Below, piece after piece: positions 1 to 64,000 of a DNA stretch of 64,000 nucleotides. The notes beneath the pieces are model-generated. The model did not search any database. It was given only the letters and a program-made list of their open reading frames with translations, and had not been told where the DNA came from. Every line of letters begins with the position of its first letter. Positions within the stretch are counted from its first letter, which is position 1. The translations under genes were made by a program, and so were the position numbers. The DNA comes from a virus, in IMG/VR virus record IMGVR_UViG_3300021964_008599, positions 1-64,000 of that record; one strand, given 5' to 3'.

Positions 1-1375
1 ATACATTAGTGGAGTATCCCACCGCAAGAAGACGAGAAAGTCCACCAGTGAACGGTCTTTTGTCTCCCTTTTTAGGTATCGCAAGATTATTTTTATAAGA
101 CCACGAGGCCATAATCATTTTCCATAATGTTGCGGTTCCCATCGTTGATAGTCTTTCATATGTAGTTGGAACCAACTTTGACAGTAAGAAGTTAGCCTGA
201 TTAAACTCTTCATCAACAACCATAGTTTCCCAAATATCATCATAAAGATATCTCTCGATAATGTATTTACCACCAACCTTTTCAAACGCACCAGGAAATC
301 TTTCCATTAGGTTTTCAGTACCCTTTGCTCCGACTTCTTTATAACCACCTGACTTTGGATTGAAGTAATAGTCCTTATTGTCAAAATAGATTTTACCAAT
401 CTTGTCACCCTCAACATAAACACGGTTTTCCTTTTCAGCTCCGATAAATTGAGTAATGTATTTAAGACCCCAACTCTTAATATCTGAGTTAATGGCTTGT
501 GCTCTACGAACTGCATGGGCAATATCAACAATGTTATATCCCCACATCATCGTCTGAGTATAGGGTTCCATTTCGTTTGCAAGTTTTAACATACCCTCTT
601 TTTGTCGTAAAGACTGTTGGGGGTTTAGTGTTTTTGCAATCTTTTTTGGGTTAAGACCTAAGATTTCAGCTCTACGAAGAATAAAGGGAAAATCGAAGAA
701 CGCCGAGTTATAACCACCAATAAGTGTTGGTTTAAGGTATGCTATTGTGTCAAAAAAATCGATGATTACCTTTCGTTCTTCTTCATCGTTCTCACAAGCA
801 ATAACCTTTTCAAAGCCTTTATTATCCTTCATCCCGATAAGGAATATTCTACTATCCTCTGGTGAAAGACCTGTGGTCTCAATATCGAATACAAAACGGT
901 GTACTTCATCGTATTCATCAAAACCTTTAAATAGTCGTTTGTTTTTTTGAACTAAATATTGTTCTGTTGGTGGTAGAATCATAATGTGGTCTGAACTTTC
1001 TCTACCCCAAGGTTCAAGTCCACCACCTTTAAAAAAGTTTACTAAGTTACTATATGATTTTGTGGTCTTAACCAAATACTTAAGACCTTTTTCCATTCTT
1101 TCATCTCCATGAGTGTCGAGTTTTTCGATAATAATACCGTGTTCTGACATGGCTTGTTTCTGTGCTGCTTTTGAACCTCTATAGAAGTTAATACCCCTAA
1201 GGTCTCCAACCCACGCGAATGGAATAAATGTGTCTGATTTTATAACTTTTCCCTGTTCAGGGTGTTGAATAATTTTGAATATTTTTCCTGATGCGTAATC
1301 ATATTCTAACGCAACAATATACTGTTCAGGGTCCTCTCCGTGAAGGAATTCTTCAATTTCTGTTTGTGATACCAT
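1..1375 (-). CDS. Family B DNA polymerase, N-terminal and exonuclease part (T4 gp43-like), partial
   Basis: Replicative DNA polymerase; only the first 458 codons are in the window and the gene runs off the left edge. I read it by translating the minus strand from the ATG at 1373-1375. The 3'-5' proofreading exonuclease is clear: Exo I motif FDIETTGL (D164, E166) and Exo II motif GGYNSAFFDFPF (N223, D228). The polymerase palm motifs lie outside the window. The N-terminal ~150 residues fit the N-terminal domain of T4-like polymerases. A possible promoter and a small hairpin lie upstream. The family is certain; orthology to gp43 is inferred from the T4-like context. Confidence 0.93.
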   Translation of the reverse strand, partial: MVSQTEIEEFLHGEDPEQYIVALEYDYASGKIFKIIQHPEQGKVIKSDTFIPFAWVGDLRGINFYRGSKAAQKQAMSEHGIIIEKLDTHGDERMEKGLKYLVKTTKSYSNLVNFFKGGGLEPWGRESSDHIMILPPTEQYLVQKNKRLFKGFDEYDEVHRFVFDIETTGLSPEDSRIFLIGMKDNKGFEKVIACENDEEERKVIIDFFDTIAYLKPTLIGGYNSAFFDFPFILRRAEILGLNPKKIAKTLNPQQSLRQKEGMLKLANEMEPYTQTMMWGYNIVDIAHAVRRAQAINSDIKSWGLKYITQFIGAEKENRVYVEGDKIGKIYFDNKDYYFNPKSGGYKEVGAKGTENLMERFPGAFEKVGGKYIIERYLYDDIWETMVVDEEFNQANFLLSKLVPTTYERLSTMGTATLWKMIMASWSYKNNLAIPKKGDKRPFTGGLSRLLAVGYSTNV

Positions 1376-1407
1376 AATACTTGTTTTTCCGTCTGAGACA
1401 TTCTACT

Positions 1408-1424
1408 CACATCGTTGTGATGTG
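1408..1424 (-). promoter_or_regulatory. Hairpin in the DNA polymerase mRNA leader
   Basis: A perfect 6-bp inverted repeat, CACATC/GATGTG with a 5-base loop, lies about 33 bases upstream of the polymerase start codon. T4 gp43 represses its own translation by binding an mRNA hairpin near its start, so a similar operator is possible. The stem is short and does not cover the start codon, so the assignment is weak. Confidence 0.3.
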
Positions 1425-1444
1425 ATTACTCTTTGACATTTAAA

Positions 1445-1476
1445 CAAATAATATAATAGATTAACTACTTTGTCAA
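1445..1476 (-). promoter_or_regulatory. Possible host-type promoter for DNA polymerase
   Basis: On the minus strand TTG (1474-1476) is followed after 20 bases by TATTATTTG (1445-1453). This is close to the Bacteroidota consensus TTG-N19-TAnnTTTG but has one extra base in the -7 box. It lies just past the end of the upstream minus-strand gene. Confidence 0.4.
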
Positions 1477-1826
1477 ATGATGTTAATATAAAGATTTTCT
1501 CTGATTGGTGTAATCAATTCACCCATTGAGTTTACTATGTGAAATTCACCAATAAAACGACCTTTTTGTTTGGTGTCCCTTTTACTCCATTTGTAATAGA
1601 TATAATATTCTTTTGGTGCGTCAGGGTTTTGTTGTATCTTTTCCGTGATGTATGCATTGTTCATTAAAACCTTAGGGATACCATTAGCTTCATTCTTCAT
1701 AGAAAAACGAATTGTTGCTGTGTCAAGGTCTTCATCAAAGACTTTATTTGCGTTTGTTCTACCGTCCTTAACTACCTGCATCTTTAAGATAGGTAACTCA
1801 CTATTTTGTTTAATAAAAAATTCCAT
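1473..1826 (-). CDS. Stand-alone paralogue of the fibre N-terminal domain
   Basis: A 117-residue protein that closely resembles the first ~118 residues of the giant repeat protein at 2323-7392. Both start MEFFI-(K/R)-x-NS-x-LPI, share QVVKDGR, and have a YYxYY core followed by a G-R-(F/Y)-I-x-EF strand. In the giant protein this domain precedes all the repeats, so it probably anchors the fibre to the virion. The short copy could occupy the same site without a fibre, or be a leftover of duplication. It is the last gene of the minus-strand fibre block, 1 base from its neighbour. No enzymatic motif is visible. Confidence 0.7.
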   Translation of the reverse strand: MEFFIKQNSELPILKMQVVKDGRTNANKVFDEDLDTATIRFSMKNEANGIPKVLMNNAYITEKIQQNPDAPKEYYIYYKWSKRDTKQKGRFIGEFHIVNSMGELITPIRENLYINII

Positions 1827-1827
1827 A

Positions 1828-2280
1828 TTACCAAGTGGTGTCTAAGTTAATTCTTTTCCATGAATTAGTATTAATACAAATATACATATGAGTATCATCA
1901 AATACGACATCTCCTTTATTACCTTCAGATGTTGGAGAAGATGGTATAGATATATTTTTAATTTCCATACTGTCATGAACATTAGATTCACCAAATGCCG
2001 TATCACCTAAATACATCGTGGCATTATGTAGGTATAGGCTTCTAAATTTTTTCTCAGCCGACCCTAAATCATATGTTGCATTTACTGTTGGTATTATGTG
2101 ACCCGTTAAATTAAATTGTGACCCATCAGCCTGTAATGATGTTGAACCTGAGAAAATTTTTGTTAATAATTCTCCATATGTTATTTTTCTTGCGTTAGTA
2201 CCGTCATGTATAATGATTAAATCACTGCTCTGAGGTGTACCCGTAAACGATGTTAGTTGATTTATCGTTAAATTTGCCAT
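1828..2280 (-). CDS. Tail fibre or virion structural protein
   Basis: A 150-residue protein with no enzyme motif. The middle (about residues 60-95) reads IIPTVNATYDLGSAEKKFRSLY, a segment typical of beta-structured tail-fibre and virion proteins of marine T4-like phages. The N-terminus (LTxFTGTPQSSDLIIIHDGTNARKITY) is the kind of sequence that begins fibre-attached proteins. A late-promoter-like TATTTATA lies 13 bases before the ATG, which fits late virion expression. The exact position in the particle cannot be told. Confidence 0.6.
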   Translation of the reverse strand: MANLTINQLTSFTGTPQSSDLIIIHDGTNARKITYGELLTKIFSGSTSLQADGSQFNLTGHIIPTVNATYDLGSAEKKFRSLYLHNATMYLGDTAFGESNVHDSMEIKNISIPSSPTSEGNKGDVVFDDTHMYICINTNSWKRINLDTTW

Positions 2281-2293
2281 GTCTTTTTTATTT

Positions 2294-2301
2294 TATAAAT
2301 A
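2294..2301 (-). promoter_or_regulatory. Late-promoter-like box TATTTATA
   Basis: On the minus strand TATTTATA is followed by AAATAAAAAAGAC and the ATG of the gene ending at 1828. It is one of many copies of TATTTAT(A/C)nTAAAA that lie directly upstream of virion genes here. Confidence 0.6.
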
Positions 2302-2322
2302 GTTTTAGTTTATTAAAAAAAA

Positions 2323-5300
2323 TTAGTTTGTTGATGGAGTTATTGTGGGTGTGACTGATTGGGTTGGCGTTGGTGTTGGTGTGGGTGTTATACAATCATC
2401 CGCAAAATAACCTGAAACTCCACCTCCATTATTTTGGAAAATATTTCTTAGTGTTACAAAACTTGGTTTAGTTAAAACTGGTGCGAAATAAGAATTAAAT
2501 AGGTTGTAACCTAAAATATTATTTGTCTGAATACCTGACGGGGTTCTCATATTATCATTCCATTCTGGAGATAATGACCCACCATCCCAAAACTCGGACA
2601 TTTCCCACATACCGAAGTTTAATAAGTACATATACTCTTTATACGCTACTTGAGCTTGACCTGTGTCGGTATTCCAATTAGGTGCATAGTCAGTTGGGTC
2701 ATACATACCATTATCAATGGCTTGTTTCATTGATAAGTGTAGGTCGGTCGTTTGCCAATTTGGATTTTCTTCCGCCATCCAATTTACTGCAGTTGATGAC
2801 CCTGGAACTGCACCCATAATACCAAATAAGTGAACGGTATGGAAAATATGTTCAAATACCTCAGATATTACAGTATCACCACTTGTGGAACCACTTTGGT
2901 ACCATACCATGTCATTAACTGCGTGGGTATCTAAGAATTCTTGATATCCTGTATATCCTGATATACCTTCATCGGTTAACCAATTAGGGTCATAGTCATC
3001 TCCACTACCATATCCAACTCTTTGAGCTGTGGGTAATCCTTCGTGTATTGTACCTACATCACCTCTTAATGTTGCCACTAAATTATTTTGATATGATAGG
3101 GTAATTCCCGTGGCTGATGGGTCCATTATTAATTGGAATGAACGAGCAACTTTTTTAGAGAACTCATCAGGTACCGCTGCCTGACCACCAACCGCACCAG
3201 CAATGACCTCTAACATACCACTAACGTTAATACTTCTATCGAATACTGCCCCATTACTGGTATCTGCAGTTAAAGGTCCTGCGACATAACAACTAAGAAG
3301 AGCTGCGGCGGATGTTGTCGGTGTTGGGGTTACCGAAGTCGTGATTGAAGGTGTTACTGTTGATGTAACATCAGGGGTGACTGATGGGGTGACTGATGGA
3401 GTTGGGGTAATGGTCGGTGTTGAACTAGTACTAATAGAAGGTGTAACGGTAGTTGTTACCGATGGAGTTGGTGTTGGTGTTATACTTGGACATGTTATAG
3501 TTTCAACACTAATATAAACAATGTCACCAATCACCCATTGTGTTGATGCTGATTGAACTAACTGTATTTGATTATTTCCATCACCTCTAAAGTAATATCC
3601 CGTTCCTTCAGTACCTCCTGTCCATCCTCCGTATGGTAAACCTGCACCTCCGACATCCTCTAACGTTCCGTCATATATCGCGGTACTACCATTTTGAGAA
3701 ATCGTCAAACGAACACAATTACCCACAAAAGACGAATAGTAAGAATCTCTATCTACACCATCCTTATCGATTGCATTCCAATATATTCCATCCATCTGAG
3801 GACCATCATTGAATGAGTTTGGATTAGTAGAACCACTAGCTACACCACCGTTACCATTACTAATAATTGTATTACCTGAAGTTGGAATCTGATATGGTGT
3901 TGATACTAAATTATAACCATAACCTGTTGTCGGTACAGGTGATGATGTTACCGAAGGTGTTATTGATGGTGTTATGGTATTAGTTGGAGTAACAGTTATT
4001 GATGGAGTAGGGGTTACTGTCGATGTAGGTGTATTTGTTGGTGTTGGGGTAGGACATACCCATTGAGATGAAGTGTTATTATATAAATTAGTAATTTGTG
4101 TTTGTGATAGGGCGGTGTTATAAACCTCAAACGTACCCATTCTACCAACACCATAAGGTTGGCCACTTGTAAAGTTAGTTTGAGTACCATATGCCAATGC
4201 GTAATGTAATTGAGTAGACCCATTATTATATGGTGTTTGTCTGGCAGTTGCAACTGACCCAGCAGGTGAACCATTAACATATGCTCTTAAAGTTGTACCA
4301 TCATAAGTTAAACCTAAGTAATGCCATTGATTTAATGGGGTACTAATAGACGATTGTATTACTGGTGAGGCGGTTGAACCAATAGCGTATGGCCACACAC
4401 TAAAGTAAGCGTTACCTGAAACTATTTGTATCTGAGAATCATACCAACCACTATCAGGAGGAGTTACACTACCTTGTTCTGAAACAATAACACCATCACC
4501 AGTTGGATAGAACCAAGTAAATAATGATATCACTGTTGATGTATTTGCTGGTGATAATTGACTGTTGAGGTCTATATCAGTTGTAACATAACCATTCGTT
4601 CCATTAAATTGTATTGATTGATAACAATCATTAAAAGATGGTGAATTATAAACCGTACCATCAGAATTACCCTCTAAATCAAACACTATAGATGACCCAC
4701 TATACGATGAAGTATCGTTAAAATCATAATACAGTATTCTACTTGAAGGTACATATGTACTTGAGGATGGTGTTACTGTTATCGTTGGTGTTATGGTATT
4801 AGTCGGCGTTATACTTGGAGTAGGAGTAACACTATTAGTTGGTGTTATGGTATTAGTTGGAGTAACAGTTATTGATGGAGTAGGTGTTATTGTCGATGTA
4901 GGAGTATTTGTAGGTGTTGGTGTAGGTGTTGGTAATGGACCTGTAGACATCAATAAATAATCACCATCATTTGTAATTATATTATTTCCTAAATTATCCA
5001 CTAATAAATTTTGTTGTGGTGGAGTGGCAGAAGGTGTCGGTGTTATTGTACTTGTCGGGGTTGGTGTTGGTGTTGGACAACCAACATTTATAGACCATTT
5101 ACCTGATAAATAATTTTCAACAACTGTTAATTCACTAACGGTTAATGCTCGACTATATACTAAAACATCAAAGATAAATCCATTATAGTAATATTGTTCA
5201 ACACCTGAAACGGCATTTGAGTATGAAACACCCATAAATACATAATCCGTTAAGGATGATGTTGTGGCACTTATTGGTGAATTAAATGATAATGTTTGCT

Positions 5301-7392
5301 CACAACTATCAATTCTAAATTTAAGTCTGTCAGAATTATTAGTCCCCGAACCACTAAACACAGTTGTTAAAATATGTGTATTACCATCAACACCACCACC
5401 AGTGGCACTACCAAATGCCGTTCTAATGTCATATGTACCACCACTCTGTCTTATAAAGACTTCGTCTAATCCTGTATTACCGTCTTCACCACCTTGTATG
5501 TATTGACCTGTCGATGAAGGACTTAATGATTTTGCAACAACAATAATAGTCTGACCTGTAACCGATTGTAAATCAGTTAGAGGATTAACACTCAGACCGT
5601 CAGTGGTACCATTAAAGTATACAGCACCTAAACCATTCTGAACATTTGACCACCATTCAGGTGCAGGTCCACTACCACCACCTATTGGGTTAGCATTATG
5701 AGCATTAGCAGATGAATCTTCCCATTGAGTAAACGTGTCCCCACTTGTCGGTGTTGGTGTAAAGTAAGATGATAAATCACCTTGATAGTAAATTTCAAGT
5801 GTCGGGTCATTGATAGGTATTGGCGGTGTCGATGAAGGTGTAGGTGTGATTGTTACCGATGGAGTAATTGAAACACTTGGAGTAACTGAAGAAGTAGGTG
5901 TAATAGAATTAGTCGGTGTAATAGTTACTGAAGATGTGGGAGTAATAGACACACTAGGAGTTATTGAACTAGTTGGAGTTATCGTAACTGAAGGAGTAAT
6001 TGATGGTGTAGGTGTTACTGAACTCGTAGGGGTAATAGAAGTGGTTGGCGTTATCGTAACTGAAGGAGTAATAGAACTAGTTGGTGTTATTGTTACTGAA
6101 GGTGTTACTGAAGGAGTAGGTGTAATAGAACTAGTTGGAGTTATCGTAACTGAAGGAGTAATTGATGGTGTAGGTGTAATAGAAATAGTTGGTGTGTTAG
6201 TTGGGGTTGGTGTTGGTTGTGGTGGTGCTGGAGTTGGATTACAAATACAATTACCATTTGTGTATGCACCACCTCCACAACTTGGGTTTGTATTAACAAC
6301 ACTTAGTGCACAAATTGTGGCACTATCGTATATTCCGACAGTAATCTCCTGATTAAGACCATCGCAATCGACATATGTAAATGTTGTGCCTGTTGCACAA
6401 TCCATACCACCATATAAACTCCAAGTATCACAACATGGTGTTGTTGGTGTAACGGATGGTGTCGGTGTAGGCGTTACAGTTTGTGTTGGAGTTATACTAC
6501 TTGTCGGTGTAATTGATAATGTAGGTGTAATTGAACTCGTAGGTGTAATACTTGAAGTTGGCGTAATTGATGGTGTTGGTGTAGTTGACGGTGTTGTACT
6601 TACACTTACACCCGCGGTTACTGACGGAGTAGGTGTTACCGTAACACTTGGTGTAACAGACGGTGTTGAAGTAATTGTTATACTTGGAGTCGGCGTAATA
6701 GTTACTGAAGGTGTAATTGAAGAACTAGGTGTTATACTTGGTGATGGAGTAATTGAAACACTTGGAGTAACTGAAGAAGTAGGTGTAATAGTTACTGAAG
6801 GTGTAACTGAAGATGTGGGTGTAATAGACACACTAGGAGTTACTGATGAAGTGGGTGTTGGGGTAGAATATAGTGTGTTTGATGGTGTCGGTGTTATAGT
6901 GTTTGTGGGTGTAATAGATGGGGTTACAGTTACCGATGGAGTTACTGACGGAGTTACTGAAGGTATAGGGGTTTCTGAAGGTAAAATTACATCACTATTA
7001 CCTCTATTTGGTCTACAACATAAATCAGGGATACTTATCGAATCTCTAACGTTTATAAATAATTTTTTTCTTAATGGTAATGTAATTTCTCCTTGTTCGT
7101 TAGAAATTTTAAACTCAGCGATATAACGACCAGGATTACGGGTTTCATGAGATGTTAATTGATAATAAACATAATACTCAACTTCAGGACTATCACCTGT
7201 AGCCTCTTTTACCATAGTTCTTGCTGCTTTATTTACAACATAGTACCTATTGGTTTCCTCATTCCACATACTAAAAGTAATAGTCGAGGTGCTCGTTAAG
7301 TTATCAAACTCACGAAAATCAACTCTTCCATCTTTTACTACCTGTACCTTTATAATTGGTAGTGTACTATTTTTCCTTATAAAAAACTCCAT
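2323..7392 (-). CDS. Giant Thr/Pro/Ser-repeat fibre protein with LamG-like domains
   Basis: A 1689-residue protein. Approximate domains: adaptor 1-118 (paralogous to 1473-1826); T-P-T/S-(I/V) repeats; a Cys-rich module 317-386 (starts [13 protein letters not shown]); more repeats; a LamG/concanavalin-like domain 527-769; repeats; a second LamG-like domain 879-1114 (starts [16 protein letters not shown]); a third globular part ~1154-1300; repeats; and a C-terminal globular domain ~1362-1667 before a last repeat tail. LamG folds bind glycans, so I infer a receptor-binding or surface-adhesion fibre whose rigid linkers space the binding modules. The repeats read [12 protein letters not shown] and similar. 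No chaperone or protease motif was found. The gene overlaps its upstream neighbour by 1 base. Confidence 0.75.
5800..6990 (-). repeat. Degenerate short tandem repeats coding for T-P-T/S-I/V linkers
   Basis: Two dense blocks (about 5815-6225 and 6435-6985) of roughly 12-24 base units such as GTNACTGAAGG(A/T)GTNAT on the plus strand encode the Thr/Pro/Ser linkers of the giant fibre gene. Shorter blocks lie near 3315-3480, 3940-4050, 4765-4935 and 5030-5080. The repetition and in-frame periodicity make copy-number change by recombination likely. Confidence 0.8.
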
Positions 7393-9464
7393 TACGTAAT
7401 TATATCAAAATTAGGGTTACAATCAGGTTCTGAAATATTAAAACCAAAATCACAAGTTATTTCATTGGATACAAAATCAAAGTTACATGCAGCCTCTTCA
7501 ATATTAAAGTTAAAGAAACAACCCAATAAACATGGGTAACAATTTGAACACCAAAAATCATATAAATCAAATTTACCTTTTAGGATTCTTGCATTGTGTT
7601 GTATCTGTGGTGTACTTAAAGGTTCGGTATACATCCTAAATTGAGATATACCACCCATGAATGTCCCTCCAAAATTTGGTTCCAATAAAATATCGGTAGT
7701 TAATCCTGAAAGTGAAGTTCCTGATAAAACCTCATTCGGCATTGATTCAGGGTCTTGAATATATGGACCTTCAGTTGCACTACAACCACTAAACATTAAA
7801 CTTTCTCTAAGACCTTGTGTTCCTCCACCCCAACTAACATTAAAAGGGACCCCTAACTGCTTTTCTTTTTGAGTGTTTAACTCACGAGGTATAATTTCTT
7901 CAAAGTCTTCAATAACCATAAAGAGATAACCATTAACATATAATTTTAACAATCCTTTTCTCTTATCTCTTTCTCTTAACCATTTACGGTTAAGTTCGGT
8001 AATGTTTGTTAATTTTTCCTTTGTAGAACCTGGATGTGTTTGTGGTGGCATAATTAGATTCGGTGAAGCACCATTAATTGATGACGGATATAACAGTTCT
8101 CGTATATCACCTAACCCACCCCAATTAATTAAATCACAATCTTCAAGGGTCTCATATCTTTCAAAAACTGCTGATATGGTTACCCACCTTTCTTCTGTGT
8201 TTGCTGTTAAACACACTAAACTATCATAACCACAATCGCCATATATACCTCTTACTGAACATATTTCATTCACACAATACCCTGACGAGTATGTTAATCC
8301 TGTGGTACCACAACTACCCGTTGTAACACAATCACCTGTTAATTTTATGTATTTAACACAAAGGTGTGGATTTTTAGGGTCACCACTTAACCTAATCGCC
8401 ATCGCATTTGAAAACACATCTTTACCTGGGTCTACAGGTGGATTGGTAACTTTACTGTTGTAACTATTACAATTACCAATATTATGTTGAACTGTTGTAG
8501 CTGTTGTAGGAAATACATTAAAACAATTTGAATTGGTTACTCCTGTGTCTGAACATGCACAAGTTTTAATACAATTAGTTAAACCTGATGTCACTCTATC
8601 ATAAGTCCAACCTGTTACTTCACCAATCACATCAATACCAAAATCACATTTAAATGTGTTAATACTTTGTACATCACCTGATGCGGGATGGTAATACTTA
8701 TTTTCAGCCCTCGCACCAAAGAAAAAGAACATACCTGAATTATCAGGATATACATCATTCAAATAAACCTCAGAAGGTTGAATTTCATACTCTTCCCTTT
8801 GTCTAGGTTTTATGACAGTTTCCATGGTCCATCCTTTATTCACTCTTTCAGGAAAAACTTCATAATCGTACCCATATAATTTGTAGAACCCTTGATAGAA
8901 TCCTCCGTACAATTCGTTATAGTAACCTACATTGTCATCATTTTTTGAAACAATATTGTATATCGTTTTTGAATTCCCTGAAAACCTATGGTTAGGGTAA
9001 TCGGCATATGACGTAACTGGATGAAATTTCATTCTCCTATCGTAGTAGTGAGGGTTAAATTTTTCAAAGTCATTAATACCCATAGTAAATGTAATGGATT
9101 CACCCGTCATTTTGTTGTATAAACCGTTGTCAGTAGCGGTAAGACCTATATCACATAATGTAGTTGCCGTATAACAACTTAAGTCGTCATTATTTGGGTT
9201 ATAATAATTTTTTGATACTAAGGTGTTACCAGTGTAATTGACATTCCATAATAAATCTAATTTTTGATTAGATAAGTAAGAATTTAAGTCGACATTAACA
9301 GGTAATCTGTTACCGTCATTAACCGCAATAATATTTGTTGAGAATACAACTTCTTCATCATAGTCTCTTTCATCTGACGCTAATGTAAGGTCAAAATAAC
9401 TACTATAATCTAGCTTAATGTCGTATCTGTTAAAATAATAATTATTGATATTCTGACTCGGCAT
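7392..9464 (-). CDS. Large virion structural protein, probably tail or fibre associated
   Basis: A 690-residue protein, 1-base overlap with the giant fibre gene. It is rich in Tyr, Asn and Gly, as are beta-structured phage tail proteins. A segment around residues 220-245 ([17 protein letters not shown]) and a segment near 600-640 ([20 protein letters not shown]) look like the first and last strands of a LamG-type sandwich. The C-terminus (640-690) carries repeated C-x-F/D-F patterns. A late-promoter-like TATTTATC lies 13 bases before the ATG. Role inferred from content and from the adjacent fibre gene; no specific family recognised. Confidence 0.55.
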
Positions 9465-9477
9465 ACTTGTTTTTATA

Positions 9478-9485
9478 GATAAATA
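9478..9485 (-). promoter_or_regulatory. Late-promoter-like box TATTTATC
   Basis: On the minus strand TATTTATC is followed by TATAAAAACAAGT and the ATG at 9464. It is back to back with a plus-strand copy at 9498-9505, giving a divergent late promoter pair. Confidence 0.55.
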
Positions 9486-9497
9486 CTTTGTTTGCAG

Positions 9498-9505
9498 TAT
9501 TTATA
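9498..9505 (+). promoter_or_regulatory. Late-promoter-like box TATTTATA
   Basis: Plus-strand TATTTATA followed by GTAAAAAAGAATCT and the ATG at 9520. Same motif and spacing (14 bases) as the minus-strand copies. Confidence 0.6.
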
Positions 9506-9519
9506 GTAAAAAAGAATCT

Positions 9520-10272
9520 ATGAAGTCATATCTTTATAAAACAGAAGAGGGTGCAAAGAACGCAACAAAAGAGTTGGGTTGTAAAGGTTTTCACAAACAC
9601 AAAAGGAAAACTTTTATGCCCTGTGATTCACATGAAGTATTTTTGAAAAAAACAAAAAAAGAAACACCTGAAGGTGAGTTGGATGAACTAATCGACTACG
9701 ATGGTACAATGTTAAACTCTAAAGTTCCTATTTTGGACCCTAAAGTAACTGCTAAGGGTGACGAGACTATGGATAAAACAGTGGCCATGACTCGTATCAC
9801 TCAAGACCCACTTATGAGAGGTTATCGAGTATATTATGGAGAAGGTGTTGAACCTAAGTTTATTTCTGAAGAAGATATGGAAGACGCTTTTGGATTTGAA
9901 GAAACAAAGTATATGGATGCCGAAGAAACTATCGAATACTTTATGGACCAATTAGGGTTTGAAGAAATCGATGCCGAAGGTAGAGCAGAAGAAATGGGTA
10001 AGGACCCTGAATTAGATGAAACATCACCCTACAAAAAGAAAAAGAATTTTGTCGGTAAGTTAAGGTTAACAGAAAAAGGTAGAGAACTTAGTAAAGAACA
10101 AATATTAAAAATGGCTGAAGATTCTTTAGTATTGAAGTCAGACGATAAAGATTTAAAAACTGAAAAAGATGTTTCACCTATTTTACAAAGAAACATTAAA
10201 GCATTAAAAAAATTGGCGGTTATGGACGGTGTGTCCACAAACGAATTAATTAAAATGTTAAAAAATGAATAA
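9520..10272 (+). CDS. Conserved phage protein with GCxGxH...MPCxxH motif
   Basis: A 250-residue protein of unknown function. The N-terminus has ELGCKGFHKHKRKTFMPCDSH, a Cys/His pattern (C21, H25, H27, C35, H38, approximate) that recurs in marine T4-like phage proteins and could bind a metal. The rest is strongly acidic with a Lys-rich C-terminal helix. It follows a late-promoter-like box and overlaps the next gene by 8 bases, so it begins a late operon of small genes. A capsid-associated role is possible but not shown. Confidence 0.5.
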   Translation: MKSYLYKTEEGAKNATKELGCKGFHKHKRKTFMPCDSHEVFLKKTKKETPEGELDELIDYDGTMLNSKVPILDPKVTAKGDETMDKTVAMTRITQDPLMRGYRVYYGEGVEPKFISEEDMEDAFGFEETKYMDAEETIEYFMDQLGFEEIDAEGRAEEMGKDPELDETSPYKKKKNFVGKLRLTEKGRELSKEQILKMAEDSLVLKSDDKDLKTEKDVSPILQRNIKALKKLAVMDGVSTNELIKMLKNE

Positions 10273-10729
10273 AGACCTTTACGATAAAAAAGTAAAATTA
10301 CCTGAATCATTAAAAAACCATTTATCAAAAAGTTTTGAAATGGTTGAAGCTGACAGTAATGTTGAGGGTTACAATCGTAATAAAGAATTACGTGAAAAAG
10401 GTATTATGACTTATCAACAGTTAAAAAGAGTTAAAAATTGGTTTGATAGTTATGATGGTAATAAAGAAGATACACCCTTTATTTTAAATGGGGGTGATAG
10501 AATGCAAAAATGGTGTGGTCACGTATTAAACCATTGGAGAGATTCTTTAGAAAGTGGTAAGAAAGTAAAAATGGATACAGGTATGGATAACCAATACATC
10601 GATAACCATACAAAAGATGGTATTGTTGTTAATCCAGGTGATAAACACGAAAAAGGTATTAACAAATACGACACAGCCGTAACGGAACAAATTAAACAAA
10701 TAAACTCAATAATGAAAACATTACTATAA
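10265..10729 (+). CDS. Conserved hypothetical phage protein
   Basis: A 154-residue, Lys/Asp-rich soluble protein. Features: KLPESLKNHLSKSF near the start, and ending with an alpha-helical segment (TAVTEQIKQINSIMKTLL). No known catalytic motif. It overlaps the genes on both sides by 8 and 1 bases, so translation is probably coupled. Function unknown. Confidence 0.45.
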   Translation: MNKDLYDKKVKLPESLKNHLSKSFEMVEADSNVEGYNRNKELREKGIMTYQQLKRVKNWFDSYDGNKEDTPFILNGGDRMQKWCGHVLNHWRDSLESGKKVKMDTGMDNQYIDNHTKDGIVVNPGDKHEKGINKYDTAVTEQIKQINSIMKTLL

Positions 10730-11022
10730 TGGCAACTCAAAACGACAAATTACAATTTGACCAACCAGCAAACAGATTATCTGATATTGCTGAAGCAGAA
10801 AGAGGAAAATTATTCCCAAAAAATGATTTTTCACCTAAGTCTGATTCATACTCACCACAACACCCTGACGCAATGGCTGACGGTGACGAGTTAGGTAGAG
10901 GTACTGCAAAATTTTTAGATGTTTACAACGAAAACGCAGGAACTTCAACAGATATTCAAGAAAGAATAGGTGATATCAAAATTAATAAATTTAATTCAAA
11001 GAATACCTACCCTAATTTCTAA
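10729..11022 (+). CDS. Small hypothetical protein, probably virion associated
   Basis: A 97-residue polar protein without membrane segments or recognised motif; it looks largely unstructured (RGKLFPKNDFSPKSDSYSPQ). It overlaps its neighbours by 1 base on each side within the 9520-11997 operon. Confidence 0.45.
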   Translation: MATQNDKLQFDQPANRLSDIAEAERGKLFPKNDFSPKSDSYSPQHPDAMADGDELGRGTAKFLDVYNENAGTSTDIQERIGDIKINKFNSKNTYPNF

Positions 11023-11420
11023 TGAAACTTTTAGAAACATTCAAAGGACTCATCAATGAGGTTGCATCCCTTAACGATATTCAAAAATCGATAAGGGATA
11101 AGAATGTTACTATTATATATTATGACGGGGACAACCCTGGAGGTACAGGTGTGAGAGAAATTGAACCTGTTTGTGTAGGATACAGTAAAGCAGGAAACTT
11201 GGTTTTAAGGGCTTGGGACCGTGAAGGTGCGTCCCATACTGCGACAATCGGAGAGAAACCTCTACCAGGGTGGAGACTATTCAGAGTGGATAAAATCTTT
11301 ACTTATAAACCAACATTAGATAATTTTACACAAGAACAACCAGGTTACAACCCTAACGGTGATAAAAGTATGACGAGAGTTATTCTAAACGCACAATTTA
11401 ATACAGAAGAGAATGAGTGA
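11022..11420 (+). CDS. WYL-like domain protein
   Basis: A 132-residue protein. Residues ~20-95 follow the WYL-domain pattern: a hydrophobic IRDKNVTIIYY strand, an R-x-I-x-P turn (REIEPVCVGYSKAGNLVLRAW) and a final WRLFRVDKI. WYL domains bind ligands or nucleic acids in bacterial regulators and phage proteins. The N-terminus MKLLETFKGLINE ends in the I-N-E pattern seen in other putative virion-targeted proteins of this phage, so the protein may be packaged. Both calls are by eye. Confidence 0.5.
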   Translation: MKLLETFKGLINEVASLNDIQKSIRDKNVTIIYYDGDNPGGTGVREIEPVCVGYSKAGNLVLRAWDREGASHTATIGEKPLPGWRLFRVDKIFTYKPTLDNFTQEQPGYNPNGDKSMTRVILNAQFNTEENE

Positions 11421-11997
11421 TTTAATGCAAAAATTAGCGATATCTAAACAAATAATGGACAAACACAATCAAGTACCTAGAGGCTCGGCTTCAGGTAACT
11501 TACCGATGAGTGAAAATGTAAACGCAACATATAATATACCGAATGAGGTATTACAAGAATCTGTACCACAACAACCAGTGGTTAAACAATCAGTACAGAT
11601 AAACCAACCCGCAACTGCCGATGCTATTAAAAATTCTAAATTACCTGATGAAATTAAACAACTGATGATTGAAAATCCAATATCACAACCACAAATGGCT
11701 GGACCTGTTTTATCAGATGATATTATTGAGGGAGCATCAAGACTTATGAATTCTTCACCTAAACAACAGGTTATTGAGTCCACACCAAATACCGTATCAA
11801 CACCTAACAATAGTGATTTAAAACAAATGATTAGAGATGTTGTTCGTGATACAGTGAGAGATGTAGTAAAAGAAGAATTACAAAATGCTGGTTTATTATC
11901 TGAATCATCACAAAAAGCAAATGAAATGCTATCCTTAAGAGTGGGTAAACATATCTTTGAAGGTAAGGTGTTGAAGATTAAAAAAGTAAAACAGTAA
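11413..11997 (+). CDS. Hypothetical phage protein with C-terminal helix
   Basis: A 194-residue protein. The first ~110 residues are Gln/Pro/Ser-rich and probably disordered; residues ~135-160 (MIRDVVRDTVRDVVKEEL) form an amphipathic helix with a V-R-D repeat, likely a coiled coil. The end is basic (GKVLKIKKVKQ). This layout is common in phage structural or assembly proteins, but no family is recognised. Last gene of the 9520-11997 operon. Confidence 0.45.
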   Translation: MSDLMQKLAISKQIMDKHNQVPRGSASGNLPMSENVNATYNIPNEVLQESVPQQPVVKQSVQINQPATADAIKNSKLPDEIKQLMIENPISQPQMAGPVLSDDIIEGASRLMNSSPKQQVIESTPNTVSTPNNSDLKQMIRDVVRDTVRDVVKEELQNAGLLSESSQKANEMLSLRVGKHIFEGKVLKIKKVKQ

Positions 11998-12052
11998 TCA
12001 TCACTTTTCTTATTCCTTAAGTTTTATTATACTTTGTCTAAAAGTAATATAT

Positions 12053-13261
12053 ATGGCAAAGATAAGAGTACTCGTGTTACCCTCTGACAGAACAGGGGTA
12101 GGTAAGTTCCGTTCTGTGGAACCACACATTTTCCTACAAAACAAATATCCTGAAGATTTTCATGTGGATATTGACTACGAACCAAAAATTAATGATGATA
12201 ACTATTGGAAAAACTACGACATAGTACACTTCCATAGAACAATTACCAAAGATTATGTAAACACTCCAAAATTAATCGAGAAGTTACATAAGATGGGTAT
12301 TGTAACCATTGCAGATATCGATGACTATTGGTTACCAACAAGAGAACATCCTGCACATGCAATGATTATGAATAACAAACTCCATGAAAAAATCATAGAT
12401 AATTTACGTGCAGCACAATACGTAACAACCACAACAAAAATATTTGCACAGGAAATAAAAAAACTAAATAAAAATGTTTTTGTCCTACCAAATTCAATCA
12501 ACCCTAAAGAACCACAGTTCATGGAAAAGACTTTACCTTCAGATAAATTGAGATTTGGATGGTTGGGTGGTTCATCACACTTGCACGACTTAAAATTATT
12601 GGAGGGTAACTTCTCTAAGATTTCTAATCTAAAAGACCAATACGATTTATATTTATGTGGTTTCGATGTTCGTGGCACTGTCACAGAAATTGACCAACGA
12701 ACAGGACAACAAAAACAAAGACCTATCAAACCTGAAGAAACGGTATGGGCTGCGTATGAAAAGATTTTTACCGACAACTATAAGTTTGTCTCTGAAGATT
12801 ACAAAAAATATCTTTTGAATTATAAACCTGAGTCTTATGACGATGAAAACTTTTATCATAGAGTTTGGACTTTACCTGTAACGTCATACGCAAAAAACTA
12901 CTCAAAGTTTGATGTTTCATTGGCACCTATTAAGAATCACATTTTTAATAGAATGAAATCACAACTTAAGGTTATTGAAGCAGGGTTTTATAAAAAGGCA
13001 ATTATTGCATCAGAAGTGGGTCCTTACACTATCGACTTGAAACATTCACTTGAAAATGGTAATTTTGTGGACGGTAACTCTCTTTTGGTTAAGGAACACA
13101 GAAACCACGGTGATTGGTCTAAGTTTATGAAAAAACTGATTCAAAACCCTTCATGGGCCGAAGACTTAGGTGAGAGACTATACGAGACAGTAAAAGACAC
13201 ATATGATTTAAATAACGTAACAGATACAAGAGCACAAATTTATAAATCTTTAGTACAATGA
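12053..13261 (+). CDS. Glycosyltransferase, GT-B fold (GT4-like)
   Basis: A 402-residue protein with the two-domain GT-B layout. N-terminal domain: RVLVLPSDRTGVGKFR glycine region, then YDIVHFHR and DIDDYW. Middle: TTTTKIFAQEI and VLPNSINP, the usual junction before the donor domain. Donor domain: RFGWLGGSSHLHDL, and KVIEAGFYKKAIIASEVGPY, the E-x-(F/G)-x(3)-P/I-style loop of GT4 enzymes. Acceptor and sugar donor cannot be told. It starts a plus-strand run rich in sugar genes and overlaps the next gene by 4 bases. Confidence 0.75.
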   Translation: MAKIRVLVLPSDRTGVGKFRSVEPHIFLQNKYPEDFHVDIDYEPKINDDNYWKNYDIVHFHRTITKDYVNTPKLIEKLHKMGIVTIADIDDYWLPTREHPAHAMIMNNKLHEKIIDNLRAAQYVTTTTKIFAQEIKKLNKNVFVLPNSINPKEPQFMEKTLPSDKLRFGWLGGSSHLHDLKLLEGNFSKISNLKDQYDLYLCGFDVRGTVTEIDQRTGQQKQRPIKPEETVWAAYEKIFTDNYKFVSEDYKKYLLNYKPESYDDENFYHRVWTLPVTSYAKNYSKFDVSLAPIKNHIFNRMKSQLKVIEAGFYKKAIIASEVGPYTIDLKHSLENGNFVDGNSLLVKEHRNHGDWSKFMKKLIQNPSWAEDLGERLYETVKDTYDLNNVTDTRAQIYKSLVQ

Positions 13262-13959
13262 TAGATATACCCTTAAATAAACTTTTATTTTTTGATTTGG
13301 AAACTGTTGGTATTGAAAAAGACTTACCAACACTTAAAAAGAACAGACCTGAACTTGCAAGACTATTTGAAAGTTATTTGGACTGGTTTGTTAAGAAATA
13401 TCCTGACCAAGAAGGTAAGTCACCTGAAGAAATTTTTGTTAACAAAGCCGCGTTAGTTGCTGAATTTTCAAAAATTATTGTAGCATCATTTTCATTTATC
13501 ACACCAAAAAATGATATTCATACACAAACCATTGCGGAAGATGATGAAAGAGAATTACTACTACAGGTTAGAGATTTATTAAGAAAGGTTGAAAAATTAG
13601 ATTTTTATTTATGTGGTCACAATATAAAATTCTTCGATATACCGACATTAGGTAAGAGATTTTTATCTCATAGAATACTACCACCAAAAATATTACCGAG
13701 TTATGAAACAAAACCGTGGGAAATAAAAGCGGTGGACACCAAAGAGGTGTGGCAGTTCGGTAACAATTTTGGTATCTCATCATTGGACCTAATGTGTGTT
13801 TCTATGGGTGTTGATAGTCCAAAGACGGGTGAAGTATCAGGAAACTTAGTACACGACACCTATTGGAATGCAAATGGATTAACACCTATCGCTGACTATT
13901 GTGAGAAAGATGTTTCCGTTTTGGTTGAATTAATGAAGAAAATTTATAATTTAAAATAA
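13258..13959 (+). CDS. 3'-5' exonuclease, DEDDy type (DNA_pol_B_exo2-like)
   Basis: A 233-residue RNase H-like exonuclease. Motif I is FDLETVG (D13, E15), motif II GHNIKFFDIP, and motif III YCEKDV, the Y-x3-D arrangement of DEDDy enzymes. It matches predicted PolB-like exonucleases that occur without a polymerase domain. In the phage it could trim DNA or RNA ends or aid nucleotide recycling. It sits between a glycosyltransferase and the dUTPase, with a 4-base overlap upstream. Confidence 0.8.
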   Translation: MIDIPLNKLLFFDLETVGIEKDLPTLKKNRPELARLFESYLDWFVKKYPDQEGKSPEEIFVNKAALVAEFSKIIVASFSFITPKNDIHTQTIAEDDERELLLQVRDLLRKVEKLDFYLCGHNIKFFDIPTLGKRFLSHRILPPKILPSYETKPWEIKAVDTKEVWQFGNNFGISSLDLMCVSMGVDSPKTGEVSGNLVHDTYWNANGLTPIADYCEKDVSVLVELMKKIYNLK

Positions 13960-13962
13960 GAT

Positions 13963-14562
13963 ATGTTTAACAAGTTTAAAAATTTAAAAGATAGTTTTTC
14001 ACAATTAAGTGAACTACAAGAGAGTTTAAAAAATATGGATTCTACTGACCCTCAATCATTTTTGAATTCAATGGGAATTGATTATGAAGAATTGGAGAAA
14101 GGGTTTAATTCAGAATATTATAAAACACCTGAAATTGAATATGTTTATAAATCTGTAAATCCTGAACCTAAGTACCACTATGGTAGTGATTCAGGTTTTG
14201 ATTTAAGAGCAAATGAAAAGGTAACATTAAAACCTTTTGAACGTGCAATGGTACCCACAGGGTTACACATTAACGTACCCACAAGACACGAAGTACAAGT
14301 TAGACCCAAAAGTGGGTTAGCGTTTAAAAAAGGTCTTACAGTCCTTAATACACCAGGAACTGTCGATGAAGGATATACAGGTGAGATTAAAGTCATCTTA
14401 ATAAACCTAAGTCAAGAAACTCAGGTAATTGAATTTGGTGATAAGATAGCACAAGCGGTTATTTGTCCTGTAGTACAAGGAAGAGATGTTATTCTCAAAA
14501 GGGTACAAGAAATAAAAGATAAAGACCGAAATGAAAATGGATTTGGTTCAACAGGAAACTAA
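13963..14562 (+). CDS. dut: dUTPase with N-terminal extension
   Basis: Hydrolyses dUTP to dUMP, keeping uracil out of phage DNA and feeding dTMP synthesis. The trimeric dUTPase motifs are all visible: DSGFDLRA, PKSGLAF, GLTVLNTPGTVDEGYTGEI, and the C-terminal P-loop-like NENGFGSTG. An extra ~60-residue N-terminal segment (FNKFKNLKDSFSQLSELQES...) is helical and is not part of the enzyme core; usual dUTPases are ~140-150 residues, this one is 199. The extension may bind a partner. The C-terminus overlaps the next gene by 32 bases. Confidence 0.9.
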   Translation: MFNKFKNLKDSFSQLSELQESLKNMDSTDPQSFLNSMGIDYEELEKGFNSEYYKTPEIEYVYKSVNPEPKYHYGSDSGFDLRANEKVTLKPFERAMVPTGLHINVPTRHEVQVRPKSGLAFKKGLTVLNTPGTVDEGYTGEIKVILINLSQETQVIEFGDKIAQAVICPVVQGRDVILKRVQEIKDKDRNENGFGSTGN

Positions 14563-14941
14563 TACAAGTCCTGTTTTACCAAACGGGAGAAAAAATTACT
14601 TAATAGACATTGACGGTACAATAACTGATGATGTACCAAATGAAGAACCTAATAGAATGGAAAGTTGTCTTCCGTACACGGGGTCCGTTGACATTATAAA
14701 CGGATGGTATGATGAAGGTCACATAATTACTTTCTTTACCTCAAGGACTGAAGAACACCGTGAGGTGACAGAAAATTGGTTCAAAAAACATGGTTTTAAA
14801 TACCATAATTTATTAATGAATAAACCACGTGGTGGTAACTATCATTGGATAGATAATCATATTGTTAGAGGAACTCGTTATAATGGTAAATGGACTCCTT
14901 TAACAGAAAAAGAAACCACGATACAAGTATTTGACGATTAA
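14531..14941 (+). CDS. HAD-family phosphatase
   Basis: A 136-residue minimal HAD hydrolase. Motif I is DIDGTITDD (nucleophile and acid/base Asp both present), motif II FFTSRT, and a downstream WIDNH segment may supply motif IV. The size and sequence resemble capsule or sugar-phosphate phosphatases rather than polynucleotide phosphatases. With neighbouring glycosyltransferases on the downstream side, a sugar-phosphate substrate is likely. The start overlaps the dUTPase gene; a later start would remove only the non-conserved leader. Confidence 0.75.
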   Translation: MKMDLVQQETNTSPVLPNGRKNYLIDIDGTITDDVPNEEPNRMESCLPYTGSVDIINGWYDEGHIITFFTSRTEEHREVTENWFKKHGFKYHNLLMNKPRGGNYHWIDNHIVRGTRYNGKWTPLTEKETTIQVFDD

Positions 14942-16329
14942 TGATTACAATAGGATATAGCACAAAGAAAATAGACCCTGAATTCAGAGATTATATTGAA
15001 AAGTCTTGCGGATTACGTAACGTTGAAGTAATCCCATTCGAGAATCCAGGTACCCACTCATTAACTGAAGCCTACAACATTATCTTAGAACAGGCAAGCA
15101 ATGATATTGTTGTTTTATGTCATGATGACATTTATTTTGAAAAAGGTAATTGGGGTAATAAAGTTATTAAACATTTTAAAAGAAATCCTGATTACGGCAT
15201 TATAGGGGTTGCTGGTTCCAAATATATGCCAAAAACAGGTATGTGGTGGGAAGTTCAAACTGAAATGATTGGGATTGTAAATCATGAACATGAAGGTAAA
15301 AAATGGACATCAAAATACAGTGAGTCTAAAGGTAATAAATTAGATGATACAGTTATTGTTGATGGTCTTTTTATGGTGGTTAACAAACCAAATCTAAAAA
15401 CAAATTTTAATGAGGAAGTAAAAGGATTTCACTTTTATGAGGTAGATTTTTGTTTTAGAAACTTTTTAGAGGGTGTTAAAGTAGGTGTTTTTTATGACGT
15501 TAGGATTACTCATAAATCTATCGGTATGACTAATGAGCAATGGGAAAAGAACAGACAGCAATTTGCGGAAACGTATAAAGAAAATCTACCCATCTTATTA
15601 CCAACAACATTTACAAAAAAAGATGTTAAAAAGAATGAGCCTTTAGTAACATTAGCAATGCCAATTTACAATTACGCAAAAAGATTAAACCCAACCCTAC
15701 ATTCAGTTTTTAATCAAGATTATACCAATTTTGAAATCACGTTGGTAAATGATGGTTCTGATGATGAATATTGTTTAATGAAGTTGGATTCTTTAAAAGA
15801 CCATGATTCAATTCGAGTTATACATAAAGAAAATACAGGAGTATCAGATACTCGTAACCGAGCAGTTAAAGAAGGTAAAGGGGAATATGTTTTACCTCTT
15901 GATGCTGATGATATGATATTACCAGGTTATCTTAAAACTGCAGTAAACATAATTAAAAACAATCCAAAGATTAGTCCAGTATATTGTGATACAATACATA
16001 TCGGGGAAATGCAAGGATTGGAGAAAAGACCTGAGTGGTCAAAAGAAAGACTTTTATCGGGACCTTTTATAGTTAATAGTTCAATGTATTCTCGTGAAGC
16101 ATACGAGTCCACAGAGGGTTATAATACGGAAATGAAAGGGTGGGTTGATTATGACCTTTGGGTTCAAATGATGGATGCGGGTTATGAAGGTAAAAGAATA
16201 CCAAAAGGATTATTTGTTTATTTTCATCACGAAAGTGAAGGTAAAGGTTCGGTATCTACGAGCGCCAGAAACAATATGCAAGAGTTACATAAAACTATTT
16301 TAGATAGACATGAAAATAGAAGCGTTTGA
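14941..16329 (+). CDS. Two-domain glycosyltransferase (GT-A fold, GT2 type)
   Basis: A 462-residue protein with two GT-A modules. N-terminal ~1-215: VVLCHDDIYFE, the D-x-D region of a Glyco_tranf_2_5-like domain, and GFHFYEVDFCFRN. C-terminal ~230-455: VTLAMPIYNYAKRL, ITLVNDGSDDE, YVLPLDADDMILPGYL and WVDYDLWVQM, a standard GT2 domain. Bifunctional glycosyltransferases of this type usually extend polysaccharides or add two sugars in turn. The 3' end overlaps the next gene by 20 bases. Confidence 0.8.
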   Translation: MITIGYSTKKIDPEFRDYIEKSCGLRNVEVIPFENPGTHSLTEAYNIILEQASNDIVVLCHDDIYFEKGNWGNKVIKHFKRNPDYGIIGVAGSKYMPKTGMWWEVQTEMIGIVNHEHEGKKWTSKYSESKGNKLDDTVIVDGLFMVVNKPNLKTNFNEEVKGFHFYEVDFCFRNFLEGVKVGVFYDVRITHKSIGMTNEQWEKNRQQFAETYKENLPILLPTTFTKKDVKKNEPLVTLAMPIYNYAKRLNPTLHSVFNQDYTNFEITLVNDGSDDEYCLMKLDSLKDHDSIRVIHKENTGVSDTRNRAVKEGKGEYVLPLDADDMILPGYLKTAVNIIKNNPKISPVYCDTIHIGEMQGLEKRPEWSKERLLSGPFIVNSSMYSREAYESTEGYNTEMKGWVDYDLWVQMMDAGYEGKRIPKGLFVYFHHESEGKGSVSTSARNNMQELHKTILDRHENRSV

Positions 16330-17131
16330 TGAATTTGGATATATACTTTGGTACTACGCACCAATATCTTACGACGCATTTCTTAAAGGAAAGTTAATTT
16401 CCACTAAAAGTAAAATTGGGACTAAACCTGTATTTTATTTCTCTGAAAATCATACAGAAGATGAGATACATTACGACCCACCCAGACTTAAAAAAACATT
16501 ACAACCTATAGAACATTTCACATCTTGTTATAAAATAGAAGGTCCTTTATTTATCAAAGATAATTGGACACCACCACCATACAAAAAAATATTTAAAAAT
16601 GATGTTTATGTGTATGATAAACCCATACTAACCATTAATAATAAAAACACAAAAGAATGGGGGCAACATCCTCATAATTATTTTAATTCTGATTTTTTAG
16701 ATAAGATTTTTACCGAATTAAAAAGTAAGTATCAAATAATTTATATTAGACCACCAGATAAATCTGAAAATTTTAAATTACAAAAAGACACTAATCAAAT
16801 AAGTTTGGATATTGGTGATAAAGAAATTTTAGCAAAACATCCTGAAGTTATAGATATTGAGACCTTACTACTAAAAAGTGATAAAGTATATAATGAGGTT
16901 CAGTTTATGATATTGTCAAATTCAGATTACCATATAACACCTGCAGGAGATGCGGTTGTTCCTTCTTATTTTGGTGGAGAAGTTTTAATTTATAACTGTC
17001 CTAATTGTAATTCGTCTAATAGAGGTGTATGGAAAACGGGTTCTTGGATGGAAAAATTATCAGGGTCCAAAATATATGGATTTAATAATTACGATAATTT
17101 ACTTAATTACGTTAAAACTAACTGGTTATAA
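16310..17131 (+). CDS. Hypothetical protein of the sugar region, glycosyltransferase-like
   Basis: A 273-residue protein with no motif I can name with certainty. It alternates hydrophobic strands (KPILTINNK, YQIIYIRPP, FMILSNSDYHITPAGDAVVPSY, EVLIYNCP), which suggests a Rossmann-like sugar-transferase domain; the NSDYHIT segment resembles the donor site of some fucosyl- or glycosyltransferases. A C-P-N-C pair occurs near residue 229. It is convergent with the minus-strand cassette, 1 base apart, without an obvious terminator. Confidence 0.45.
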   Translation: MKIEAFDEFGYILWYYAPISYDAFLKGKLISTKSKIGTKPVFYFSENHTEDEIHYDPPRLKKTLQPIEHFTSCYKIEGPLFIKDNWTPPPYKKIFKNDVYVYDKPILTINNKNTKEWGQHPHNYFNSDFLDKIFTELKSKYQIIYIRPPDKSENFKLQKDTNQISLDIGDKEILAKHPEVIDIETLLLKSDKVYNEVQFMILSNSDYHITPAGDAVVPSYFGGEVLIYNCPNCNSSNRGVWKTGSWMEKLSGSKIYGFNNYDNLLNYVKTNWL

Positions 17132-17132
17132 T

Positions 17133-17843
17133 TTATCTTAGATGTAGTGACATATCATAATAATTAGGTTTACATTGTCCTAACCACCATTGCATTTCAG
17201 AAAAACTACTCATATTTGTACCATAAATGTCCGTAGATAAACTACCTAAGTATTGGTCTATTAATATGTCTTGCATACCTTCTACAGTAGTAAAATCTCC
17301 AAATTTTGTTCTTTTAGGTGTGGTATAAACATCGTACTTTTCTTTAATTAAATTTGTCGTTTCAGTGTCATCACAGGTTAATAAAATTTTACCTTCAATT
17401 TTATCCATTACCTTAAAAAGGTTATTTATTTTAAAATGTCTACCCCATGAGTTATATTCCGAAGGAAAACTTCTAAAAGTTCTAACGCTAACTGCACTAT
17501 ATTCACCTAACTTTTCTTTCTCTTCTTTAATTTTATTTGAAATATAATCGATAGGTTCTAAAGTTTTGATAACTTCAATATATCTTTTTTTAAGGTTAAT
17601 AGGTAACTTATCTTTACTTCCTTCATTATGTGTATTCATTTTAGGATGAATAAATTTGCAGTCAGATACACTACTTATGGCATTACCATTATAAATATTT
17701 TTATATAAATCATTAAACTTACATCCAACACCACTACTTGTTGTTATATCCCACATTAAATTAATATTTCCATATTCTACGATTGAAGATATTATACACT
17801 TCATTCGATTGGAAATTCCACCGTATGGTCTGCAATTAATCAT
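17133..17843 (-). CDS. Fucosyltransferase-like protein
   Basis: A 236-residue protein starting with RPYGGISNRMKCIISSIVEY, which resembles the G-G-(L/I)-(G/S)-NR(L/M) motif at the N-terminus of NodZ/O-fucosyltransferase-like enzymes. A later YSAVSVRTFRSFPS could be the conserved Arg motif that contacts the GDP sugar. It is the distal gene of the minus-strand cassette and overlaps the GT-D gene by 4 bases. The phage also has a GDP-sugar epimerase, so a GDP-sugar donor is reasonable. Fold call by eye. Confidence 0.45.
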   Translation of the reverse strand: MINCRPYGGISNRMKCIISSIVEYGNINLMWDITTSSGVGCKFNDLYKNIYNGNAISSVSDCKFIHPKMNTHNEGSKDKLPINLKKRYIEVIKTLEPIDYISNKIKEEKEKLGEYSAVSVRTFRSFPSEYNSWGRHFKINNLFKVMDKIEGKILLTCDDTETTNLIKEKYDVYTTPKRTKFGDFTTVEGMQDILIDQYLGSLSTDIYGTNMSSFSEMQWWLGQCKPNYYDMSLHLR

Positions 17844-18523
17844 ATTTCTAATTGTTTATAATCTCTATGGTAAGACCTACTTATTACCCCAATAAAGGGG
17901 TCCCATATTGAACCAAAATCAATCATGGTACATCTATCTCCAATGACATCATATAACTCATCTACGATAACATTTGTTGCCATAGAAGATGATAATCCAA
18001 ATACAACATCATCATATTTTTCTGTCATTTTTATCATATCATTTTTAATTCTATCTTTATCTAAAAAACAATTTTTAGATGGTATACTAACAAAGTCAGT
18101 GTATTTAATATCTATTTTTTTTAGGTTATCATTTGACACAATAATAAAGTTTCTTTTTTCTAATGCTTCAACTAATACCTTTAATTGTCCGTTTAATGCG
18201 GCATCTTCCCATATACCAGCATTAACCCAATTTATATTTATATTATTCTTTGATAAAAAAGGTAATAATCTATTTAAAATATTACGAATCTGACCGTGGT
18301 CTATATTCCAAATAGCTTTATAATAACCTTTATTGTTTTTTAGCGCAGTATTAAGACCATTTTTTAATTCAGGAAAATATTTGTGATGGTCACAATTTTG
18401 ACCTTTTAACCCCATAGCACAGAACCACTCACCATCACCCCATCGAGTAAAAGAAAAATTCTCATTATTACGAATTTTTTTTATATAATATTCTATTGGA
18501 TTATTTTTAATATCAATATTCAT
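17840..18523 (-). CDS. GT-D type glycosyltransferase (DUF1792-like)
   Basis: A 227-residue protein. The segment FSFTRWGDGEW (about residues 23-33) matches the R-(F/W)-GDGE motif of GT-D enzymes, where the D-x-E residues bind the metal and donor. VFGLSSSMATNVIVDEL and MIDFGSIWDP fit the C-terminal part of that fold. Members add hexoses in adhesin glycosylation and polysaccharide synthesis. Very AT-rich, like the rest of this cassette; overlaps neighbours by 4 bases on each side. Confidence 0.65.
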   Translation of the reverse strand: MNIDIKNNPIEYYIKKIRNNENFSFTRWGDGEWFCAMGLKGQNCDHHKYFPELKNGLNTALKNNKGYYKAIWNIDHGQIRNILNRLLPFLSKNNININWVNAGIWEDAALNGQLKVLVEALEKRNFIIVSNDNLKKIDIKYTDFVSIPSKNCFLDKDRIKNDMIKMTEKYDDVVFGLSSSMATNVIVDELYDVIGDRCTMIDFGSIWDPFIGVISRSYHRDYKQLEI

Positions 18524-18969
18524 ATGTCTAATTTCATTTTAATTGTATTGTCAACATTGTCATGAGGTTTTACACTTATTATAGTAAAATCTAATTTATT
18601 ATAGATATTAATTGCCCGTTTATTAGAACTCAAAACCTCTAAAAAAATTGTTTTAATATTAAACTCTTCTTTTAAATGTTTCATAAACTTTAAATATGAT
18701 GGTTTAGCGTAACCTAATCCCCTATACTTTTTATGTATATCCATTCCAATATATAAGGTATTATTATTCCAGTTAGAGGTTCTAAAATACCCTATATCTT
18801 CATTTAATATTTCAACTATAAAAAATGGAGACTCCAAACTTTTAAACCACTTGACATTATCTTCTAATGTGTAATTATTTTTATCGTGTAAAAACATACT
18901 ACTATGACTTCTAACCTCATTAAAAAAAGGTAAGTCAGATTCAACCATTCTTCGTATTTTTATGTCCAT
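18520..18969 (-). CDS. GNAT acetyltransferase
   Basis: A 149-residue GNAT protein: MDIKIRRMVESDLPFFNEVR start, IGYFRTSNW and TLYIGMDIHKKYRGLGYAKPSY, the latter holding the acetyl-CoA loop (R-G-L-G-Y-A, a variant of Q/R-x-x-G-x-G/A), then IFLEVLSSNKRAINIYNKLDF. It is two genes downstream of a sugar aminotransferase, so N-acetylation of an amino sugar is a likely job. It overlaps the upstream gene by 29 bases. Confidence 0.8.
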   Translation of the reverse strand: MDIKIRRMVESDLPFFNEVRSHSSMFLHDKNNYTLEDNVKWFKSLESPFFIVEILNEDIGYFRTSNWNNNTLYIGMDIHKKYRGLGYAKPSYLKFMKHLKEEFNIKTIFLEVLSSNKRAINIYNKLDFTIISVKPHDNVDNTIKMKLDI

Positions 18970-19435
18970 ATTTTTCTAAAATTTGTTTTGCCGCATTTTT
19001 TTGAGTAGAGACGTTAGTGGCAAGAATACTATTGGGTAATTTTTTAAATTCATTTAATGCGTCTAAATTTGTGATTTCCTTTTCCCACGCAACGGGTATA
19101 AGATTATATTCACCTAACCTCTCTACTCTTTTATTAAAATTATCAAGAACTGTTTTATTATCTTTATGGTGAATAAAATGAAAATTAACATCATCCAATC
19201 TCATAATTGGATATGTTTTTGAAATTGAGTCGTGTTTTAGATATCTACCATTTTTTAAATCTTCATCAATAAACAATGGTTGTTGAGAAATATAATGGTC
19301 AAATTTCTTACACACTTTAATAAAATCACTATCGTCTAAAATTAAATGCCATATAAAAGGATTATTATATTTTATTTCCTTAAGGTGATACAACCAACCT
19401 GAAACACAGCTATTACCCAAAAAAGTATCATTCAT
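18941..19435 (-). CDS. DUF1919-like exopolysaccharide biosynthesis protein
   Basis: A 164-residue protein. The pattern GNSCVSGWLYHLKEIKYNNP, DDSDFIKVCKKFDHY and YPIMRLDDVNFHFIHHKD follows the DUF1919 family, found in capsule and exopolysaccharide loci of many bacteria. Its reaction is not established. It lies between the aminotransferase and the acetyltransferase within one minus-strand cassette, 1 base from the aminotransferase gene. Confidence 0.6.
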   Translation of the reverse strand: MNDTFLGNSCVSGWLYHLKEIKYNNPFIWHLILDDSDFIKVCKKFDHYISQQPLFIDEDLKNGRYLKHDSISKTYPIMRLDDVNFHFIHHKDNKTVLDNFNKRVERLGEYNLIPVAWEKEITNLDALNEFKKLPNSILATNVSTQKNAAKQILEKYGHKNTKNG

Positions 19436-19436
19436 T

Positions 19437-20618
19437 TTACCAACCTTTTTTAATACAATCTACAATATACTCTCTTTGTTCTTTAGTAACCCACCATCCT
19501 ACAGGTATTGAAACAATTTTTCCTATTGTTTTATCTAATGATGGTAATGCGGTTTTAAATTCTTGAACACATGTATGTTTATCATTTCTTTCATGTACTT
19601 GTGATACAGCAATACCACATTCATCCATCCACTTATAAAAACCATCTCTATTATCAACCAACATAGAATAAATCCAAAACGCCGAATCAAAATCTTTTTC
19701 TCTTTTTAATAAAGTAACACCTTTTACGTTAACCAAATTTTCATCATAAAATTTTGCGTTTTCTTTATGTTTACCAACAATTTCTTTAAAATGTTTTAAA
19801 TTTTCTATACCAACTGTTGCACATACATCATTCATGTGAAATTTAAAACCCCATTCTTCAACGTCTGCCTCACATCTAAAATCTTTTCGGTCACCATCTC
19901 TGTCAATACCATACCATCTTAATAATTTCCCTCTTTGGTGAAGTTCTTTATGTGGTGATATAAGTATTCCACCATCTATTGATGTAATATGTTTAATTGC
20001 TTGTAATGAGAACATTGTTAAATTACCATGACTACCAATTTTTTTACCTTTATATTCAGAACCAAAAGAATGTGCACCATCTTCAATAACCGCAGGTTTA
20101 AACCCGAAACGTAAATAAGCATCTTGTTGAATTTTTTTAATCTTATCTAAATCATTTGGATAACCACCCCAATGGACTAACATAATCACTTTTGTTTTTG
20201 AGGTGATTTTTCTTGCCAAATCATCCAAATCCATATTTAATGTGGTTGGGTCAATGTCCACCCATTTTATTTTTAATCCGTTGGCTAAAATTGGCCAATT
20301 AGATGCGGTACATGTCATTGGAGTTGCAAGTACTTCATCTCCATCTTCTAAACCTGGCCAAAAAGAGTTAAATGATGCCACTCCATCAAAAACTTTTGAG
20401 CTCTGATTTGGTTTTTTCAATAGATGTAAAGCTAAATGTAAACCCGAAGTTCCTGCGTTTAGGGTTGATACATAATCATGTTTGAAGAAATTTTTTAAAT
20501 TACTTTCAAACTCTTCAACTTTAGGTCCCTGACCAATGTACCCACTATTTAAAACTTTAGTTACCTCTTCTGAGGCTGTTGGTGACATAAATACTCTGAA
20601 TAAATCTATTTTTTTCAT
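19437..20618 (-). CDS. DegT/DnrJ/EryC1/StrS sugar aminotransferase
   Basis: PLP enzyme that converts a keto NDP-sugar to an amino sugar. Seen: GYIGQGPKVEEFE substrate-entry motif, NAGTSGLHLAL (PLP phosphate binding), VIEDGAHSFGSEYKGKKIG (Asp to the PLP ring nitrogen), and SLQAIKHITSIDGG, where the Lys would form the Schiff base. Length 393 is normal for the family. It leads the minus-strand cassette; with the GNAT gene it would make an N-acetylated amino sugar for glycan synthesis. Confidence 0.9.
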   Translation of the reverse strand: MKKIDLFRVFMSPTASEEVTKVLNSGYIGQGPKVEEFESNLKNFFKHDYVSTLNAGTSGLHLALHLLKKPNQSSKVFDGVASFNSFWPGLEDGDEVLATPMTCTASNWPILANGLKIKWVDIDPTTLNMDLDDLARKITSKTKVIMLVHWGGYPNDLDKIKKIQQDAYLRFGFKPAVIEDGAHSFGSEYKGKKIGSHGNLTMFSLQAIKHITSIDGGILISPHKELHQRGKLLRWYGIDRDGDRKDFRCEADVEEWGFKFHMNDVCATVGIENLKHFKEIVGKHKENAKFYDENLVNVKGVTLLKREKDFDSAFWIYSMLVDNRDGFYKWMDECGIAVSQVHERNDKHTCVQEFKTALPSLDKTIGKIVSIPVGWWVTKEQREYIVDCIKKGW

Positions 20619-20699
20619 ATTGATAATTTTTTATATGAAACATAAGAATCTATTTAGAAAATTAAATTATATTCTAAAATATATTACAAAAAGAAAGCG

Positions 20700-21518
20700 A
20701 TGGTAGTAGGAATTATTGGAAATGGTTTTGTTGGTGAATCTCAAGCATTCGCATTTTCACCAACTAATGAAATAAGAATATATGATGTTGACCCACTAAG
20801 AGCAACACATACAAAAGAAGAGACACATGAGTCTGACTTTGTTTTTGTCTGTGTACCAACACCAATGGATATGGGTGGAAAACAAGACTTATCGTATATT
20901 GAAAGAGTTTTTGAGGACGCTAAAGAAGGTCCGATTTATATTATTAAATCTACGGTATTACCTGGTACCACCGAAATGTTACAAAGACAATATCCTCACC
21001 TTAACATTATATTTTCACCTGAGTTTTTAACTGAAAGAACTGCAAAGTTGGATATGTTAACACAAGCAAGAGTAATCTTTGGTGGTGATAAGTTATTAAC
21101 TGAGAAAGTCGAAGAAATGTTTTCAAAACGATTTATGAATAGACATTTCATACATACCGACTCGATAACTGCTGAGTTTATCAAATACATGAATAATACC
21201 TTCTTCGCCACTAAGGTTTCTTTGATGAATGAATACTACAGACTTGCACAATTAGTTGGTGTTAATTGGGATGATGCATTATACGGATTTGCTTCTGATG
21301 GTCGAGTTGGTGACTCACATTTACACGTACCAGGTCCTGACGGTAAAGTTGGTTTTGGAGGGACGTGCTTCCCAAAAGATATAAACGCACTTATGAACAT
21401 GGCAAAAGATGTGGGTGTAAATATGAATGTTTTGGAATCCGCTTGGAAAACTAATCTTGAAGTTAGACCTGAACAAGATTGGAATAAATTAAAAGGTAGG
21501 GCAATATCGGACAAATGA
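20700..21518 (+). CDS. UDP-glucose/GDP-mannose dehydrogenase family protein, short form
   Basis: A 272-residue NAD-dependent nucleotide-sugar dehydrogenase. Rossmann start VVGIIGNGFVG, FVCVPTPMD, SPEFLTERTAK, EFIKYMNNTFFATK (K162), and the catalytic FGGTCFPKD (C223). The C-terminal NDP-sugar-binding domain (~100 residues in usual ~390-450-residue enzymes) is absent; the protein stops after LKGRAISDK and the next gene starts 4 bases earlier. It may act with the second dehydrogenase, be substrate-altered, or be inactive. Confidence 0.85.
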   Translation: MVVGIIGNGFVGESQAFAFSPTNEIRIYDVDPLRATHTKEETHESDFVFVCVPTPMDMGGKQDLSYIERVFEDAKEGPIYIIKSTVLPGTTEMLQRQYPHLNIIFSPEFLTERTAKLDMLTQARVIFGGDKLLTEKVEEMFSKRFMNRHFIHTDSITAEFIKYMNNTFFATKVSLMNEYYRLAQLVGVNWDDALYGFASDGRVGDSHLHVPGPDGKVGFGGTCFPKDINALMNMAKDVGVNMNVLESAWKTNLEVRPEQDWNKLKGRAISDK

Positions 21519-22675
21519 AAAAGATAGGTATTATTGGAATTGGTAAACTAGGTTTATCATTTGCTCTATTAGTTGAACAAAAAGGGTTCGAAGTATGGGG
21601 TTCAGATATTAGTGAAACCTATATACAATCTTTACGTGATAAATCTTTTAAGAGTAGTGAACCTTATATTGAAGACTACTTAACAAACTCAAAAAACTTT
21701 CATGTAACCACCAGTAACATTGATGTTATTGAAAATTGTGATATCATTTTCACTTTTGTACCGACACCATCATTAGAGTCAGGTGAATACGACCACCAAT
21801 ATATTGAAAGTGTTATTGATGATTTTGACGCAATGTATCAAACAGGATTTGATTTATCAAGTAAAATGTTTGTTGTTAGTTGTACCACTAACCCTGGTTA
21901 CACTGATACAGTAGCAGAAAGATTCTCACAATACGGTATAGACGTTTGTTACAACCCTGAGTTTATCGCCCAAGGTAATATTGTGAACGGATTAAAATAT
22001 GCTGATATGGTATTGATTGGTACATCCTCAATGGAGGAAGTTGATAGAATTAAGGATATCTATACTGAGATAATGGATGAACCTAATTTTAACATTCTTT
22101 CTAATACTGCTGCAGAAATTACAAAAATATCAGTAAACTGTTACTTAACAACCAAAATTTCATTTGCCAACATGATTGGTGAAATATGTCACAACACAGG
22201 TATCGGTGATGAAGTTGATAACGTATTATCATCAATCGGTAGTGACACCCGTATCGGTAAAAAATACCTTAATTATGGTTTTGGTTTTGGAGGACCTTGT
22301 TTACCACGAGATAATAGAGCGTTGGGTGTACATGCCGAAAAAGTAGGTCTTGAGGTAAATCTACCCTTAGAAGTTGACAAATTTAACATTGAACATCACA
22401 AATATTTGGTAAATAAATTGGTGTCTGAAAATCCAAACAGAGATACTAATTTTATCTTTGACTCAGTAACCTATAAAAAAGGTACCGATTTATTAACAGA
22501 GTCACAACAATTAAATCTACTACTATCATTATTAGCTGAAGGATATACTTGTACTGTAGTTGATAATGACAATATTAGACATATTATAGAGAAGGACCTT
22601 AAAAATTTATATAACGATAAGTTTAATTTTATTCAAAATGATACTATTATTGAAGGTATAAGAATAAAATTATGA
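21515..22675 (+). CDS. Nucleotide-sugar dehydrogenase (UDP-glucose/GDP-mannose dehydrogenase family)
   Basis: A 386-residue protein with Rossmann motif KIGIIGIGKLGLS, FTFVPTPS, NPEFIAQG, EITKISVNCYLTTKISFAN (Lys of the active site) and FGFGGPCLPRD (C262). The C-terminal domain, missing from its upstream neighbour, is present here. The pair shares family but differs in sequence, so it is not a recent tandem duplication. Oxidises the C6 hydroxyl of an NDP-hexose to a uronate; the exact substrate is not visible. 4-base overlaps on both sides suggest coupled translation. Confidence 0.85.
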   Translation: MKKIGIIGIGKLGLSFALLVEQKGFEVWGSDISETYIQSLRDKSFKSSEPYIEDYLTNSKNFHVTTSNIDVIENCDIIFTFVPTPSLESGEYDHQYIESVIDDFDAMYQTGFDLSSKMFVVSCTTNPGYTDTVAERFSQYGIDVCYNPEFIAQGNIVNGLKYADMVLIGTSSMEEVDRIKDIYTEIMDEPNFNILSNTAAEITKISVNCYLTTKISFANMIGEICHNTGIGDEVDNVLSSIGSDTRIGKKYLNYGFGFGGPCLPRDNRALGVHAEKVGLEVNLPLEVDKFNIEHHKYLVNKLVSENPNRDTNFIFDSVTYKKGTDLLTESQQLNLLLSLLAEGYTCTVVDNDNIRHIIEKDLKNLYNDKFNFIQNDTIIEGIRIKL

Positions 22676-23760
22676 AAAAGGTAGTAGTACTTGGAGGAGG
22701 AGGATTTATCGGTGGACATCTATCAAAAAGATTAAAAGATAGTGGTCACCACGTAACCATATGTGATATTAAAAATCACGAATATTGGAATCATAAAGAC
22801 ATATGTAATAAGTTCATCAAAGGGGACCTAAGAGACCCTAAAATCGTTTCTGATGTTATCTCAGAAGGTGTTGATGAAGTATATCAGTTAGCTGCAGATA
22901 TGGGTGGTGCAGGTTATATCTTCACTGGTGATAACGACGCCAACGTAATGCACAACTCGGCACTTATTAACCTTAATGTTGTTCACGAATGTACCAAAAA
23001 GAAGGTGGGTAAAGTATTTTACTCATCATCCGCATGTATGTATCCTGAACACAATCAATTAGACCCTGATAATCCAAACTGTAAAGAGTCCTCAGCATAT
23101 CCCGCAAATCCTGATTCTGAATACGGTTGGGAAAAACTATTTTCTGAAAGATTATTCTTGGCGTTTAACCGCAACTACGGATTGGACGTAAGAATTGCTC
23201 GCTTCCATAACATCTTTGGACCTATGGGTACATGGACAGGTGGTAAAGAAAAAGCACCAGCGGCTATGTGTAGAAAAGTCGCGGAATCACAAGATGAAAT
23301 TGAAGTGTGGGGTGACGGTCAACAGACTCGTTCGTTTCTTTATGTTGATGAGTGTGTCGAAGCGGTTTTAAGATTAATGGAATCAGACTTTTTAGGACCT
23401 GTTAATATTGGTTCAGAAGAAATGATTACCATAAATGGACTTGCACAGATGGCTATTGATATCTCAGGAAAAACAATTAAAATTAAGAATATAGAAGGTC
23501 AAGATTTTATCGACAAATACGGTTTTACTTGTCCTGTAGGAGTCAGAGGTAGAAACTCTGACAATAAACTTTATAAAGACAAAATAGGTTGGGAAGTATC
23601 TCAACCATTACGAGTAGGTATGGAAAAAACATATAATTGGATTAATGAACAAGTAGAAGAAAGTAAAAAGACTTATATCTATGAAAGTCCTGATGGTGGT
23701 AAAACAGTATACAGGAGAGGTTTTGGAGAACCTCACGAAACACGTGAATTAATTAAATAA
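22672..23760 (+). CDS. GDP-mannose 3,5-epimerase-like protein
   Basis: Short-chain dehydrogenase/epimerase of 362 residues closely matching GDP-mannose 3,5-epimerase (GME), which turns GDP-D-mannose into GDP-L-galactose. Seen: VLGGGGFIGGHL Rossmann motif, LAADMGGAGYI, SSSACMYPE with the catalytic Cys (C122), YGWEK (Y151, K155), GTWTGGKEKAPAAMCRK with the second catalytic residue (K194), GDGQQTRSFLYVDE and VGVRGRNSDN. All are as in plant GME. The last ~25 residues (from YIYESPDGG) are an added tail. It ends a three-gene nucleotide-sugar operon. Confidence 0.88.
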   Translation: MKKVVVLGGGGFIGGHLSKRLKDSGHHVTICDIKNHEYWNHKDICNKFIKGDLRDPKIVSDVISEGVDEVYQLAADMGGAGYIFTGDNDANVMHNSALINLNVVHECTKKKVGKVFYSSSACMYPEHNQLDPDNPNCKESSAYPANPDSEYGWEKLFSERLFLAFNRNYGLDVRIARFHNIFGPMGTWTGGKEKAPAAMCRKVAESQDEIEVWGDGQQTRSFLYVDECVEAVLRLMESDFLGPVNIGSEEMITINGLAQMAIDISGKTIKIKNIEGQDFIDKYGFTCPVGVRGRNSDNKLYKDKIGWEVSQPLRVGMEKTYNWINEQVEESKKTYIYESPDGGKTVYRRGFGEPHETRELIK

Positions 23761-23777
23761 TTTCAATGAAACTATAA

Positions 23778-24491
23778 ATGTCAAATAGAAATAGAAAAAA
23801 CGAGGACAACTCAAAGATGACTAAAAAAGAATTAATTAACGCTATTATTGGTAAAAAACCAAGAAAAAAATTCTTATCTGAAAGTCAAAAAGAATATTAC
23901 GATGTTCTAACTAATAGTGAAATAACAGTTTGTACAGGACCTGCAGGTGTTGGTAAATCATATATCGCAATGAAGGCCGCTGTTGAACTACTAATGGATA
24001 ATAACAACTCTTACGAGAAAATTATAATTGTAAGACCCGCAGTTGAGGCTGAGGAAAAGTTAGGTTCATTACCAGGTAACTTAGAGGAAAAATTAGACCC
24101 ATATATTTTTCCATCGTATTACCTTTTAAATAAAATTATAGGGAAGGAAGCTAGAGAAAAACTAAAAGATAATGATATTATTGAGGTTTTTGCACTGGCA
24201 TATATGAGAGGTATGAATATTGATAACTCAATATTAATTTTTGAAGAAGCTCAAAATTCAACACCTTCACAAATGAAACTCTTATTAACAAGAATTGGGT
24301 TCAATAGTAAGTTTTTCATTTCAGGAGATATTGAACAAACCGACCGTTACAAAGATAAGACACAATCAGGTCTATATGATGCGGTAAATAGGTTTCAAGA
24401 TATGGATGGTGTTGGAACGTATTCTTTTGAAACTAAAGATGTTATCCGTAACCCATTAATTACTAAAATATTAAAAAGATACGAAGTATGA
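23778..24491 (+). CDS. PhoH-like ATPase
   Basis: A 237-residue P-loop protein. Walker A is GPAGVGKS (54-61); IIVRPAVEAEEKLGSLPG and ILIFEEAQNSTPSQMK (Walker B with the PhoH EAQN motif) and FISGDIEQTDR follow. PhoH proteins are common in phages and may act as RNA/DNA helicases or in phosphate stress; their phage role is not settled. A basic N-terminal tail of ~30 residues precedes the core. It overlaps the HAD-like gene by 4 bases. Confidence 0.9.
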   Translation: MSNRNRKNEDNSKMTKKELINAIIGKKPRKKFLSESQKEYYDVLTNSEITVCTGPAGVGKSYIAMKAAVELLMDNNNSYEKIIIVRPAVEAEEKLGSLPGNLEEKLDPYIFPSYYLLNKIIGKEAREKLKDNDIIEVFALAYMRGMNIDNSILIFEEAQNSTPSQMKLLLTRIGFNSKFFISGDIEQTDRYKDKTQSGLYDAVNRFQDMDGVGTYSFETKDVIRNPLITKILKRYEV

Positions 24492-25138
24492 GAATAGCTT
24501 TTGACATTAACGGAGTATTAAGAGATACTTTTTTAAAGGCAGAACAACTTTATCAGAAGTTTTACATTGATGAGTTTGAAGAAGAAAAAACGTCATCATA
24601 TAATGAAGAAACTGAAGAATTTACTGAAGAAATTGTTAAAGATGATTTTAAGTATGAGTTGAATTTACCTGTTAAGTCATTAGATAATTTAGAGGAGTAT
24701 TTTAGATTTAAGGATAAAGAAGACCTATTTAACTTCTTTTATGTCGATTTTCCAATGCAAATATTTGGACATGCACCATCAATAAGTGGAAACACATTTA
24801 ATGTGTTGAATGACATCTATGAAGAGTTAAGAGACGAACATGAACTATTAATTGTTTCTGATGAAATACAAAAATCAAAACCAGCTAGTTTATTTTTCTT
24901 ATCAAAATACGGTTCTTTAATTGAAAAAATTAAATTTTATTCTAACATTACAATAGACAGTATGTGGGATGAGGTTGATATATTAGTAACCGCAAACCCT
25001 AACCATATTCTTAATTCACCAGAAGGTAAAATAATCATAAAATATAAAACAACATATAACGAAGATATTGACTCAAAGTTTACTATAGAAAATCTTGAGG
25101 ATTTTAAAGAGTTATATAATCAAATACAATTAAAATAA
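24488..25138 (+). CDS. HAD-like protein with altered catalytic motif
   Basis: A 216-residue protein starting MRIAFDINGVLRDTF. This is HAD motif I, but the second Asp (the general acid) is replaced by Asn (D-x-N). ELLIVSDEIQKSKP fits motifs II and III, and WDEVDILVTANP motif IV. Phosphatase activity usually needs the second Asp, so it may be a slow phosphatase or a binding protein. An acidic insert (residues ~30-60) is unusual. It overlaps phoH by 4 bases and the next gene by 1. Confidence 0.6.
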   Translation: MRIAFDINGVLRDTFLKAEQLYQKFYIDEFEEEKTSSYNEETEEFTEEIVKDDFKYELNLPVKSLDNLEEYFRFKDKEDLFNFFYVDFPMQIFGHAPSISGNTFNVLNDIYEELRDEHELLIVSDEIQKSKPASLFFLSKYGSLIEKIKFYSNITIDSMWDEVDILVTANPNHILNSPEGKIIIKYKTTYNEDIDSKFTIENLEDFKELYNQIQLK

Positions 25139-25437
25139 TGTTAGAAGTATTAGGTGAAACTTATTATGTTGATTTTCTTCAGTTAGAAGAAAACATTAAC
25201 ATACCAAAATCAGACGTTAATACTGTAAAAGGTGAAAGCGATGAATTAGTAGATGACGATACACAACATATCAGTATTGTTAAATATGAAACAATAAAAA
25301 TGATGTTAGAGGTTATCTTAACAGAAAGGGATGATATGGATGAAAATTTGGGTATCCATAACGCAAAAAAATTAAGTCTTCCCTTTAAGATTGCATTTAA
25401 TACATTATTAAGACATGGAATTATAAAACATTTTTAA
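25138..25437 (+). CDS. Hypothetical protein
   Basis: A 99-residue acidic protein with no recognised motif. C-terminal half is helical (TIKMMLEVILTERDDMDENLGI). It lies between the HAD-like gene (1-base overlap) and a glycosyltransferase (3 bases apart) in the same operon. Function unknown. Confidence 0.45.
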   Translation: MLEVLGETYYVDFLQLEENINIPKSDVNTVKGESDELVDDDTQHISIVKYETIKMMLEVILTERDDMDENLGIHNAKKLSLPFKIAFNTLLRHGIIKHF

Positions 25438-25440
25438 ATT

Positions 25441-26505
25441 ATGAGTACAGAATTATTACAAAAAGTCGAAGAATCGGTACAAAAATTAGAAGATAAATCT
25501 GTAAGGATTTATTTTTTAGTACAAGATACTAAGGGTAATGCTAAGGCAGGTGTTAGACACATCTATCAAATTGCAATGTCCTTAAAAAATAATGGGTTTA
25601 ACCCAATCATTATTCATGAAGATGCTGAATATGTTGGAGTTGCTGAGTGGTTAGGTCCTGAATATATGGAATTACCACATGAACCAATCAATGGTCAAAA
25701 CTTAAAAATCTCACCTGAAGATTTTATTGTGGTACCTGAAGTTTACGGTCATGTATTAGAACAAGTATCTAATTTACCTTGTGGTAAAATTGTTATTTGT
25801 CAAGCATATGACCACATGTTAGAAACTTTACAACCTGGTACAACATGGTCACAGTATGGATTTTTAAAGGTTATCACTACAAATGAAAAACAAATGGAAT
25901 TTGTAAAAGGTATTATGAAAAATGTCACTTTTGATATTATTGAACCTTTCATTCCTGAAACCTTCACGACAAAAGAAAAACCGTCAAAACCAATCATTTC
26001 TATTCACACTCGTGACCAAAGAGATACAATGAAAATTATTAAAACTTTTTACCTAAAGTTCCCTCAATTTAGATGGGTTACATTTAGAGATATGAGAGGA
26101 CTAAACCAAGATGAATTTTCAAACTACCTAAAAGATTCTTTTGTTTCTGTATGGGTTGATGATACCTCAGGTTTCGGTACGTTCCCGATTGAGTCGATGG
26201 CGTGTAGAACACCTGTAATTGGTAAGGTACCAAATATGAAACCTGATTGGATGTTAGATAACAATGGTGTATGGACTTATGAAGTTAATCAAATGCCAGA
26301 TATCATTGCTGAGTTCACTCAGAATTGGTTGGAAGATAACATTTCTGAAGGTCTTTATGAAGAAGGTCTTAACACTGCATCTAAATTCAAAAATGAAGAA
26401 GAATTTTCAAGTAGTGTCGTATCAACATTTGAGTCTTACTTAAGTGTTAGAAAAGAAACGTTTGAGGTTCAATTAGATAAACTTAAAGTAGAAGAAGAAA
26501 ATTAA
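25441..26505 (+). CDS. Glycosyltransferase, GT-B fold
   Basis: A 354-residue protein. N-terminal Rossmann domain: RIYFLVQDTKGNAKAGVRHI, FIVVPEVYGHVLEQ and KIVICQAYDH. C-terminal donor domain: PIISIHTRDQRDTMKII, and FGTFPIESMACRTPVIGKVPN, the classic F-x-x-x-x-I-E-x-(M/L)-A-x-x-x-P-V-I-G loop of GT4 enzymes. Acts in the cytoplasm on an unknown acceptor. It pairs with the adjacent GT2 gene 5 bases downstream. Confidence 0.8.
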   Translation: MSTELLQKVEESVQKLEDKSVRIYFLVQDTKGNAKAGVRHIYQIAMSLKNNGFNPIIIHEDAEYVGVAEWLGPEYMELPHEPINGQNLKISPEDFIVVPEVYGHVLEQVSNLPCGKIVICQAYDHMLETLQPGTTWSQYGFLKVITTNEKQMEFVKGIMKNVTFDIIEPFIPETFTTKEKPSKPIISIHTRDQRDTMKIIKTFYLKFPQFRWVTFRDMRGLNQDEFSNYLKDSFVSVWVDDTSGFGTFPIESMACRTPVIGKVPNMKPDWMLDNNGVWTYEVNQMPDIIAEFTQNWLEDNISEGLYEEGLNTASKFKNEEEFSSSVVSTFESYLSVRKETFEVQLDKLKVEEEN

Positions 26506-26509
26506 TATT

Positions 26510-27316
26510 ATGGAAAGTACATTAAACGTATCAGTAATCTTACCAATCAGTTCTTCAAAAGCAAAGAATTTTGAAGAGTTGTTCGATGGATGTATCACAT
26601 CTATTCAAAATCAAACCACTAAAATTGACGAATTAGTTATTGTTCACAGTGATGAAGAATCTTTAGTAGGTTACCTATCAAACTATAACTTTAGCGGATT
26701 ATCTGTTAATATGGTTGTTAACACTGGTGACATTGATTTTTCTTCACAGGTTAATTTAGGTGTTGAAAACGCAAAAAACGAATGGATTTCTATTTTAGAA
26801 TTTGACGATGAATATGCATCTATTTGGTTTAAAAACGTAAAAAGATATATTGAATCATATCCTGAAGTATCAGGATTTTTACCTCTTGTTATTGATGTTG
26901 ACGACAAAGGGGTATTTGCAGGGTTTACAAATGAGGCAACCTTCGCAGCAAATATGAATACCGAAATTGGTTACTTAACTAATGAAGTATTATTAAACTA
27001 CCAAAACTTCCAATCAAGTGGTATGGTTCTTAAAAAAGAAGTGTTCCAACAATATGGAGGTTTAAAGAAGTCTATGAAGCTTACTTTTGTTTATGAGTTC
27101 CTATTGAGACTAAGTTATAATTCAGTAATGATTATGACCATCCCAAGAATAGGTTATAAGCATATGAATATGAGAGAGGGTTCCATTTTCTGGAACTACA
27201 AATTTGGTGAGAATAAGATAACTGAGGATGAAGTTGCTTTTTGGATTGATTCGGCTAAAAAAGAACATTTCTTTACGGAAGATAGGAACATAAATTATCA
27301 ACCACAAGATGTTTAA
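26510..27316 (+). CDS. Glycosyltransferase, GT2-like
   Basis: A 268-residue GT-A type protein. VSVILPISSSKAKNFEELFDG start, TKIDELVIVHSDEES, and WISILEFDDEYAS with the acidic D-D-E at the metal site in place of the usual D-x-D. QSSGMVLKKEVFQQYGG fits the acceptor part. Length is typical of single-domain GT2 enzymes. It overlaps the sigma gene as TAATG, so sugar genes and the late sigma are in one transcript. Confidence 0.7.
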   Translation: MESTLNVSVILPISSSKAKNFEELFDGCITSIQNQTTKIDELVIVHSDEESLVGYLSNYNFSGLSVNMVVNTGDIDFSSQVNLGVENAKNEWISILEFDDEYASIWFKNVKRYIESYPEVSGFLPLVIDVDDKGVFAGFTNEATFAANMNTEIGYLTNEVLLNYQNFQSSGMVLKKEVFQQYGGLKKSMKLTFVYEFLLRLSYNSVMIMTIPRIGYKHMNMREGSIFWNYKFGENKITEDEVAFWIDSAKKEHFFTEDRNINYQPQDV

Positions 27317-28077
27317 TGTTTTTAGAATCTCTAAGTGCAACTTCTTCTAATTCTGAATCGGTAGAAAAAAAGAAAAGAGGGAGAAAACCAAAATCAAACA
27401 ATTATTTTGATGTTCGTGAGGAGACGGCTGTTAGGATGTTCTTAACAGCGTCTACCTACACGGAAAAAAACAAAATATATGATGAATATTTACGTGCTCC
27501 GTTAGATAAAATGATTGAGTCAATTATACGTAGATATAAATTATATAGAAAAGATATGGATTTTAGAGAAATTCATCACGATACACATTCATTTTTAATT
27601 ACTAAGGTTGATAAGTTTAAACCAGCTAAAGGTAAAAAGGCTTATTCATATTTTGGTACCATCTGTAAAAACTATTTGATGGGACAAATCATCAAAGACC
27701 AAAAAGAACAAAATAGAAAAATATCATATGAGGACATAACCACTAAGTTAGAGAATCGACCTGATATGATATATTATATCGAAAACGAAAAAATAGAACC
27801 TTCTGAAATAATCAAAAAATTTGTACAAGAGTTAGAAGAATTTATTGAAAAAAATAATTTAAATAACAACGAATTAAAATTAGGGTATGCCCTTATAGAA
27901 TTATTTGAAAATTACAATGACATATTCATTGGTACTGATAACAACAAATTTAATAAAAATATCATTTTATTATCTCTAAGGGAAATGACAAATATGTCAA
28001 CAAAAGAAATCAGAACTTCGATGAGGAAGTTTAAAAAATTATATTACGATTTAATAACAAGACTAAACAACATATAA
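27316..28077 (+). CDS. Late transcription sigma factor, T4 gp55-like
   Basis: A 253-residue sigma-like protein. The middle part (about residues 50-150) has region 2 features: DEYLRAPLDKMIESIIRR, KAYSYFGTICKNYLMGQIIK and an R-K-I-S-Y-E-D end, as in the T4 gp55 family that directs host RNA polymerase to late promoters. A basic N-terminal tail (KKKRGRKPKS) precedes it. It would recognise the TATTTAT(A/C) boxes seen throughout the window (inference). It sits immediately before the tail operon. Confidence 0.75.
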   Translation: MFLESLSATSSNSESVEKKKRGRKPKSNNYFDVREETAVRMFLTASTYTEKNKIYDEYLRAPLDKMIESIIRRYKLYRKDMDFREIHHDTHSFLITKVDKFKPAKGKKAYSYFGTICKNYLMGQIIKDQKEQNRKISYEDITTKLENRPDMIYYIENEKIEPSEIIKKFVQELEEFIEKNNLNNNELKLGYALIELFENYNDIFIGTDNNKFNKNIILLSLREMTNMSTKEIRTSMRKFKKLYYDLITRLNNI

Positions 28078-28093
28078 AAACTTGTTCAACAAA

Positions 28094-28101
28094 TATTTAT
28101 A
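28094..28101 (+). promoter_or_regulatory. Late-promoter-like box TATTTATA next to a start codon
   Basis: TATTTATA is followed after only 5 bases (GTATT) by ATG at 28107. If transcription starts about six bases past the box, as at T4 late promoters, the mRNA would be leaderless. Confidence 0.55.
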
Positions 28102-28106
28102 GTATT

Positions 28107-28481
28107 ATGGCAAGACCAAAGAAAAAAGAAATAGTACTAAGTAAGGATTCTGTTTTATCGCTTATGCAAGAAATCTACAACGAACTTGTGGAACAGAGAG
28201 CAACTGCTGTAAGGATACAAAACAAGATGTTAGCCATGTTGAAGGACCCCGAAGATATGACTGTTATTGGTCCCGTCATTAAAGAACAACAAAAAATAAT
28301 AAATGATACCATAGAAAAGAAGCTATCATTATCTAAGTTACAATCAACTATTTGGGAAAAGTCAAACAACAATACTGAAGAGAATTTTAGTCTTTCAGAG
28401 ATTGACGATGATACCTTACAGACATTAATACAAAAAGATATAGATAATGATGATAAAAAAGATGGTTATAAACTAGATTAA
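28107..28481 (+). CDS. Small helical protein, possible late co-activator or small terminase
   Basis: A 124-residue protein starting MARPKKKEIVLSKDSVLSLMQEIYNEL. It is strongly helical with a basic start and an acidic end (DDDTLQTLIQKDIDNDDKKDG). Its place directly after the gp55-like gene and its size recall T4 gp33, the late co-activator; a small terminase subunit (gp16) is an alternative, since none is otherwise seen. Neither is proven. Confidence 0.4.
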   Translation: MARPKKKEIVLSKDSVLSLMQEIYNELVEQRATAVRIQNKMLAMLKDPEDMTVIGPVIKEQQKIINDTIEKKLSLSKLQSTIWEKSNNNTEENFSLSEIDDDTLQTLIQKDIDNDDKKDGYKLD

Positions 28482-28492
28482 ATTTAACCATA

Positions 28493-30445
28493 ATGTCATC
28501 AAATAAAGAAGGTTGGAGAAGTATTAATAGTCAGGTATCCGCTTACAAAACCACTATACAGACAAACGCAAACGAAACAAAGTTTAAAAAAGATTCTTTG
28601 GGTGATAACTTTGCTCAATCAAAGAGTGAGGCTATGAAGCAACTTAACTCTATGGGTGATATTAAACAAAGAGCCCAACAAGAGATAAGAACCACTTTTG
28701 ATGAACTTGTGGATGTTTTTAAAAAGACAATGCCAAACCCAAAAAATACGGGTTCAAGTACTGTAGACTTTTTAATCAAACAAATATTAACAGCCAGTGA
28801 GTCGACAAAATCAAGAATGAGTGAGATTGTCACTGATGAAGTACTTAGTGTCGCGGGGTGTTCTGAAGAACAAACGTTTGACCCTCAAGAAAAAATTTAC
28901 ATTAATGTAGAATCAATTGACTTACGAGAATTATTAAAGAATAGTCCTGATAGTGAACCATGGTCTCTTAGATATGAAAAAGACACCATCAATGTGGGTA
29001 ACACACCATTCTCAATGGACAAGGAGTTATACCATAGACTACAAAATGAAGGTCTTTCTTTTAATCAAGAGTACGGTACGGATTATATTGGAGCATCAGG
29101 TGGTGGTATTTTCGATATAAAGTACGTTACCAGTTATACTAAAAATGGTAATACTTTTTTTGGCGATTTCTATGAAGTTAGTTTAAAAAATAGAATCAAA
29201 GGAAATAATTTAGGAGACTTCTTAAGAGATTATTATGGTTCTATAGACCTAATTAATTTCAATATGATTTCAGTTGAAATCATGAATATGTTAACAAACT
29301 TTATTGATATATCAGGTGGTTTATCAATTGGTCAGAAAGAAGTGCAGACTAAATGGGCCATTATACTACAAAGAATATTAGGTTTATGTTTTGATAGTAC
29401 TAAAGAAATAGACGTTCAAGGAACAGCTAAAGTTGGTCAGTTGGATAATATTGATGAATCGTTTTTTGAGATGTCTTCTGCTGATTTACGTAATATTGAA
29501 AATGATGTTAATAATATGGTTCAAGGTATTACTGAATTTACCGATTGTGATAATCTAAAGTTACCTGTCGACACTCAATCAATTATCAGTTCAATGAAAA
29601 GGGTAAGAGACTTAGATAGTGACAATCCGAAAGAACAAATTGATGAATTTATTAAAACTGTTAATGATTTATCAAAAAACCAAAATTGGTCTTTTAACAT
29701 CCCTAACAGTATCAATCTTAACCTTGATATCGCCATCAACTTAGACCTACTAAGGATTATACCAAAAGGTGCTATGTTAACCATATTAAGCCCAAAAATG
29801 TTATTGGGTCTGTTTATTGTTTTAAAATCAATAAACCCTAATTTTTCAGGTATTATTGACGGATTACAGTCTTTTATAAAAGAGTTTGGAAAATTCATTG
29901 TTAATATGATGAGTAAGATTGCCGCGATTTTTGTTGAGGAACTCTTTAAATTATTAAAGAAAAATCTTAGACTATTAGTTGAGACCTTATTAATTGAGAT
30001 AGTTAAAGAAGCCAAAGATAAAAGAGCGGTTATTATAAGTTCAATAATCTTTATTTTAATACAAACAATTTCAGGTATAATTGACTATCGAGAATGTAAG
30101 AGTCTTGTGGATGAGATACTAAACCTATTAAATTTAGGTGCCGCAGTATTAGGTGTGTCTATACCTTCGTTTGCGTTGGCTGCGAGTTCTTTGTTGGGAG
30201 GTTTTTCACCAACACGAGCAATGGCTGAGATAACTGAGAGGTTAGAAGAATTAGGTATACCAACAGGAGACTTACCGAGTGGGGCACCAAATGTGGCATT
30301 ACCAGCAATCGCGGCACAAATTAAAGGTAGTTATCAAGAACAATTAAAAAATGGTAAGGTTGAGGTTTGGATACCACCATTGGCGGTACCACCTGTTGTT
30401 GCAGGTGCTACTGTACCGAGTAGAGCATCTGGAAAAGCATTTTAA
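28493..30445 (+). CDS. Virion protein, candidate baseplate-hub or tape-measure type
   Basis: A 650-residue protein. N-terminal half is soluble; the C-terminal part (about 425-575) has hydrophobic helices (LLGLFIVLKSI, AVIISSIIFILIQTISGIID, NLGAAVLGVSIPSFALAASSLLGG) and ends with a Pro-rich tail. Hydrophobic helices of this kind occur in proteins that pass into the host membrane on injection. It precedes the gp5-like gene in the same operon. No family match by eye; role inferred from position and layout. Confidence 0.45.
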   Translation: MSSNKEGWRSINSQVSAYKTTIQTNANETKFKKDSLGDNFAQSKSEAMKQLNSMGDIKQRAQQEIRTTFDELVDVFKKTMPNPKNTGSSTVDFLIKQILTASESTKSRMSEIVTDEVLSVAGCSEEQTFDPQEKIYINVESIDLRELLKNSPDSEPWSLRYEKDTINVGNTPFSMDKELYHRLQNEGLSFNQEYGTDYIGASGGGIFDIKYVTSYTKNGNTFFGDFYEVSLKNRIKGNNLGDFLRDYYGSIDLINFNMISVEIMNMLTNFIDISGGLSIGQKEVQTKWAIILQRILGLCFDSTKEIDVQGTAKVGQLDNIDESFFEMSSADLRNIENDVNNMVQGITEFTDCDNLKLPVDTQSIISSMKRVRDLDSDNPKEQIDEFIKTVNDLSKNQNWSFNIPNSINLNLDIAINLDLLRIIPKGAMLTILSPKMLLGLFIVLKSINPNFSGIIDGLQSFIKEFGKFIVNMMSKIAAIFVEELFKLLKKNLRLLVETLLIEIVKEAKDKRAVIISSIIFILIQTISGIIDYRECKSLVDEILNLLNLGAAVLGVSIPSFALAASSLLGGFSPTRAMAEITERLEELGIPTGDLPSGAPNVALPAIAAQIKGSYQEQLKNGKVEVWIPPLAVPPVVAGATVPSRASGKAF

Positions 30446-30447
30446 AA

Positions 30448-30645
30448 ATGGATAAATCGAAATTACAAAATATAATAGTTGAGTATCAATCAAAACCTAA
30501 TAAGGATTTGATTGAAGCGATGGATTTCCTACAAAATGATTTTGAGGAAACTAAAAAGTTAATTATTAAACTCACCAAACATTTAGACGGTACTGAATTG
30601 GTGTATAATAAAATCTTAAAAGAGTACAAAAAAAGAACTAAGTAA
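30448..30645 (+). CDS. Small helical protein of the tail operon
   Basis: A 65-residue, fully helical, Lys/Glu-rich protein (DFLQNDFEETKKLIIKLTKHL), likely a coiled coil. It is 2 bases after the 650-residue gene and overlaps the gp5-like gene by 1 base, so it is translated with baseplate components. Function unknown. Confidence 0.5.
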   Translation: MDKSKLQNIIVEYQSKPNKDLIEAMDFLQNDFEETKKLIIKLTKHLDGTELVYNKILKEYKKRTK

Positions 30646-32252
30646 TGGGAGACCCTAAGTATAACAATAGAATTATTTATATCGGTGAATGTATTGACAA
30701 TAGAGACCCAATGGGTTTGGGTAGGATACGTGCGATTTTAAAGACGGAGAACACCTCAGACCGAGAAAAAAGTGCCAATGCAAACAATAGACAAGAAGCC
30801 GAAAATTACAAAGGTAAATGGTCGGATAAAGACCCATTTGTAATTAAACCGTTACTTCCTGTGTTTTTAAATACGGTTCCCAAAACTAATGAAAATAAAA
30901 ATGGTGGAGAATATATTCACATATTTTATTCAAATCCTGACGATAAGGCTAATAAAGATAAATTTTATGTTGGTGGTGTATTTTCATCATTAACAAAATT
31001 AAAAATGCAACCTTATTCCGATGCTGTACAAGATTTAAATCAGGGAAGTAGGAATAAAAAAGATAAATCTCTTCGTGACCCTGAAACATTAAAATGTTAT
31101 GAAGCAATTAATGAGGGGGTCTACTCACTACCTGATGATGTATCTATCGATGGTAGAGGAAGTGCCGATTTAGTTTTAAGAGATAATCACGTTATTTTAA
31201 GAGCTGGTAAATATGTCGGTGACCCACAACCTAACACTTATCCTGTTGCCAACCCTAATCGTGCCTTCGTACAGTTAAGTAAATTTAAGACAAAATCAGA
31301 ATATGGTTTACCTGAAAAATTTTATAGGTTTGAATTTAAACATAAACCAATTAACCTATTAATTGAATACACATTAACTAACCCTGATAATACCAGAAAC
31401 AAATTATCAGGAGCAATATATATTTACCAACTTAACCCATTAAAAAACACATCAACAGCGTCAAAAACAAACACAGAAAGCTTTAACATTAAAACTGAAT
31501 TAGTAGATGTTGAAGATAAAGCGTTGTTAAAACAATTTATCTTTAGAGGATTATCTAATTTTGAATTAACTAATACAATTAATAAATTCATACAAGGTGT
31601 TGTTGATGGTGAAATACCTTATTTACAAAACCTAGAACCTTTAGGTCCTTTTAAATTATCTTCGTTTGTCAATCCTAATAATAGATTTCCAATATATTTT
31701 AGACCACAAACTAGTTTATATGAAAAGTTAACTTCACAAGATTCACAAACACAAGAAAAATTAAATATTGGTAACCTAATGTCAGGTATTAAAGCTATTG
31801 ATAGTGATGGGACACCTGGATATGGTTTAATTTATGATGACAGTAAAAGAGGAACTGTGCCGTTTAAACCTAAAGAAGAAACGAGAATAGACAAAAATAT
31901 TAAATTGGTTAACAATACTGCAGCCATAATGGGTGGTGATGAAATTTATTTGTTATCACATAAGTCAGTTAAAAAAGGTGCAGGTAAAATAGATTTAGGT
32001 GGTACACTATACGGTATAGAAGAAAACAAATTATCTGACGATATCGAACCAAAAACATCATCAGTAGTTAGAGGTGAAGAGTTAATACAATTACTAAACA
32101 TGATGGTTGACTTCATGGTGAGTCATGTTCACCCTTATCACGGAATGGTTCCCGATTCAAAATCTCAATCAGGAATAACCGCTGACAAACTATTAACGGA
32201 ACTGGAAGCAGCAAAAGAAAAAATATTAAACAAGTATATTCGTATAAACTAA
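30645..32252 (+). CDS. gp5-like baseplate hub protein
   Basis: A 535-residue protein. The N-terminal ~8-120 segment (YIGECIDNRDPMGLGRIRAIL, then DPFVIKPLLPVFLNTVP) is an OB-fold as in the T4 gp5/VgrG hub. The C-terminal part (GGDEIYLLSHKSVKKG, then VDFMVSHVHPYHGM) matches the end of gp5-like proteins in marine T4-like phages. No lysozyme catalytic domain is seen between them, unlike T4 gp5, so cell-wall digestion must be done by another protein. Confidence 0.7.
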   Translation: MGDPKYNNRIIYIGECIDNRDPMGLGRIRAILKTENTSDREKSANANNRQEAENYKGKWSDKDPFVIKPLLPVFLNTVPKTNENKNGGEYIHIFYSNPDDKANKDKFYVGGVFSSLTKLKMQPYSDAVQDLNQGSRNKKDKSLRDPETLKCYEAINEGVYSLPDDVSIDGRGSADLVLRDNHVILRAGKYVGDPQPNTYPVANPNRAFVQLSKFKTKSEYGLPEKFYRFEFKHKPINLLIEYTLTNPDNTRNKLSGAIYIYQLNPLKNTSTASKTNTESFNIKTELVDVEDKALLKQFIFRGLSNFELTNTINKFIQGVVDGEIPYLQNLEPLGPFKLSSFVNPNNRFPIYFRPQTSLYEKLTSQDSQTQEKLNIGNLMSGIKAIDSDGTPGYGLIYDDSKRGTVPFKPKEETRIDKNIKLVNNTAAIMGGDEIYLLSHKSVKKGAGKIDLGGTLYGIEENKLSDDIEPKTSSVVRGEELIQLLNMMVDFMVSHVHPYHGMVPDSKSQSGITADKLLTELEAAKEKILNKYIRIN

Positions 32253-32253
32253 G

Positions 32254-32261
32254 TATTTATA
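32254..32261 (+). promoter_or_regulatory. Late-promoter-like box TATTTATA
   Basis: TATTTATA follows the upstream stop codon directly and is 12 bases (TAAAAAGAATAT) before the ATG at 32274. Confidence 0.6.
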
Positions 32262-32273
32262 TAAAAAGAATAT

Positions 32274-33743
32274 ATGTCAGTTTACAAATCATATTTTAAT
32301 AGAAACAATACCTTAGTTTTTAATTCATACACTAACACAGGTAGAAATCCTATTGTTGAATTGTTTTTCGGTAGGGTAGATAATGTACTCATACCTAAAG
32401 GGTATAGTCGTTTTATCTTCGATATAGACCTATCACAACTTCAGGATAAGATATCTAATGGTGAAATATCTACAGGGTGTTCAAAAAATATGTCACACAT
32501 CTTACGTATGACCAATACATCAGCATTTGATGAAGAATTACTAAACGATAAATGGTCAAATGGTAGAAGAAGAGCAACGTCTTTTGATTTAGTATTATTT
32601 AGAATACCTAAAACATCAGGTTCAACAGGTGACTCTCAAGTATGGGATGAAGGTGTGGGATATGATTATTATGATTTTAGCCAAATTCCAACTGACAAAT
32701 CTTATTCTAATCGACCGTCAAACTGGTACGAAGCTCAAACAATTAAAAATTGGTCGTTAAATGGGATATACGATAACGAAAACAATCAAACAATTTCAGG
32801 ATTAAACTTTAGCGGTTTAACTATTGTAGATACTCAACACTTTGAGTTTGGTAATGAAGATATTGAGTTTGATATGACTGACGAAATTAACAACATTCTT
32901 ACAGGTGCAACTACAGGTGTTACAGGATGGGGTGTTGCGTTTTATCCTCAAGTTGAGAATATTACAGGTCTTACTGAAAACTATTCAGTAGGTTTCTTCT
33001 CTCGTCATACACAAACATTTTACGAACCTTACTTAGAAACAACATATGACGATTTAATTCAAGACGATAGAAATATATTCTACGCAGAAAAAAACAACAA
33101 ACTTTACTTATATAGTTACAGTTTTGGTAACCCTCAAAATTTTGATTCAAACCCAACTGTAGATATTTTAGATTTAAATGGTAACGTTGTTGATGGATTT
33201 ACTGATTTACCTACATGTCAGGTTACTAATGGTGTTTACGAAGTTGAAGTTAGTGGTCTTACCGCATCAACAGTACCGTGTATGTATTATGATGTATGGA
33301 AGGGTCTTAGTGTCGATGGTGTTGATTTAAATAATGTTGAAAACGAATTTGTTATTAATGACCTTTCAGGATATTACCAAATAGGTTCAACAACAAATGA
33401 ACCTTCATTGTATGGTTTTGACTTTTACGGCATAAAACAGGATGAGAAGATTTTAGGCACTGACACCAGAAAAGTTAACGTTGTTTTAAAGAAGGCATAT
33501 ACTACAAATGAAGTGTTGAATAAAGTAGACGCGTATTACAGAATCTATGTTAGAGAAGGTAAAACTGAAGTACAGGTTCAAGATTGGACAGAATTAAATA
33601 GAACACCAGATGGTCATTATTTTATATTACACACGGACGATAAGATACCTAATGAATATTTTATTGATTTAAAAGTGATTACCGACCGAGAGGTTAATAC
33701 TTATAAAAGAGAATTAAAATTCCAAATTGTTAATAGAAAATGA
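32274..33743 (+). CDS. Virion structural protein, beta-rich
   Basis: A 489-residue protein without enzyme motifs. Residues ~25-250 contain alternating strands and long loops, ending SVGFFSRHTQTFYEPYLETTYDD, which recalls the DNRLRE/disaggregatase-type beta fold found on cell and phage surfaces. The C-terminal ~280-489 looks like two Ig-like beta domains. It follows the gp5-like gene with its own late box, so a baseplate or tail-tip part is likely. Family call uncertain. Confidence 0.5.
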   Translation: MSVYKSYFNRNNTLVFNSYTNTGRNPIVELFFGRVDNVLIPKGYSRFIFDIDLSQLQDKISNGEISTGCSKNMSHILRMTNTSAFDEELLNDKWSNGRRRATSFDLVLFRIPKTSGSTGDSQVWDEGVGYDYYDFSQIPTDKSYSNRPSNWYEAQTIKNWSLNGIYDNENNQTISGLNFSGLTIVDTQHFEFGNEDIEFDMTDEINNILTGATTGVTGWGVAFYPQVENITGLTENYSVGFFSRHTQTFYEPYLETTYDDLIQDDRNIFYAEKNNKLYLYSYSFGNPQNFDSNPTVDILDLNGNVVDGFTDLPTCQVTNGVYEVEVSGLTASTVPCMYYDVWKGLSVDGVDLNNVENEFVINDLSGYYQIGSTTNEPSLYGFDFYGIKQDEKILGTDTRKVNVVLKKAYTTNEVLNKVDAYYRIYVREGKTEVQVQDWTELNRTPDGHYFILHTDDKIPNEYFIDLKVITDREVNTYKRELKFQIVNRK

Positions 33744-34003
33744 AAAAGGTAACCATCACAGAGTCAGATTTAATTGAGATTATTACAAGAGTAATCAACG
33801 AAAAGAAAAAATCCAAAAAGAAAAAAAAGAAGAAAAAGGACACAACATTGTGTTCACGTGGTAAAAACGCTGCAAAGGCTAAATATGAAGTCTACCCATC
33901 GGCATATGCTAATGGTTACGCAGTACAAGTATGTAAAGGTAAGATGCCAGGTCTGGACGGAAAAAAAAGATGTTCAGGAAAGTATTGTTCAGGTAAAAAA
34001 TAA
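33740..34003 (+). CDS. Lys-rich small protein with putative capsid-targeting N-terminus
   Basis: An 87-residue, highly basic protein. The N-terminus (TITESDLIEIITRVINE) is the shared helix ending in I-N-E also found at 59036 and 60816 genes, then a run of Lys, then CSRGKNAAKAKYEVYPSAYA and KRCSGKYCSGKK. The Lys run and Cys pairs suggest DNA binding inside the head. If the phage protease cuts after the E, the basic part would be the mature form. Overlaps its upstream gene by 4 bases. Confidence 0.6.
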   Translation: MKKVTITESDLIEIITRVINEKKKSKKKKKKKKDTTLCSRGKNAAKAKYEVYPSAYANGYAVQVCKGKMPGLDGKKRCSGKYCSGKK

Positions 34004-34015
34004 TACTTATATTTG
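33985..34015 (+). promoter_or_regulatory. Host-type promoter
   Basis: TTG at 33985-33987, 20-base spacer, TATATTTG at 34008-34015, matching the Bacteroidota vegetative consensus. It overlaps the end of the Lys-rich gene and drives the small ORF at 34039. Confidence 0.7.
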
Positions 34016-34038
34016 TAAAAAGTTTACAACAAAAAAAA

Positions 34039-34230
34039 ATGTCATACAGCACCACTACCTATCAACTGATTAAAAAATCTAAGGATTTATCAGAAAAAGT
34101 CATATTAGAAACAGACGCATCTACAATAGAGAGAGCCATGGATTATTTCTACATGTTAAAACCAAAATCTTACGGAAATAAAAAATATTCTATTAGAATT
34201 AAAAAGAGAGAAACGACTCTATCTTATTGA
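34039..34230 (+). CDS. Small hypothetical protein under a host-type promoter
   Basis: A 63-residue basic protein (ends KKYSIRIKKRETTLSY) without known motif. It has its own host-type promoter and an A-rich leader, unlike its late neighbours, so it is probably expressed early. Its 3' end overlaps the convergent cupin gene by 12 bases. Confidence 0.5.
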   Translation: MSYSTTTYQLIKKSKDLSEKVILETDASTIERAMDYFYMLKPKSYGNKKYSIRIKKRETTLSY

Positions 34231-34770
34231 TTTAGATATCACCCACTTGTAACCGATATCACCACCGTGAGTTAACCAATCCACATATTCTTTGTGTTGC
34301 TCAGGTTTACCTTTAAATGATTCATTAAGACTTACGTTATTTTTCTTTGAGTCAAAAAAGTTTTTTAGATAAGATAATTCTTCTTCATTAACAACACCTC
34401 TTTCAATAATCATAACCATCTTTTTATTAAGTGATTGACCCTTTCTTGAATACATAATACCTTTTTTCATTTCAGAAATTACAGGTTTAGGTATCCTAAT
34501 TAATCCATTATTTTCCATAATAACGATTTTAAGGTCACCAGTACCCTTAAATACTCTGTGGTATGTACCTTTAGGTATGAAGTATTTTTGACCTTCTTGC
34601 AAGTCCTGAGGTATCTCCTCGTCCATTTGTAACTTCCAACCCTTACCTGACTCAACAAAAACAATACGGTCGTATTGGTCTTTGTGCCATTTTAACTCAT
34701 CAGTATCTACAGATTCACTGAATACCCTTCTAAATTTATTATATGATATATGTTGATTAGAATAGACCAT
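34219..34770 (-). CDS. Cupin-like protein
   Basis: Single-domain cupin of 183 residues from the ATG at 34768-34770, which overlaps the upstream stop as TAATG (a longer reading would need a TTG start). The core is WHKDQYDRIVFVESGKGWKL ... GQKYFIPKGTYHRVF, with H at the cupin motif 1 and motif 2 (PxGxxH) positions. The N-terminal FRRVFSESV again shows a hydrophobic-x-E cut-like site. The ligand or metal is unknown. Probably a virion or metabolic accessory protein. Confidence 0.6.
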   Translation of the reverse strand: MVYSNQHISYNKFRRVFSESVDTDELKWHKDQYDRIVFVESGKGWKLQMDEEIPQDLQEGQKYFIPKGTYHRVFKGTGDLKIVIMENNGLIRIPKPVISEMKKGIMYSRKGQSLNKKMVMIIERGVVNEEELSYLKNFFDSKKNNVSLNESFKGKPEQHKEYVDWLTHGGDIGYKWVISKSIR

Positions 34771-36002
34771 TACCAAAATCTTCCTGAAACATTCTTACCG
34801 AAATCTTTATGGGCTCTACACGCCCAATAACCTGCCTTAGTTTTATCTTTTTTCTTTGCACATTGGTGTCTTGCTGCGAATGACTTACGAGCAGCAGGGT
34901 CATTCCACTTGGCAGTCATAACAGGGGAACCGTAACTTACCTTTTTAATCTTACCTGTTTTAGGATTACGTACATAAACATACCACTTCTTAGGACCACC
35001 ACTCTTAGGTTTACCTAATTCTACTTTCTTACCCTTATACTCCGCCTCCGACAAACCAAATATTTTTTTAGCCATAGGATTTAAGTTTGATGGTTTAATA
35101 AGTTTTGCTGGGATGGTTTTAGCTTTGGCTCTAAGTGCTTTTTGAGCTCTGTGGTTACCATCAAGTATCCATTGTATTTTATTTTGCTCGTCCACCATTA
35201 CTAAAATGGGGTATTGAGTTGAAATTTCTACTTGAGATATTCGTTCAATTTCTTCAGGATTATCATCCCAATTTAAAACTATTGGAGCTAATTTTTCTGT
35301 AGGTAAGTTTACAATTTTAATATTTTTAGTTAATTCTAAAATATCTTGTAATGTAATAATTTCATTATCAGCACCTATCCAAGATGTATCTGCCCCTTGC
35401 TCATTTACCATTGGGAAATCTAAAGGTAGTCTCTCACCTTCATACATAAAGAACTTACCTCTTTCAGATTCCAATAGTTCAATATCCTCTTCAGACCAAT
35501 TACCATAACCCTCATTATAAAGTTTACGTGCTTCATTTATTACGTTAAAATATTTTGGACTACCATATCTGAATAAGTTTTCATCCAATGAAATTTTATT
35601 ATCCATGTGATATTGTAATTCTTCAGAAATAACAGATTTGTCATGTTCTAATACCAAATTAACCAATCGGTCAATCGATTCATTTTTCTTTTTGTAATTT
35701 TTCACTTTAATACGTGTTGGCTTTTGACCTTTACCTGTCTGAGTGTCTTTTTTTTCCTTTTCTCTTTTTCTACGACAAGCAGAGTCTTTTTCCTTTTGAG
35801 ACATCTTACCCGCAACACCCGCACCACGACATACAGGATATGCACCTTCATCGGCATCTTTTCTTCCACAAGGAGGGTGACCTCCACCTTTCTTTTTCTT
35901 ACAGATGTTTACCCACGGACCTTTAGGTTGTGAAGAACCTTTCTTTTTTTTCTTTTTACCGAACCATACGGCCAAATCTTCTGATAAAATATATTCACTC
36001 AT
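34770..36002 (-). CDS. ParB/Srx-like domain fused to Lys/Cys-rich phage domains (DUF5872-like)
   Basis: A 410-residue protein. Residues ~17-100: Lys-rich with WVNICKKKKGGGHPPCGRK and repeated Cys, a DUF5872-type DNA- or metal-binding module. ~225-320: ILDGNHRAQKALRAKAKTIP, the GxHR motif of ParB/sulfiredoxin-type domains. ~335-410: WYVYVRNPKTGKIKKVSYG and ARHQCAKKKDKTKAGYWACR, another module common in marine phages. ParB-like domains can be nucleases or CTPases. The combination suggests a DNA-binding protein, possibly packaged. Confidence 0.6.
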   Translation of the reverse strand: MSEYILSEDLAVWFGKKKKKKGSSQPKGPWVNICKKKKGGGHPPCGRKDADEGAYPVCRGAGVAGKMSQKEKDSACRRKREKEKKDTQTGKGQKPTRIKVKNYKKKNESIDRLVNLVLEHDKSVISEELQYHMDNKISLDENLFRYGSPKYFNVINEARKLYNEGYGNWSEEDIELLESERGKFFMYEGERLPLDFPMVNEQGADTSWIGADNEIITLQDILELTKNIKIVNLPTEKLAPIVLNWDDNPEEIERISQVEISTQYPILVMVDEQNKIQWILDGNHRAQKALRAKAKTIPAKLIKPSNLNPMAKKIFGLSEAEYKGKKVELGKPKSGGPKKWYVYVRNPKTGKIKKVSYGSPVMTAKWNDPAARKSFAARHQCAKKKDKTKAGYWACRAHKDFGKNVSGRFW

Positions 36003-36035
36003 GCTTGATTATTGTTATAATTTACTTATCTATTA

Positions 36036-36043
36036 GATAAATA
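36036..36043 (-). promoter_or_regulatory. Late-promoter-like box TATTTATC
   Basis: On the minus strand TATTTATC is followed by TAATAGATAAG; it is 33 bases before the ATG at 36002, farther than most copies. Confidence 0.4.
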
Positions 36044-36080
36044 TAACTGAGAATAAACTTTTCACTTAAATAAGAAAAAA

Positions 36081-36491
36081 ATGGCTAGACCTAAAAAAAC
36101 AGAGACTACGGCTTCAGAAACAAAAAAGCCAACAACTCGTAAATCAAGAACTAAAAAAACTGAAACTGCACCTGTAGAGGAGCAAGTAAATGAAGTGTTA
36201 GAAGAAACACCTCAAACGGAAGAAACACCTCAAACGGAAGAACCAAAACCAATCGGTACATTGTTCAACGTAATTAACTATAATAATGTTGAAGACTTAG
36301 ACCGTTTCATTCAAAACCTAACTCAAGACCAAGCATTGTACTGTGTTATACAAGCCGCAAGAGCGGGACATCAAAGAAGTGTATATGGAATGGAAGAGTC
36401 AGAAGTTGTTTCAAAAGCAATTAGGGTATTAACTACTCCACCTGCTGAACAACAACAAGAAGTACCTGAACCTGAGGTTCACAAAGCTTAA
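36081..36491 (+). CDS. Basic/acidic hypothetical protein
   Basis: A 136-residue protein. N-terminal tail is Lys/Arg/Thr-rich (RPKKTETT ... TTRKSRTKK), followed by a perfect direct repeat (two copies of EETPQT), then a folded ~60-residue domain (LFNVINYNNVEDLDRFIQNL) and a Pro/Glu end. The basic tail may bind nucleic acid. A strong terminator follows at 36509-36534. Function unknown. Confidence 0.5.
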   Translation: MARPKKTETTASETKKPTTRKSRTKKTETAPVEEQVNEVLEETPQTEETPQTEEPKPIGTLFNVINYNNVEDLDRFIQNLTQDQALYCVIQAARAGHQRSVYGMEESEVVSKAIRVLTTPPAEQQQEVPEPEVHKA

Positions 36492-36508
36492 CCAATTAAA
36501 CTTAATTG

Positions 36509-36534
36509 AAGGGGACGTAATTGTCCCCTTTTTT
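36509..36534 (+). terminator. Rho-independent terminator
   Basis: AAGGGGAC-GTAATT-GTCCCCTT stem loop followed by T residues, right after the gene ending at 36491. Confidence 0.85.
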
Positions 36535-36547
36535 ATGCAAAAAAACT

Positions 36548-36739
36548 ATGGATAGAAAAGATGTAAGTTCAAGAATTTGTAAATTATCAACAGAAGTTAC
36601 AATCGCAGTAATAAATGGTCATAGACCACACGACCATGATAAGTTTAGAGAACACCGAAGAGAGTTGGCTGAATTAAGATGTAAATATTTTGGTGAAGAA
36701 TCCAAAATATGTAAAACTGAAAGAAAAAACTTTAGGTAG
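36548..36739 (+). CDS. Small hypothetical protein
   Basis: A 63-residue protein starting MDRKDVSSRICKL at 36548. A longer reading frame from a TTG at 36521 lies inside the terminator and is unlikely. It is rich in His, Arg and Lys (NGHRPHDHDKFREHRREL) with two Cys. No match; function unknown. A bidirectional terminator follows. Confidence 0.5.
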   Translation: MDRKDVSSRICKLSTEVTIAVINGHRPHDHDKFREHRRELAELRCKYFGEESKICKTERKNFR

Positions 36740-36749
36740 TTAAATAAAA

Positions 36750-36773
36750 AAAGGGGACCAAATGGTCCCCTTT
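36750..36773. terminator. Bidirectional terminator between small gene and major capsid gene
   Basis: AAAGGGGACCA-AA-TGGTCCCCTTT, an 11-bp stem with A-rich and T-rich flanks, between convergent genes. It shares the GGGGAC core with the terminator at 36509. Confidence 0.85.
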
Positions 36774-36793
36774 AATATAGATTTTAAGATATA

Positions 36794-38581
36794 TTATCTT
36801 AAAGAGTTCAAATCGAATGTACGTACACCGTCAACAACGATTCTACCGTAGAAACGGTTGTTCACCATCTTCTTAGCGTATCTAGTCATGATACCCTTGA
36901 TTGGTGTGAAGTTGAATGGATTGTACATTGTAGGTGTCAACTGTAATGGTACGTATGGTGCGTAAACGTAACCTGTATCCAATAAAGAAGAACCTTTATG
37001 ACCCATCAATACAGTGTTAGGTGGGAAGTAAGGGTCACGGTAAACTTGGTATCTACCTGATAACGTACCTACTCTCTCAATACCCATGTTGTATTGGTCT
37101 TGGTCTGGTGCTGCGTTTGAAACGTGGAAGTACTCCAAGTCATCAAAGATTGCAGAAATTTCAGAAGAAACTACAATCCAGTTAGCACCACCTCTAAGAG
37201 TTGATTTGTGAATTTGAGCTGAGATTTGGTTAATCGCAGTGATTAACGTTTGGTTCCAGTCTTTTTGGTTGTAGTTAACTGAACCGTTAGATACTCTCTT
37301 CCACCCGTTGTAGTCCCAACGTAATGTCCAAGCTGCACCTTTTCTCAAGTCTCTTAAGATTTCACGGTCAATTTCAGCAGCCACTTGCTCAGACAATAAA
37401 GCTGTCAATTCAGCTTCAGCGTCGATGTTGTGGAATGCAGAAACGTCTTGTGCAAGTTCTGGAGACCATTGTGCTCTTAATTTTCTTTCTGTTACAGAAA
37501 CAGTAACTGCATCAAGGTCGAAAGATACCTCACCGATTTTATCTTCGAATTCCATATCTTGATAAATTCTGTACTTAGCTTTCAATGTGTTATATAGACC
37601 ACTATCATCTGCGAAAGTTTGTCCTGTGTAACCATCCAAAGATGTAGTAGAACCGATAGCTGCAGGTTCAGATACGTCTACAGATAAGTAAATCTTACCA
37701 TCAGCAGTACAGATGTCATCATATTTACCACCTGGGAAACCTTGACCTCCACCAGCAATTGATGTGTCACCCACACTTCCATACTCAACAATACCTTTAC
37801 CGTATTTCTGAGTTACAACGTTAAAGTTGTAGAATACAGAACCACTGTAAACTTGTAATGAAGATAAGAATTCTTCAGTATCCATTTCGTTACCGTTAGG
37901 TCCGATTAATTTACCAGCTCCATCAGATTGGAAATCTGACATTTCAACTAATACTTGTCTGAAACCACCTGTTGGTGTTGTAGACGAACCTGTGTAGTAA
38001 GCATTAGCACCAGTGTTAGTCAATGAAGAACCATCCCAAATTACTGGAGTTAATGTAACATTAGTAATTCCTGAGTAAGCTCCTTTTGAATAATCGAATA
38101 AACCTGCTGGGTCTTCGTTTGGTTCAGAACCTTCATAGAAACGGTCATACAAGTTCTTACCTGTATCGTAGTTTGAATCTGGTGTTGATGGACCATTAGG
38201 TGCTCCGAAAGGTGCAACGTGTGTGTTTAATGAGTCCTGATTTCTGTTTTGAATTTTAGGTACGAAGTAGAACAATTTACCGATTGGTAAGTTCATAGCT
38301 TGTACAGATACGATATCATTAGCTAATAATTTAGAGAAAACTCTTCTAATGATAGGGAAAACAACTGTTTCAAATGAACCTGAGTTATCTGAAGCAGATG
38401 CTTCGTTGATTAAGTGAGAAGCTTGGTTTTCATACAATTGTGCCATGTTCTCTTTGATGTGACCATTAAGACCTTCTAAGAATCCTAATTTGTCCCATTT
38501 GTTGATTGTGTCTTCTTTGATAACTTTCAAGTGTTTTAAACCGATGTTACCAACAAGACCTGATTCTAATAATGCTCCCAT
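36794..38581 (-). CDS. Major capsid protein (gp23-like)
   Basis: Capsid shell protein of 595 residues. The N-terminus (residues 1-60) is a prohead propeptide ending SHLINE, then ASASDNSGSFETVVFPIIRR, so the gp21-type protease probably cuts after E60, as T4 gp23 is cut after E65. FSKLLANDIVSVQAMNLP is the conserved first strand region of gp23. It is the last gene of the head operon, 24 bases after the scaffold gene, and has no late box of its own, so it relies on read-through from upstream. Confidence 0.93.
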   Translation of the reverse strand: MGALLESGLVGNIGLKHLKVIKEDTINKWDKLGFLEGLNGHIKENMAQLYENQASHLINEASASDNSGSFETVVFPIIRRVFSKLLANDIVSVQAMNLPIGKLFYFVPKIQNRNQDSLNTHVAPFGAPNGPSTPDSNYDTGKNLYDRFYEGSEPNEDPAGLFDYSKGAYSGITNVTLTPVIWDGSSLTNTGANAYYTGSSTTPTGGFRQVLVEMSDFQSDGAGKLIGPNGNEMDTEEFLSSLQVYSGSVFYNFNVVTQKYGKGIVEYGSVGDTSIAGGGQGFPGGKYDDICTADGKIYLSVDVSEPAAIGSTTSLDGYTGQTFADDSGLYNTLKAKYRIYQDMEFEDKIGEVSFDLDAVTVSVTERKLRAQWSPELAQDVSAFHNIDAEAELTALLSEQVAAEIDREILRDLRKGAAWTLRWDYNGWKRVSNGSVNYNQKDWNQTLITAINQISAQIHKSTLRGGANWIVVSSEISAIFDDLEYFHVSNAAPDQDQYNMGIERVGTLSGRYQVYRDPYFPPNTVLMGHKGSSLLDTGYVYAPYVPLQLTPTMYNPFNFTPIKGIMTRYAKKMVNNRFYGRIVVDGVRTFDLNSLR

Positions 38582-38605
38582 TTTGAGTATTTTTTAATTT
38601 AATTT

Positions 38606-39994
38606 TTATTTTTGTAATTTACCCATTAAATCCTTCATTCTTAAGAACTGTGGATTTTCATAAGTTTTACTTTCAATAAGATTTGTCGCAGAACCTTTAG
38701 ATGGTGATTTCTGTACTTTAGCAGATACTGATTCAGTAACTACTGTAGTATTTTCCTTACTATCTAAATCTTCTTTGATAATCTTGTAAAGACCTTTAGA
38801 CTCTTTAATTGTTTCTGCCGAGTCAAAACGTCTTAGAATGTTTATTTTTTCTTGCTTTGTTGTCGAATGCTCAGTGAACAGTCGAGTAGCATATGCTAAG
38901 TTTGAATTGAAAACAGCAACTTCGTTAAGTTTTTCTTTAAAGATGTTAAGTGCCTTACGGTACTCTTCATTCTTTTCTCTTAACTGAGCAACTTCTTTTT
39001 CAAGTGCCTCATTTCTTTGTGCTGGTCTCTTTAAAGACTTAGGGAAACCTTGAGGTTTTTTGTTAGTTGCACGACCATTAACGTTAGAACGAACAGAAGA
39101 TTCTTTATATTCACCTTCCATTTCTTCACCTTCTTCCATTTCATAGTCTTTGTAGTGTCCATCAACATCACCTAATTTGTGACCATCACGTCTCTTATAG
39201 TCATGTTTGTTTCCACCCCAATTACCTTCTTTCATTTCCTCTTCGTCAGATTCATCTTCGTCAGATTCATCTTCGTCAGATTCATCTTCCATTTCGTCTT
39301 CTTCACCAAGTTCAATTTCGTAAACAACTTCGTCTTTTTCTTCCATTTCATAACCTTCTTTGTATTCGCCTTCCATTTTTTCTTCGTCAGCGATTACCTC
39401 TTCTTCTTCGTCACCCTCTGTTTGAATTTGATATTCAACATCAGCTTCCTCGTCTTTTAAGTGAATCTCATCACCGTCTTGTGTTACCACAATACCGTCT
39501 TCTTCACCCATAGCTTTGAAAACCTTAAGGACTTCCTCATCAGAAGCGTCAGTTAGGTCAAGAGGTAAAAGAATTTCTTCTTCATCGTCTACTTCCATGT
39601 CGTCACCTGGTAAATCCATCATACTTAACATTTCATCAGAGTCCATTTCGTCTTCCATATCGTCCATGTCTTCCATGTCTCCCATTTCATCTTCCATTTC
39701 ATCTTCTACTTCATCTTCAACATCCATCATGTCAAGCTCTTCTTGTTCTTTCATTTCGTGGTCCATTTTGTCCTCACCTTCTTCCATTTCTTCGCCTTCC
39801 ATTTTTTCTGCTGCAGATTCTTCCATTTCAACCTCTTCAACATCTTCTTCAGATAGAGATTCTTTTACTAATTCACTGATTTCTTCCTTCATAGTAGAAG
39901 CAAGTATTCCTTTTGCATTCTCCGTTACGGCTTCCTCCAAATTCTTCATTTGTAGTAGTGCCTCTTCAACTAAGTTTTGTTTTTTTTCTGCCAT
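38606..39994 (-). CDS. Prohead core scaffold protein (gp22-like)
   Basis: Forms the inner core around which the prohead is built, then is degraded. The 462-residue protein is extremely acidic: long Glu/Asp/Met tracts (e.g. MEDMDDMEDEMDSDEML) fill residues ~50-290, with a D-E-S-D-E-D repeat near 250. A helical C-terminal part ends FLRMKDLMGKLQK, like other gp22 proteins. It lies between the protease and the capsid gene in T4 order. Confidence 0.85.
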   Translation of the reverse strand: MAEKKQNLVEEALLQMKNLEEAVTENAKGILASTMKEEISELVKESLSEEDVEEVEMEESAAEKMEGEEMEEGEDKMDHEMKEQEELDMMDVEDEVEDEMEDEMGDMEDMDDMEDEMDSDEMLSMMDLPGDDMEVDDEEEILLPLDLTDASDEEVLKVFKAMGEEDGIVVTQDGDEIHLKDEEADVEYQIQTEGDEEEEVIADEEKMEGEYKEGYEMEEKDEVVYEIELGEEDEMEDESDEDESDEDESDEEEMKEGNWGGNKHDYKRRDGHKLGDVDGHYKDYEMEEGEEMEGEYKESSVRSNVNGRATNKKPQGFPKSLKRPAQRNEALEKEVAQLREKNEEYRKALNIFKEKLNEVAVFNSNLAYATRLFTEHSTTKQEKINILRRFDSAETIKESKGLYKIIKEDLDSKENTTVVTESVSAKVQKSPSKGSATNLIESKTYENPQFLRMKDLMGKLQK

Positions 39995-40035
39995 TGTTTT
40001 AATTTTATTGCAAAAGTTTATTATGTAGTTTTCTT

Positions 40036-40043
40036 AATAAATA
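40036..40043 (-). promoter_or_regulatory. Late-promoter-like box TATTTATT for scaffold and capsid genes
   Basis: Minus-strand TATTTATT, 41 bases before the ATG at 39994 and directly after the terminator of the upstream gene. It is the only late-like box seen for gp22 and gp23. Confidence 0.45.
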
Positions 40044-40082
40044 TGCTGATATTAAAAAAAACACTTTTTTATTAACATTAGG

Positions 40083-40110
40083 CAAAAAAAAATCGGGTTT
40101 TAACCCGATT
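40083..40110 (-). terminator. Terminator after the DUF4494-like gene
   Basis: Stem AATCGGGTT/AACCCGATT with a 2-base loop and, on the minus strand, a run of T. It separates the gp21 operon from the scaffold-capsid unit. Confidence 0.85.
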
Positions 40111-40138
40111 CTTAAAATTATCTGATAAAGAGAAGATA

Positions 40139-40348
40139 TTATTCAAATACCTCATCAATTTTACTTTCAACACACGCGGTGATTCTCCAATCGTGTGGGA
40201 AACCTTCAAAGTTTTTAGTAACCTTAGACTCAACGTCAGTAACGTTTATACCTTTAACTAATTTCTCTTCTCTAATTTTCTTAATTTTTCCTGAGTTCTC
40301 GTCAGGTAAGTCATAACTGATTTTTGCTACAAAATATTTTTCGTCCAT
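40139..40348 (-). CDS. DUF4494-like small protein
   Basis: A 69-residue protein with the Bacteroidota DUF4494 pattern: FVAKISYDLPDENSGKIKKI start, then REEKLVKGINVTDVESKV, and an end of E-S-K-I-D-E-V-F. The family is small, usually in Bacteroidota and their phages, and has no known role. It is 12 bases from the protease gene and followed by a terminator. Confidence 0.6.
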   Translation of the reverse strand: MDEKYFVAKISYDLPDENSGKIKKIREEKLVKGINVTDVESKVTKNFEGFPHDWRITACVESKIDEVFE

Positions 40349-40359
40349 AATGATAAAAT

Positions 40360-41082
40360 TTAATACCCTAAATAATCGGTTAATTTTTTCATTAAGTCAA
40401 GTGATTTGTCTAAACCACCTGAAGATTCTGCAGAACCGCTTCTTTGTTTAGTTTCTTCTTCGATGTTCTCATCATATTTCATACGGTCATCTTTATTCAA
40501 GAATAAGTACGCACCAGGTGTTGATGGTGAAGAAACAAGGTCAAAACAAATTAATTCAAAATCTTCTTGAACTTCATTACGTTCACCTTTCTTTACTAAC
40601 GAACCTACACCACGAGATGAAACACCCATAGTTACACCTTGTCTCATAAGGTTGGCTGCTTGGTCACCAGGACACGAAACAACACCACCTTGATGGAAAC
40701 CTGGTGAAGTTAATAATTTAATCTTACCCATTAATACATTACCTTCCCACCACATATCAGTGATAAGGTGTGATACACGGTCCAAATCAATCAATGATGA
40801 TTCAGGGTGGTTAAGTTCTGAGATAGATAAACCTTTATCGATAGCTTGAGAATATTTCTCAGCTTCTCTTCTTAATATTTTTTCAGGGTAGATACGACCG
40901 TTTCTGTTTGGTGTGTCGTATTTTTGTAGGACAGCATAAAATTCAAATGGTTTTGAATGGTCTAATTGTCCGTAAGATTCTTTAATAACTTCGGCGTTTC
41001 TTCTATCGTTTGGATTGATAAAACCTGCGTCCCATTCAATCAATATACCTTTACCCGTATCGTTTGGACCTAATATTTTCAT
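40360..41082 (-). CDS. Prohead core protease (gp21-like)
   Basis: Serine protease that cuts capsid and core proteins during head maturation. Seen in the 240 residues: FEFYAVLQKYDTPNRNGRIYP, ELNHPE (catalytic His region), and GVTMGVSSRGVGS with the catalytic Ser. A late-promoter-like box lies 12 bases upstream. Its likely substrates in this window are the (I/L)xE-type N-termini described in the findings. The position before the scaffold and capsid genes follows T4. Confidence 0.9.
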   Translation of the reverse strand: MKILGPNDTGKGILIEWDAGFINPNDRRNAEVIKESYGQLDHSKPFEFYAVLQKYDTPNRNGRIYPEKILRREAEKYSQAIDKGLSISELNHPESSLIDLDRVSHLITDMWWEGNVLMGKIKLLTSPGFHQGGVVSCPGDQAANLMRQGVTMGVSSRGVGSLVKKGERNEVQEDFELICFDLVSSPSTPGAYLFLNKDDRMKYDENIEEETKQRSGSAESSGGLDKSLDLMKKLTDYLGY

Positions 41083-41094
41083 ATCTTTTTATTT

Positions 41095-41102
41095 TATAAA
41101 TA
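41095..41102 (-). promoter_or_regulatory. Late-promoter-like box TATTTATA
   Basis: Minus-strand TATTTATA followed by AAATAAAAAGAT and the gp21 ATG. Confidence 0.6.
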
Positions 41103-41104
41103 TC

Positions 41105-41485
41105 TTAGATTCCTAAATGAACGTCCCACTCAGTTATTTTAATTGGTGTAACTCTTAGTAAATTGTTTATTTTATCTACGATAGACATTTTATATTTATA
41201 AGCCAGTTCACTATCCTCACCTTCACCAGACCAAAAAACATAATTGTTTGCAAATTGAGTTACGTCTTGACCCTCATATGTTACTTTACCAATATTTACG
41301 GTAACGGTAATGTCTTCATCTTCTATACTACCCTCCATAAAGACTTGGCGTGGTATAATAATTGAATCCTTCCACCCATATTCATATGAAAACTTATTGG
41401 GGTCTATCATATTATTAAGGTTATCCAAAAGCGTATTTGCTTCGGATAACCTTTTTAATTGTTTCTCTGTTATTAAGATTTTCAC
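41105..41485 (-). CDS. Hypothetical protein with targeting-like N-terminus
   Basis: A 126-residue protein of unknown function. It starts with GTG and reads MKILITEKQLKRLSEANTLL, another ITE-helix ending in L-S-E. The rest is a mixed alpha/beta protein (DSIIIPRQVFMEGSIEDEDI). A late-like TATTTATC box lies 14 bases upstream, which supports the start. Located between the protease and a hypothetical gene in the head block. Confidence 0.5.
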   Translation of the reverse strand: MKILITEKQLKRLSEANTLLDNLNNMIDPNKFSYEYGWKDSIIIPRQVFMEGSIEDEDITVTVNIGKVTYEGQDVTQFANNYVFWSGEGEDSELAYKYKMSIVDKINNLLRVTPIKITEWDVHLGI

Positions 41486-41499
41486 TTTTTACCTTTTAA

Positions 41500-41507
41500 G
41501 ATAAATA
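41500..41507 (-). promoter_or_regulatory. Late-promoter-like box TATTTATC
   Basis: Minus-strand TATTTATC followed by TTAAAAGGTAAAAA and the GTG start at 41485. Confidence 0.5.
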
Positions 41508-41509
41508 TG

Positions 41510-41947
41510 TTACACTTTTTCTTTTTTTGTTTTGTGTAAAGTAAAGTATTTTGAATTCATAAGAGGATAGGTATAGATTGTCTTAACGACACTTTTTATT
41601 TTTTCTCTTAATAGTATAGATTTGAATTCCATATGTTCTTTTATAAATAAAGTAATCTCTAAATTCATAAAACTACGTTTACCTATTTGAATACCACTAC
41701 TTCTTAAGTCTAAATCCACAATATTATGTTTTTCAAATATTAATGGGTCTACTGTTTCTAATAAGTGGTGTTTTATATCTCTTTCCATCATCCCCGTCAC
41801 TCTTTTCCAATTTTCCATTTCTTGTGTTGGTTCTACCCAACTTTGTATTACAATGTAGATTGATTTTAATTCTTTGGCATCCACAGTACCGTAACTACAT
41901 TTAGCATTCTCAAAACCTTTCAGTTGTGAGGTTTTACCTTTTTTCAT
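41510..41947 (-). CDS. Hypothetical protein of the head block
   Basis: A 145-residue protein from the ATG at 41945-41947 (MKKGKTSQLKGFEN); a longer frame begins only with TTG. IYIVIQSWVEPTQEMENWKR and SSGIQIGKRSFMNLEITLFI suggest a mixed alpha/beta fold. Unknown function; a conserved head gene by position. Confidence 0.45.
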   Translation of the reverse strand: MKKGKTSQLKGFENAKCSYGTVDAKELKSIYIVIQSWVEPTQEMENWKRVTGMMERDIKHHLLETVDPLIFEKHNIVDLDLRSSGIQIGKRSFMNLEITLFIKEHMEFKSILLREKIKSVVKTIYTYPLMNSKYFTLHKTKKEKV

Positions 41948-42032
41948 ATATTTTCTATTCTCATATAAGTTTATTTGTACAGAAATTATAAACAATAAAT
42001 GGGTCGTAGTCAAAATATTGACTAATTAAAGA

Positions 42033-42040
42033 TATTTATA
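42033..42040 (+). promoter_or_regulatory. Late-promoter-like box before the bS21 gene
   Basis: Plus-strand TATTTATA, 16 bases before the ATG at 42057. Confidence 0.5.
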
Positions 42041-42046
42041 TATATT

Positions 42047-42051
42047 AAGGA
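42047..42051 (+). promoter_or_regulatory. Shine-Dalgarno-like AAGGA before bS21
   Basis: AAGGA lies 5 bases before the ATG. Most genes here have only A-rich leaders, as is usual in Bacteroidota. In Flavobacterium johnsoniae, rpsU has been reported to keep a strong Shine-Dalgarno and to be autoregulated through bS21 occlusion of the 16S tail. Confidence 0.6.
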
Positions 42052-42056
42052 CACAT

Positions 42057-42248
42057 ATGATTATAATAAAAGTAGGAAAAAACGAGAATATTGAACGAGC
42101 ATTAAAACGCTATAAGTATAAGGTTTATAAAACCAAACAACTAGAAAATATTCGTGAGAATAGGTATCATGTAAAAGATACGGAAAAAAGAAGAAAACAA
42201 AAACAAAAAGCCGAGTATATACAAAAAATAAAGGGTTCAGAAGACTGA
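42057..42248 (+). CDS. rpsU: Ribosomal protein bS21
   Basis: A 63-residue bS21. NENIERALKRYKYKVYKT matches the N-terminal helix of Bacteroidota S21 (pattern ENI-x-RALKRYKRK-x-x-KT), and KAEYIQKIKG the C-terminal helix. In Bacteroidota, bS21 with bS6 and bS18 holds the 3' end of 16S rRNA and hides the anti-Shine-Dalgarno. A phage copy could replace the host subunit on ribosomes and shift translation. It is the only plus-strand gene in the head block, has its own late box and SD, and ends in a strong terminator. Confidence 0.9.
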   Translation: MIIIKVGKNENIERALKRYKYKVYKTKQLENIRENRYHVKDTEKRRKQKQKAEYIQKIKGSED

Positions 42249-42258
42249 ACCCTTTTTT
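42231..42258. terminator. Bidirectional terminator after bS21
   Basis: AAGGGTTCAG-AAGA-CTGAACCCTT followed by T residues; a 10-bp stem overlapping the last codons of bS21, shared with the convergent gene at 42279. Confidence 0.88.
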
Positions 42259-42278
42259 ATTACTTATATATTATATTA

Positions 42279-43013
42279 TTACAAACCTTGTTCTAACTGT
42301 CTTAACTTATATAGTGATACTAAAGATACTTCAGATTCATTAATTTTCTCAATAGTTTTTTCAACCTTTTCAGTAAGTTCATCATCAGTAGATTCATTTA
42401 ACTTAGTATTAAGTTTTTCAATAACCACTAATTTAGACTTTTCAATCTCCTCAGTTAATGATTTCTTATCCAATGATAAAAGAGTTTTTAATTCTTGTTT
42501 TTCTTCTTCAGAGATATTTCCAAACTCTCTATTAAATGTGTTTGTTGCAATTTTTAACATAGAACTTAAAGGAATATTAACAGATTCAGATACTGTTTTT
42601 GCAACTTCTTTTTTTGAAATAGTATTTTTAATTCTGTTTTTACTTTCCAATACTTGCTCTAAATTCTTAACACTTGAATTATAAACAACTGAATCGATGT
42701 CTTTGTAATTGTTTTCAGATTGGGTTTTTACATTTTCAGAAACCCACATATTAATCTCTTTGATTTTTTCAGTATTTGAAGAAACAATATTTTTAATAGT
42801 TTCAATACTTTCATTTACATAATCATCAACAATGTCTTTAGATAAACCTTTGTTTTTTGATAGTTCATCATAAAGAAAATATGCTTCGGCAATTCTCTTG
42901 TTTTCAAGAATGTTTTTCTTAAAAGATTTCATATGGTTTTTAAATGATGATTTACCATATGATTCTGTCATTAAAGACTCTATATTAGATTTTATTTGAC
43001 CAAACTTATTCAT
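42279..43013 (-). CDS. Helical core-type protein downstream of the portal
   Basis: A 244-residue protein, nearly all alpha-helical and rich in Glu, Lys, Ser and Asn (ENLEQVLESKNRIKNT type segments). It sits between the portal and protease genes, where T4 has the small core proteins gp67 and gp68, so a prohead core role is likely. The N-terminus NIESLMTESYGKSS has an L-M-T-E site like gp21 substrates. It carries a late box 12 bases upstream of the ATG. Confidence 0.5.
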   Translation of the reverse strand: MNKFGQIKSNIESLMTESYGKSSFKNHMKSFKKNILENKRIAEAYFLYDELSKNKGLSKDIVDDYVNESIETIKNIVSSNTEKIKEINMWVSENVKTQSENNYKDIDSVVYNSSVKNLEQVLESKNRIKNTISKKEVAKTVSESVNIPLSSMLKIATNTFNREFGNISEEEKQELKTLLSLDKKSLTEEIEKSKLVVIEKLNTKLNESTDDELTEKVEKTIEKINESEVSLVSLYKLRQLEQGL

Positions 43014-43025
43014 AATGTTTTTTAT

Positions 43026-43033
43026 TATAAATA
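43026..43033 (-). promoter_or_regulatory. Late-promoter-like box TATTTATA
   Basis: Minus-strand TATTTATA followed by ATAAAAAACATT and the ATG at 43013, immediately after the portal stop codon. Confidence 0.6.
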
Positions 43034-44920
43034 TTACTCATCTAGTAATGTTTTCAATTTGTCTTCAATTTCACCCAAAGATTTACGTCCTTTAGATAGG
43101 TCCAGTTCAGTTATACCATTAATCATATCATCTTCCAATATTAAATTAAGGTCTTTATCTTTAATACTTTCAGGTGTAATATCACCACCCGTATCACCGC
43201 CTTCAGGTGCTCCACCAATATCACCACCAGTATCTGCAGCCTCACCACCTAAGTCTCCACCTAAATCACCACCTAAGTCTCCACCTAAATCACCACCTCC
43301 GAAGTCAGAACCTCCACCACCAAATCCAGTGTCAGCAGGTTCAGTAGTTTCTCCTTCAGGTGCACCACCTTCACCAGGTTTGTTTCCGTATAACTTATCG
43401 ATGTTTGCAAAGATACCTGTCTTAGAAATAACTTCAGGTGTTTTTTCAAGTTCAGAAGCAACTGCTTTCTCAATACGTTGTTGTTGTATGTCTAATTTAA
43501 TTTCTTCATCTGAGAATCCAAGAATGTGTTTCTTAGCCCATGATGATGAAACAGGTTGAATACCGTTTCCTGGGTCAGAAACCGCATCTCTATATAATTG
43601 AATCTTAGTTTGCCATTGCTCAACTTTAAGTAAGTCTGCTTGAGTTGATGGGTTAGTTAATCCTAATGTAAAGTTATTTAACTCATCTTCAAAACCTAAT
43701 AAGTATAAGTGAATGATGGCAATCTTATTCAACTCTTGAATCATAGATTTTTGAATTCTATTGATTGTTCGAGCAAAACGAATGTCTTGTAACGCCAAGT
43801 TTTTACCGTCACCAACAACCTCCTCAAAACCTAAGAATGCCTTTGGTACACGAAGTGCTGTTAATAATTTCTTTTGGATATATTCAATATCTGCAATCTC
43901 TGATAAGTTCTGCGCTCCTGGTAAAGTGTCGATAGGGTTTGGAGCGTTAGGGTCACGAACAGGGATAAAGTAATCTTGGTCTACCGCCATTTGGTTATAT
44001 CTTAAGTCAATATTACCATTATTTGGGTCAGCAATTTGGTCACGTTTAAACTTATTAGCAACTCTTTGTACATACGGTTCAACATCTTTATCGTCCATGT
44101 TACCCACGAATACTTTAAACACCCTTCTTTCAGGTGCTCTCGATGTTCTATAGATTAACATAGCATCTTCAGAAAGGATAAGTTGTTTCCAAATTCTTCT
44201 ACCTTTCTCCAACATAGATGTACCATAAGGAAGTTTACGGTCATCACCTAATAATCTAAAGTGAGCAACCTCCCACGTATTAAATGCCAAATCTTTATTT
44301 TGCCATAAAAACTTAAGTGAGTCATTGTCAGTATCAGATGAATTCCTTTCGGGCTTAATCTTCATACCTCTTTCTTGACGAGTAATCTCAATGTTTGGTA
44401 ATTGTTGAGCACCCATCACACCTTTTTCAGGGTCTAATTTGAGGTAGACAAAATTATCCCCATATTTACAAGTATTTCTTGTCCACATAGGAAGATTAGT
44501 AGAGATATCAAGTCTATTGTTGAATAGGTCAGCAAGGACTGATTTAATTCGTTTGCTTTCTGAATAAATTTGTAATACATATCCGTCTTCATTTGTTGTT
44601 GTTGATTCTTCTGAGTAAATGTCAAGGGCTGCAGAAATCTCAGGAGTATACTCCATACTCTCATAATCATAAAAAGACGCCAGTCTTGTTGGTTCATAAT
44701 AAACAGCTTGAGTGTATAAGTTGTTCTCAATCTTCTGCCATTGTTGACCAAGATATAAAGTTTGTTGTGCTTGTAACTTCTCCCTTTCGTATTCTTGTTT
44801 GTTCGGTGTTTTTAAAAGTTCTTTCTTATCAAACTTAAAAACAGGGGCTTGTTGGTCCAATGTTGAATCGGGACCGAATACCTTAGTAAGACGTTGCCAT
44901 ATTGTATAATTTTCTGCCAT
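43034..44920 (-). CDS. Portal protein (gp20-like)
   Basis: Dodecameric portal through which DNA enters and leaves the head. Of the 628 residues, the N-terminal ~500 follow gp20: WQKIENNLYTQAVYYEP, DIYSEESTT, AHFRLLGDDRKLPYGTSMLEK, RAPERRVFKVFVGN and RVPKAFLGFEEVVGDGKNL. The C-terminal ~100 residues are a Gly/Asp-rich tail with a G-G-D-L repeat (GGDLGGDLGGDLGGDLGG), which is low-complexity and not part of the canonical fold. A late box and GGAG lie just before the ATG. Confidence 0.92.
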   Translation of the reverse strand: MAENYTIWQRLTKVFGPDSTLDQQAPVFKFDKKELLKTPNKQEYEREKLQAQQTLYLGQQWQKIENNLYTQAVYYEPTRLASFYDYESMEYTPEISAALDIYSEESTTTNEDGYVLQIYSESKRIKSVLADLFNNRLDISTNLPMWTRNTCKYGDNFVYLKLDPEKGVMGAQQLPNIEITRQERGMKIKPERNSSDTDNDSLKFLWQNKDLAFNTWEVAHFRLLGDDRKLPYGTSMLEKGRRIWKQLILSEDAMLIYRTSRAPERRVFKVFVGNMDDKDVEPYVQRVANKFKRDQIADPNNGNIDLRYNQMAVDQDYFIPVRDPNAPNPIDTLPGAQNLSEIADIEYIQKKLLTALRVPKAFLGFEEVVGDGKNLALQDIRFARTINRIQKSMIQELNKIAIIHLYLLGFEDELNNFTLGLTNPSTQADLLKVEQWQTKIQLYRDAVSDPGNGIQPVSSSWAKKHILGFSDEEIKLDIQQQRIEKAVASELEKTPEVISKTGIFANIDKLYGNKPGEGGAPEGETTEPADTGFGGGGSDFGGGDLGGDLGGDLGGDLGGEAADTGGDIGGAPEGGDTGGDITPESIKDKDLNLILEDDMINGITELDLSKGRKSLGEIEDKLKTLLDE

Positions 44921-44932
44921 GCTCCTTTTTTA

Positions 44933-44940
44933 GATAAATA
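44933..44940 (-). promoter_or_regulatory. Late-promoter-like box TATTTATC
   Basis: Minus-strand TATTTATC followed by TAAAAAAGGAGC and the portal ATG. Confidence 0.55.
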
Positions 44941-44968
44941 GTAACATTATTTGAATTAAACTAAATAA

Positions 44969-46741
44969 TTAAAATCTTCCAAATAACCACGAGTTGTTTT
45001 GATAATCCTGTTTCGTGGCTTCACGGTTTATCCTATGGTGATTAACCCCACCAGGTAATACAGGTACACCTGGATTAAAATCATTAGATGTATTCTTAAC
45101 TGGTGTTTCATTAACCATCCAACTTTCCATCATGGCTTTAGTTTGTTCGGTAACTTTCTCTAATTGTGTAAATGAATTTTCACCCACATAAATTGCCATA
45201 GCAATTGCCATGATAAGGTCATCGTGTTGACCCTTTTGGTGGTCAGGTCTACCATTGACATAGACAAAGGTATTTAACTCGTTTAAAAGTCTCGTAGAAC
45301 GTATTGCAAAGTTATGTCTTAAGGACTCCTCAAACGCAGCAACAATCTGAACACGTTTACTGTTAAAGTTCAACCCTGGTATCTTTTCATTTACCTTTGG
45401 ATTATACTTCCATTTATCAGCAGCATTTACTCCTTCAACATATAAATTTTTATAGTTCATTTCTTGAAGTTTACGTGATGTGGAAACACCCATACCACCA
45501 GTGATATCAATAACAATAAATGCGTTATACATTGTAGCCCATTTAAATGCAATCTCAGCAACAACGTCAGGTGGTACCTTACCTAAGTATTCCAATACCT
45601 GTTCCCTTTCATCAAAGTCTATAATTGTAAATGTCGTGAAATCCTCACTATCACCACGAGAAACGTCAATACCCATAATGTATTTATGACCTTGTACAGG
45701 TTCTTTCCATTGCCATAAGGCACCTCCCATAAATTTATTTTCAGGTTTTCTTATAAATTTTTCTTTAATAACTTCAATCGTTTCATTTGGGATAACGTTA
45801 TCCCCTGAACCCAAGAAGTTACATTCCAATTCCTGTGCGATTTTTCTTCTATCGAATTTAAGTTTTTTAGCCATACCTTCGAACCATGAAGAATAAGCTT
45901 TGTATCCATCTAATAATTTTTCTTTAATCTCCTCATAGTTCCTTTCACGAGGATGTACGTTAGAATAATCTATAGTAATTTCACTGTCGTTATAATCCTC
46001 ACGGTTTAGTAAATAATGAACTATGTCTTTACACTTAATGAGTTTGAAGTCCTTCGCATAACGAGGGTCACGATACCAAAACATTTCAGTTATTTTGAAA
46101 TCGTTCATACCTCTTAAAGCTTGGTCGTAAATGGTATAATAGATAGGGTCAAATCCGTTAGGGGTAGATATTACAATTACTTTACCACCCGTAGAAAGTG
46201 ATGCCATACACGCAGACCAGAAGTCATCATCCGCATCAATAAAGGCTGCCTCATCAAAAATAAGGATTGTAGGGGTATAACCACGAAGTGCATCTTTTGA
46301 TGTCGCAACGGCTTTTACCTCACATCCATTTGATAGTTTGAAATGTCGTTGTGAATTTTTTTCTGCAGAAAATGTGATACCAAACCATGCTGGCCATTGG
46401 TCAACAAAAGACCTAACCTTATTTGCAAACTCCATTGAGGTATCCAATTTGTTTGCAATGATTAGAATTTTCTCAGGTTTCTTTTTAGAGGCAGTAACCA
46501 ACTTTTTAGATGACCACGCAGCGGTAACTGTTGATACACCCGCTTGACGATACTTTAAGGCAATATTTTCCTCATAAGTGTCGTAATCATTAATAAGATT
46601 AATTTGGTCAGGAAATAATTCTAACGGAACGTATTGTGATTGAGTGTTATCGTAAGTTTGTAGATAGGTTTTTAATGCGTAAGGAGTATCTTTTACACAT
46701 TTGGCATATTCCAATAAAGCTTGTTCACGTGATAAACCCAT
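44969..46741 (-). CDS. Terminase large subunit (gp17-like)
   Basis: ATP-driven DNA packaging motor and nuclease, 590 residues. Walker A variant RQAGVSTVT (65-73), Walker B ILIFDEAAF (D163, E164), coupling motif VISTPNG, and nuclease acidic residues in GIDVSRGDSED, FIVIDITGG and GQHDDLIMAIAMAI. These are typical of the T4 family. It is followed by the portal; the tail sheath and tube genes that lie between in T4 are not in this block. Confidence 0.95.
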   Translation of the reverse strand: MGLSREQALLEYAKCVKDTPYALKTYLQTYDNTQSQYVPLELFPDQINLINDYDTYEENIALKYRQAGVSTVTAAWSSKKLVTASKKKPEKILIIANKLDTSMEFANKVRSFVDQWPAWFGITFSAEKNSQRHFKLSNGCEVKAVATSKDALRGYTPTILIFDEAAFIDADDDFWSACMASLSTGGKVIVISTPNGFDPIYYTIYDQALRGMNDFKITEMFWYRDPRYAKDFKLIKCKDIVHYLLNREDYNDSEITIDYSNVHPRERNYEEIKEKLLDGYKAYSSWFEGMAKKLKFDRRKIAQELECNFLGSGDNVIPNETIEVIKEKFIRKPENKFMGGALWQWKEPVQGHKYIMGIDVSRGDSEDFTTFTIIDFDEREQVLEYLGKVPPDVVAEIAFKWATMYNAFIVIDITGGMGVSTSRKLQEMNYKNLYVEGVNAADKWKYNPKVNEKIPGLNFNSKRVQIVAAFEESLRHNFAIRSTRLLNELNTFVYVNGRPDHQKGQHDDLIMAIAMAIYVGENSFTQLEKVTEQTKAMMESWMVNETPVKNTSNDFNPGVPVLPGGVNHHRINREATKQDYQNNSWLFGRF

Positions 46742-46761
46742 CTATACATAATAATTCTATT

Positions 46762-48033
46762 TTATGATAAAGAAATACCTAAATCACCCAAGAAACCTGC
46801 AAGACCGTCCTCATCATCATCATCGTCATCATCAAATTGAGACATCGCATCTTCATAATCTTCAGCTTTCAACTCTTCAATGATTTCATCAACCATATTG
46901 GATACAATCTTCTTTCCTTCATCTGAACCTGATAAAATCATCTTCGCAACCTCAAAAAATTCTTCAGTTGTAAGTGCTGAAAAACGAGAGAATAAATAAT
47001 TTTGAATTTCTCTCATATCGTCTTCATATAACTTATCAGGATATGCTTGAGTAAACTTCTCCCAAATAACAGGTCCTAAACGTAAATCCCATATCTCATA
47101 AGGTAGAGTATCTGTTTGACTCATTACCATATCGGCAGCTTTAGGGTCGTCAGGTAATCCTTGAGTACCCATTACCTCATATACACCCTTCACAAGTTCG
47201 TGAACCAAAATAGGGAAGAATAATCCCTTGGCTTTAATTGTTGGTGGGTCAGTAGTTTCGTCAACTTCTTCTTTACCTTCCATACCTTGTCCACTTTGTG
47301 CTGCGTTCATAACCATTTGGTCAGGTAAAATCCAATACAATAAATCATTAATAGACATCAACACACCATAAAGATTTAATAACTCAGGATTAATGGTATT
47401 TAATTGTTCTTCAACTAAGTGGAACATGTAATGTCCTTTTTTAGATGCTCCCTGAATTAGTGAGTTAATAAAACGTCTTTTAGCTTTTTCTAAATCAAAC
47501 ATTTCAAAAGCTGCCATGAAGTTTTCTAAATCATCTTCAGCTTCATCTTCAGAAACACCAAATTGTTCAACAACATCTTCATCATCCAATTCTTCTGAGT
47601 CTGTTTTCATACCCGACATATCAATTTGTCCAGGCATAGATGTTAACTCCACATCGTATTGGAAGGCATCGTCAGGTAGTGACATTTCTTGTTTTACTAA
47701 ATCAACCGCCAATTGTTCCAAATAACCTTCGTTGTTTGATTCAATCTGCTTTACCTTTTGAACCGCTTGCATCATCATCATTTGCAAGTTCATAAGTTGA
47801 TTTTGACTGACCTCTTGAACACCAGTATATCTTTTTACCTTTTCAACAACATCCTTAAATCTTTTAGAAGCAATAAGTTGTTCAAATGAATTATCAAATT
47901 CATCATCATCTTTACGAGGTAATGCAGGGTTGTCAGACATTGGCGTCTCACCCTTCTCTAATTTTGACTGAATTCCTGGGTCCATTCTTTCAGGACCATC
48001 ATATTCGATTTGTTCTTTTACGTTCTTACTCAT
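46762..48033 (-). CDS. Acidic hypothetical protein upstream of terminase
   Basis: A 423-residue acidic protein. Residues ~55-105 form a helix with a Met run (QLMNLQMMMMQAVQKVKQI); a central helical domain (FEMFDLEKAKRRFINSLIQGASKKGHYMFHLVEEQL) and an Asp-rich end (DDDDDDEDGLAGFLGDLGISLS) follow. No enzyme motif. It overlaps the upstream gene by 8 bases and lies 20 bases from the terminase gene, so it is part of the packaging/head operon. Confidence 0.45.
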   Translation of the reverse strand: MSKNVKEQIEYDGPERMDPGIQSKLEKGETPMSDNPALPRKDDDEFDNSFEQLIASKRFKDVVEKVKRYTGVQEVSQNQLMNLQMMMMQAVQKVKQIESNNEGYLEQLAVDLVKQEMSLPDDAFQYDVELTSMPGQIDMSGMKTDSEELDDEDVVEQFGVSEDEAEDDLENFMAAFEMFDLEKAKRRFINSLIQGASKKGHYMFHLVEEQLNTINPELLNLYGVLMSINDLLYWILPDQMVMNAAQSGQGMEGKEEVDETTDPPTIKAKGLFFPILVHELVKGVYEVMGTQGLPDDPKAADMVMSQTDTLPYEIWDLRLGPVIWEKFTQAYPDKLYEDDMREIQNYLFSRFSALTTEEFFEVAKMILSGSDEGKKIVSNMVDEIIEELKAEDYEDAMSQFDDDDDDDEDGLAGFLGDLGISLS

Positions 48034-49264
48034 CTCTAAATGTAATATTTAAGTTGTCAAATTTAAGGAAACTTGGTATCTCAACTTCACCACTAGCCTT
48101 AGGGGCTGGCTTATGTTTTGGTTTATAAGGACTCTTTCTATCAGGTTTTGTACGTGTAGGTGTTTTAACAGGTGCCTCTTTAGTACCTGGTGACATTTCC
48201 AATAAATCTTTCTTAGTCATAGTAGGTTTCTTGTAATTCTTAATCAAAGATACAATAGTTTCTTCTATTTGTCTAACTTTTTCTTCTTTACTTTCTTTTT
48301 TCACACAGTTAGGAACTCTTTTACCAAACATTGTTTTCATACCTTTCTTTTCGTAACCTTTCCAACATTTAGTACCTTCATTAGTTTCTACCTTATCAGG
48401 TAACTTACTAAAGTCTTTAGTGTCATCGGCAAATTCACGAGCCCATTCACACCATTTAGATTTTGAACCTTCTTCTTCACATTTTGCAAAGAAATATCCT
48501 TGTTGTGCTTTTGAACGAAATTTTTCTTTTATCTCATCTTCAAACATACCTAAAGTGGTTATAGGTGTTTTCATTTTTGATGGTTTCTTTTTAGATTCAT
48601 CGATACCCATTCCATCGTTCATAGATTTATCTTTTTTAGGATTAACTCCATAATTTGATGGTCCATCTTCGTTTCCTTCAGGATTTGGGTCTTCATTAGG
48701 GTCAACACCCGCCATTTTATCTAAATCATTAGATATTTGACTTTCACCCAATTCACCATCTAAATCAATATCAACATCGTAAGGGTCAACATCTCTAACG
48801 GGTTCAAACATTCTTACCATAGCAGAATAGTACTCAGGGAAATAACTTCTCAAATATCTTCTTTTTGCATCATCCACTAAACCATGATAGTCTGATTCGT
48901 ATTCTTCCCAATCATCCCAATAGAAATCAACTGCCTCTTGAGCCGCGGATTCTAATCTATCATCAAAAGGACTTGGCATTGTTTCAGGTTCACCCATATC
49001 ACGATGAATTGATGCGTTCATAATGTTTTGGTCTGAAGAACCCCATTCATTTAGTTCATCAGTCTCTAACATTTCACTAGCTTTTTCAAGATTATTTGCT
49101 AACATTTCAGAAGCAGCCGCCGCGTCAATAACTTTTTTAGCGGTACCTTGTTCATTTACAACTTTCTTATAAAGGACGTTAATTTGTTTCTCGTCTAACT
49201 TTTTAAGAGTGGTTAACTTAAAACCCTCTTTTAGTAATCCCATTATTTTATTCTTCGTGTCCAT
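48026..49264 (-). CDS. Capsid-associated-type protein with Cys motif
   Basis: A 412-residue protein. The first ~40 residues end LYKKVVNEQG, the same V-N-E-Q-G ending as other putative gp21-cut leaders. KCWKGYEKKGMKTMFGKR and PNCVKK form a Cys pair motif frequent in marine T4-like phages. The rest is charged and mostly disordered; a W-C-E-W segment lies near residue 270. Likely an internal or structural head protein. Overlaps the next gene by 8 bases. Confidence 0.5.
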   Translation of the reverse strand: MDTKNKIMGLLKEGFKLTTLKKLDEKQINVLYKKVVNEQGTAKKVIDAAAASEMLANNLEKASEMLETDELNEWGSSDQNIMNASIHRDMGEPETMPSPFDDRLESAAQEAVDFYWDDWEEYESDYHGLVDDAKRRYLRSYFPEYYSAMVRMFEPVRDVDPYDVDIDLDGELGESQISNDLDKMAGVDPNEDPNPEGNEDGPSNYGVNPKKDKSMNDGMGIDESKKKPSKMKTPITTLGMFEDEIKEKFRSKAQQGYFFAKCEEEGSKSKWCEWAREFADDTKDFSKLPDKVETNEGTKCWKGYEKKGMKTMFGKRVPNCVKKESKEEKVRQIEETIVSLIKNYKKPTMTKKDLLEMSPGTKEAPVKTPTRTKPDRKSPYKPKHKPAPKASGEVEIPSFLKFDNLNITFRDE

Positions 49265-49664
49265 CTTCTATAAAACTTTTTTCATAAGACAAAACAATGT
49301 CTCTTTCATATATTTTATCTTCAACTGATTTTACACTCTCACCGTAGTGGAAAACCAACCTTGTAAATTTATCATTTACAACGGCTTCACTATCTTCATC
49401 CTCCCAAGCCAATGCAATAACACGGTCAATTGCATCATACACACCAAAGAAGTCTGAATTTTGTATTAAATGTAATTCAATACCTGAATTTCTTAATACA
49501 CCCACCTTTTTTATAAACTGAATATGGGGTGGTGAAGGGTTACCATTTGCTGGTTGTGCATCCCATTCATCACCCCATACATCGTCTACATCTGAAAAGA
49601 TGAATTCATATATGTTATCACCCTTATAATTGGGTCCTAGTTCATTTACATAAACTAAATTCAT
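49248..49664 (-). CDS. Hypothetical protein of the head block
   Basis: A 138-residue protein, acidic and with several Trp/Tyr strands (MNLVYVNELGPNYKGDNIYE, FSDVDDVWGDEWDAQPA). It overlaps genes on both sides (17 and 4 bases). Conserved-looking, function unknown. Confidence 0.45.
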   Translation of the reverse strand: MNLVYVNELGPNYKGDNIYEFIFSDVDDVWGDEWDAQPANGNPSPPHIQFIKKVGVLRNSGIELHLIQNSDFFGVYDAIDRVIALAWEDEDSEAVVNDKFTRLVFHYGESVKSVEDKIYERDIVLSYEKSFIEDGHEE

Positions 49665-50872
49665 AGTAACTCACCGTTTGGAGATACTTTAAATTGTTTA
49701 CCATCAGCTTCAAAAACCAAATTGTCTTTATTTGTTTTTCCTAAGAATTTGATGTTATCGTTTTCTTTAACTAAGAACTCAGAAGTTAATTCTTGTTCGA
49801 TAGTTTCTGATAGTCTCTTTATTTCTTTTTTAACTGTAATGTTTTTAACTTTTTCAGTTAAGAATTTTTTAATCTTTTTAGATTCAGTGATTTGTTTTTC
49901 TTCTTCAGTTATTACAAAGTATTTTGATAAAACTTTATCTACTTTTGATTCACCAAATAACTCATCAACCATAGTTTTCATAGAATCTCCTTCAGCCATT
50001 TCACCTTCAGGTTCTTCCATGTCCATATCTAAGTCTAAATCCAAATCTAAATCTTCTTCACCAGCATCTACATCAACGTCAACGTCTCCGTCCATACCGT
50101 AGTCAACTTCTTCCTCTTCAAAATTAGCTAAGATATCTTCTTTATCTTCTTCTGAAAGTTTTTCCAACTCAACGGCAGATATAATTGAGTTTAATACATA
50201 CTTAATATCTTCAGAAGACAAACCTTGATTTTTATCAAACGTTCTTAGTTTTTGACCTAACTTACCTGTTAACTTTTGAATTGCTTTAAATGAACCTTCT
50301 TCATCGTCACCCATAGGTTCTTCCATGTCCATATCCATGTCCATTTCTTCATCACCCATCGGTTCTTCAGAATCCATGTCCATATCTAAGTCTAAATCCA
50401 ACTCTTCATCACCCATTGGTTCTTCAACATCCATATCTACATCCATTTCAGGTGCAGGAGCTGGTGCAGGTGCCGCTTCAGGTTCAGGTTTTGGTGTTTT
50501 AAGAACAAATTTCTTTTGTTCACCAATTAAGTTGATACCTTCTTCATTTTCATGAAGTCTATTTAATTCACCCGCCATCAAGTTAATTTTCTTCATCGCT
50601 TGTGAAAATGATTTATGATATTTACGATTCTTCATTGGTTCCATATAGTCGAACTCAGATTCGTTGATACCTCTTTTTACAATGTATCCTGATTTTTCTT
50701 TTACGATTCCGTAAAAGTTACCATCCGCCAATTGAATAGAATAATCGGCTGAAGATGATTTACTTTCGTTTACAGTAGATGGTTTTGAACCATAATTAGC
50801 AATTTCAAGAATTCTTGTAATCTTATCTTGTCCTTGTAATTTTTCACTACCTAAAGGTCTTAAGTCTGCCAT
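49661..50872 (-). CDS. Acidic repeat protein, probably head-associated
   Basis: A 403-residue protein. After a folded N-terminal domain (~1-120; SIQLADGNFYGIVKEKSGYI) come Ala/Pro (PAPAPAPEMDVD) and repeats of EEPMGDEE alternating with D-(L/M)-D-(L/M) runs. A helical domain (~195-250) is flanked by another D-(L/M) run, and a basic C-terminal domain follows. GINLIGEQKK near residue 115 looks like a gp21-type site. The acidic runs recall scaffold proteins. It starts the operon that leads into the terminase. Confidence 0.5.
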   Translation of the reverse strand: MADLRPLGSEKLQGQDKITRILEIANYGSKPSTVNESKSSSADYSIQLADGNFYGIVKEKSGYIVKRGINESEFDYMEPMKNRKYHKSFSQAMKKINLMAGELNRLHENEEGINLIGEQKKFVLKTPKPEPEAAPAPAPAPEMDVDMDVEEPMGDEELDLDLDMDMDSEEPMGDEEMDMDMDMEEPMGDDEEGSFKAIQKLTGKLGQKLRTFDKNQGLSSEDIKYVLNSIISAVELEKLSEEDKEDILANFEEEEVDYGMDGDVDVDVDAGEEDLDLDLDLDMDMEEPEGEMAEGDSMKTMVDELFGESKVDKVLSKYFVITEEEKQITESKKIKKFLTEKVKNITVKKEIKRLSETIEQELTSEFLVKENDNIKFLGKTNKDNLVFEADGKQFKVSPNGELL

Positions 50873-50897
50873 TTTTATATTTTTTAGTTAGTAATTT

Positions 50898-51044
50898 TTA
50901 ATTATAAAGACCATTACCACCAAGTTTAACTGTATTACACTGAATTGATTCTGTTCCGTCAGCCTCAGTATAAATAGCGTGTGGAGTCTCAGTTCCACCC
51001 GTATAAATTACGTATTCATTGTTTGTACATGCAGTAATAGCCAT
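50898..51044 (-). CDS. Small 48-residue protein
   Basis: Translation of the minus strand from ATG 51042-51044 gives 48 residues starting MAITACTNNEYVIYTGG and ending in TAA at 50898-50900. The codon pattern is clean, and a late-like box TATTTATT followed by ATAAAAAACTATT directly precedes the ATG. Two Cys and a beta-rich composition suggest a tiny structural or decoration protein. No family recognised. It fills most of the gap between 50872 and 51122. Confidence 0.6.
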   Translation of the reverse strand: MAITACTNNEYVIYTGGTETPHAIYTEADGTESIQCNTVKLGGNGLYN

Positions 51045-51057
51045 AATAGTTTTTTAT

Positions 51058-51065
51058 AATAAATA
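51058..51065 (-). promoter_or_regulatory. Late-promoter-like box TATTTATT
   Basis: Minus-strand TATTTATT, 13 bases before the 48-residue ORF. Confidence 0.45.
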
Positions 51066-51121
51066 TATCATAAGTTAAGAATTTCCGTTTTTTCTTATCT
51101 TACAATATAATTATAGTTTAT

Positions 51122-51868
51122 TTATTGGGCTAATGAAAGACGGTCATCCACAAAATTATTTTGGAAATCAAACAATTTTTGAATGTAGTCACTTCGTCTT
51201 AAAAACTTAAAAACTAAATTTTCATACGAATATTCACCCTCCTTTTCTAATCCTGATTGACGGTATTTTTTTAGTCTATCTTTTAACTTATCTATCTTTA
51301 ATAGACCTTCTTCTAAATCTTCATCACCTGATTCGATATCCTCAATAACAGTATCAATCATATCCTGCCATTGTTCTACCTTTTCTTTAATAATCTTAGT
51401 ATCTATTTCTACCTCTTCTTTTGACGGTTCAACTATCCACTCATCATATAATACCGAATAAACACCTGTTGATATATGTGGTTCATTAGTATCTTGAACA
51501 TATAGTTCTACCTCATAACCCTTTACTGTGATGTCGTGAGTGGAGTTAAATAATGTTTTCTTTAATTTAAATAAATCTTGAAATAATTCTTTTTCAGGTC
51601 CACTCTCATTAAAATCATACATGATGTGTAAATCAATATCTGAGAATTCAGACCAATTATAATTAGACAGAGAACCTGTCATCGTAATGTCTTGAATAAA
51701 AATATCATATCCTAAAAACTCAATGAACTTATCCGCAATTTCAATAAGACGCAAACGTATATCTTCCTTCATTTTAGCATCAGAAGGTGATTCGGGATTT
51801 TCCCAAATGGTAGGGTTTAATTCATCCTTAACATTGAAGCTAGATAATATCTTACCAAAGTTTTCCAT
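51122..51868 (-). CDS. Nucleotidyltransferase-fold protein
   Basis: A 248-residue protein. MTGSLSNYNWSEFSDIDLHI (about 60-80) is the GS-x(9-12)-D-x-D motif of the pol-beta-like nucleotidyltransferase superfamily, and VEVELYV-type strand YEVELYVQD gives a third acidic position. Helical C-terminal half with Leu/Glu repeats. Members modify RNA, proteins or antibiotics; the target here is unknown. A late box only 4 bases from the ATG implies a leaderless mRNA or a later start. Confidence 0.65.
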   Translation of the reverse strand: MENFGKILSSFNVKDELNPTIWENPESPSDAKMKEDIRLRLIEIADKFIEFLGYDIFIQDITMTGSLSNYNWSEFSDIDLHIMYDFNESGPEKELFQDLFKLKKTLFNSTHDITVKGYEVELYVQDTNEPHISTGVYSVLYDEWIVEPSKEEVEIDTKIIKEKVEQWQDMIDTVIEDIESGDEDLEEGLLKIDKLKDRLKKYRQSGLEKEGEYSYENLVFKFLRRSDYIQKLFDFQNNFVDDRLSLAQ

Positions 51869-51872
51869 CTAT

Positions 51873-51880
51873 TATAAATA
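51873..51880 (-). promoter_or_regulatory. Late-promoter-like box TATTTATA next to a start codon
   Basis: Minus-strand TATTTATA, then ATAG and ATG at 51868. Confidence 0.5.
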
Positions 51881-51890
51881 GTTAGAAGAT

Positions 51891-52139
51891 TTACTTTGTG
51901 ATTTTTTTGTATTTGTAATTCTTAGCAATCTCCATGTTAAAGAATTTTCCTTGCGATTCCGCCATTCTAAATTTGGTGTAAATCTTATGTGGGACTTTTT
52001 CATATTCATATTCAACACCACTTTTAAATGTTGCGGTTAATTTTTCTTCACCAGTATCATATACTGTCTTTTTAAGATTAGAAGATTCAATTTCGTTGAT
52101 GATTAATTTACCATCGATTTTTTCACTCTTAATAGCCAT
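51891..52139 (-). CDS. KTSC-domain protein
   Basis: An 82-residue protein that is a single KTSC domain: ESSNLKKTVYD, LTATFKSGVEYEYEKVP, IYTKFRMAESQGKFFN. The family is small and widespread in phages and bacteria; function is not established, and links to nucleic-acid proteins have been suggested. A TACTTATC late-like box precedes it. Confidence 0.85.
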   Translation of the reverse strand: MAIKSEKIDGKLIINEIESSNLKKTVYDTGEEKLTATFKSGVEYEYEKVPHKIYTKFRMAESQGKFFNMEIAKNYKYKKITK

Positions 52140-52181
52140 AACATATTTTTTAGATAAGTATAAGAATTAATGTAAAATAAA

Positions 52182-52206
52182 AAACCCCTCTTTTTGGGAG
52201 GGGTTT
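52182..52206 (-). terminator. Terminator after the PG-binding gene
   Basis: AAACCCCTC/GAGGGGTTT 9-bp stem with a 7-base loop and, on the minus strand, T residues downstream; serves the gene at 52228-52968. Confidence 0.85.
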
Positions 52207-52227
52207 CTGTTATTATATATTTTTTAT

Positions 52228-52968
52228 TTAAAATTGGACTTCTTGCCAAAATTTAAGTTCACCGTTCTCACAACTCCATTTAAATGGGTTACTTTGTTCA
52301 CCAGCACCTTTATTTAGATTACCACTACCATTAGTATTAAAACCAAAAACTTTTTTATTACCATTTTCATCTTCTACTACTCGTGTAACTTCATAACCTG
52401 CCATTTCTTCACCTTGACCTTCAATAGGTTCTCTACCAAGACTCATGTAACATTCGTTTTGATTATTGTTCTCAGTTTCAGTATCAGTTTCTGACTCAGT
52501 TTCAAATAATTTAGCGATTGTATTCTTACCTACTTTACCATCTTTCTTTAAACCATTTTCAACTTGGAAAGCCTCAACTTTATCTTTAGTATCGTCACCA
52601 AAAATACCATCAGGTTCCATTTCTAATTTACATTGGATGACTGCAATGACTTTTTTGGCACCTTCATAACCTGTTCTATCATCGTAAACCTGCGTACCCT
52701 TTTGTACTACCCATCTGTTAACCTTCAAATTGTCTATCCACTTTTTAACACCCTCATCTTTAAGGTACTCATCTACTTCATCACAACTATATGTTTCTTG
52801 TGATGATGTTTGGTCAGTAGTAGTTTCTTGAGATGTCTCCTCACCAGCATCGGCTTGGTCAGTTGCGTCATTCTCTTGCTCCTTAAGATATTGTCTAGAA
52901 ATGGCTGACTTATGCATCCCTAAAATTCTATCTTTTTCAGATTCGTCTATTCTAAATAATCTTTTCAT
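52228..52968 (-). CDS. Peptidoglycan-binding-domain virion-type protein
   Basis: A 246-residue protein. The N-terminus MKRLFRIDESEKDRILGMHK followed by RQYLKEQ is a targeting-like leader; a Thr/Gln/Glu linker follows. Residues ~105-155 (IQCKLEMEPDGIFGDDTKDK, VEAFQVENGLKKDGKVG) form a PG_binding_1 domain. The C-terminal ~80 residues are unassigned. It may be carried in the virion and bind cell wall during entry. Late box 17 bases upstream, terminator downstream. Confidence 0.7.
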   Translation of the reverse strand: MKRLFRIDESEKDRILGMHKSAISRQYLKEQENDATDQADAGEETSQETTTDQTSSQETYSCDEVDEYLKDEGVKKWIDNLKVNRWVVQKGTQVYDDRTGYEGAKKVIAVIQCKLEMEPDGIFGDDTKDKVEAFQVENGLKKDGKVGKNTIAKLFETESETDTETENNNQNECYMSLGREPIEGQGEEMAGYEVTRVVEDENGNKKVFGFNTNGSGNLNKGAGEQSNPFKWSCENGELKFWQEVQF

Positions 52969-52985
52969 AATTAAATTCTTTTACA

Positions 52986-52993
52986 TATAAATA
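52986..52993 (-). promoter_or_regulatory. Late-promoter-like box TATTTATA
   Basis: Minus-strand TATTTATA followed by TGTAAAAGAATTTAATT and the ATG at 52968. Confidence 0.55.
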
Positions 52994-53008
52994 TATCGTA
53001 AAATAAAA

Positions 53009-53029
53009 AACCCCTCACATGGAGGGGTT
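53009..53029 (-). terminator. Terminator after the UVR-motif gene
   Basis: AACCCCTC-ACATG-GAGGGGTT stem loop with T residues on the minus strand, directly after the gene at 53037. Confidence 0.85.
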
Positions 53030-53036
53030 AAATGAA

Positions 53037-53483
53037 TTAAGATTCAAGATTTTTGATTTGGTCTCTTAATTTAATAGACTCTTCAAAGTCTTCATTCTCA
53101 ATGGACTCTTTAAGTTTTTGTTTTAAATCATCAATCTTTTCTTGGTTTACTTCAAGACTTTTTATCTGGTCTCTTAGTTCTGCCGCTTTCTCAAACTCTT
53201 GAGACTCAACCGCAGTTTCCAATTTAGACTTCAACTGTTGTAGTTTATTGTTTGATTGTTGTGTTTTACCACCATTAGTATTGTTTCTAATTAAAGTTGT
53301 AACCACATACGTTCCATCATCAGAAACAAAACTTTCTTTTGTCCATTCACCATTACCGTCACTACCAGTTTCTACGTTTCTTTTACCAGTAACATACTGA
53401 GGTGTGTTAAATGCAGAATTAATCTCATTAAATAATGAGTCAAAATCTCCGAACATGTTGTTAAATCTTCTTTTTCCAAACAT
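53037..53483 (-). CDS. UVR-motif protein, possible ClpC adaptor
   Basis: A 148-residue protein. C-terminal ~80-148 holds two UVR motifs ([19 protein letters not shown] and ENEDFEESIKLRDQIKNLE), the coiled-coil pair found in UvrB/UvrC, McsA and ClpC. The N-terminal ~70 residues (FGDFDSLFNEINSAF, then a beta segment) are unassigned. There are no zinc-finger Cys as in McsA. Its gene is divergent from the phage clpC-like gene, whose product has the same motif in its middle domain, so direct binding to that unfoldase is a good hypothesis. Confidence 0.75.
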   Translation of the reverse strand: MFGKRRFNNMFGDFDSLFNEINSAFNTPQYVTGKRNVETGSDGNGEWTKESFVSDDGTYVVTTLIRNNTNGGKTQQSNNKLQQLKSKLETAVESQEFEKAAELRDQIKSLEVNQEKIDDLKQKLKESIENEDFEESIKLRDQIKNLES

Positions 53484-53510
53484 TTTTTTAGTTTTTTAAA
53501 TTTTATTGTT

Positions 53511-53518
53511 TATCTTTG
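53511..53518 (+). promoter_or_regulatory. Possible -7 box TATCTTTG
   Basis: TAnnTTTG match without a TTG at the expected distance. It lies 180 bases upstream of clpC; weak. Confidence 0.3.
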
Positions 53519-53596
53519 TACTCAACAAAAGGCCAAAAATGTGCCAATCACTAAAATATGTCGTTTTTTCACTTTTTGATAATTTGAAAAGACAAA

Positions 53597-53626
53597 ATGT
53601 CATGTTGATGATAAATTATATGACAT
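53597..53626. promoter_or_regulatory. Inverted repeat upstream of clpC promoter
   Basis: ATGTCAT (53597-53603) and ATGACAT (53620-53626) form a 7-bp inverted repeat with a 16-base centre, with another AATGACA copy at 53627-53633, 13 bases before the -33 element. This looks like an operator for a dimeric regulator. Confidence 0.45.
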
Positions 53627-53638
53627 AATGACAAATGT

Positions 53639-53668
53639 TTGATTACTACACAATTTTTGTTATATTTG
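53639..53668 (+). promoter_or_regulatory. Host-type promoter of clpC
   Basis: TTG (53639-53641), 19-base spacer, TATATTTG (53661-53668): an exact match to the Bacteroidota vegetative consensus, 23 bases before the ATG. Confidence 0.85.
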
Positions 53669-53691
53669 AAGAATAAAATAATAGATAGAAT

Positions 53692-55710
53692 ATGATTGAA
53701 TCAGTAGACCCTAATGAAAAAGGTGGACGTAAGTCCAAAGGAATGACCGACTCTAAAACACCTGTTTTGGATAACTTTGCACGTGACTTAATTAAACATG
53801 CTGAGGAAGGTAAATTAGACCCTGTGGTAGGTCGTGAGCGTGAGATTAATCGTATCGCACAAATTCTTTCACGTAGAAAGAAAAATAACCCCATTATTAT
53901 CGGTGAACCAGGTGCTGGTAAAACAGCCATCGTTGAAGGTTTGGCAATGAAGATTTTTGAAGGTGATTGTCCTCAAAACCTATGTGATAAAAGAATCGTA
54001 TCTTTAGATATGACCTCTATTGTCGCTGGTACCAAATATCGTGGTCAATTTGAGGAACGTTTAAAGGTTATCTTGGATGAATTGTATGAAAACCCTGATA
54101 TCATCGTGTTTATCGATGAAATTCATACCATCATCGGAGCTGGTAATTCATCGGGTTCATTAGATGCGTCCAACATCTTTAAACCAGCACTTGCTCGTGG
54201 TGAACTACAATGTATTGGAGCAACAACTCTTGATGAATACCGTGAGAACATCGAAAAAGACGGTGCACTTGAACGTAGGTTCCAAAAGGTTGTGGTTGAT
54301 GGTGCAACTCCCGATGAAACGATGGAGATATTACAAAACTTAAAATCACGTTATGAGTCTCACCACAAAGTTTCGTATTCAGAAGAATCGTTAAAAGCTT
54401 GTGTGGCACTTGCTGACCGTTACATCACGGACCGTGAGTTCCCTGATAAAGCGATTGACATTTTGGACGAAGTGGGTGCACGTGCACAAATTAATGTCAA
54501 ACTTCCTGAAGTTATTGAAAAACTAAAAGAAGAGGCAAATCTCATCAAAGATGAAAAACTTAAAGTTGTAAAGTCTCAACAGTATGAAAAGGCTGCAGAA
54601 CTTCGTGATAAGGAAAAGAAGATTCTTAAAAAACTTGAGGACGAAAAGATTAGGTTTGAAGAGGAGAAAGATTCCGTTCGCAAACCTATCACTGAAGATA
54701 TGGTCTATGAAGTTGTGGCAACAATGACCAAGATTCCTGTAAACAAATTAAACACAGACGATAAAGAATCTTTGTTGAATTTGGAGGAAAACTTAAATAA
54801 ATCAGTTATTGGTCAAGAACCTGCAGTTCAAGTCATCTCAAAAGCAATCCGTAGAAACCGTGTGGGTATTAAAGACCCTAACAGACCTATCGGTTCTTTT
54901 ATCTTCTTAGGTTCAACGGGTATCGGTAAAACTCACTTGGCAAAACAACTGGCAAAAGAAATCTTCGGAGATGAAGACGCGTTAATCAGAATGGATATGA
55001 GTGAATACCAAGAGAAATACACCATGTCTCGTTTGATTGGTTCTCCTCCAGGGTATGTAGGTCACGACCAAGGGGGTCAACTTACCGAGGCGGTGAAGAA
55101 CAAACCTTACTCAGTAGTATTGTTTGACGAAATTGAAAAGGCCAACAAAGACATCTTTTCACTCCTCCTTCAAATGATGGATGATGGTCACCTAACGGAC
55201 AGTTTTGGTAGAAAGATTAACTTCAGAAACTGTTTGATTATTATGACATCAAACTTAGGTGTTAAGAAACTTCAAGATTTTGGTACAGGTGTTGGTTTTG
55301 AAACCACAAACCGTATGTCAAATAATGAAGACATGAAAAAAGCACTTCTACAGAAAGAATTAAAGAACCACTTCACACCTGAGTTCCTTAACCGTGTCGA
55401 TGAGGTTGTAGTCTTTAACCCACTTAAAGAAAATGAAGTATCACAAATTGTTGATATTGAATTGTTGAAGTTGACATCTCGTTTAGAGAAGATGAGGTAC
55501 AACATCACTATTTCAGATAAGGTTAAAGAGTTTATCTCAAAGGTTGGTTTTGATGAGAAATACGGTGCACGTCCAATTAAAAGAGCGATTCAAGAAAAGA
55601 TTGAAGACCTTATCTCTGAAGAAGTTTTACGAGGAACCATCACTGAAAATAAGTCTTTCGTTGTAGAGATGAAAGATGAAGAAGAATTAGAAATAAAAGA
55701 GGGGAAATAA
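53692..55710 (+). CDS. clpC: ClpC-like AAA+ unfoldase without N-domain
   Basis: Hexameric unfoldase, 672 residues. D1: GEPGAGKT Walker A (71-78), IIVFIDEIH Walker B (137-145). Middle domain: UVR motif [13 protein letters not shown] (296-308), as in ClpC. D2: GSTGIGKT (407-414), VVLFDE (475-480). The loop TGVGFET (VGF at 534-536) is the ClpP-docking (L/I/V)GF element, absent from ClpB. The ~150-residue Clp_N domain of host ClpC is missing: the protein begins just before [12 protein letters not shown]. It should feed substrates to host ClpP. Host-type promoter and a terminator bracket the gene. Confidence 0.92.
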
Positions 55711-55724
55711 TTTTCCCTTCTTTT
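55699..55724 (+). terminator. Terminator after clpC
   Basis: AGGGGAAA-TAA-TTTTCCCTT stem (one wobble pair) then TCTTTTT, overlapping the clpC stop region. Confidence 0.65.
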
Positions 55725-55753
55725 TGGAAATCAAAAATTAATTCTTATATTTG
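55724..55753 (+). promoter_or_regulatory. Host-type promoter of the M20 peptidase
   Basis: TTG (55724-55726), 19-base spacer, TATATTTG (55746-55753), 18 bases before the ATG. Confidence 0.85.
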
Positions 55754-55771
55754 TAGACTAATATATAAACA

Positions 55772-56824
55772 ATGGATAACAATCAACTCACCCGACTTAA
55801 GGAAGTCCTTTCGGTACCAACAAAAACTTACCAAGAGGATAATATGGTACAGTACTTACGCGACGTATTGGATGCAATGCCCGATGTAGAACACTATACC
55901 GATGATATGGGTAACGTATACGCCACGAAAGGTGTTCTTAATGAAGGTGAGTGTTATCCTATGTTTATTGCTCACACCGACACTGTTCACGCACTTGTCG
56001 ATGAAATCGTTGTTCGAGAAGAAACACTTGCCAAACCCAATACCTTTGGTCTAAAATTTGACGACCAAACATTCCTTTCTTTAAAAGGTTACACCCCTGA
56101 TGGTGAACCTACAGGTATCGGTGGTGATGACAAGTGTGGGGTCTTCATAGCATTGGAACTTCTACGTACACTATCCAAAGTAAAAGTAGGGTTATTTGTA
56201 TCTGAGGAAACAGGGTGTCACGGCTCCAGTAAATGTGACCCCAACTTCTTGAACGATGTGGGCTATGCAATACAATTTGATGCACCTGGCAATGCTTTAA
56301 TTACCGAGCTTTGTTCGGGAGTTCGATTGTATGAAAAAGATGGTGAGTTTATCAATAAACTTAAACCTATCTTTGAGCAGTCTATGGGTACTGTTTCTGA
56401 TGAACAATCACACCCATTTACTGACGTATCACAAATTAAAAGGAAGGGAGATTTTAGTTGTATTAATTTCTCATGTGGGTATTACAACATGCACACAGTA
56501 CAAGAATTCGTTGTTATTGATGATGTTAAACGAGCTCTTGAATTTGCTGAAAATGCCGTATCGTCTTTGGGTTACGTAAAATACCCTTACGAATACCAAC
56601 AACCTACATGGAAGTCGTATGGAGATTTGTTTGATATTGATGACTTTGATGATGACTTTTCAGAAGACAAAATCGACATGGAACGACTAATCGTCACCAC
56701 CTCAGACGAAGGTATGACCATCGAATCAAAATTTAGTGGAGATTTGATTGAGTTGGATGATGAAGAAATGTTGGACATCTATGAGGCCATTAAAAGCCAC
56801 CTAATGTCAAAATACACACACTAA
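55772..56824 (+). CDS. M20-family metallopeptidase (peptidase T-like)
   Basis: Di-zinc exopeptidase of 350 residues that probably removes residues from short peptides. All metal ligands and the base are seen: FIAHTDTVH (H68, D70), GIGGDDKCG (D119/D120), FVSEETGCHGS (E145 base, E146), QFDAPGN (D170) and YYNMHTVQEF (H241). It lies directly after clpC with its own host-type promoter. Peptides released by ClpP are natural substrates for such an enzyme, which suggests amino-acid recycling for phage protein synthesis. The last ~75 residues are an acidic tail. Confidence 0.85.
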   Translation: MDNNQLTRLKEVLSVPTKTYQEDNMVQYLRDVLDAMPDVEHYTDDMGNVYATKGVLNEGECYPMFIAHTDTVHALVDEIVVREETLAKPNTFGLKFDDQTFLSLKGYTPDGEPTGIGGDDKCGVFIALELLRTLSKVKVGLFVSEETGCHGSSKCDPNFLNDVGYAIQFDAPGNALITELCSGVRLYEKDGEFINKLKPIFEQSMGTVSDEQSHPFTDVSQIKRKGDFSCINFSCGYYNMHTVQEFVVIDDVKRALEFAENAVSSLGYVKYPYEYQQPTWKSYGDLFDIDDFDDDFSEDKIDMERLIVTTSDEGMTIESKFSGDLIELDDEEMLDIYEAIKSHLMSKYTH

Positions 56825-58725
56825 TCCTCAAAAGGGTCAAACAATTGATAGTTCGACATTAACTGTTGGATTGTCGATAGTTTGGCCTTTCCTTTTTTAA
56901 ATCCGTAGTTGTCACCTCTTCGGGTAAGTTCAAAAACTATTTTATTATCGGTAGGGTCTACACTCTTAAACCTTATTTCCACATTACCGCCAGCAGTTTC
57001 AACAGGTATCCTTTCGTCAAATTCATATTTGTTGCTTATGAACGTATAAATTCTTTTATATTCTTCCAAGTCTGAGTATTCATCAGAATCTTCAAGTTTC
57101 TCTAATAAAGTATCTAATGCAGAATCCATATCTGAATTAAAGTGGTATTCAAATGTTTCATCATCTCTAACCTCATACGCCATTTCACGAGGTTCACGAA
57201 TATCAAATGAAACTCTACCAGGTATTACAACGGTTTTTAATAATTGGTCTAAAGTTAAACCTGAAAACGATTCTAAATCGTCCTCATAAAATTCTATTAG
57301 GTTATCTATTGGAATCCTATACGATGAGAAACAATCACCATTTTTTTCCATACCTATGGGTGAATACACTTCACACGCTTCTTCACTTATTGCGTTTTTA
57401 ACACCAACTTTCATAGATTCATCCTCAGCTGTGGAATATGCATATGAAAAATCATCAATAAATCTACTATCAAAATTTAATAAGTACTTACCTATTTTAG
57501 ACTCACAACCATCACTAATTTTTAAATTGTAAAGGTCATAAAAATCTTTTTCATCATTACCTTTATGTATGAATTTTTGTAAATTATCTTTATTCATTTT
57601 AGGTATTGTGGCTTTAAAACAATTGATTAATTCACTTCCTGAAAGTTTTATAATTTCTCGTAACTTTTTTAAATGGTCTTGAGTTAACACATTTAATGGG
57701 TAACCTTCACGCATATCATCATCGAAGTTATAAGCATCATAATACATACTATCATAACCATACGGTGTATCGATGGCATATTCAACATCTTTTAATTCGT
57801 ATTCGTCAACCTCTTCAACAAATAAGCTTAAATAATCCGCAACGTCATCAAATTGGAAATAAACATAATCTTGGTCCATCTTATAAAAATAATCGGCAGA
57901 TAAAACTTGATTCAAATCTTTACGGTTACCTGATTTGGCATTTTTTAGTTTTTCGTAATCATCGTCACCTTTAACCAACTTTTTGATGATGTCAGTCAAC
58001 GGTTCAAAACGTTGTATTAAAGTATCCAAAGACCTGATAGAATCTTTTTGGTCGTAGACTTCAGTGTTTCCATTATGTCGAACAAACAACGCCATTTTCC
58101 CCCATATGTTATCACTACTCTTCTTATCTATAATATAAAATAAAGAGCCTTCTTCACTGTACTTGTCAAAGTATCGGGTATCGTCTTTTGTGGTGGTACA
58201 CCATTTGGTATTTGCTCCATAATAACAAGATGCATTGTGACTGAAAGGACGCAATATTAAAAATCTTTCGTCTTCATAGATTTTTTCAACGTCTTTTTTG
58301 GCTTCGGTTTCTTTTTCTACCTCAATCTTTCTTTTACGAACACCGTTTAATACCGCTTGTAGTGCCCAAATTGTATCGTATTTGTAAATGTCTTTTGGTC
58401 CTGACTTAATTCTATCAGGTTTAACTAAACTTGATAACGTGGCAGCATAATCAATATCTTCTGGTGTTATTGATGAAGATGTTTTATGAAAATTTTCAAT
58501 AATCTCAATAAACAGATTTACATTGTCGGCGATAGAATGAGTTAATCGGTCACCCAATCCAATCATTTGTTTAATCATCCACTCAGAATACTTTTTTGTC
58601 GATGAAGGGTCACCGTCAATAAGTTTTTCCAATAAATGAGTTGCGTCTTCAAAGGTGTCTTCATCTTTATATTTGTCGATAAGATTTTCCTTTTTACCCT
58701 CAAGTAGTAAGTTGATGAATTTCAT
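56821..58725 (-). CDS. Large phage protein with YGANTKWCTT motif
   Basis: A 634-residue protein. The N-terminus MKFINLLLEGKKENL looks like a short targeting peptide cut after E9. Residues ~155-215 hold CYYGANTKWCTTTKDDTRYF and SLFYIIDKKS, a motif set shared by many phage hypothetical proteins whose role is unknown. The remainder is Asp/Tyr-rich. A late box lies 12 bases upstream within a 61-base repeated promoter module. Convergent with the peptidase gene (4-base overlap). Confidence 0.55.
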   Translation of the reverse strand: MKFINLLLEGKKENLIDKYKDEDTFEDATHLLEKLIDGDPSSTKKYSEWMIKQMIGLGDRLTHSIADNVNLFIEIIENFHKTSSSITPEDIDYAATLSSLVKPDRIKSGPKDIYKYDTIWALQAVLNGVRKRKIEVEKETEAKKDVEKIYEDERFLILRPFSHNASCYYGANTKWCTTTKDDTRYFDKYSEEGSLFYIIDKKSSDNIWGKMALFVRHNGNTEVYDQKDSIRSLDTLIQRFEPLTDIIKKLVKGDDDYEKLKNAKSGNRKDLNQVLSADYFYKMDQDYVYFQFDDVADYLSLFVEEVDEYELKDVEYAIDTPYGYDSMYYDAYNFDDDMREGYPLNVLTQDHLKKLREIIKLSGSELINCFKATIPKMNKDNLQKFIHKGNDEKDFYDLYNLKISDGCESKIGKYLLNFDSRFIDDFSYAYSTAEDESMKVGVKNAISEEACEVYSPIGMEKNGDCFSSYRIPIDNLIEFYEDDLESFSGLTLDQLLKTVVIPGRVSFDIREPREMAYEVRDDETFEYHFNSDMDSALDTLLEKLEDSDEYSDLEEYKRIYTFISNKYEFDERIPVETAGGNVEIRFKSVDPTDNKIVFELTRRGDNYGFKKGKAKLSTIQQLMSNYQLFDPFED

Positions 58726-58737
58726 AAAAACTTTTAC

Positions 58738-58745
58738 TATAAATA
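58738..58745 (-). promoter_or_regulatory. Late-promoter-like box TATTTATA
   Basis: Minus-strand TATTTATA followed by GTAAAAGTTTTT and the ATG at 58725; inside repeat copy A. Confidence 0.6.
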
Positions 58746-58754
58746 CTTGACTGT

Positions 58755-58785
58755 TTGGATAATTAACAAATAAGCCTTATATTTG
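58755..58785 (+). promoter_or_regulatory. Host-type promoter of the lipoprotein gene
   Basis: TTG, 20-base spacer, TATATTTG. The box ends 4 bases before the first ATG (58790), so either that mRNA is leaderless or the second ATG (58820) is used. Confidence 0.8.
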
Positions 58786-58789
58786 TAGT

Positions 58790-59026
58790 ATGAATAAAAA
58801 TAAACTAATAAAGAACATAATGAAGAATCTATTTTTACCGATGTTAGTGTTATTACTAATTGTTTCTTGTACTACTAAAAACAACTCGACTATTAGTAAA
58901 TCGAAAAGTAATGATACCACTAACCAAACCATCATTTTAGTTAATGACACCCCAAGAGTAGTAATTGATACCGTGGCAGTACTTAATGATGATGGGACTG
59001 TTGAATATTTTTATACTTACAAATAG
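58790..59026 (+). CDS. Small lipoprotein
   Basis: A 78-residue precursor with a signal peptide and lipobox LLIVSC. From the second Met (58820) the signal is the compact MKNLFLPMLVLLLIVSC, which I think is the better start; the first Met adds ten mostly Lys/Asn residues. The mature ~50 residues are Ser/Thr/Asn-rich with a short beta end (DDGTVEYFYTYK). A phage lipoprotein on a host-type promoter could block superinfection or act in lysis (Rz1-like). Function unproven. Confidence 0.7.
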   Translation: MNKNKLIKNIMKNLFLPMLVLLLIVSCTTKNNSTISKSKSNDTTNQTIILVNDTPRVVIDTVAVLNDDGTVEYFYTYK

Positions 59027-59035
59027 AAATACAAT

Positions 59036-60178
59036 CTATTTCCCTAATTCGTAATTACCCTGATTAGTTTTTTTGGTTGCTCTTCCACCTCCAGTGGCCT
59101 TTCCATAGTTAACACCGTTTATGTGACCATCCAAACCTCTACCTATCGGTAAATAAGTTTTTGGTTTAACTTGACTTAAAAACGATTCAGACTTTTCAGG
59201 GTAATTTTCATCCAAATATATTTTAATTCGTTTTTTATACTCATCTACGATAAATTTAGCAATATCATTATTAAATTTTTCATATATTTTTTGATAGTAA
59301 TTTTCATTATAGTTACCTGATTTTAAATCTGAATTTTTTAATTTTGGTAACTTAGATAAATACGATTGAATCGATTGTGTATTAATCTCTCCTAATTTTT
59401 TTCTATCGTAATCTTTGTCTGCAAAATTTTTGTCTAACGATTCAATAAATTTCACAATACTACCTGCTATTTGTGTACTATTTTGACCTATCAATTTTTT
59501 GTACATATCATCCTTACTCTTAAAACCAGGATAGTTAGATTTAGAATTAGTAATAATGAAAGATGCAATATATCTAGCAATACCGTTAAATGTGGATTGA
59601 GTATTGTTAATTTTAGATGGGTTCCAACTAACCATACGACTTTCTCTTTTTTCACTACTCATACTTATAATCACCCTGTTTGGCATTTTTTCAGTTGTAT
59701 CTGTTTTCATCGCCCTTGCCAATGCTAATAATCCATTTTGACAACCAATTATTCTTGTGACTTTATAGATAATATCACCGTCTTTATAATATATGTCAGC
59801 ATTAATACTTCCAGATTTATTTAGTTTATAAATTTTACTCTTACCCGCACGTTTATCTTTAGTATTTACAGGTGTAACATAAAATTGAATAAAATCACCT
59901 AATTTAGCATCTGAAGGAGTTGATAATTCAGTAAATAAAGATAAATCTTTTGTTTCTACAAATGTTTTTCTTGCTTTCGGCCATCCTCTTAATTCCCAAA
60001 AATTTTTGTAATTACTTTCATTGGCTTTTAATCCGTATTGTGTTAGTACCTTTGGATTAACTATTCTTTCAGGGCTAGTACTACCTTGGATGGTTTCAAA
60101 CCCACTTTGTTCATTTAAAATATTTCTCACAATTTTCTGAACATCAGATTCAGTCAAACGTATAATTTTCTTTGCCAT
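59036..60178 (-). CDS. Hypothetical virion-type protein with targeting-like N-terminus
   Basis: A 380-residue protein starting MAKKIIRLTESDVQKIVRN followed by ILNEQSG. This leader is nearly the same as that of the gene at 60816 although the rest differs. The body is Lys/Asn/Tyr-rich with no recognised domain. It has a late box 16 bases upstream, inside repeat copy B. Probably packaged or virion associated by analogy with T4 internal proteins. Confidence 0.55.
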   Translation of the reverse strand: MAKKIIRLTESDVQKIVRNILNEQSGFETIQGSTSPERIVNPKVLTQYGLKANESNYKNFWELRGWPKARKTFVETKDLSLFTELSTPSDAKLGDFIQFYVTPVNTKDKRAGKSKIYKLNKSGSINADIYYKDGDIIYKVTRIIGCQNGLLALARAMKTDTTEKMPNRVIISMSSEKRESRMVSWNPSKINNTQSTFNGIARYIASFIITNSKSNYPGFKSKDDMYKKLIGQNSTQIAGSIVKFIESLDKNFADKDYDRKKLGEINTQSIQSYLSKLPKLKNSDLKSGNYNENYYQKIYEKFNNDIAKFIVDEYKKRIKIYLDENYPEKSESFLSQVKPKTYLPIGRGLDGHINGVNYGKATGGGRATKKTNQGNYELGK

Positions 60179-60194
60179 CTTTAAAATCTTTTAC

Positions 60195-60202
60195 TATAAA
60201 TA
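60195..60202 (-). promoter_or_regulatory. Late-promoter-like box TATTTATA
   Basis: Minus-strand TATTTATA followed by GTAAAAGATTTTAAAG and the ATG at 60178. Confidence 0.6.
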
Positions 60203-60211
60203 CTTGACTGT

Positions 60212-60242
60212 TTGGATAATTAACAAATAAGCCTTATATTTG
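60212..60242 (+). promoter_or_regulatory. Host-type promoter of the CAP-like gene
   Basis: TTG, 20-base spacer, TATATTTG, then TAGTAT and the ATG at 60249. The start codon is 6 bases from the -7 box, so the mRNA is leaderless or nearly so. Confidence 0.8.
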
Positions 60243-60248
60243 TAGTAT

Positions 60249-60788
60249 ATGAAACGAATAGTCAACATAATCTTACTGGTCTTATTATCAACACCTGTTT
60301 TTTCTCAGGGTTTTAATGACTCTATTATGAATCATGTTTTATACGATATGGTTGTTGACTACACAATGAAAAGAGATACTACTGTAAATTTATACTTTAC
60401 AGAAGTTGGTGCTGAATTACATAGTAAACATTCTGTAGAATATATGAGAACTAATGGGGTAAGACACATGCCCTCACACAGTTACATAGGCAGTTTACCT
60501 AATAACGAAGCAATGATGATTTTAAATGATATTGGTTTGGATACCACAGAATTTCGTTATGTTGGTCGGTGTGAGATATTAGCCCGAATACCAATACGAG
60601 GTGAAACTACTTATCAAAAAGTGGCACAGATAGCTCTTAACGGTTGGTTGAACTCAAATGGTCACATGGGAACGATAAAAAACATGGGTGTATATAACCA
60701 TAACTTCGCATTAGGTATAAGTTCAAGTTATAATGAAAAGACACGAAGTATAGATATTGCACTAACAAGTTTTGGTCTACATAAATAA
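60249..60788 (+). CDS. Secreted CAP/SCP-like protein
   Basis: A 179-residue precursor with a clear signal peptide (MKRIVNIILLVLLSTPVFSQ, likely cut before G21). The mature part has AELHSKHSVEYMRTNG, then CEILARI and NGWLNSNGHMGTIKNMG. The last follows the W-x-x-S-x-G-H-x-x-x-I motif of the CAP domain (YkwD/SCP family), and two His are placed as in its cavity. Bacterial CAP proteins act outside the cytoplasm in poorly known roles. The host-type promoter suggests early expression. Ends with a bidirectional terminator. Confidence 0.65.
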   Translation: MKRIVNIILLVLLSTPVFSQGFNDSIMNHVLYDMVVDYTMKRDTTVNLYFTEVGAELHSKHSVEYMRTNGVRHMPSHSYIGSLPNNEAMMILNDIGLDTTEFRYVGRCEILARIPIRGETTYQKVAQIALNGWLNSNGHMGTIKNMGVYNHNFALGISSSYNEKTRSIDIALTSFGLHK

Positions 60789-60814
60789 AAAAATCCTCGT
60801 TATGAGGATTTTTT
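60788..60814. terminator. Bidirectional terminator
   Basis: AAAAATCCTC-GTTAT-GAGGATTTTT between convergent genes. Confidence 0.88.
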
Positions 60815-60815
60815 A

Positions 60816-62042
60816 TTAGTTTCGTATAGTTTCTGTATACTTTGGAATATTAAAAGTAATTCTTCTGTTTGGTTGAGTGTCTTTTGGTTTTGTCGGTTTT
60901 TCTTTTGACCATGCAGGTCCAAATTTACTTGTCTCACCATGACCCTTACTTTTGATAGTAACATTAATACCAAAACTATTAAATATTTCTTGTAAATCCT
61001 CAGCAACTTTCTTAGCTCTTTCTTCAGATAGACATAAATTATACTGACCTCTTGTTCCGTCACCATATCCTCTACACCCACTGAATTTTCCTTGAACTTT
61101 CTCATTAGGGTCATTATCACGAGACGCAAAACCGTTTACTACTAAATTTTGTTTTTGTAAAAATTCTTTAAATCCTTTAAGACCTGTCAATCCATCATTT
61201 AAATCAGATTTGAATTTTACCAAAACTTCTTGATAACCTGAAGGGTCATTCATATCGATAGTATCAAACTTAAATACGTCAACCAAATCTAATTTAATAT
61301 TTTCTGATGCAAATTCAGGAGTTACTGTTTCACCTTCATCACCAAAGTTTACAAGACCAACCTCGTCTAAATACAATCCTATAGAACCCATTTCAATTTC
61401 TATAAAGAATCTATTGCGTCCCCAAGCCATTGGATGTCCATTAAAAAAATCCATTAAAGGTATCTTTGTATTAAATCCCCAAAACTTATCATTGGACTTA
61501 AGTTTTTTTCTTCTAGCATTTATACTCTTTTTACCCTTTCTACTTGCATTGGACTTGTCATATTGAAATAACTTAAAACTTGGTATACCATCTATATTTT
61601 TTAATGGTCCCATTAATAAAGAAATTTTCATATTATCCATTTGGTCTTTTATTTCAGGATGTAACGATATTAATTTCTTGAAATTAGAATTATTACCAAT
61701 TATTTCATCATAATAATTCTTTAATTCTACACTCCCAAGGTCAAAAGGACGTTTAACAATAACTAAATTACCTTTATCTTGATAATAAAGAAATGGTTTA
61801 TTAAATGTCACATTTCCTTCTTTATCTGTTATCTCTATATTAGGGTTTCCATTTGGACCTGCTACAGGTTGTATAAACAAATTTTCATTAAAAATCTCTG
61901 TTTGTTTTTCTTTCATGAATGATTGTATTTTTTTATTCAATTCATTCAAAACCTCAGTATCGTTCATTCCCTGTTCAGAAATTATTTTCTTTACAATTTT
62001 TTCAATATCGGCTTCTGTTAACCTTATAACTTTCTTTCCCAT
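60816..62042 (-). CDS. OmpA-like-domain virion-type protein with targeting-like N-terminus
   Basis: A 408-residue protein. Leader: MGKKVIRLTEADIEKIVKK then IISEQG, closely matching the 59036 gene. C-terminal ~290-400 is an OmpA/MotB-like domain: VVNGFASRDND, NLCLSEERAKKVAEDL, IKSKGHGETS and a final N-R-R-I-T. OmpA-like domains bind peptidoglycan. The middle part is unassigned. Late box 17 bases upstream. A virion protein that touches the cell wall during entry is a reasonable reading. Confidence 0.7.
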   Translation of the reverse strand: MGKKVIRLTEADIEKIVKKIISEQGMNDTEVLNELNKKIQSFMKEKQTEIFNENLFIQPVAGPNGNPNIEITDKEGNVTFNKPFLYYQDKGNLVIVKRPFDLGSVELKNYYDEIIGNNSNFKKLISLHPEIKDQMDNMKISLLMGPLKNIDGIPSFKLFQYDKSNASRKGKKSINARRKKLKSNDKFWGFNTKIPLMDFFNGHPMAWGRNRFFIEIEMGSIGLYLDEVGLVNFGDEGETVTPEFASENIKLDLVDVFKFDTIDMNDPSGYQEVLVKFKSDLNDGLTGLKGFKEFLQKQNLVVNGFASRDNDPNEKVQGKFSGCRGYGDGTRGQYNLCLSEERAKKVAEDLQEIFNSFGINVTIKSKGHGETSKFGPAWSKEKPTKPKDTQPNRRITFNIPKYTETIRN

Positions 62043-62059
62043 TACAGTAATATTTTTAT

Positions 62060-62067
62060 TATAAATA
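62060..62067 (-). promoter_or_regulatory. Late-promoter-like box TATTTATA
   Basis: Minus-strand TATTTATA followed by ATAAAAATATTACTGTA and the ATG at 62042; divergent from the tmRNA promoter. Confidence 0.6.
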
Positions 62068-62069
62068 GT

Positions 62070-62099
62070 TTGACAGAGAAAAAAAACTATTTATATTTG
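62070..62099 (+). promoter_or_regulatory. Host-type promoter of the leader RNA and tmRNA
   Basis: TTG (62070-62072), 19-base spacer, TATATTTG (62092-62099), an exact consensus match. Transcription should start near 62104, at the first bases of the structured RNA. Confidence 0.85.
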
Positions 62100-62192
62100 T
62101 ATAAGAAATCACGGGTGGCTCCCTTAACAGTCAAGGCTGACCTTGAGCATCTGACCAAAAGTCTATACAGGGGGCGAAAGTGATTTCTTATA
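62100..62192 (+). ncRNA. Structured leader RNA of unknown family upstream of tmRNA
   Basis: A perfect 13-bp terminal stem pairs 62100-62112 with 62180-62192 (arm TATAAGAAATCAC). Inside, GCTCCCT (62118-62124) pairs with AGGGGGC (62169-62175), enclosing a hairpin TCAAGG-CTGA-CCTTGA (62131-62146) and a short GAC-CAAAA-GTC hairpin (62153-62163). Single-stranded GGGTG and GAAA join the outer stems. There is no ORF. The promoter places the RNA 5' end inside the first arm; because the likely start is near 62104, the first few pairs may not form. It could be a 5' processing element, an independent small RNA or a ligand-binding leader. I do not recognise an Rfam family. Confidence 0.6.
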
Positions 62193-62207
62193 GTTCTTTG
62201 AAAATAT

Positions 62208-62601
62208 GGGGGTGAATGGAATTGATTGGCGTAGATAGTCATCGAGGGCACGCAGTGAGACGTTACCTATCACTTTAATCTATGGTTGCAAATTTTAGCT
62301 GGCGAAACTATCGCAAAACTTCAGGCTGTGGGTCTTATCCGCACTGAAGAAGTAACTGTAGCGTAAGACGCAACAGTGAAACGGGTCGGTGGACATATAA
62401 CCTTTGAACAGAAGTCTGTATATGGGAGTCACAGGTCAGAGCTCTCTTAAATAACTCTGAGACCAGGTTGTTTATTGGTTTGTTTCCCACACACATCAAA
62501 CCATTTATTTCGGAATGTTGAGAATCAACATTGACCTAAGCGTGTAGTCCTTTATGGGTGATGCGAGCAAGACGCGGGTTCGAATCCCGCCACCTCCACC
62601 A
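62208..62601 (+). ncRNA. ssrA: tmRNA
   Basis: A 394-base transfer-messenger RNA. Acceptor stem GGGGGTG (62208-62214) pairs with CACCTCC (62591-62597), including the G3-U70 wobble that marks alanine charging; discriminator A and encoded CCA follow (62598-62601). T-arm GCGGG-TTCGAAT-CCCGC (62574-62590). The 5' part TGGAATTGATTGG matches the tmRNA D-loop region, and CTAAGCGTGTAGT matches helix 2 of known tmRNAs. Tag frame from GGC at 62301 to TAA at 62364. An intrinsic terminator follows. It needs SmpB, which is not in this window, so host SmpB is presumably used. Confidence 0.96.
62301..62366 (+). other. tmRNA tag reading frame, 21 residues
   Basis: The resume codon is probably GGC, preceded by TTTTAGCT as in Bacteroidota tmRNAs, where the tag is GETNYALAA. 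Here it begins GETIAKLQ and ends TEEVTVA before TAA: 21 residues instead of about 9-10. The insert folds as a hairpin (CTTCAG-gc-TGTGG ... CCGCA-CTGAAG, 62317-62347). The usual ALAA ending is lost. Confidence 0.85.
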
Positions 62602-62603
62602 TT

Positions 62604-62640
62604 AATGCCGATTAGAATTGATTTTTAATCGGCATTTCTT
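62604..62640 (+). terminator. Terminator of the tmRNA
   Basis: AATGCCGATTA (62604-62614) pairs with TAATCGGCATT (62626-62636), followed by TCTTTT. Confidence 0.85.
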
Positions 62641-62669
62641 TTGCAGTTTAAAAAAAAGGCTTATCTTTG
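62641..62669 (+). promoter_or_regulatory. Host-type promoter of the zinc-finger gene
   Basis: TTG (62641-62643), 18-base spacer, TATCTTTG (62662-62669), 36 bases before the ATG. Confidence 0.75.
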
Positions 62670-62705
62670 TATTGTAATCATCAGTAAAGTATTAAAAACA
62701 TCATC

Positions 62706-63455
62706 ATGACAGTAACAGGAATCAACATCGAAGAAAAAGTAAGAAACTACCAAGGAACCAGCAACTTCATCAAAGCCCTCAAACCAGGTCTTATGAAATG
62801 GGGTCGTCTAACACCAAGACAATACCAAGCAGCAGAAAAAGTAATTATGAACGAAGAGCGTCAAAAAGAAATCAACGTAGAAGAACTACCTGAAAGACTT
62901 AAAGCTATTGTTACCTACACAGGTGAGTCTACTTTCGTAAACGACCTTAAAATGAAGTTCAAAAAATACCGCAAGTTGACCGACAAACAAGTTGATGCAG
63001 GTTTCAAAGCCATCGACCGTGAGATTCAAAAAGACTCTCAGAAAGACATGAACATTAAATTGGTGGGTAACACAATTAAAATCGGACGTAAAGTGGCGAT
63101 GGGCATCAAAGAGAACTACAACTTGGAGTTCCACCCAATCTTGGTTGACGTTACTGAAGTGATGGTTATGTCAAACAAAGCATTCAAGTTGAAGGCAAAA
63201 CTTACAAAAGAAAACGGTGGCATCTGTCGTTGTTGTGGAAGAACACTTACCGATGAGATGTCTCAAGTGACTGGTATCGGTCCCGTATGTGCCAAATATG
63301 TCGGAGTTGAACACCCAAAATCAAAAGATGATGTTGAACAGTTCAAAGTCGATATCTCAAACAAAATCGATGAAATCGGGGAGTTTGAGTTTTGGATTCC
63401 AAAACGAGCAATCGTAGAATGGAACGGAACCGCAGGGGTGATGATGAGATGGTAA
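62706..63455 (+). CDS. DUF6011-like zinc-binding protein
   Basis: A 249-residue protein. The motif CRCCGRTLTDEMSQVTGIGP then VCAKYVG (about residues 174-200) is the C-x2-C ... GIGPxC zinc-binding segment of DUF6011-type domains. The N-terminal ~110 residues contain two imperfect repeats (NFIKALKPGLMKWGRLTPRQ / TFVNDLKMKFKKYRKLTDKQ). The C-terminal part is beta-rich. Codon choice (many C-ending codons at the start) differs from the late genes. Host-type promoter and terminator; function unknown. Confidence 0.65.
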   Translation: MTVTGINIEEKVRNYQGTSNFIKALKPGLMKWGRLTPRQYQAAEKVIMNEERQKEINVEELPERLKAIVTYTGESTFVNDLKMKFKKYRKLTDKQVDAGFKAIDREIQKDSQKDMNIKLVGNTIKIGRKVAMGIKENYNLEFHPILVDVTEVMVMSNKAFKLKAKLTKENGGICRCCGRTLTDEMSQVTGIGPVCAKYVGVEHPKSKDDVEQFKVDISNKIDEIGEFEFWIPKRAIVEWNGTAGVMMRW

Positions 63456-63462
63456 AAAGAAG

Positions 63463-63486
63463 TGGGGGTCATTGACCCCCATTTTT
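63463..63486 (+). terminator. Terminator after the zinc-finger gene
   Basis: TGGGGGTC-ATT-GACCCCCA then TTTTT, between convergent genes. Confidence 0.88.
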
Positions 63487-64000
63487 AATTTATATCGTCC
63501 TCAGTCGGTTCAGTTAATGAATTTCCTGCACTCATGTACCTTGTCTGATACGTCCAATTGTATTTTGTTGCAATTGGGTTAATATTAGGGGGGTATAAGA
63601 CCCTTAAATCTTCTCTGGGGTGTGTGGTTATCACCGCAGATAAAAACTCATCAGAAACGATTATATTGTCTTTTAGGGTAGGTAAATGGTCTTCCACCAG
63701 CTTACGAATCCCTTCCTTTTTTAAAATATAAGTGTGACTGTTATAGAAATAGGTAGGACGAATGAAATGTTCTTTACCGATTTCATACGGTGGGTGAATA
63801 TTATTAAAGTTACTGTGCAATGAATTGTGAGCCATCAAACATAAATCCCAATCGTAACCTTCCATTTCATCAAAGATACTCCAATCCAAATCACCTTCAG
63901 GTTCGAAGTCATCTTCCAATATCATAATGGTATCATAATCGTTATTATATGCATCTTCCCAACACATAGTATGTGAAATCATACCACCTGCTTCACCATA
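63485..64000 (-). CDS. Glycosyltransferase family 25-like protein, partial
   Basis: The frame is open to the right window edge (visible upstream residues YGEAGGMISHTM), so the 5' end is missing. GGMISHTMCWEDA followed by TIMILEDDFEP is the GT25 pattern (G-x-x-x-SH ... ILEDD), in which E-D-D binds metal and donor. STYFYNSHTYIL-like NSHTYILKKEGIRKL fits the acceptor side. GT25 enzymes add galactose or similar sugars to LPS or protein. It adds to the large set of sugar genes in this phage. Confidence 0.75.
   Translation of the reverse strand, partial: YGEAGGMISHTMCWEDAYNNDYDTIMILEDDFEPEGDLDWSIFDEMEGYDWDLCLMAHNSLHSNFNNIHPPYEIGKEHFIRPTYFYNSHTYILKKEGIRKLVEDHLPTLKDNIIVSDEFLSAVITTHPREDLRVLYPPNINPIATKYNWTYQTRYMSAGNSLTEPTEDDIN

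Follow-up and report, generated by a model that had tools for sequence, protein, structure and literature searches.

Gene content of the locus

The DNA analysed here (the window) is a stretch of 64,000 nucleotides, positions 1 to 64,000 of IMG/VR record IMGVR_UViG_3300021964_008599, from a virus of a T4-like phage lineage that infects marine bacteria, probably flavobacteria. Five intact minus-strand open reading frames of 236, 227, 149, 164 and 393 amino acids, tightly packed or overlapping, occupy exactly positions 17133-20618. These genes and their surroundings are as follows.

2323..7392, minus strand: mucin-like protein of 1689 aa with Ser/Thr/Pro repeats (TPS repeat), 30% S+T, candidate acceptor of the glycan
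13963..14562, plus strand: dUTPase-like gene, left conserved island boundary (comparison with relatives)
14941..16329, plus strand: two-domain GT2 enzyme (PF13712 + PF00535)
16310..17131, plus strand: probable glycosyltransferase without family match, sharing the AT-richness of GT-D and FUT
17133..17843, minus strand: FUT, fucosyltransferase-like GT-B enzyme (NodZ/FUT8/POFUT clan fold), 236 aa (predicted fold)
17840..18523, minus strand: GT-D, DUF1792-fold glycosyltransferase, 227 aa, RWGDGEW motif (predicted fold)
18520..18969, minus strand: GNAT N-acetyltransferase, 149 aa (PF00583 2.5e-11, PF13302 5e-11)
18941..19435, minus strand: DUF1919 protein, 164 aa, directly downstream of DegT (PF08942 3.4e-18)
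19437..20618, minus strand: DegT/StrS sugar aminotransferase, 393 aa, CalS13/AtmS13 subgroup (PF01041 4.8e-71)
20700..21518, plus strand: short UDP-glucose/GDP-mannose dehydrogenase, 272 aa, without C-terminal UDP-binding domain (PF00984/PF03721)
21515..22675, plus strand: second UDP-glucose dehydrogenase-like protein (TIGR03026 above cut-off)
22672..23760, plus strand: GDP-mannose 3,5-epimerase, GDP-L-galactose supply (2c59 E 3e-97)
23778..24491, plus strand: PhoH, right conserved island boundary (comparison with relatives)

The five genes of the initial annotation are thus real, with exact coordinates, and its functional calls were right: Pfam supports GNAT, DUF1919 and DegT, and predicted folds support FUT and GT-D. 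The cassette converges with the plus-strand glycosyltransferase gene at 16310-17131 (gap of 1 nt) and diverges from that for UDP-glucose dehydrogenase at 20700 (gap of 81 nt). The GT-D gene overlaps the start of FUT by 4 nt, an overlap also present in relatives, and the gene order DegT-DUF1919-GNAT recurs in relatives L020, L022 and L039. The 16310-17131 gene accompanies GT-D and FUT in several relatives. The adjacent GT2 enzyme has a conserved N-terminal domain and a C-terminal half that is exchanged among relatives, with partial matches in L002, L003 and L024.

Purifying selection on the cassette was apparent from dN/dS values of about 0.06-0.21 in five of the six genes compared (about 0.12-0.20 for FUT and about 0.065 for DegT), the exception being GNAT, for which divergence was too high to judge. 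Given these values, the intact frames and the fact that GT-D and FUT are translationally coupled in relatives, it is extremely unlikely that the genes serve only to fill the head in headful packaging, with no function of their own, an explanation raised for the LPS clusters of cyanophages (PMC3037559).

No matched repeats that would mark an insertion boundary were found at the cassette edges. Inversion of the cassette as a functional switch was rejected, since its flanks show no clear inverted repeats and either orientation occurs in relatives. No promoter or terminator signals of the cassette, which a moron might carry, stood clearly above chance; promoter-like sites occurred at chance level and terminator-like sites numbered 4 vs 1.7 expected. 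The TATTTATA motif, considered as a cassette promoter, is found before structural genes and not before the cassette, and no late-type motif lies upstream of the cassette. PADLOC gave no defence-system match for the cassette, and a near-identity DNA search of phage records returned no match.

Exchange among related phages

Comparison of 25 distinct loci placed the cassette within a larger glycan island that is exchangeable and lies between dUTPase and phoH. Across the 25 relatives, island length ranges from 0 to 11.3 kb, with empty sites in L139, L140 and L147, and the gene-content Jaccard index is 0.08 for the island vs 0.97 for the right flank. Gene content is therefore kept in the flanks while the island is variable or empty, and the cassette is not conserved in all relatives; a variable glycosyltransferase-rich block between conserved core genes is the arrangement of the hypervariable glycan islands of T4-like marine phages. 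The relatives with the closest backbone, L083 and L084 (mean 86% identity), lack DegT, GT-D and FUT. Such patchy presence among close relatives is a mark of a moron, and the earlier view of a horizontally mobile glycan cassette holds. The opposite strand, earlier taken as diagnostic, is incidental, since cassette genes are co-directional with the flanks in L024/L104, L002 and L003.

DegT is 93% identical to that of L007 and 91% to that of L002, phages with only 56-78% identity in the backbone genes. The DegT copy hence follows phages of a different backbone, and transfer looks phage to phage. The cassette can be described as one module of an island that is fixed between dUTPase and phoH, and as traded among phages; exchange is evident from gene content and incongruent identities, and may proceed by recombination at the conserved flanks. 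The slot beside phoH, here holding GDP-mannose 3,5-epimerase (GME), carries GMD and GDP-fucose synthase in other relatives. GMD occurs in 6 of the 25 islands and GME in 6, never both, a pattern that is not significant alone (about 0.15 by counting).

Base composition and origin

The AT-richness claimed for the cassette was borne out. Its GC content is 0.284 vs 0.333 for the whole window, in which it is the most AT-rich 3.5 kb, and at 2,678 non-overlapping positions of the same size none was as low (minimum GC 0.293). At the gene level, Mann-Whitney tests gave p = 0.0009 for GC and 0.0018 for GC3. The AT-rich block and the minus-strand block differ in extent, because DegT alone is not AT-rich (GC 0.316, z -0.5) and the plus-strand neighbour at 16310-17131 is (GC 0.281). 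Codon use of the cassette is shifted as well (JS 0.0187 vs a null maximum of 0.0125), but not to an unusual rank, the cassette being only 7th of 49 five-gene blocks. In the 22 relatives with non-empty islands, the GC deficit of the island as a whole against its own flanks is only 0.8 percentage points, and the island is below the flanks in 18 of them (Wilcoxon p 0.002).

Low GC, shifted codon use and absence from the nearest relatives would fit the source proposed in the initial annotation, a bacterial capsule or O-antigen locus, had the cassette been captured recently. The distribution and phylogeny of DegT argue against this: the family was found in 159 viral stretches vs 6 matches in 85k prokaryote genomes, one and probably two of which resemble mis-binned phage contigs, and the tree shows a deep clade that is almost wholly viral. 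Orthologues of FUT and GT-D were likewise detected in further phages of this kind, and the equally AT-rich gene at 16310-17131 lies on the same strand as the flanks. We therefore consider recent bacterial capture very unlikely.

Predicted folds of FUT and GT-D

FUT and GT-D matched no Pfam family at E<=0.1, and sequence-profile searches against the PDB returned nothing; both were resolved by folds alone. In the AlphaFold model of FUT, residues 1-69 have low confidence. The best Foldseek hit was FUT8 (5e-7), and VIA alignment gave Z scores of 13.4 with NodZ and 13.2 with FUT8, unrelated rows scoring 7.8 or lower. The predicted fold is thus GT-B, with a C-terminal GDP-binding half like that of the NodZ/FUT8/POFUT clan. 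Like these fucosyltransferases, phage FUT is found near GDP-fucose or GDP-L-galactose genes; unlike them, it is shorter, with only 14-18% identity and a poorly modelled N-terminal part. Some FUT islands encode GMD and GDP-fucose synthase, or GDP-mannose 3,5-epimerase, which only hints at GDP-fucose use.

The GT-D model (pLDDT 86) aligned by VIA with the DUF1792 structures 4phr/4pfx (Z 17.9; 204 residues, 3.1 A to 4phr), the next non-DUF1792 structure being TagA (Z about 10.6). It has the fold of DUF1792 glycosyltransferases and does not match their curated sequence profile, and the model indicates that it works like a GT-D enzyme, though outside the Pfam family. Glycan extension on serine-rich repeat adhesins is a role of DUF1792 enzymes (PMC6291802). 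Phage GT-D shares with these pathways the fold and a soluble setting of protein glycosylation, Ser/Thr-rich proteins being encoded nearby; it differs in lacking a Pfam-level sequence match, and no SecA2/Y2 export genes were seen with it.

Both folds match glycosyltransferases acting on proteins or glycans, which argues against transfer of sugars to hypermodified phage DNA bases for restriction evasion. A thymidylate synthase/hydroxymethylase-family gene is absent from the window record and from the 161.9-kb and 138.6-kb relatives, and the sole such gene, in the 198.8-kb relative, keeps motifs that we take to be typical of ordinary thymidylate synthase. DNA glycosylation by phage glycosyltransferases is known (PMC12619734), but it is highly improbable as the role of these genes.

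Proposed sugar chemistry

The closest solved relatives of DegT are the actinomycete enzymes AtmS13/CalS13 (4zwv/4xau, E about 1e-117; 4zas, 1e-104), with 48% of residues identical along almost the entire length and a common C-terminal GWW signature, well ahead of other DegT types (4e-34 or weaker). The phage enzyme differs by an insertion around residues 70-90, and its genomic context by the lack, in the record, of a decarboxylase for making the 4-keto-pentose. Of the CalS13/AtmS13 pathway partners, the dehydrogenases are encoded at 20700 and 21515, and no gene for a uronate decarboxylase was found in the 66.7-kb record, itself a fragment. Such a decarboxylase would complete an aminopentose path; SDR proteins near DegT in other phages are ambiguous. 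More generally, no ketosugar-forming enzyme for the DegT substrate was found in this fragment, in which the only PF01370 protein is the GDP-mannose 3,5-epimerase. The amino-sugar product is therefore putative: the set of aminotransferase and transfer enzymes fits the proposal that the cassette makes and attaches an amino sugar, but the cassette alone is insufficient.

Among 70 loci, the gene after DegT encodes GNAT in about half, and otherwise DUF1919, a hexapeptide acyltransferase, a formyltransferase or methyltransferases. On the family assignments, which are themselves clear, DegT would aminate a nucleotide 4-ketosugar supplied by the host or by unseen phage genes, GNAT, perhaps with DUF1919, would cap the amino group, and GT-D and FUT may transfer sugars. 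The neighbouring module could provide a GDP-L-galactose or GDP-L-fucose donor.

Probable acceptor of the glycan

The initial annotation left open whether the virion or the host surface is modified. None of 180 island proteins has two or more predicted transmembrane segments. This speaks against seroconversion of the GtrABC type, for which neither the membrane flippase nor the membrane glucosyltransferase was found, and in favour of decorating virion proteins in the cytoplasm. Since every enzyme looks soluble, assembly of the glycan most likely takes place in the cytoplasm with virion proteins as acceptors, possibly the adjacent mucin-like tail protein. Against virion decoration, soluble glycosyltransferases could act on host undecaprenyl-linked intermediates.

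Alteration of host O-antigen or capsule during infection, blocking competing phages by superinfection exclusion, has been offered for the glycosyltransferase-rich host-recognition clusters of pelagimyophages (PMC7029224), and capsule-type donor-sugar enzymes and glycosyltransferases are present here too. We judge it rather unlikely, with host O-antigen conversion disfavoured by the missing membrane component: a flippase, polymerase, ligase or membrane glycosyltransferase occurs in none of the 22 non-empty islands, and only one multi-transmembrane protein lies near 92 DegT genes. The relatives also look lytic and T4-like, so that a late change of LPS would be of limited benefit.

Mucin-like proteins are encoded at the matching locus in 17 of 20 relatives, including the empty-island phages L139 and L140, whereas L013, L024 and L003 have none at this place; co-variation with the island was not seen. 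It is possible, rather than probable, that a self-contained cytoplasmic O-glycosylation pathway operates, analogous to glycosylation of bacterial serine-rich repeat adhesins, in which conserved core glycosyltransferases prime the mucin-like tail protein and the dUTPase-phoH island swaps terminal sugars. If so, the phages would change their coat through cassette exchange. For the locus as a whole, we consider it probable that this is an exchangeable, phage-traded glycan island whose soluble enzymes decorate virion proteins, with a coat that differs by phage and may tune adsorption or shield the particle.

Relation to known islands and significance

Sugar-gene islands in viruses are already known, and this one is a well-resolved new example. 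Comparable are the hypervariable 'host recognition cluster' of pelagimyophages, rich in glycosyltransferases (PMC7029224), and the LPS gene clusters of cyanomyophages, one of which lies near phoH in P-SSM2 (PMC3037559). All are variable glycan islands among conserved virion genes of T4-like marine phages, with UDP-glucose dehydrogenase and glycosyltransferases. The present island differs in its precise dUTPase/phoH bounds, its other phage lineage and its empty sites, in a CalS13-type aminotransferase with varied N-capping enzymes, and in one slot that supplies GDP-fucose or GDP-L-galactose.

If this reading is right, the island is a sharply bounded, naturally replicated system, with common flanks, dozens of sugar modules and empty sites. 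It would lead to relatives that have been isolated, the Flavobacterium immuto phages, of which immuto 2-6A has a DegT of the same family. It would also name a definite candidate acceptor and offer a handle on the role of phage-encoded glycans in marine T4-like phages.

Gene content and likely chemistry of the cassette

Five minus-strand open reading frames, back to back and with intact frames, lie exactly where the initial annotation had placed them. Three were clear by profile, whereas the GT-D and FUT genes gave no match in the profile search and their identities were settled via predicted structures.

17133-20618, minus strand: cassette comprising DegT (PF01041), GNAT (PF00583), DUF1919 (PF08942), GT-D and FUT genes
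Right of the cassette: two UDP-glucose dehydrogenase-like genes
Right of the cassette: GDP-mannose 3,5-epimerase gene (2c59, 3e-97)

The GT-D model (pLDDT 86) aligned with DUF1792 structures at a Z score of 17.9, against about 10 for TagA/TarA. The FUT model (pLDDT 68, with residues 1-69 poor) scored about 13 with NodZ, FUT8 and POFUT, and unrelated chains reached 7.8 or lower. The gene calls of the initial annotation were thus correct. DegT is nearest to AtmS13 and CalS13, enzymes of antibiotic aminopentose pathways, whose E-values lead by some 70 orders of magnitude.

The position immediately following DegT was tallied by cluster representative in 70 loci: GNAT fills it in about half of them, and DUF1919, hexapeptide transferase, formyltransferase and methyltransferases are among the genes found there in the rest. 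Such variety is as expected for an amino sugar whose N-capping varies. The order DegT-DUF1919-GNAT recurs in three related loci (L020, L022 and L039), which links DUF1919 to the DegT sugar. No ketosugar-forming enzyme was found in the 66,679-base virus record to which the window belongs, so that the amino sugar is a putative product.

More glycosyltransferases occur on both sides of the region. The glycosyltransferase at 14941-16329 has two domains, of which the N-terminal half is conserved and the C-terminal half is swapped between relatives. The UDP-glucose dehydrogenase at 20700-21518 is shortened to 272 aa, keeping the GFGGTCFPKD motif and missing the UDP-binding domain. The related locus L013 carries GDP-mannose 4,6-dehydratase and GDP-fucose synthase in place of the epimerase.

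An exchangeable island between dUTPase and phoH

PhoH was used to collect relatives without regard to the cassette, and these were pooled with loci sampled through DegT. The 25 distinct dUTPase-to-phoH intervals range in length from none to 11,305 bp and hold 87 gene clusters; in L139 (9415-10711), L140 (9415-10711) and L147 (1763-3058) dUTPase directly abuts phoH. Mean Jaccard similarity was 0.08 for island content versus 0.97 for the six-gene right flank, the latter slightly inflated by inclusion of PhoH itself. The cassette is not conserved in all relatives. The window and six relatives (L007, L013, L018, L092, L095 and L096) have its genes on the minus strand, whereas in L024/L104, L002 and L003 they run in the same direction as the flanks.

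DegT, GT-D and FUT are all missing from L083 and L084, which have the nearest backbones (eight core genes, mean identity 86%). The window DegT is 93% and 91% identical to the copies of L007 and L002, despite core genes only 56-78% identical, which points to exchange among phages. Of the stretches found to carry DegT, 159 are viral and six are prokaryote contigs. In the DegT tree the viral sequences group in a single clade that is moderately supported at its base, and AtmS13 and the actinomycete sequence fall outside it. Among the contigs, L162 shares phage synteny and L163 appears phage-like by eye; both are filed under archaeal genomes (Woesearchaeota, Euryarchaeota) and are apparently phage DNA that was binned wrongly. 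Isoleucyl-tRNA-synthetase- and pilin-like ORFs, read by eye, give L164/L165 a chromosomal appearance.

Composition and selection

The AT-richness that had been proposed holds for the cassette as a unit: its GC is 0.284 versus 0.333 for the window, no other non-overlapping segment of this size is as low, and gene-level composition tests gave p about 0.001-0.002. The signal is not clean, however, since DegT is ordinary (0.316) and the adjoining plus-strand probable glycosyltransferase gene at 16310-17131 is equally AT-rich (0.281). This gene co-occurs with GT-D and FUT in relatives. In the 22 relatives with non-empty islands, the island as a whole falls just 0.8 points below its flanks in GC.

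That the cassette is filler DNA is unlikely given the dN/dS values (NG86) of about 0.065 for DegT, 0.15-0.21 for GT-D, 0.12-0.20 for FUT, 0.18 for DUF1919 and 0.14 for 16310-17131; the sole GNAT pair compared was too diverged to interpret.

Virus identity and other features

Flavobacterium phage immuto is among the best named matches of the terminase (27% identity), and the window DegT is 60% identical to that of Flavobacterium phage immuto phages. These matches suggest a T4-like myophage whose host is probably a flavobacterium.

Roughly a dozen genes, including several structural ones, carry a same-strand octamer 12-25 nt upstream of their start codons, which may be a promoter or leader specific to the phage. 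The octamer is not present upstream of the glycan cassette.

9498, 28094, 32254, plus strand: octamer TATTTATA
2301, 41102, 43033, 51880, 52993, 58745, 60202, 62067, minus strand: octamer TATTTATA

The window also encodes a tmRNA (62208-62601) with the unusual tag peptide GETIAKLQAVGLIRTEEVTVA, and the proteins of 59036-60178 and 60816-62042 have a similar N-terminal stretch (M.KK.IRLTE.D...IV...) in common.

Target of the glycan

By simple hydropathy, none of 180 island proteins has at least two predicted membrane segments; the flippases, polymerases, ligases and membrane glycosyltransferases of seroconversion systems are thus absent from this set. DUF1792 enzymes lengthen glycans on serine-rich repeat adhesins (PMC6291802). 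In the adjoining region, ORF 2323-7392 encodes a 1689-aa protein (30% S+T) whose long TPS repeats make up a mucin-like, TPS-rich stretch of some 700 residues with globular parts on either side. Similar proteins occur at the same locus in 17 of 20 relatives, L148 being the weakest case; in L013, matching repeat codons occur elsewhere. This makes proteins of this type candidate glycosylated tail proteins. A real weakness of this reading is that co-variation with the island was not seen, the mucin-like proteins being present in L139/L140 despite empty islands. A tentative proposal, which we regard as less likely than not, is that the phage encodes mucin-type O-glycosylation in which the sugar modules are plug-ins.

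Pelagimyophages carry hypervariable glycan islands, read as host-surface modification (PMC7029224), and cyanomyophages carry LPS clusters, one of them near phoH (PMC3037559). The locus in the window belongs with these islands and clusters but lies in a different lineage, and its boundaries and chemistry are better defined.

Follow-up and report, generated by a model that had tools for sequence, protein, structure and literature searches.

A phage bS21 gene of the Bacteroidota head-block type with a late-promoter box and without the extended Shine-Dalgarno sequence of host rpsU

Whether phage-encoded ribosomal proteins retune translation in the host is an open question, and the Bacteroidota are an apt group in which to ask it, since bS21 there controls access to the anti-Shine-Dalgarno (anti-SD) sequence. 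The stretch of DNA analysed here (the window; 64,000 nucleotides of IMG/VR virus record IMGVR_UViG_3300021964_008599, which totals 66,679 bases) includes a bS21 gene surrounded by genes for the phage head. The original prediction, made from the letters of the window, was that this gene is expressed late and retains a regulatory SD sequence.

The product of the rpsU-like ORF, MIIIKVGKNENIERALKRYKYKVYKTKQLENIRENRYHVKDTEKRRKQKQKAEYIQKIKGSED, matches PF01165 (E 6.3e-13; 48.7 bits against a gathering cut-off of 27), and a PHROGs search also assigns the ORF to bS21. Among solved structures, the best match is the F. johnsoniae bS21 (7jil_z, E 1e-9), with an alignment over the whole length. Tyr54 is found in the window protein and is invariant in all 22 aligned phage homologues; this aromatic residue stacks on A1534 and helps to hide the anti-SD in Bacteroidia ribosomes (PMC9976891, PMC9723584). 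In phage bS21, residue 23 is Val or Ile, residue 27 Lys and residue 28 almost always Gln, whereas those of canonical host bS21 are Phe, Gly and usually Thr. The window gene thus belongs to the head-block bS21 genes already described from Bacteroidota phages. Annotated phage records gave just four distant bS21 matches, all from unannotated huge phages, and the relatives used for comparison are IMG/VR metagenome fragments with inferred hosts. The counts reported below are of distinct sequences and not of evolutionary events, related leaders are not independent, and leader counts in the relatives are somewhat noisy, because each ORF there was taken to start at its first ATG.

Table 1. Position of the bS21 gene, its control elements and surrounding genes in the window.
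Feature	Coordinates	Strand	Remarks
Candidate phage sigma factor for late box, 253 aa	27316..28077	+	Sub-cutoff Sigma70_r2 match, E 0.025
Major capsid protein (gp23-like)	36794..38581	-	PF07068, E 3.8e-73
Prohead protease (gp21-like)	40360..41082	-	PF03420, E 1.9e-23; late box upstream
Divergent neighbour, conserved, function unassigned	41510..41947	-	Present in 46/47 related loci
Dyad TAGTCAAAATATTGACTA	42007..42024		Upstream of late box; GTCAA part conserved at bS21 promoters
Late-promoter box TATTTATA	42033..42040	+	24 nt before bS21 ATG
AAGGA, weak SD-like match (5 bp)	42047..42051	+	5 nt before ATG; not conserved
bS21 (rpsU-like) ORF	42057..42248	+	63 aa, ATG start; Tyr54, Val23, Lys27, Gln28
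Bidirectional terminator hairpin	42230..42255	both	Overlaps bS21 end; shared with convergent gene
Convergent conserved hypothetical head-block gene	42279..43013	-	Own TATTTATA box; present in 45/47 related loci
Portal protein (gp20-like)	43034..44920	-	PF07230, E 1.7e-78; TATTTAT box upstream
Large terminase	44969..46741	-	PF03237, E 1.7e-13

As predicted, bS21 lies on the other strand from the surrounding head genes: the T4-type large terminase (TerL), portal, prohead protease and major capsid protein (MCP) genes identified by Pfam and PHROGs are all on the minus strand. Both neighbours of bS21 are likewise on the strand opposite to it in 46 of the 46 related IMG/VR loci where both are visible, and the divergent neighbour, where present, lies ~100–160 nt upstream of bS21. 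A PHROG search with the product of the divergent gene returned no match and Pfam a sub-cutoff match only; the gene may correspond to bS21_CN of Chen et al. A bS21 gene on the reverse strand inside the same TerL/portal/protease/MCP block was described in Bacteroidetes phages by Chen et al. 2022 (PMC9723584), who also reported that bS21 is expressed late and that residue 54 is conserved as an aromatic, and who proposed that the protein redirects host ribosomes. The layout, the host group, late expression and the proposal of ribosome retuning were therefore already published in 2022. Elsewhere in the window, a run of sugar genes (12053–23760) encodes glycosyltransferases, an aminotransferase, a UDP-glucose dehydrogenase and a nucleotide-sugar epimerase, and a tmRNA gene with the tag GETIAKLQAVGLIRTEEVTVA is located at 62208–62601 on the plus strand.

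The late box ahead of bS21 belongs to a strongly enriched class, in agreement with the original prediction. In gene direction, TATTTAT is found 8–32 nt ahead of 12 of the 69 window genes (0.38 expected), and the opposite orientation, TATAAAT, ahead of one; TATTTATA precedes 10 of the 69 genes and TATAAATA none. The genes with TATTTAT include those for the portal and protease, the convergent gene, a gene matching tail proteins and an endolysin-like gene. Among 46 representative bS21 homologues, 43 have the box in the leader, usually at 24 nt, and it is found before 141 of 353 other genes in 47 related loci, where its first base is most often exactly 20 nt before the ATG. In the cultured phage immuto of Flavobacterium sp. 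LMO8, it lies ahead of the terminase and portal genes, among others. A literature search for TATTTATA as a phage late promoter gave nothing relevant. Probable late timing of the window gene is supported by the sharing of the box with head genes and by the late expression of bS21 in related phages (PMC9723584).

Nearly all other late genes have an AA located 12–13 nt from the start of the box, however far away the ATG is; the AA is therefore tied to the box, and may mark the transcription start. This spacing between box and putative start matches that of T4 late promoters. Predicted leaders would then be ~7–8 nt for most late genes and ~10–13 nt for bS21; the mean leader in F. johnsoniae is 33 nt (PMC6847099). 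The strong terminator expected after bS21 is present as well, being predicted on both strands with a folding energy of -15.2 kcal/mol, and a comparable hairpin occurs in 28 of 48 loci. One terminator serving two convergent genes is ordinary. Matches to sigma-70 promoters at ~42013–42046 were discounted because the region has fewer of them than its shuffles (61 versus 78.6).

Of 36 bS21 leaders, 32 have the GTCAA part of the dyad ≤30 nt ahead of the box, as compared with 5 among 117 other late genes (loci L002–L160). This GTCAA(AA) element may act as an operator specific to bS21, or may belong to the promoter of the divergent gene. The 253-aa product listed in Table 1 has counterparts of 61–89% identity in five related phages, likewise with sub-cutoff Sigma70_r2 matches, and a fold search with it gave mostly sigma factors, at non-significant scores. 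These matches are suggestive only, and point to a candidate late sigma factor able to read the late box. A different element, TATATTTG (host sigma-A -7 consensus TANNTTTG), precedes the window genes at 34039, 53692 and 55772 and also those at 58790 and 60249; the set includes a Clp-like ATPase and a peptidase, and is probably an early class. In one phage clade (L050, L060 and L080), TTG-N18-TATATTTG is, by eye, apparently located upstream of the bS21 late box, and this host-type promoter suggests that bS21 may be expressed early as well as late in that clade.

SD strength was scored as the best continuous helix between the 20–25 nt before the start codon and nt 1532–1544 of 16S rRNA (UCACCUCCUUUCU); the energies are summed stacking energies somewhat off the published scale, and the host, hence its anti-SD, is inferred. 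The AAGGA sequence named in the original prediction is present before the ATG. With 5 bp and -8.6 kcal/mol, it ranks 4th among the 69 window genes, below the AAAGGAG of the portal gene (7 bp, -11.6 kcal/mol), and is equalled or beaten in 14 of 69 mock windows. The nearest relative (L007, with a 94% identical protein) has AACCA in its place, and AAGGA is missing from most phage bS21 homologues. Three leaders from the clade that includes the window do have AAGGA, and the bS21 leaders of L078 and L079 have a 7-bp SD-like site; some SD use by phage bS21 leaders is therefore possible. As a group, the distinct phage bS21 leaders are no different from other phage genes, with 4 of 35 versus 11 of 254 at ≤ -8.6 kcal/mol (Fisher p 0.09, Mann-Whitney p 0.43). 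SD-like matches are rarer ahead of the other phage genes (4%) than in mock windows (21%), which fits a phage adapted to SD-blind ribosomes.

Host rpsU behaves differently in the same scan. The canonical rpsU of 14 Flavobacteriaceae-type genes pairs over 11–12 bp at -21 to -24 kcal/mol, and host-type extended SD sequences overall cover 10–13 bp at -19 to -26 kcal/mol. An extended SD of the kind found in autoregulated rpsU (stronger than -13 kcal/mol) is absent from the window gene and from all 35 distinct phage leaders, none of which reaches -13. The distance between AAGGA and the ATG is ~11 nt in host rpsU versus 5 nt here, i.e. ~6 nt too close, and the window AAGGA is probably non-functional as an SD. 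A Chryseobacterium-type anti-SD (UCUCA), which needs UGAGA, was also considered; by inspection, the leader has no TGAGA.

The extended SD follows the type of bS21 protein. Among 69 bacterial loci, it is found (≤ -13 kcal/mol) in 48 of 49 with a Phe23-type protein and in 0 of 20 others. At least two bS21 genes above the cut-off occur in ~35 of 80 Flavobacteriaceae genomes, and in 20 of 20 two-copy genomes (loci L161–L259) exactly one rpsU has the extended SD, the copy without it being non-Phe23. The first genome scan was biased toward Val23 proteins by the search pattern, and the family sample was therefore drawn separately. An origin of phage bS21 from the host paralogue was considered. In a 64-column tree, phage, canonical and paralogous proteins are almost fully separated but the deep branches are weakly supported, and the mean scores are nearly equal (134 versus 138). 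Phage bS21 is like the SD-less type both in its leader and in the residues above; the alignment has too few columns to tell whether the two share an ancestor.

In F. johnsoniae, the extended SD of rpsU makes ribosomes that lack bS21 favour this message specifically, and the same ribosomes are impaired on mRNAs with no SD (McNutt et al. 2023, PMC9976891). The reading that we prefer, with a probability of roughly 0.65, is that the phage makes a late, feedback-blind bS21 that would keep ribosomes SD-blind and fit for its own SD-less, short-leader messages. The late transcript would start from a TATTTATA promoter of the gene's own, be short, cover bS21 alone and stop at the shared hairpin. As this mRNA has no extended SD, it should be translated by ordinary ribosomes, which are SD-blind and replete with bS21, and feedback should not limit the yield of protein. 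The protein would then replace or supplement host bS21 in ribosomes; since Tyr54 is kept, the anti-SD should stay hidden and the ribosomes should remain competent for SD-less messages, a class to which the phage late messages belong. The N-terminal helix is changed at Val23, Lys27 and Gln28, which may alter mRNA choice. Without a regulatory SD, the phage gene probably stands outside host feedback, which reverses the earlier idea. A wider proposal, tentative and on balance doubtful, places phage bS21 in one class with the second, SD-less bS21 of Flavobacteriaceae: an alternative, feedback-blind bS21 (non-Phe23, mostly Lys27) that would make specialised ribosomes, and that the phage would deploy late to favour its SD-less messages with their unusually short leaders (~7–13 nt predicted).

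The alternative put forward originally, that AAGGA is a retained regulatory SD through which bS21-depleted ribosomes autoregulate the phage gene like host rpsU, is very improbable. AAGGA does pair with the 16S tail and recurs in the window's clade, but the helix has 5 bp versus 10–13 bp in host rpsU, is ill-spaced, gives way to AACCA in the closest relative and is outdone ahead of the portal gene; this part of the prediction is not upheld. The conserved link with the unassigned divergent gene, and virion packaging as raised by Chen et al. (PMC9723584), would favour a role off the ribosome, with late expression explained by a function as regulator, RNA binder or virion component. Such a role is unlikely, as the ribosome-contact residue Tyr54 is invariant and the bS21 of a Pelagibacter phage is reported to be incorporated into E. 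coli ribosomes (PMC9723584, PMC9976891).

Dosage supplementation, by which phage bS21 would replace lost or limiting host bS21 late in infection with mRNA choice unchanged, is a reasonable possibility that falls short of an even chance. It agrees with the retention of Tyr54 and most of the fold and with the poor initiation of bS21-lacking ribosomes on SD-less mRNAs (PMC9976891). However, residues 23, 27 and 28 consistently differ from those of the canonical host protein, which suggests more than a copy. Dosage also overlaps with the preferred reading of a late, feedback-blind bS21, since the latter leaves mRNA choice open.

The window phage resembles the myophages of Chen et al. 2022 in a bS21 gene on the other strand from the head genes, conserved flanking hypothetical genes and an aromatic residue 54; late expression was recorded for those phages, and the window gene shares its late box with head genes. 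The main text of that study is without promoter, terminator or autoregulation, and treats Shine-Dalgarno sequences as background only, whereas the promoter box, the short predicted leader and the absence of a host-type SD were measured here. Like the T4 late promoters (TATAAATA, gp55), the box is a single motif in a single orientation ahead of individual late genes. Unlike in T4, the motif reads as the reverse complement, TATTTATA, along the genes, and the counterpart of gp55 is a candidate. The autoregulated rpsU of F. johnsoniae (PMC9976891) shares with the phage gene the protein family, Tyr54 and an SD-poor genome, but has the extended SD, with Phe23, Gly27 and Thr28 in place of Val23, Lys27 and Gln28. 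The second, SD-less bS21 that is frequent in Flavobacteriaceae is like phage bS21 in being non-Phe23, usually with Lys27, and in having no extended SD; it differs in being cellular and in residue 23, which is mostly His in the family sample and mostly Val in the pattern-selected sample. This second bS21 provides a cellular parallel to the phage protein.
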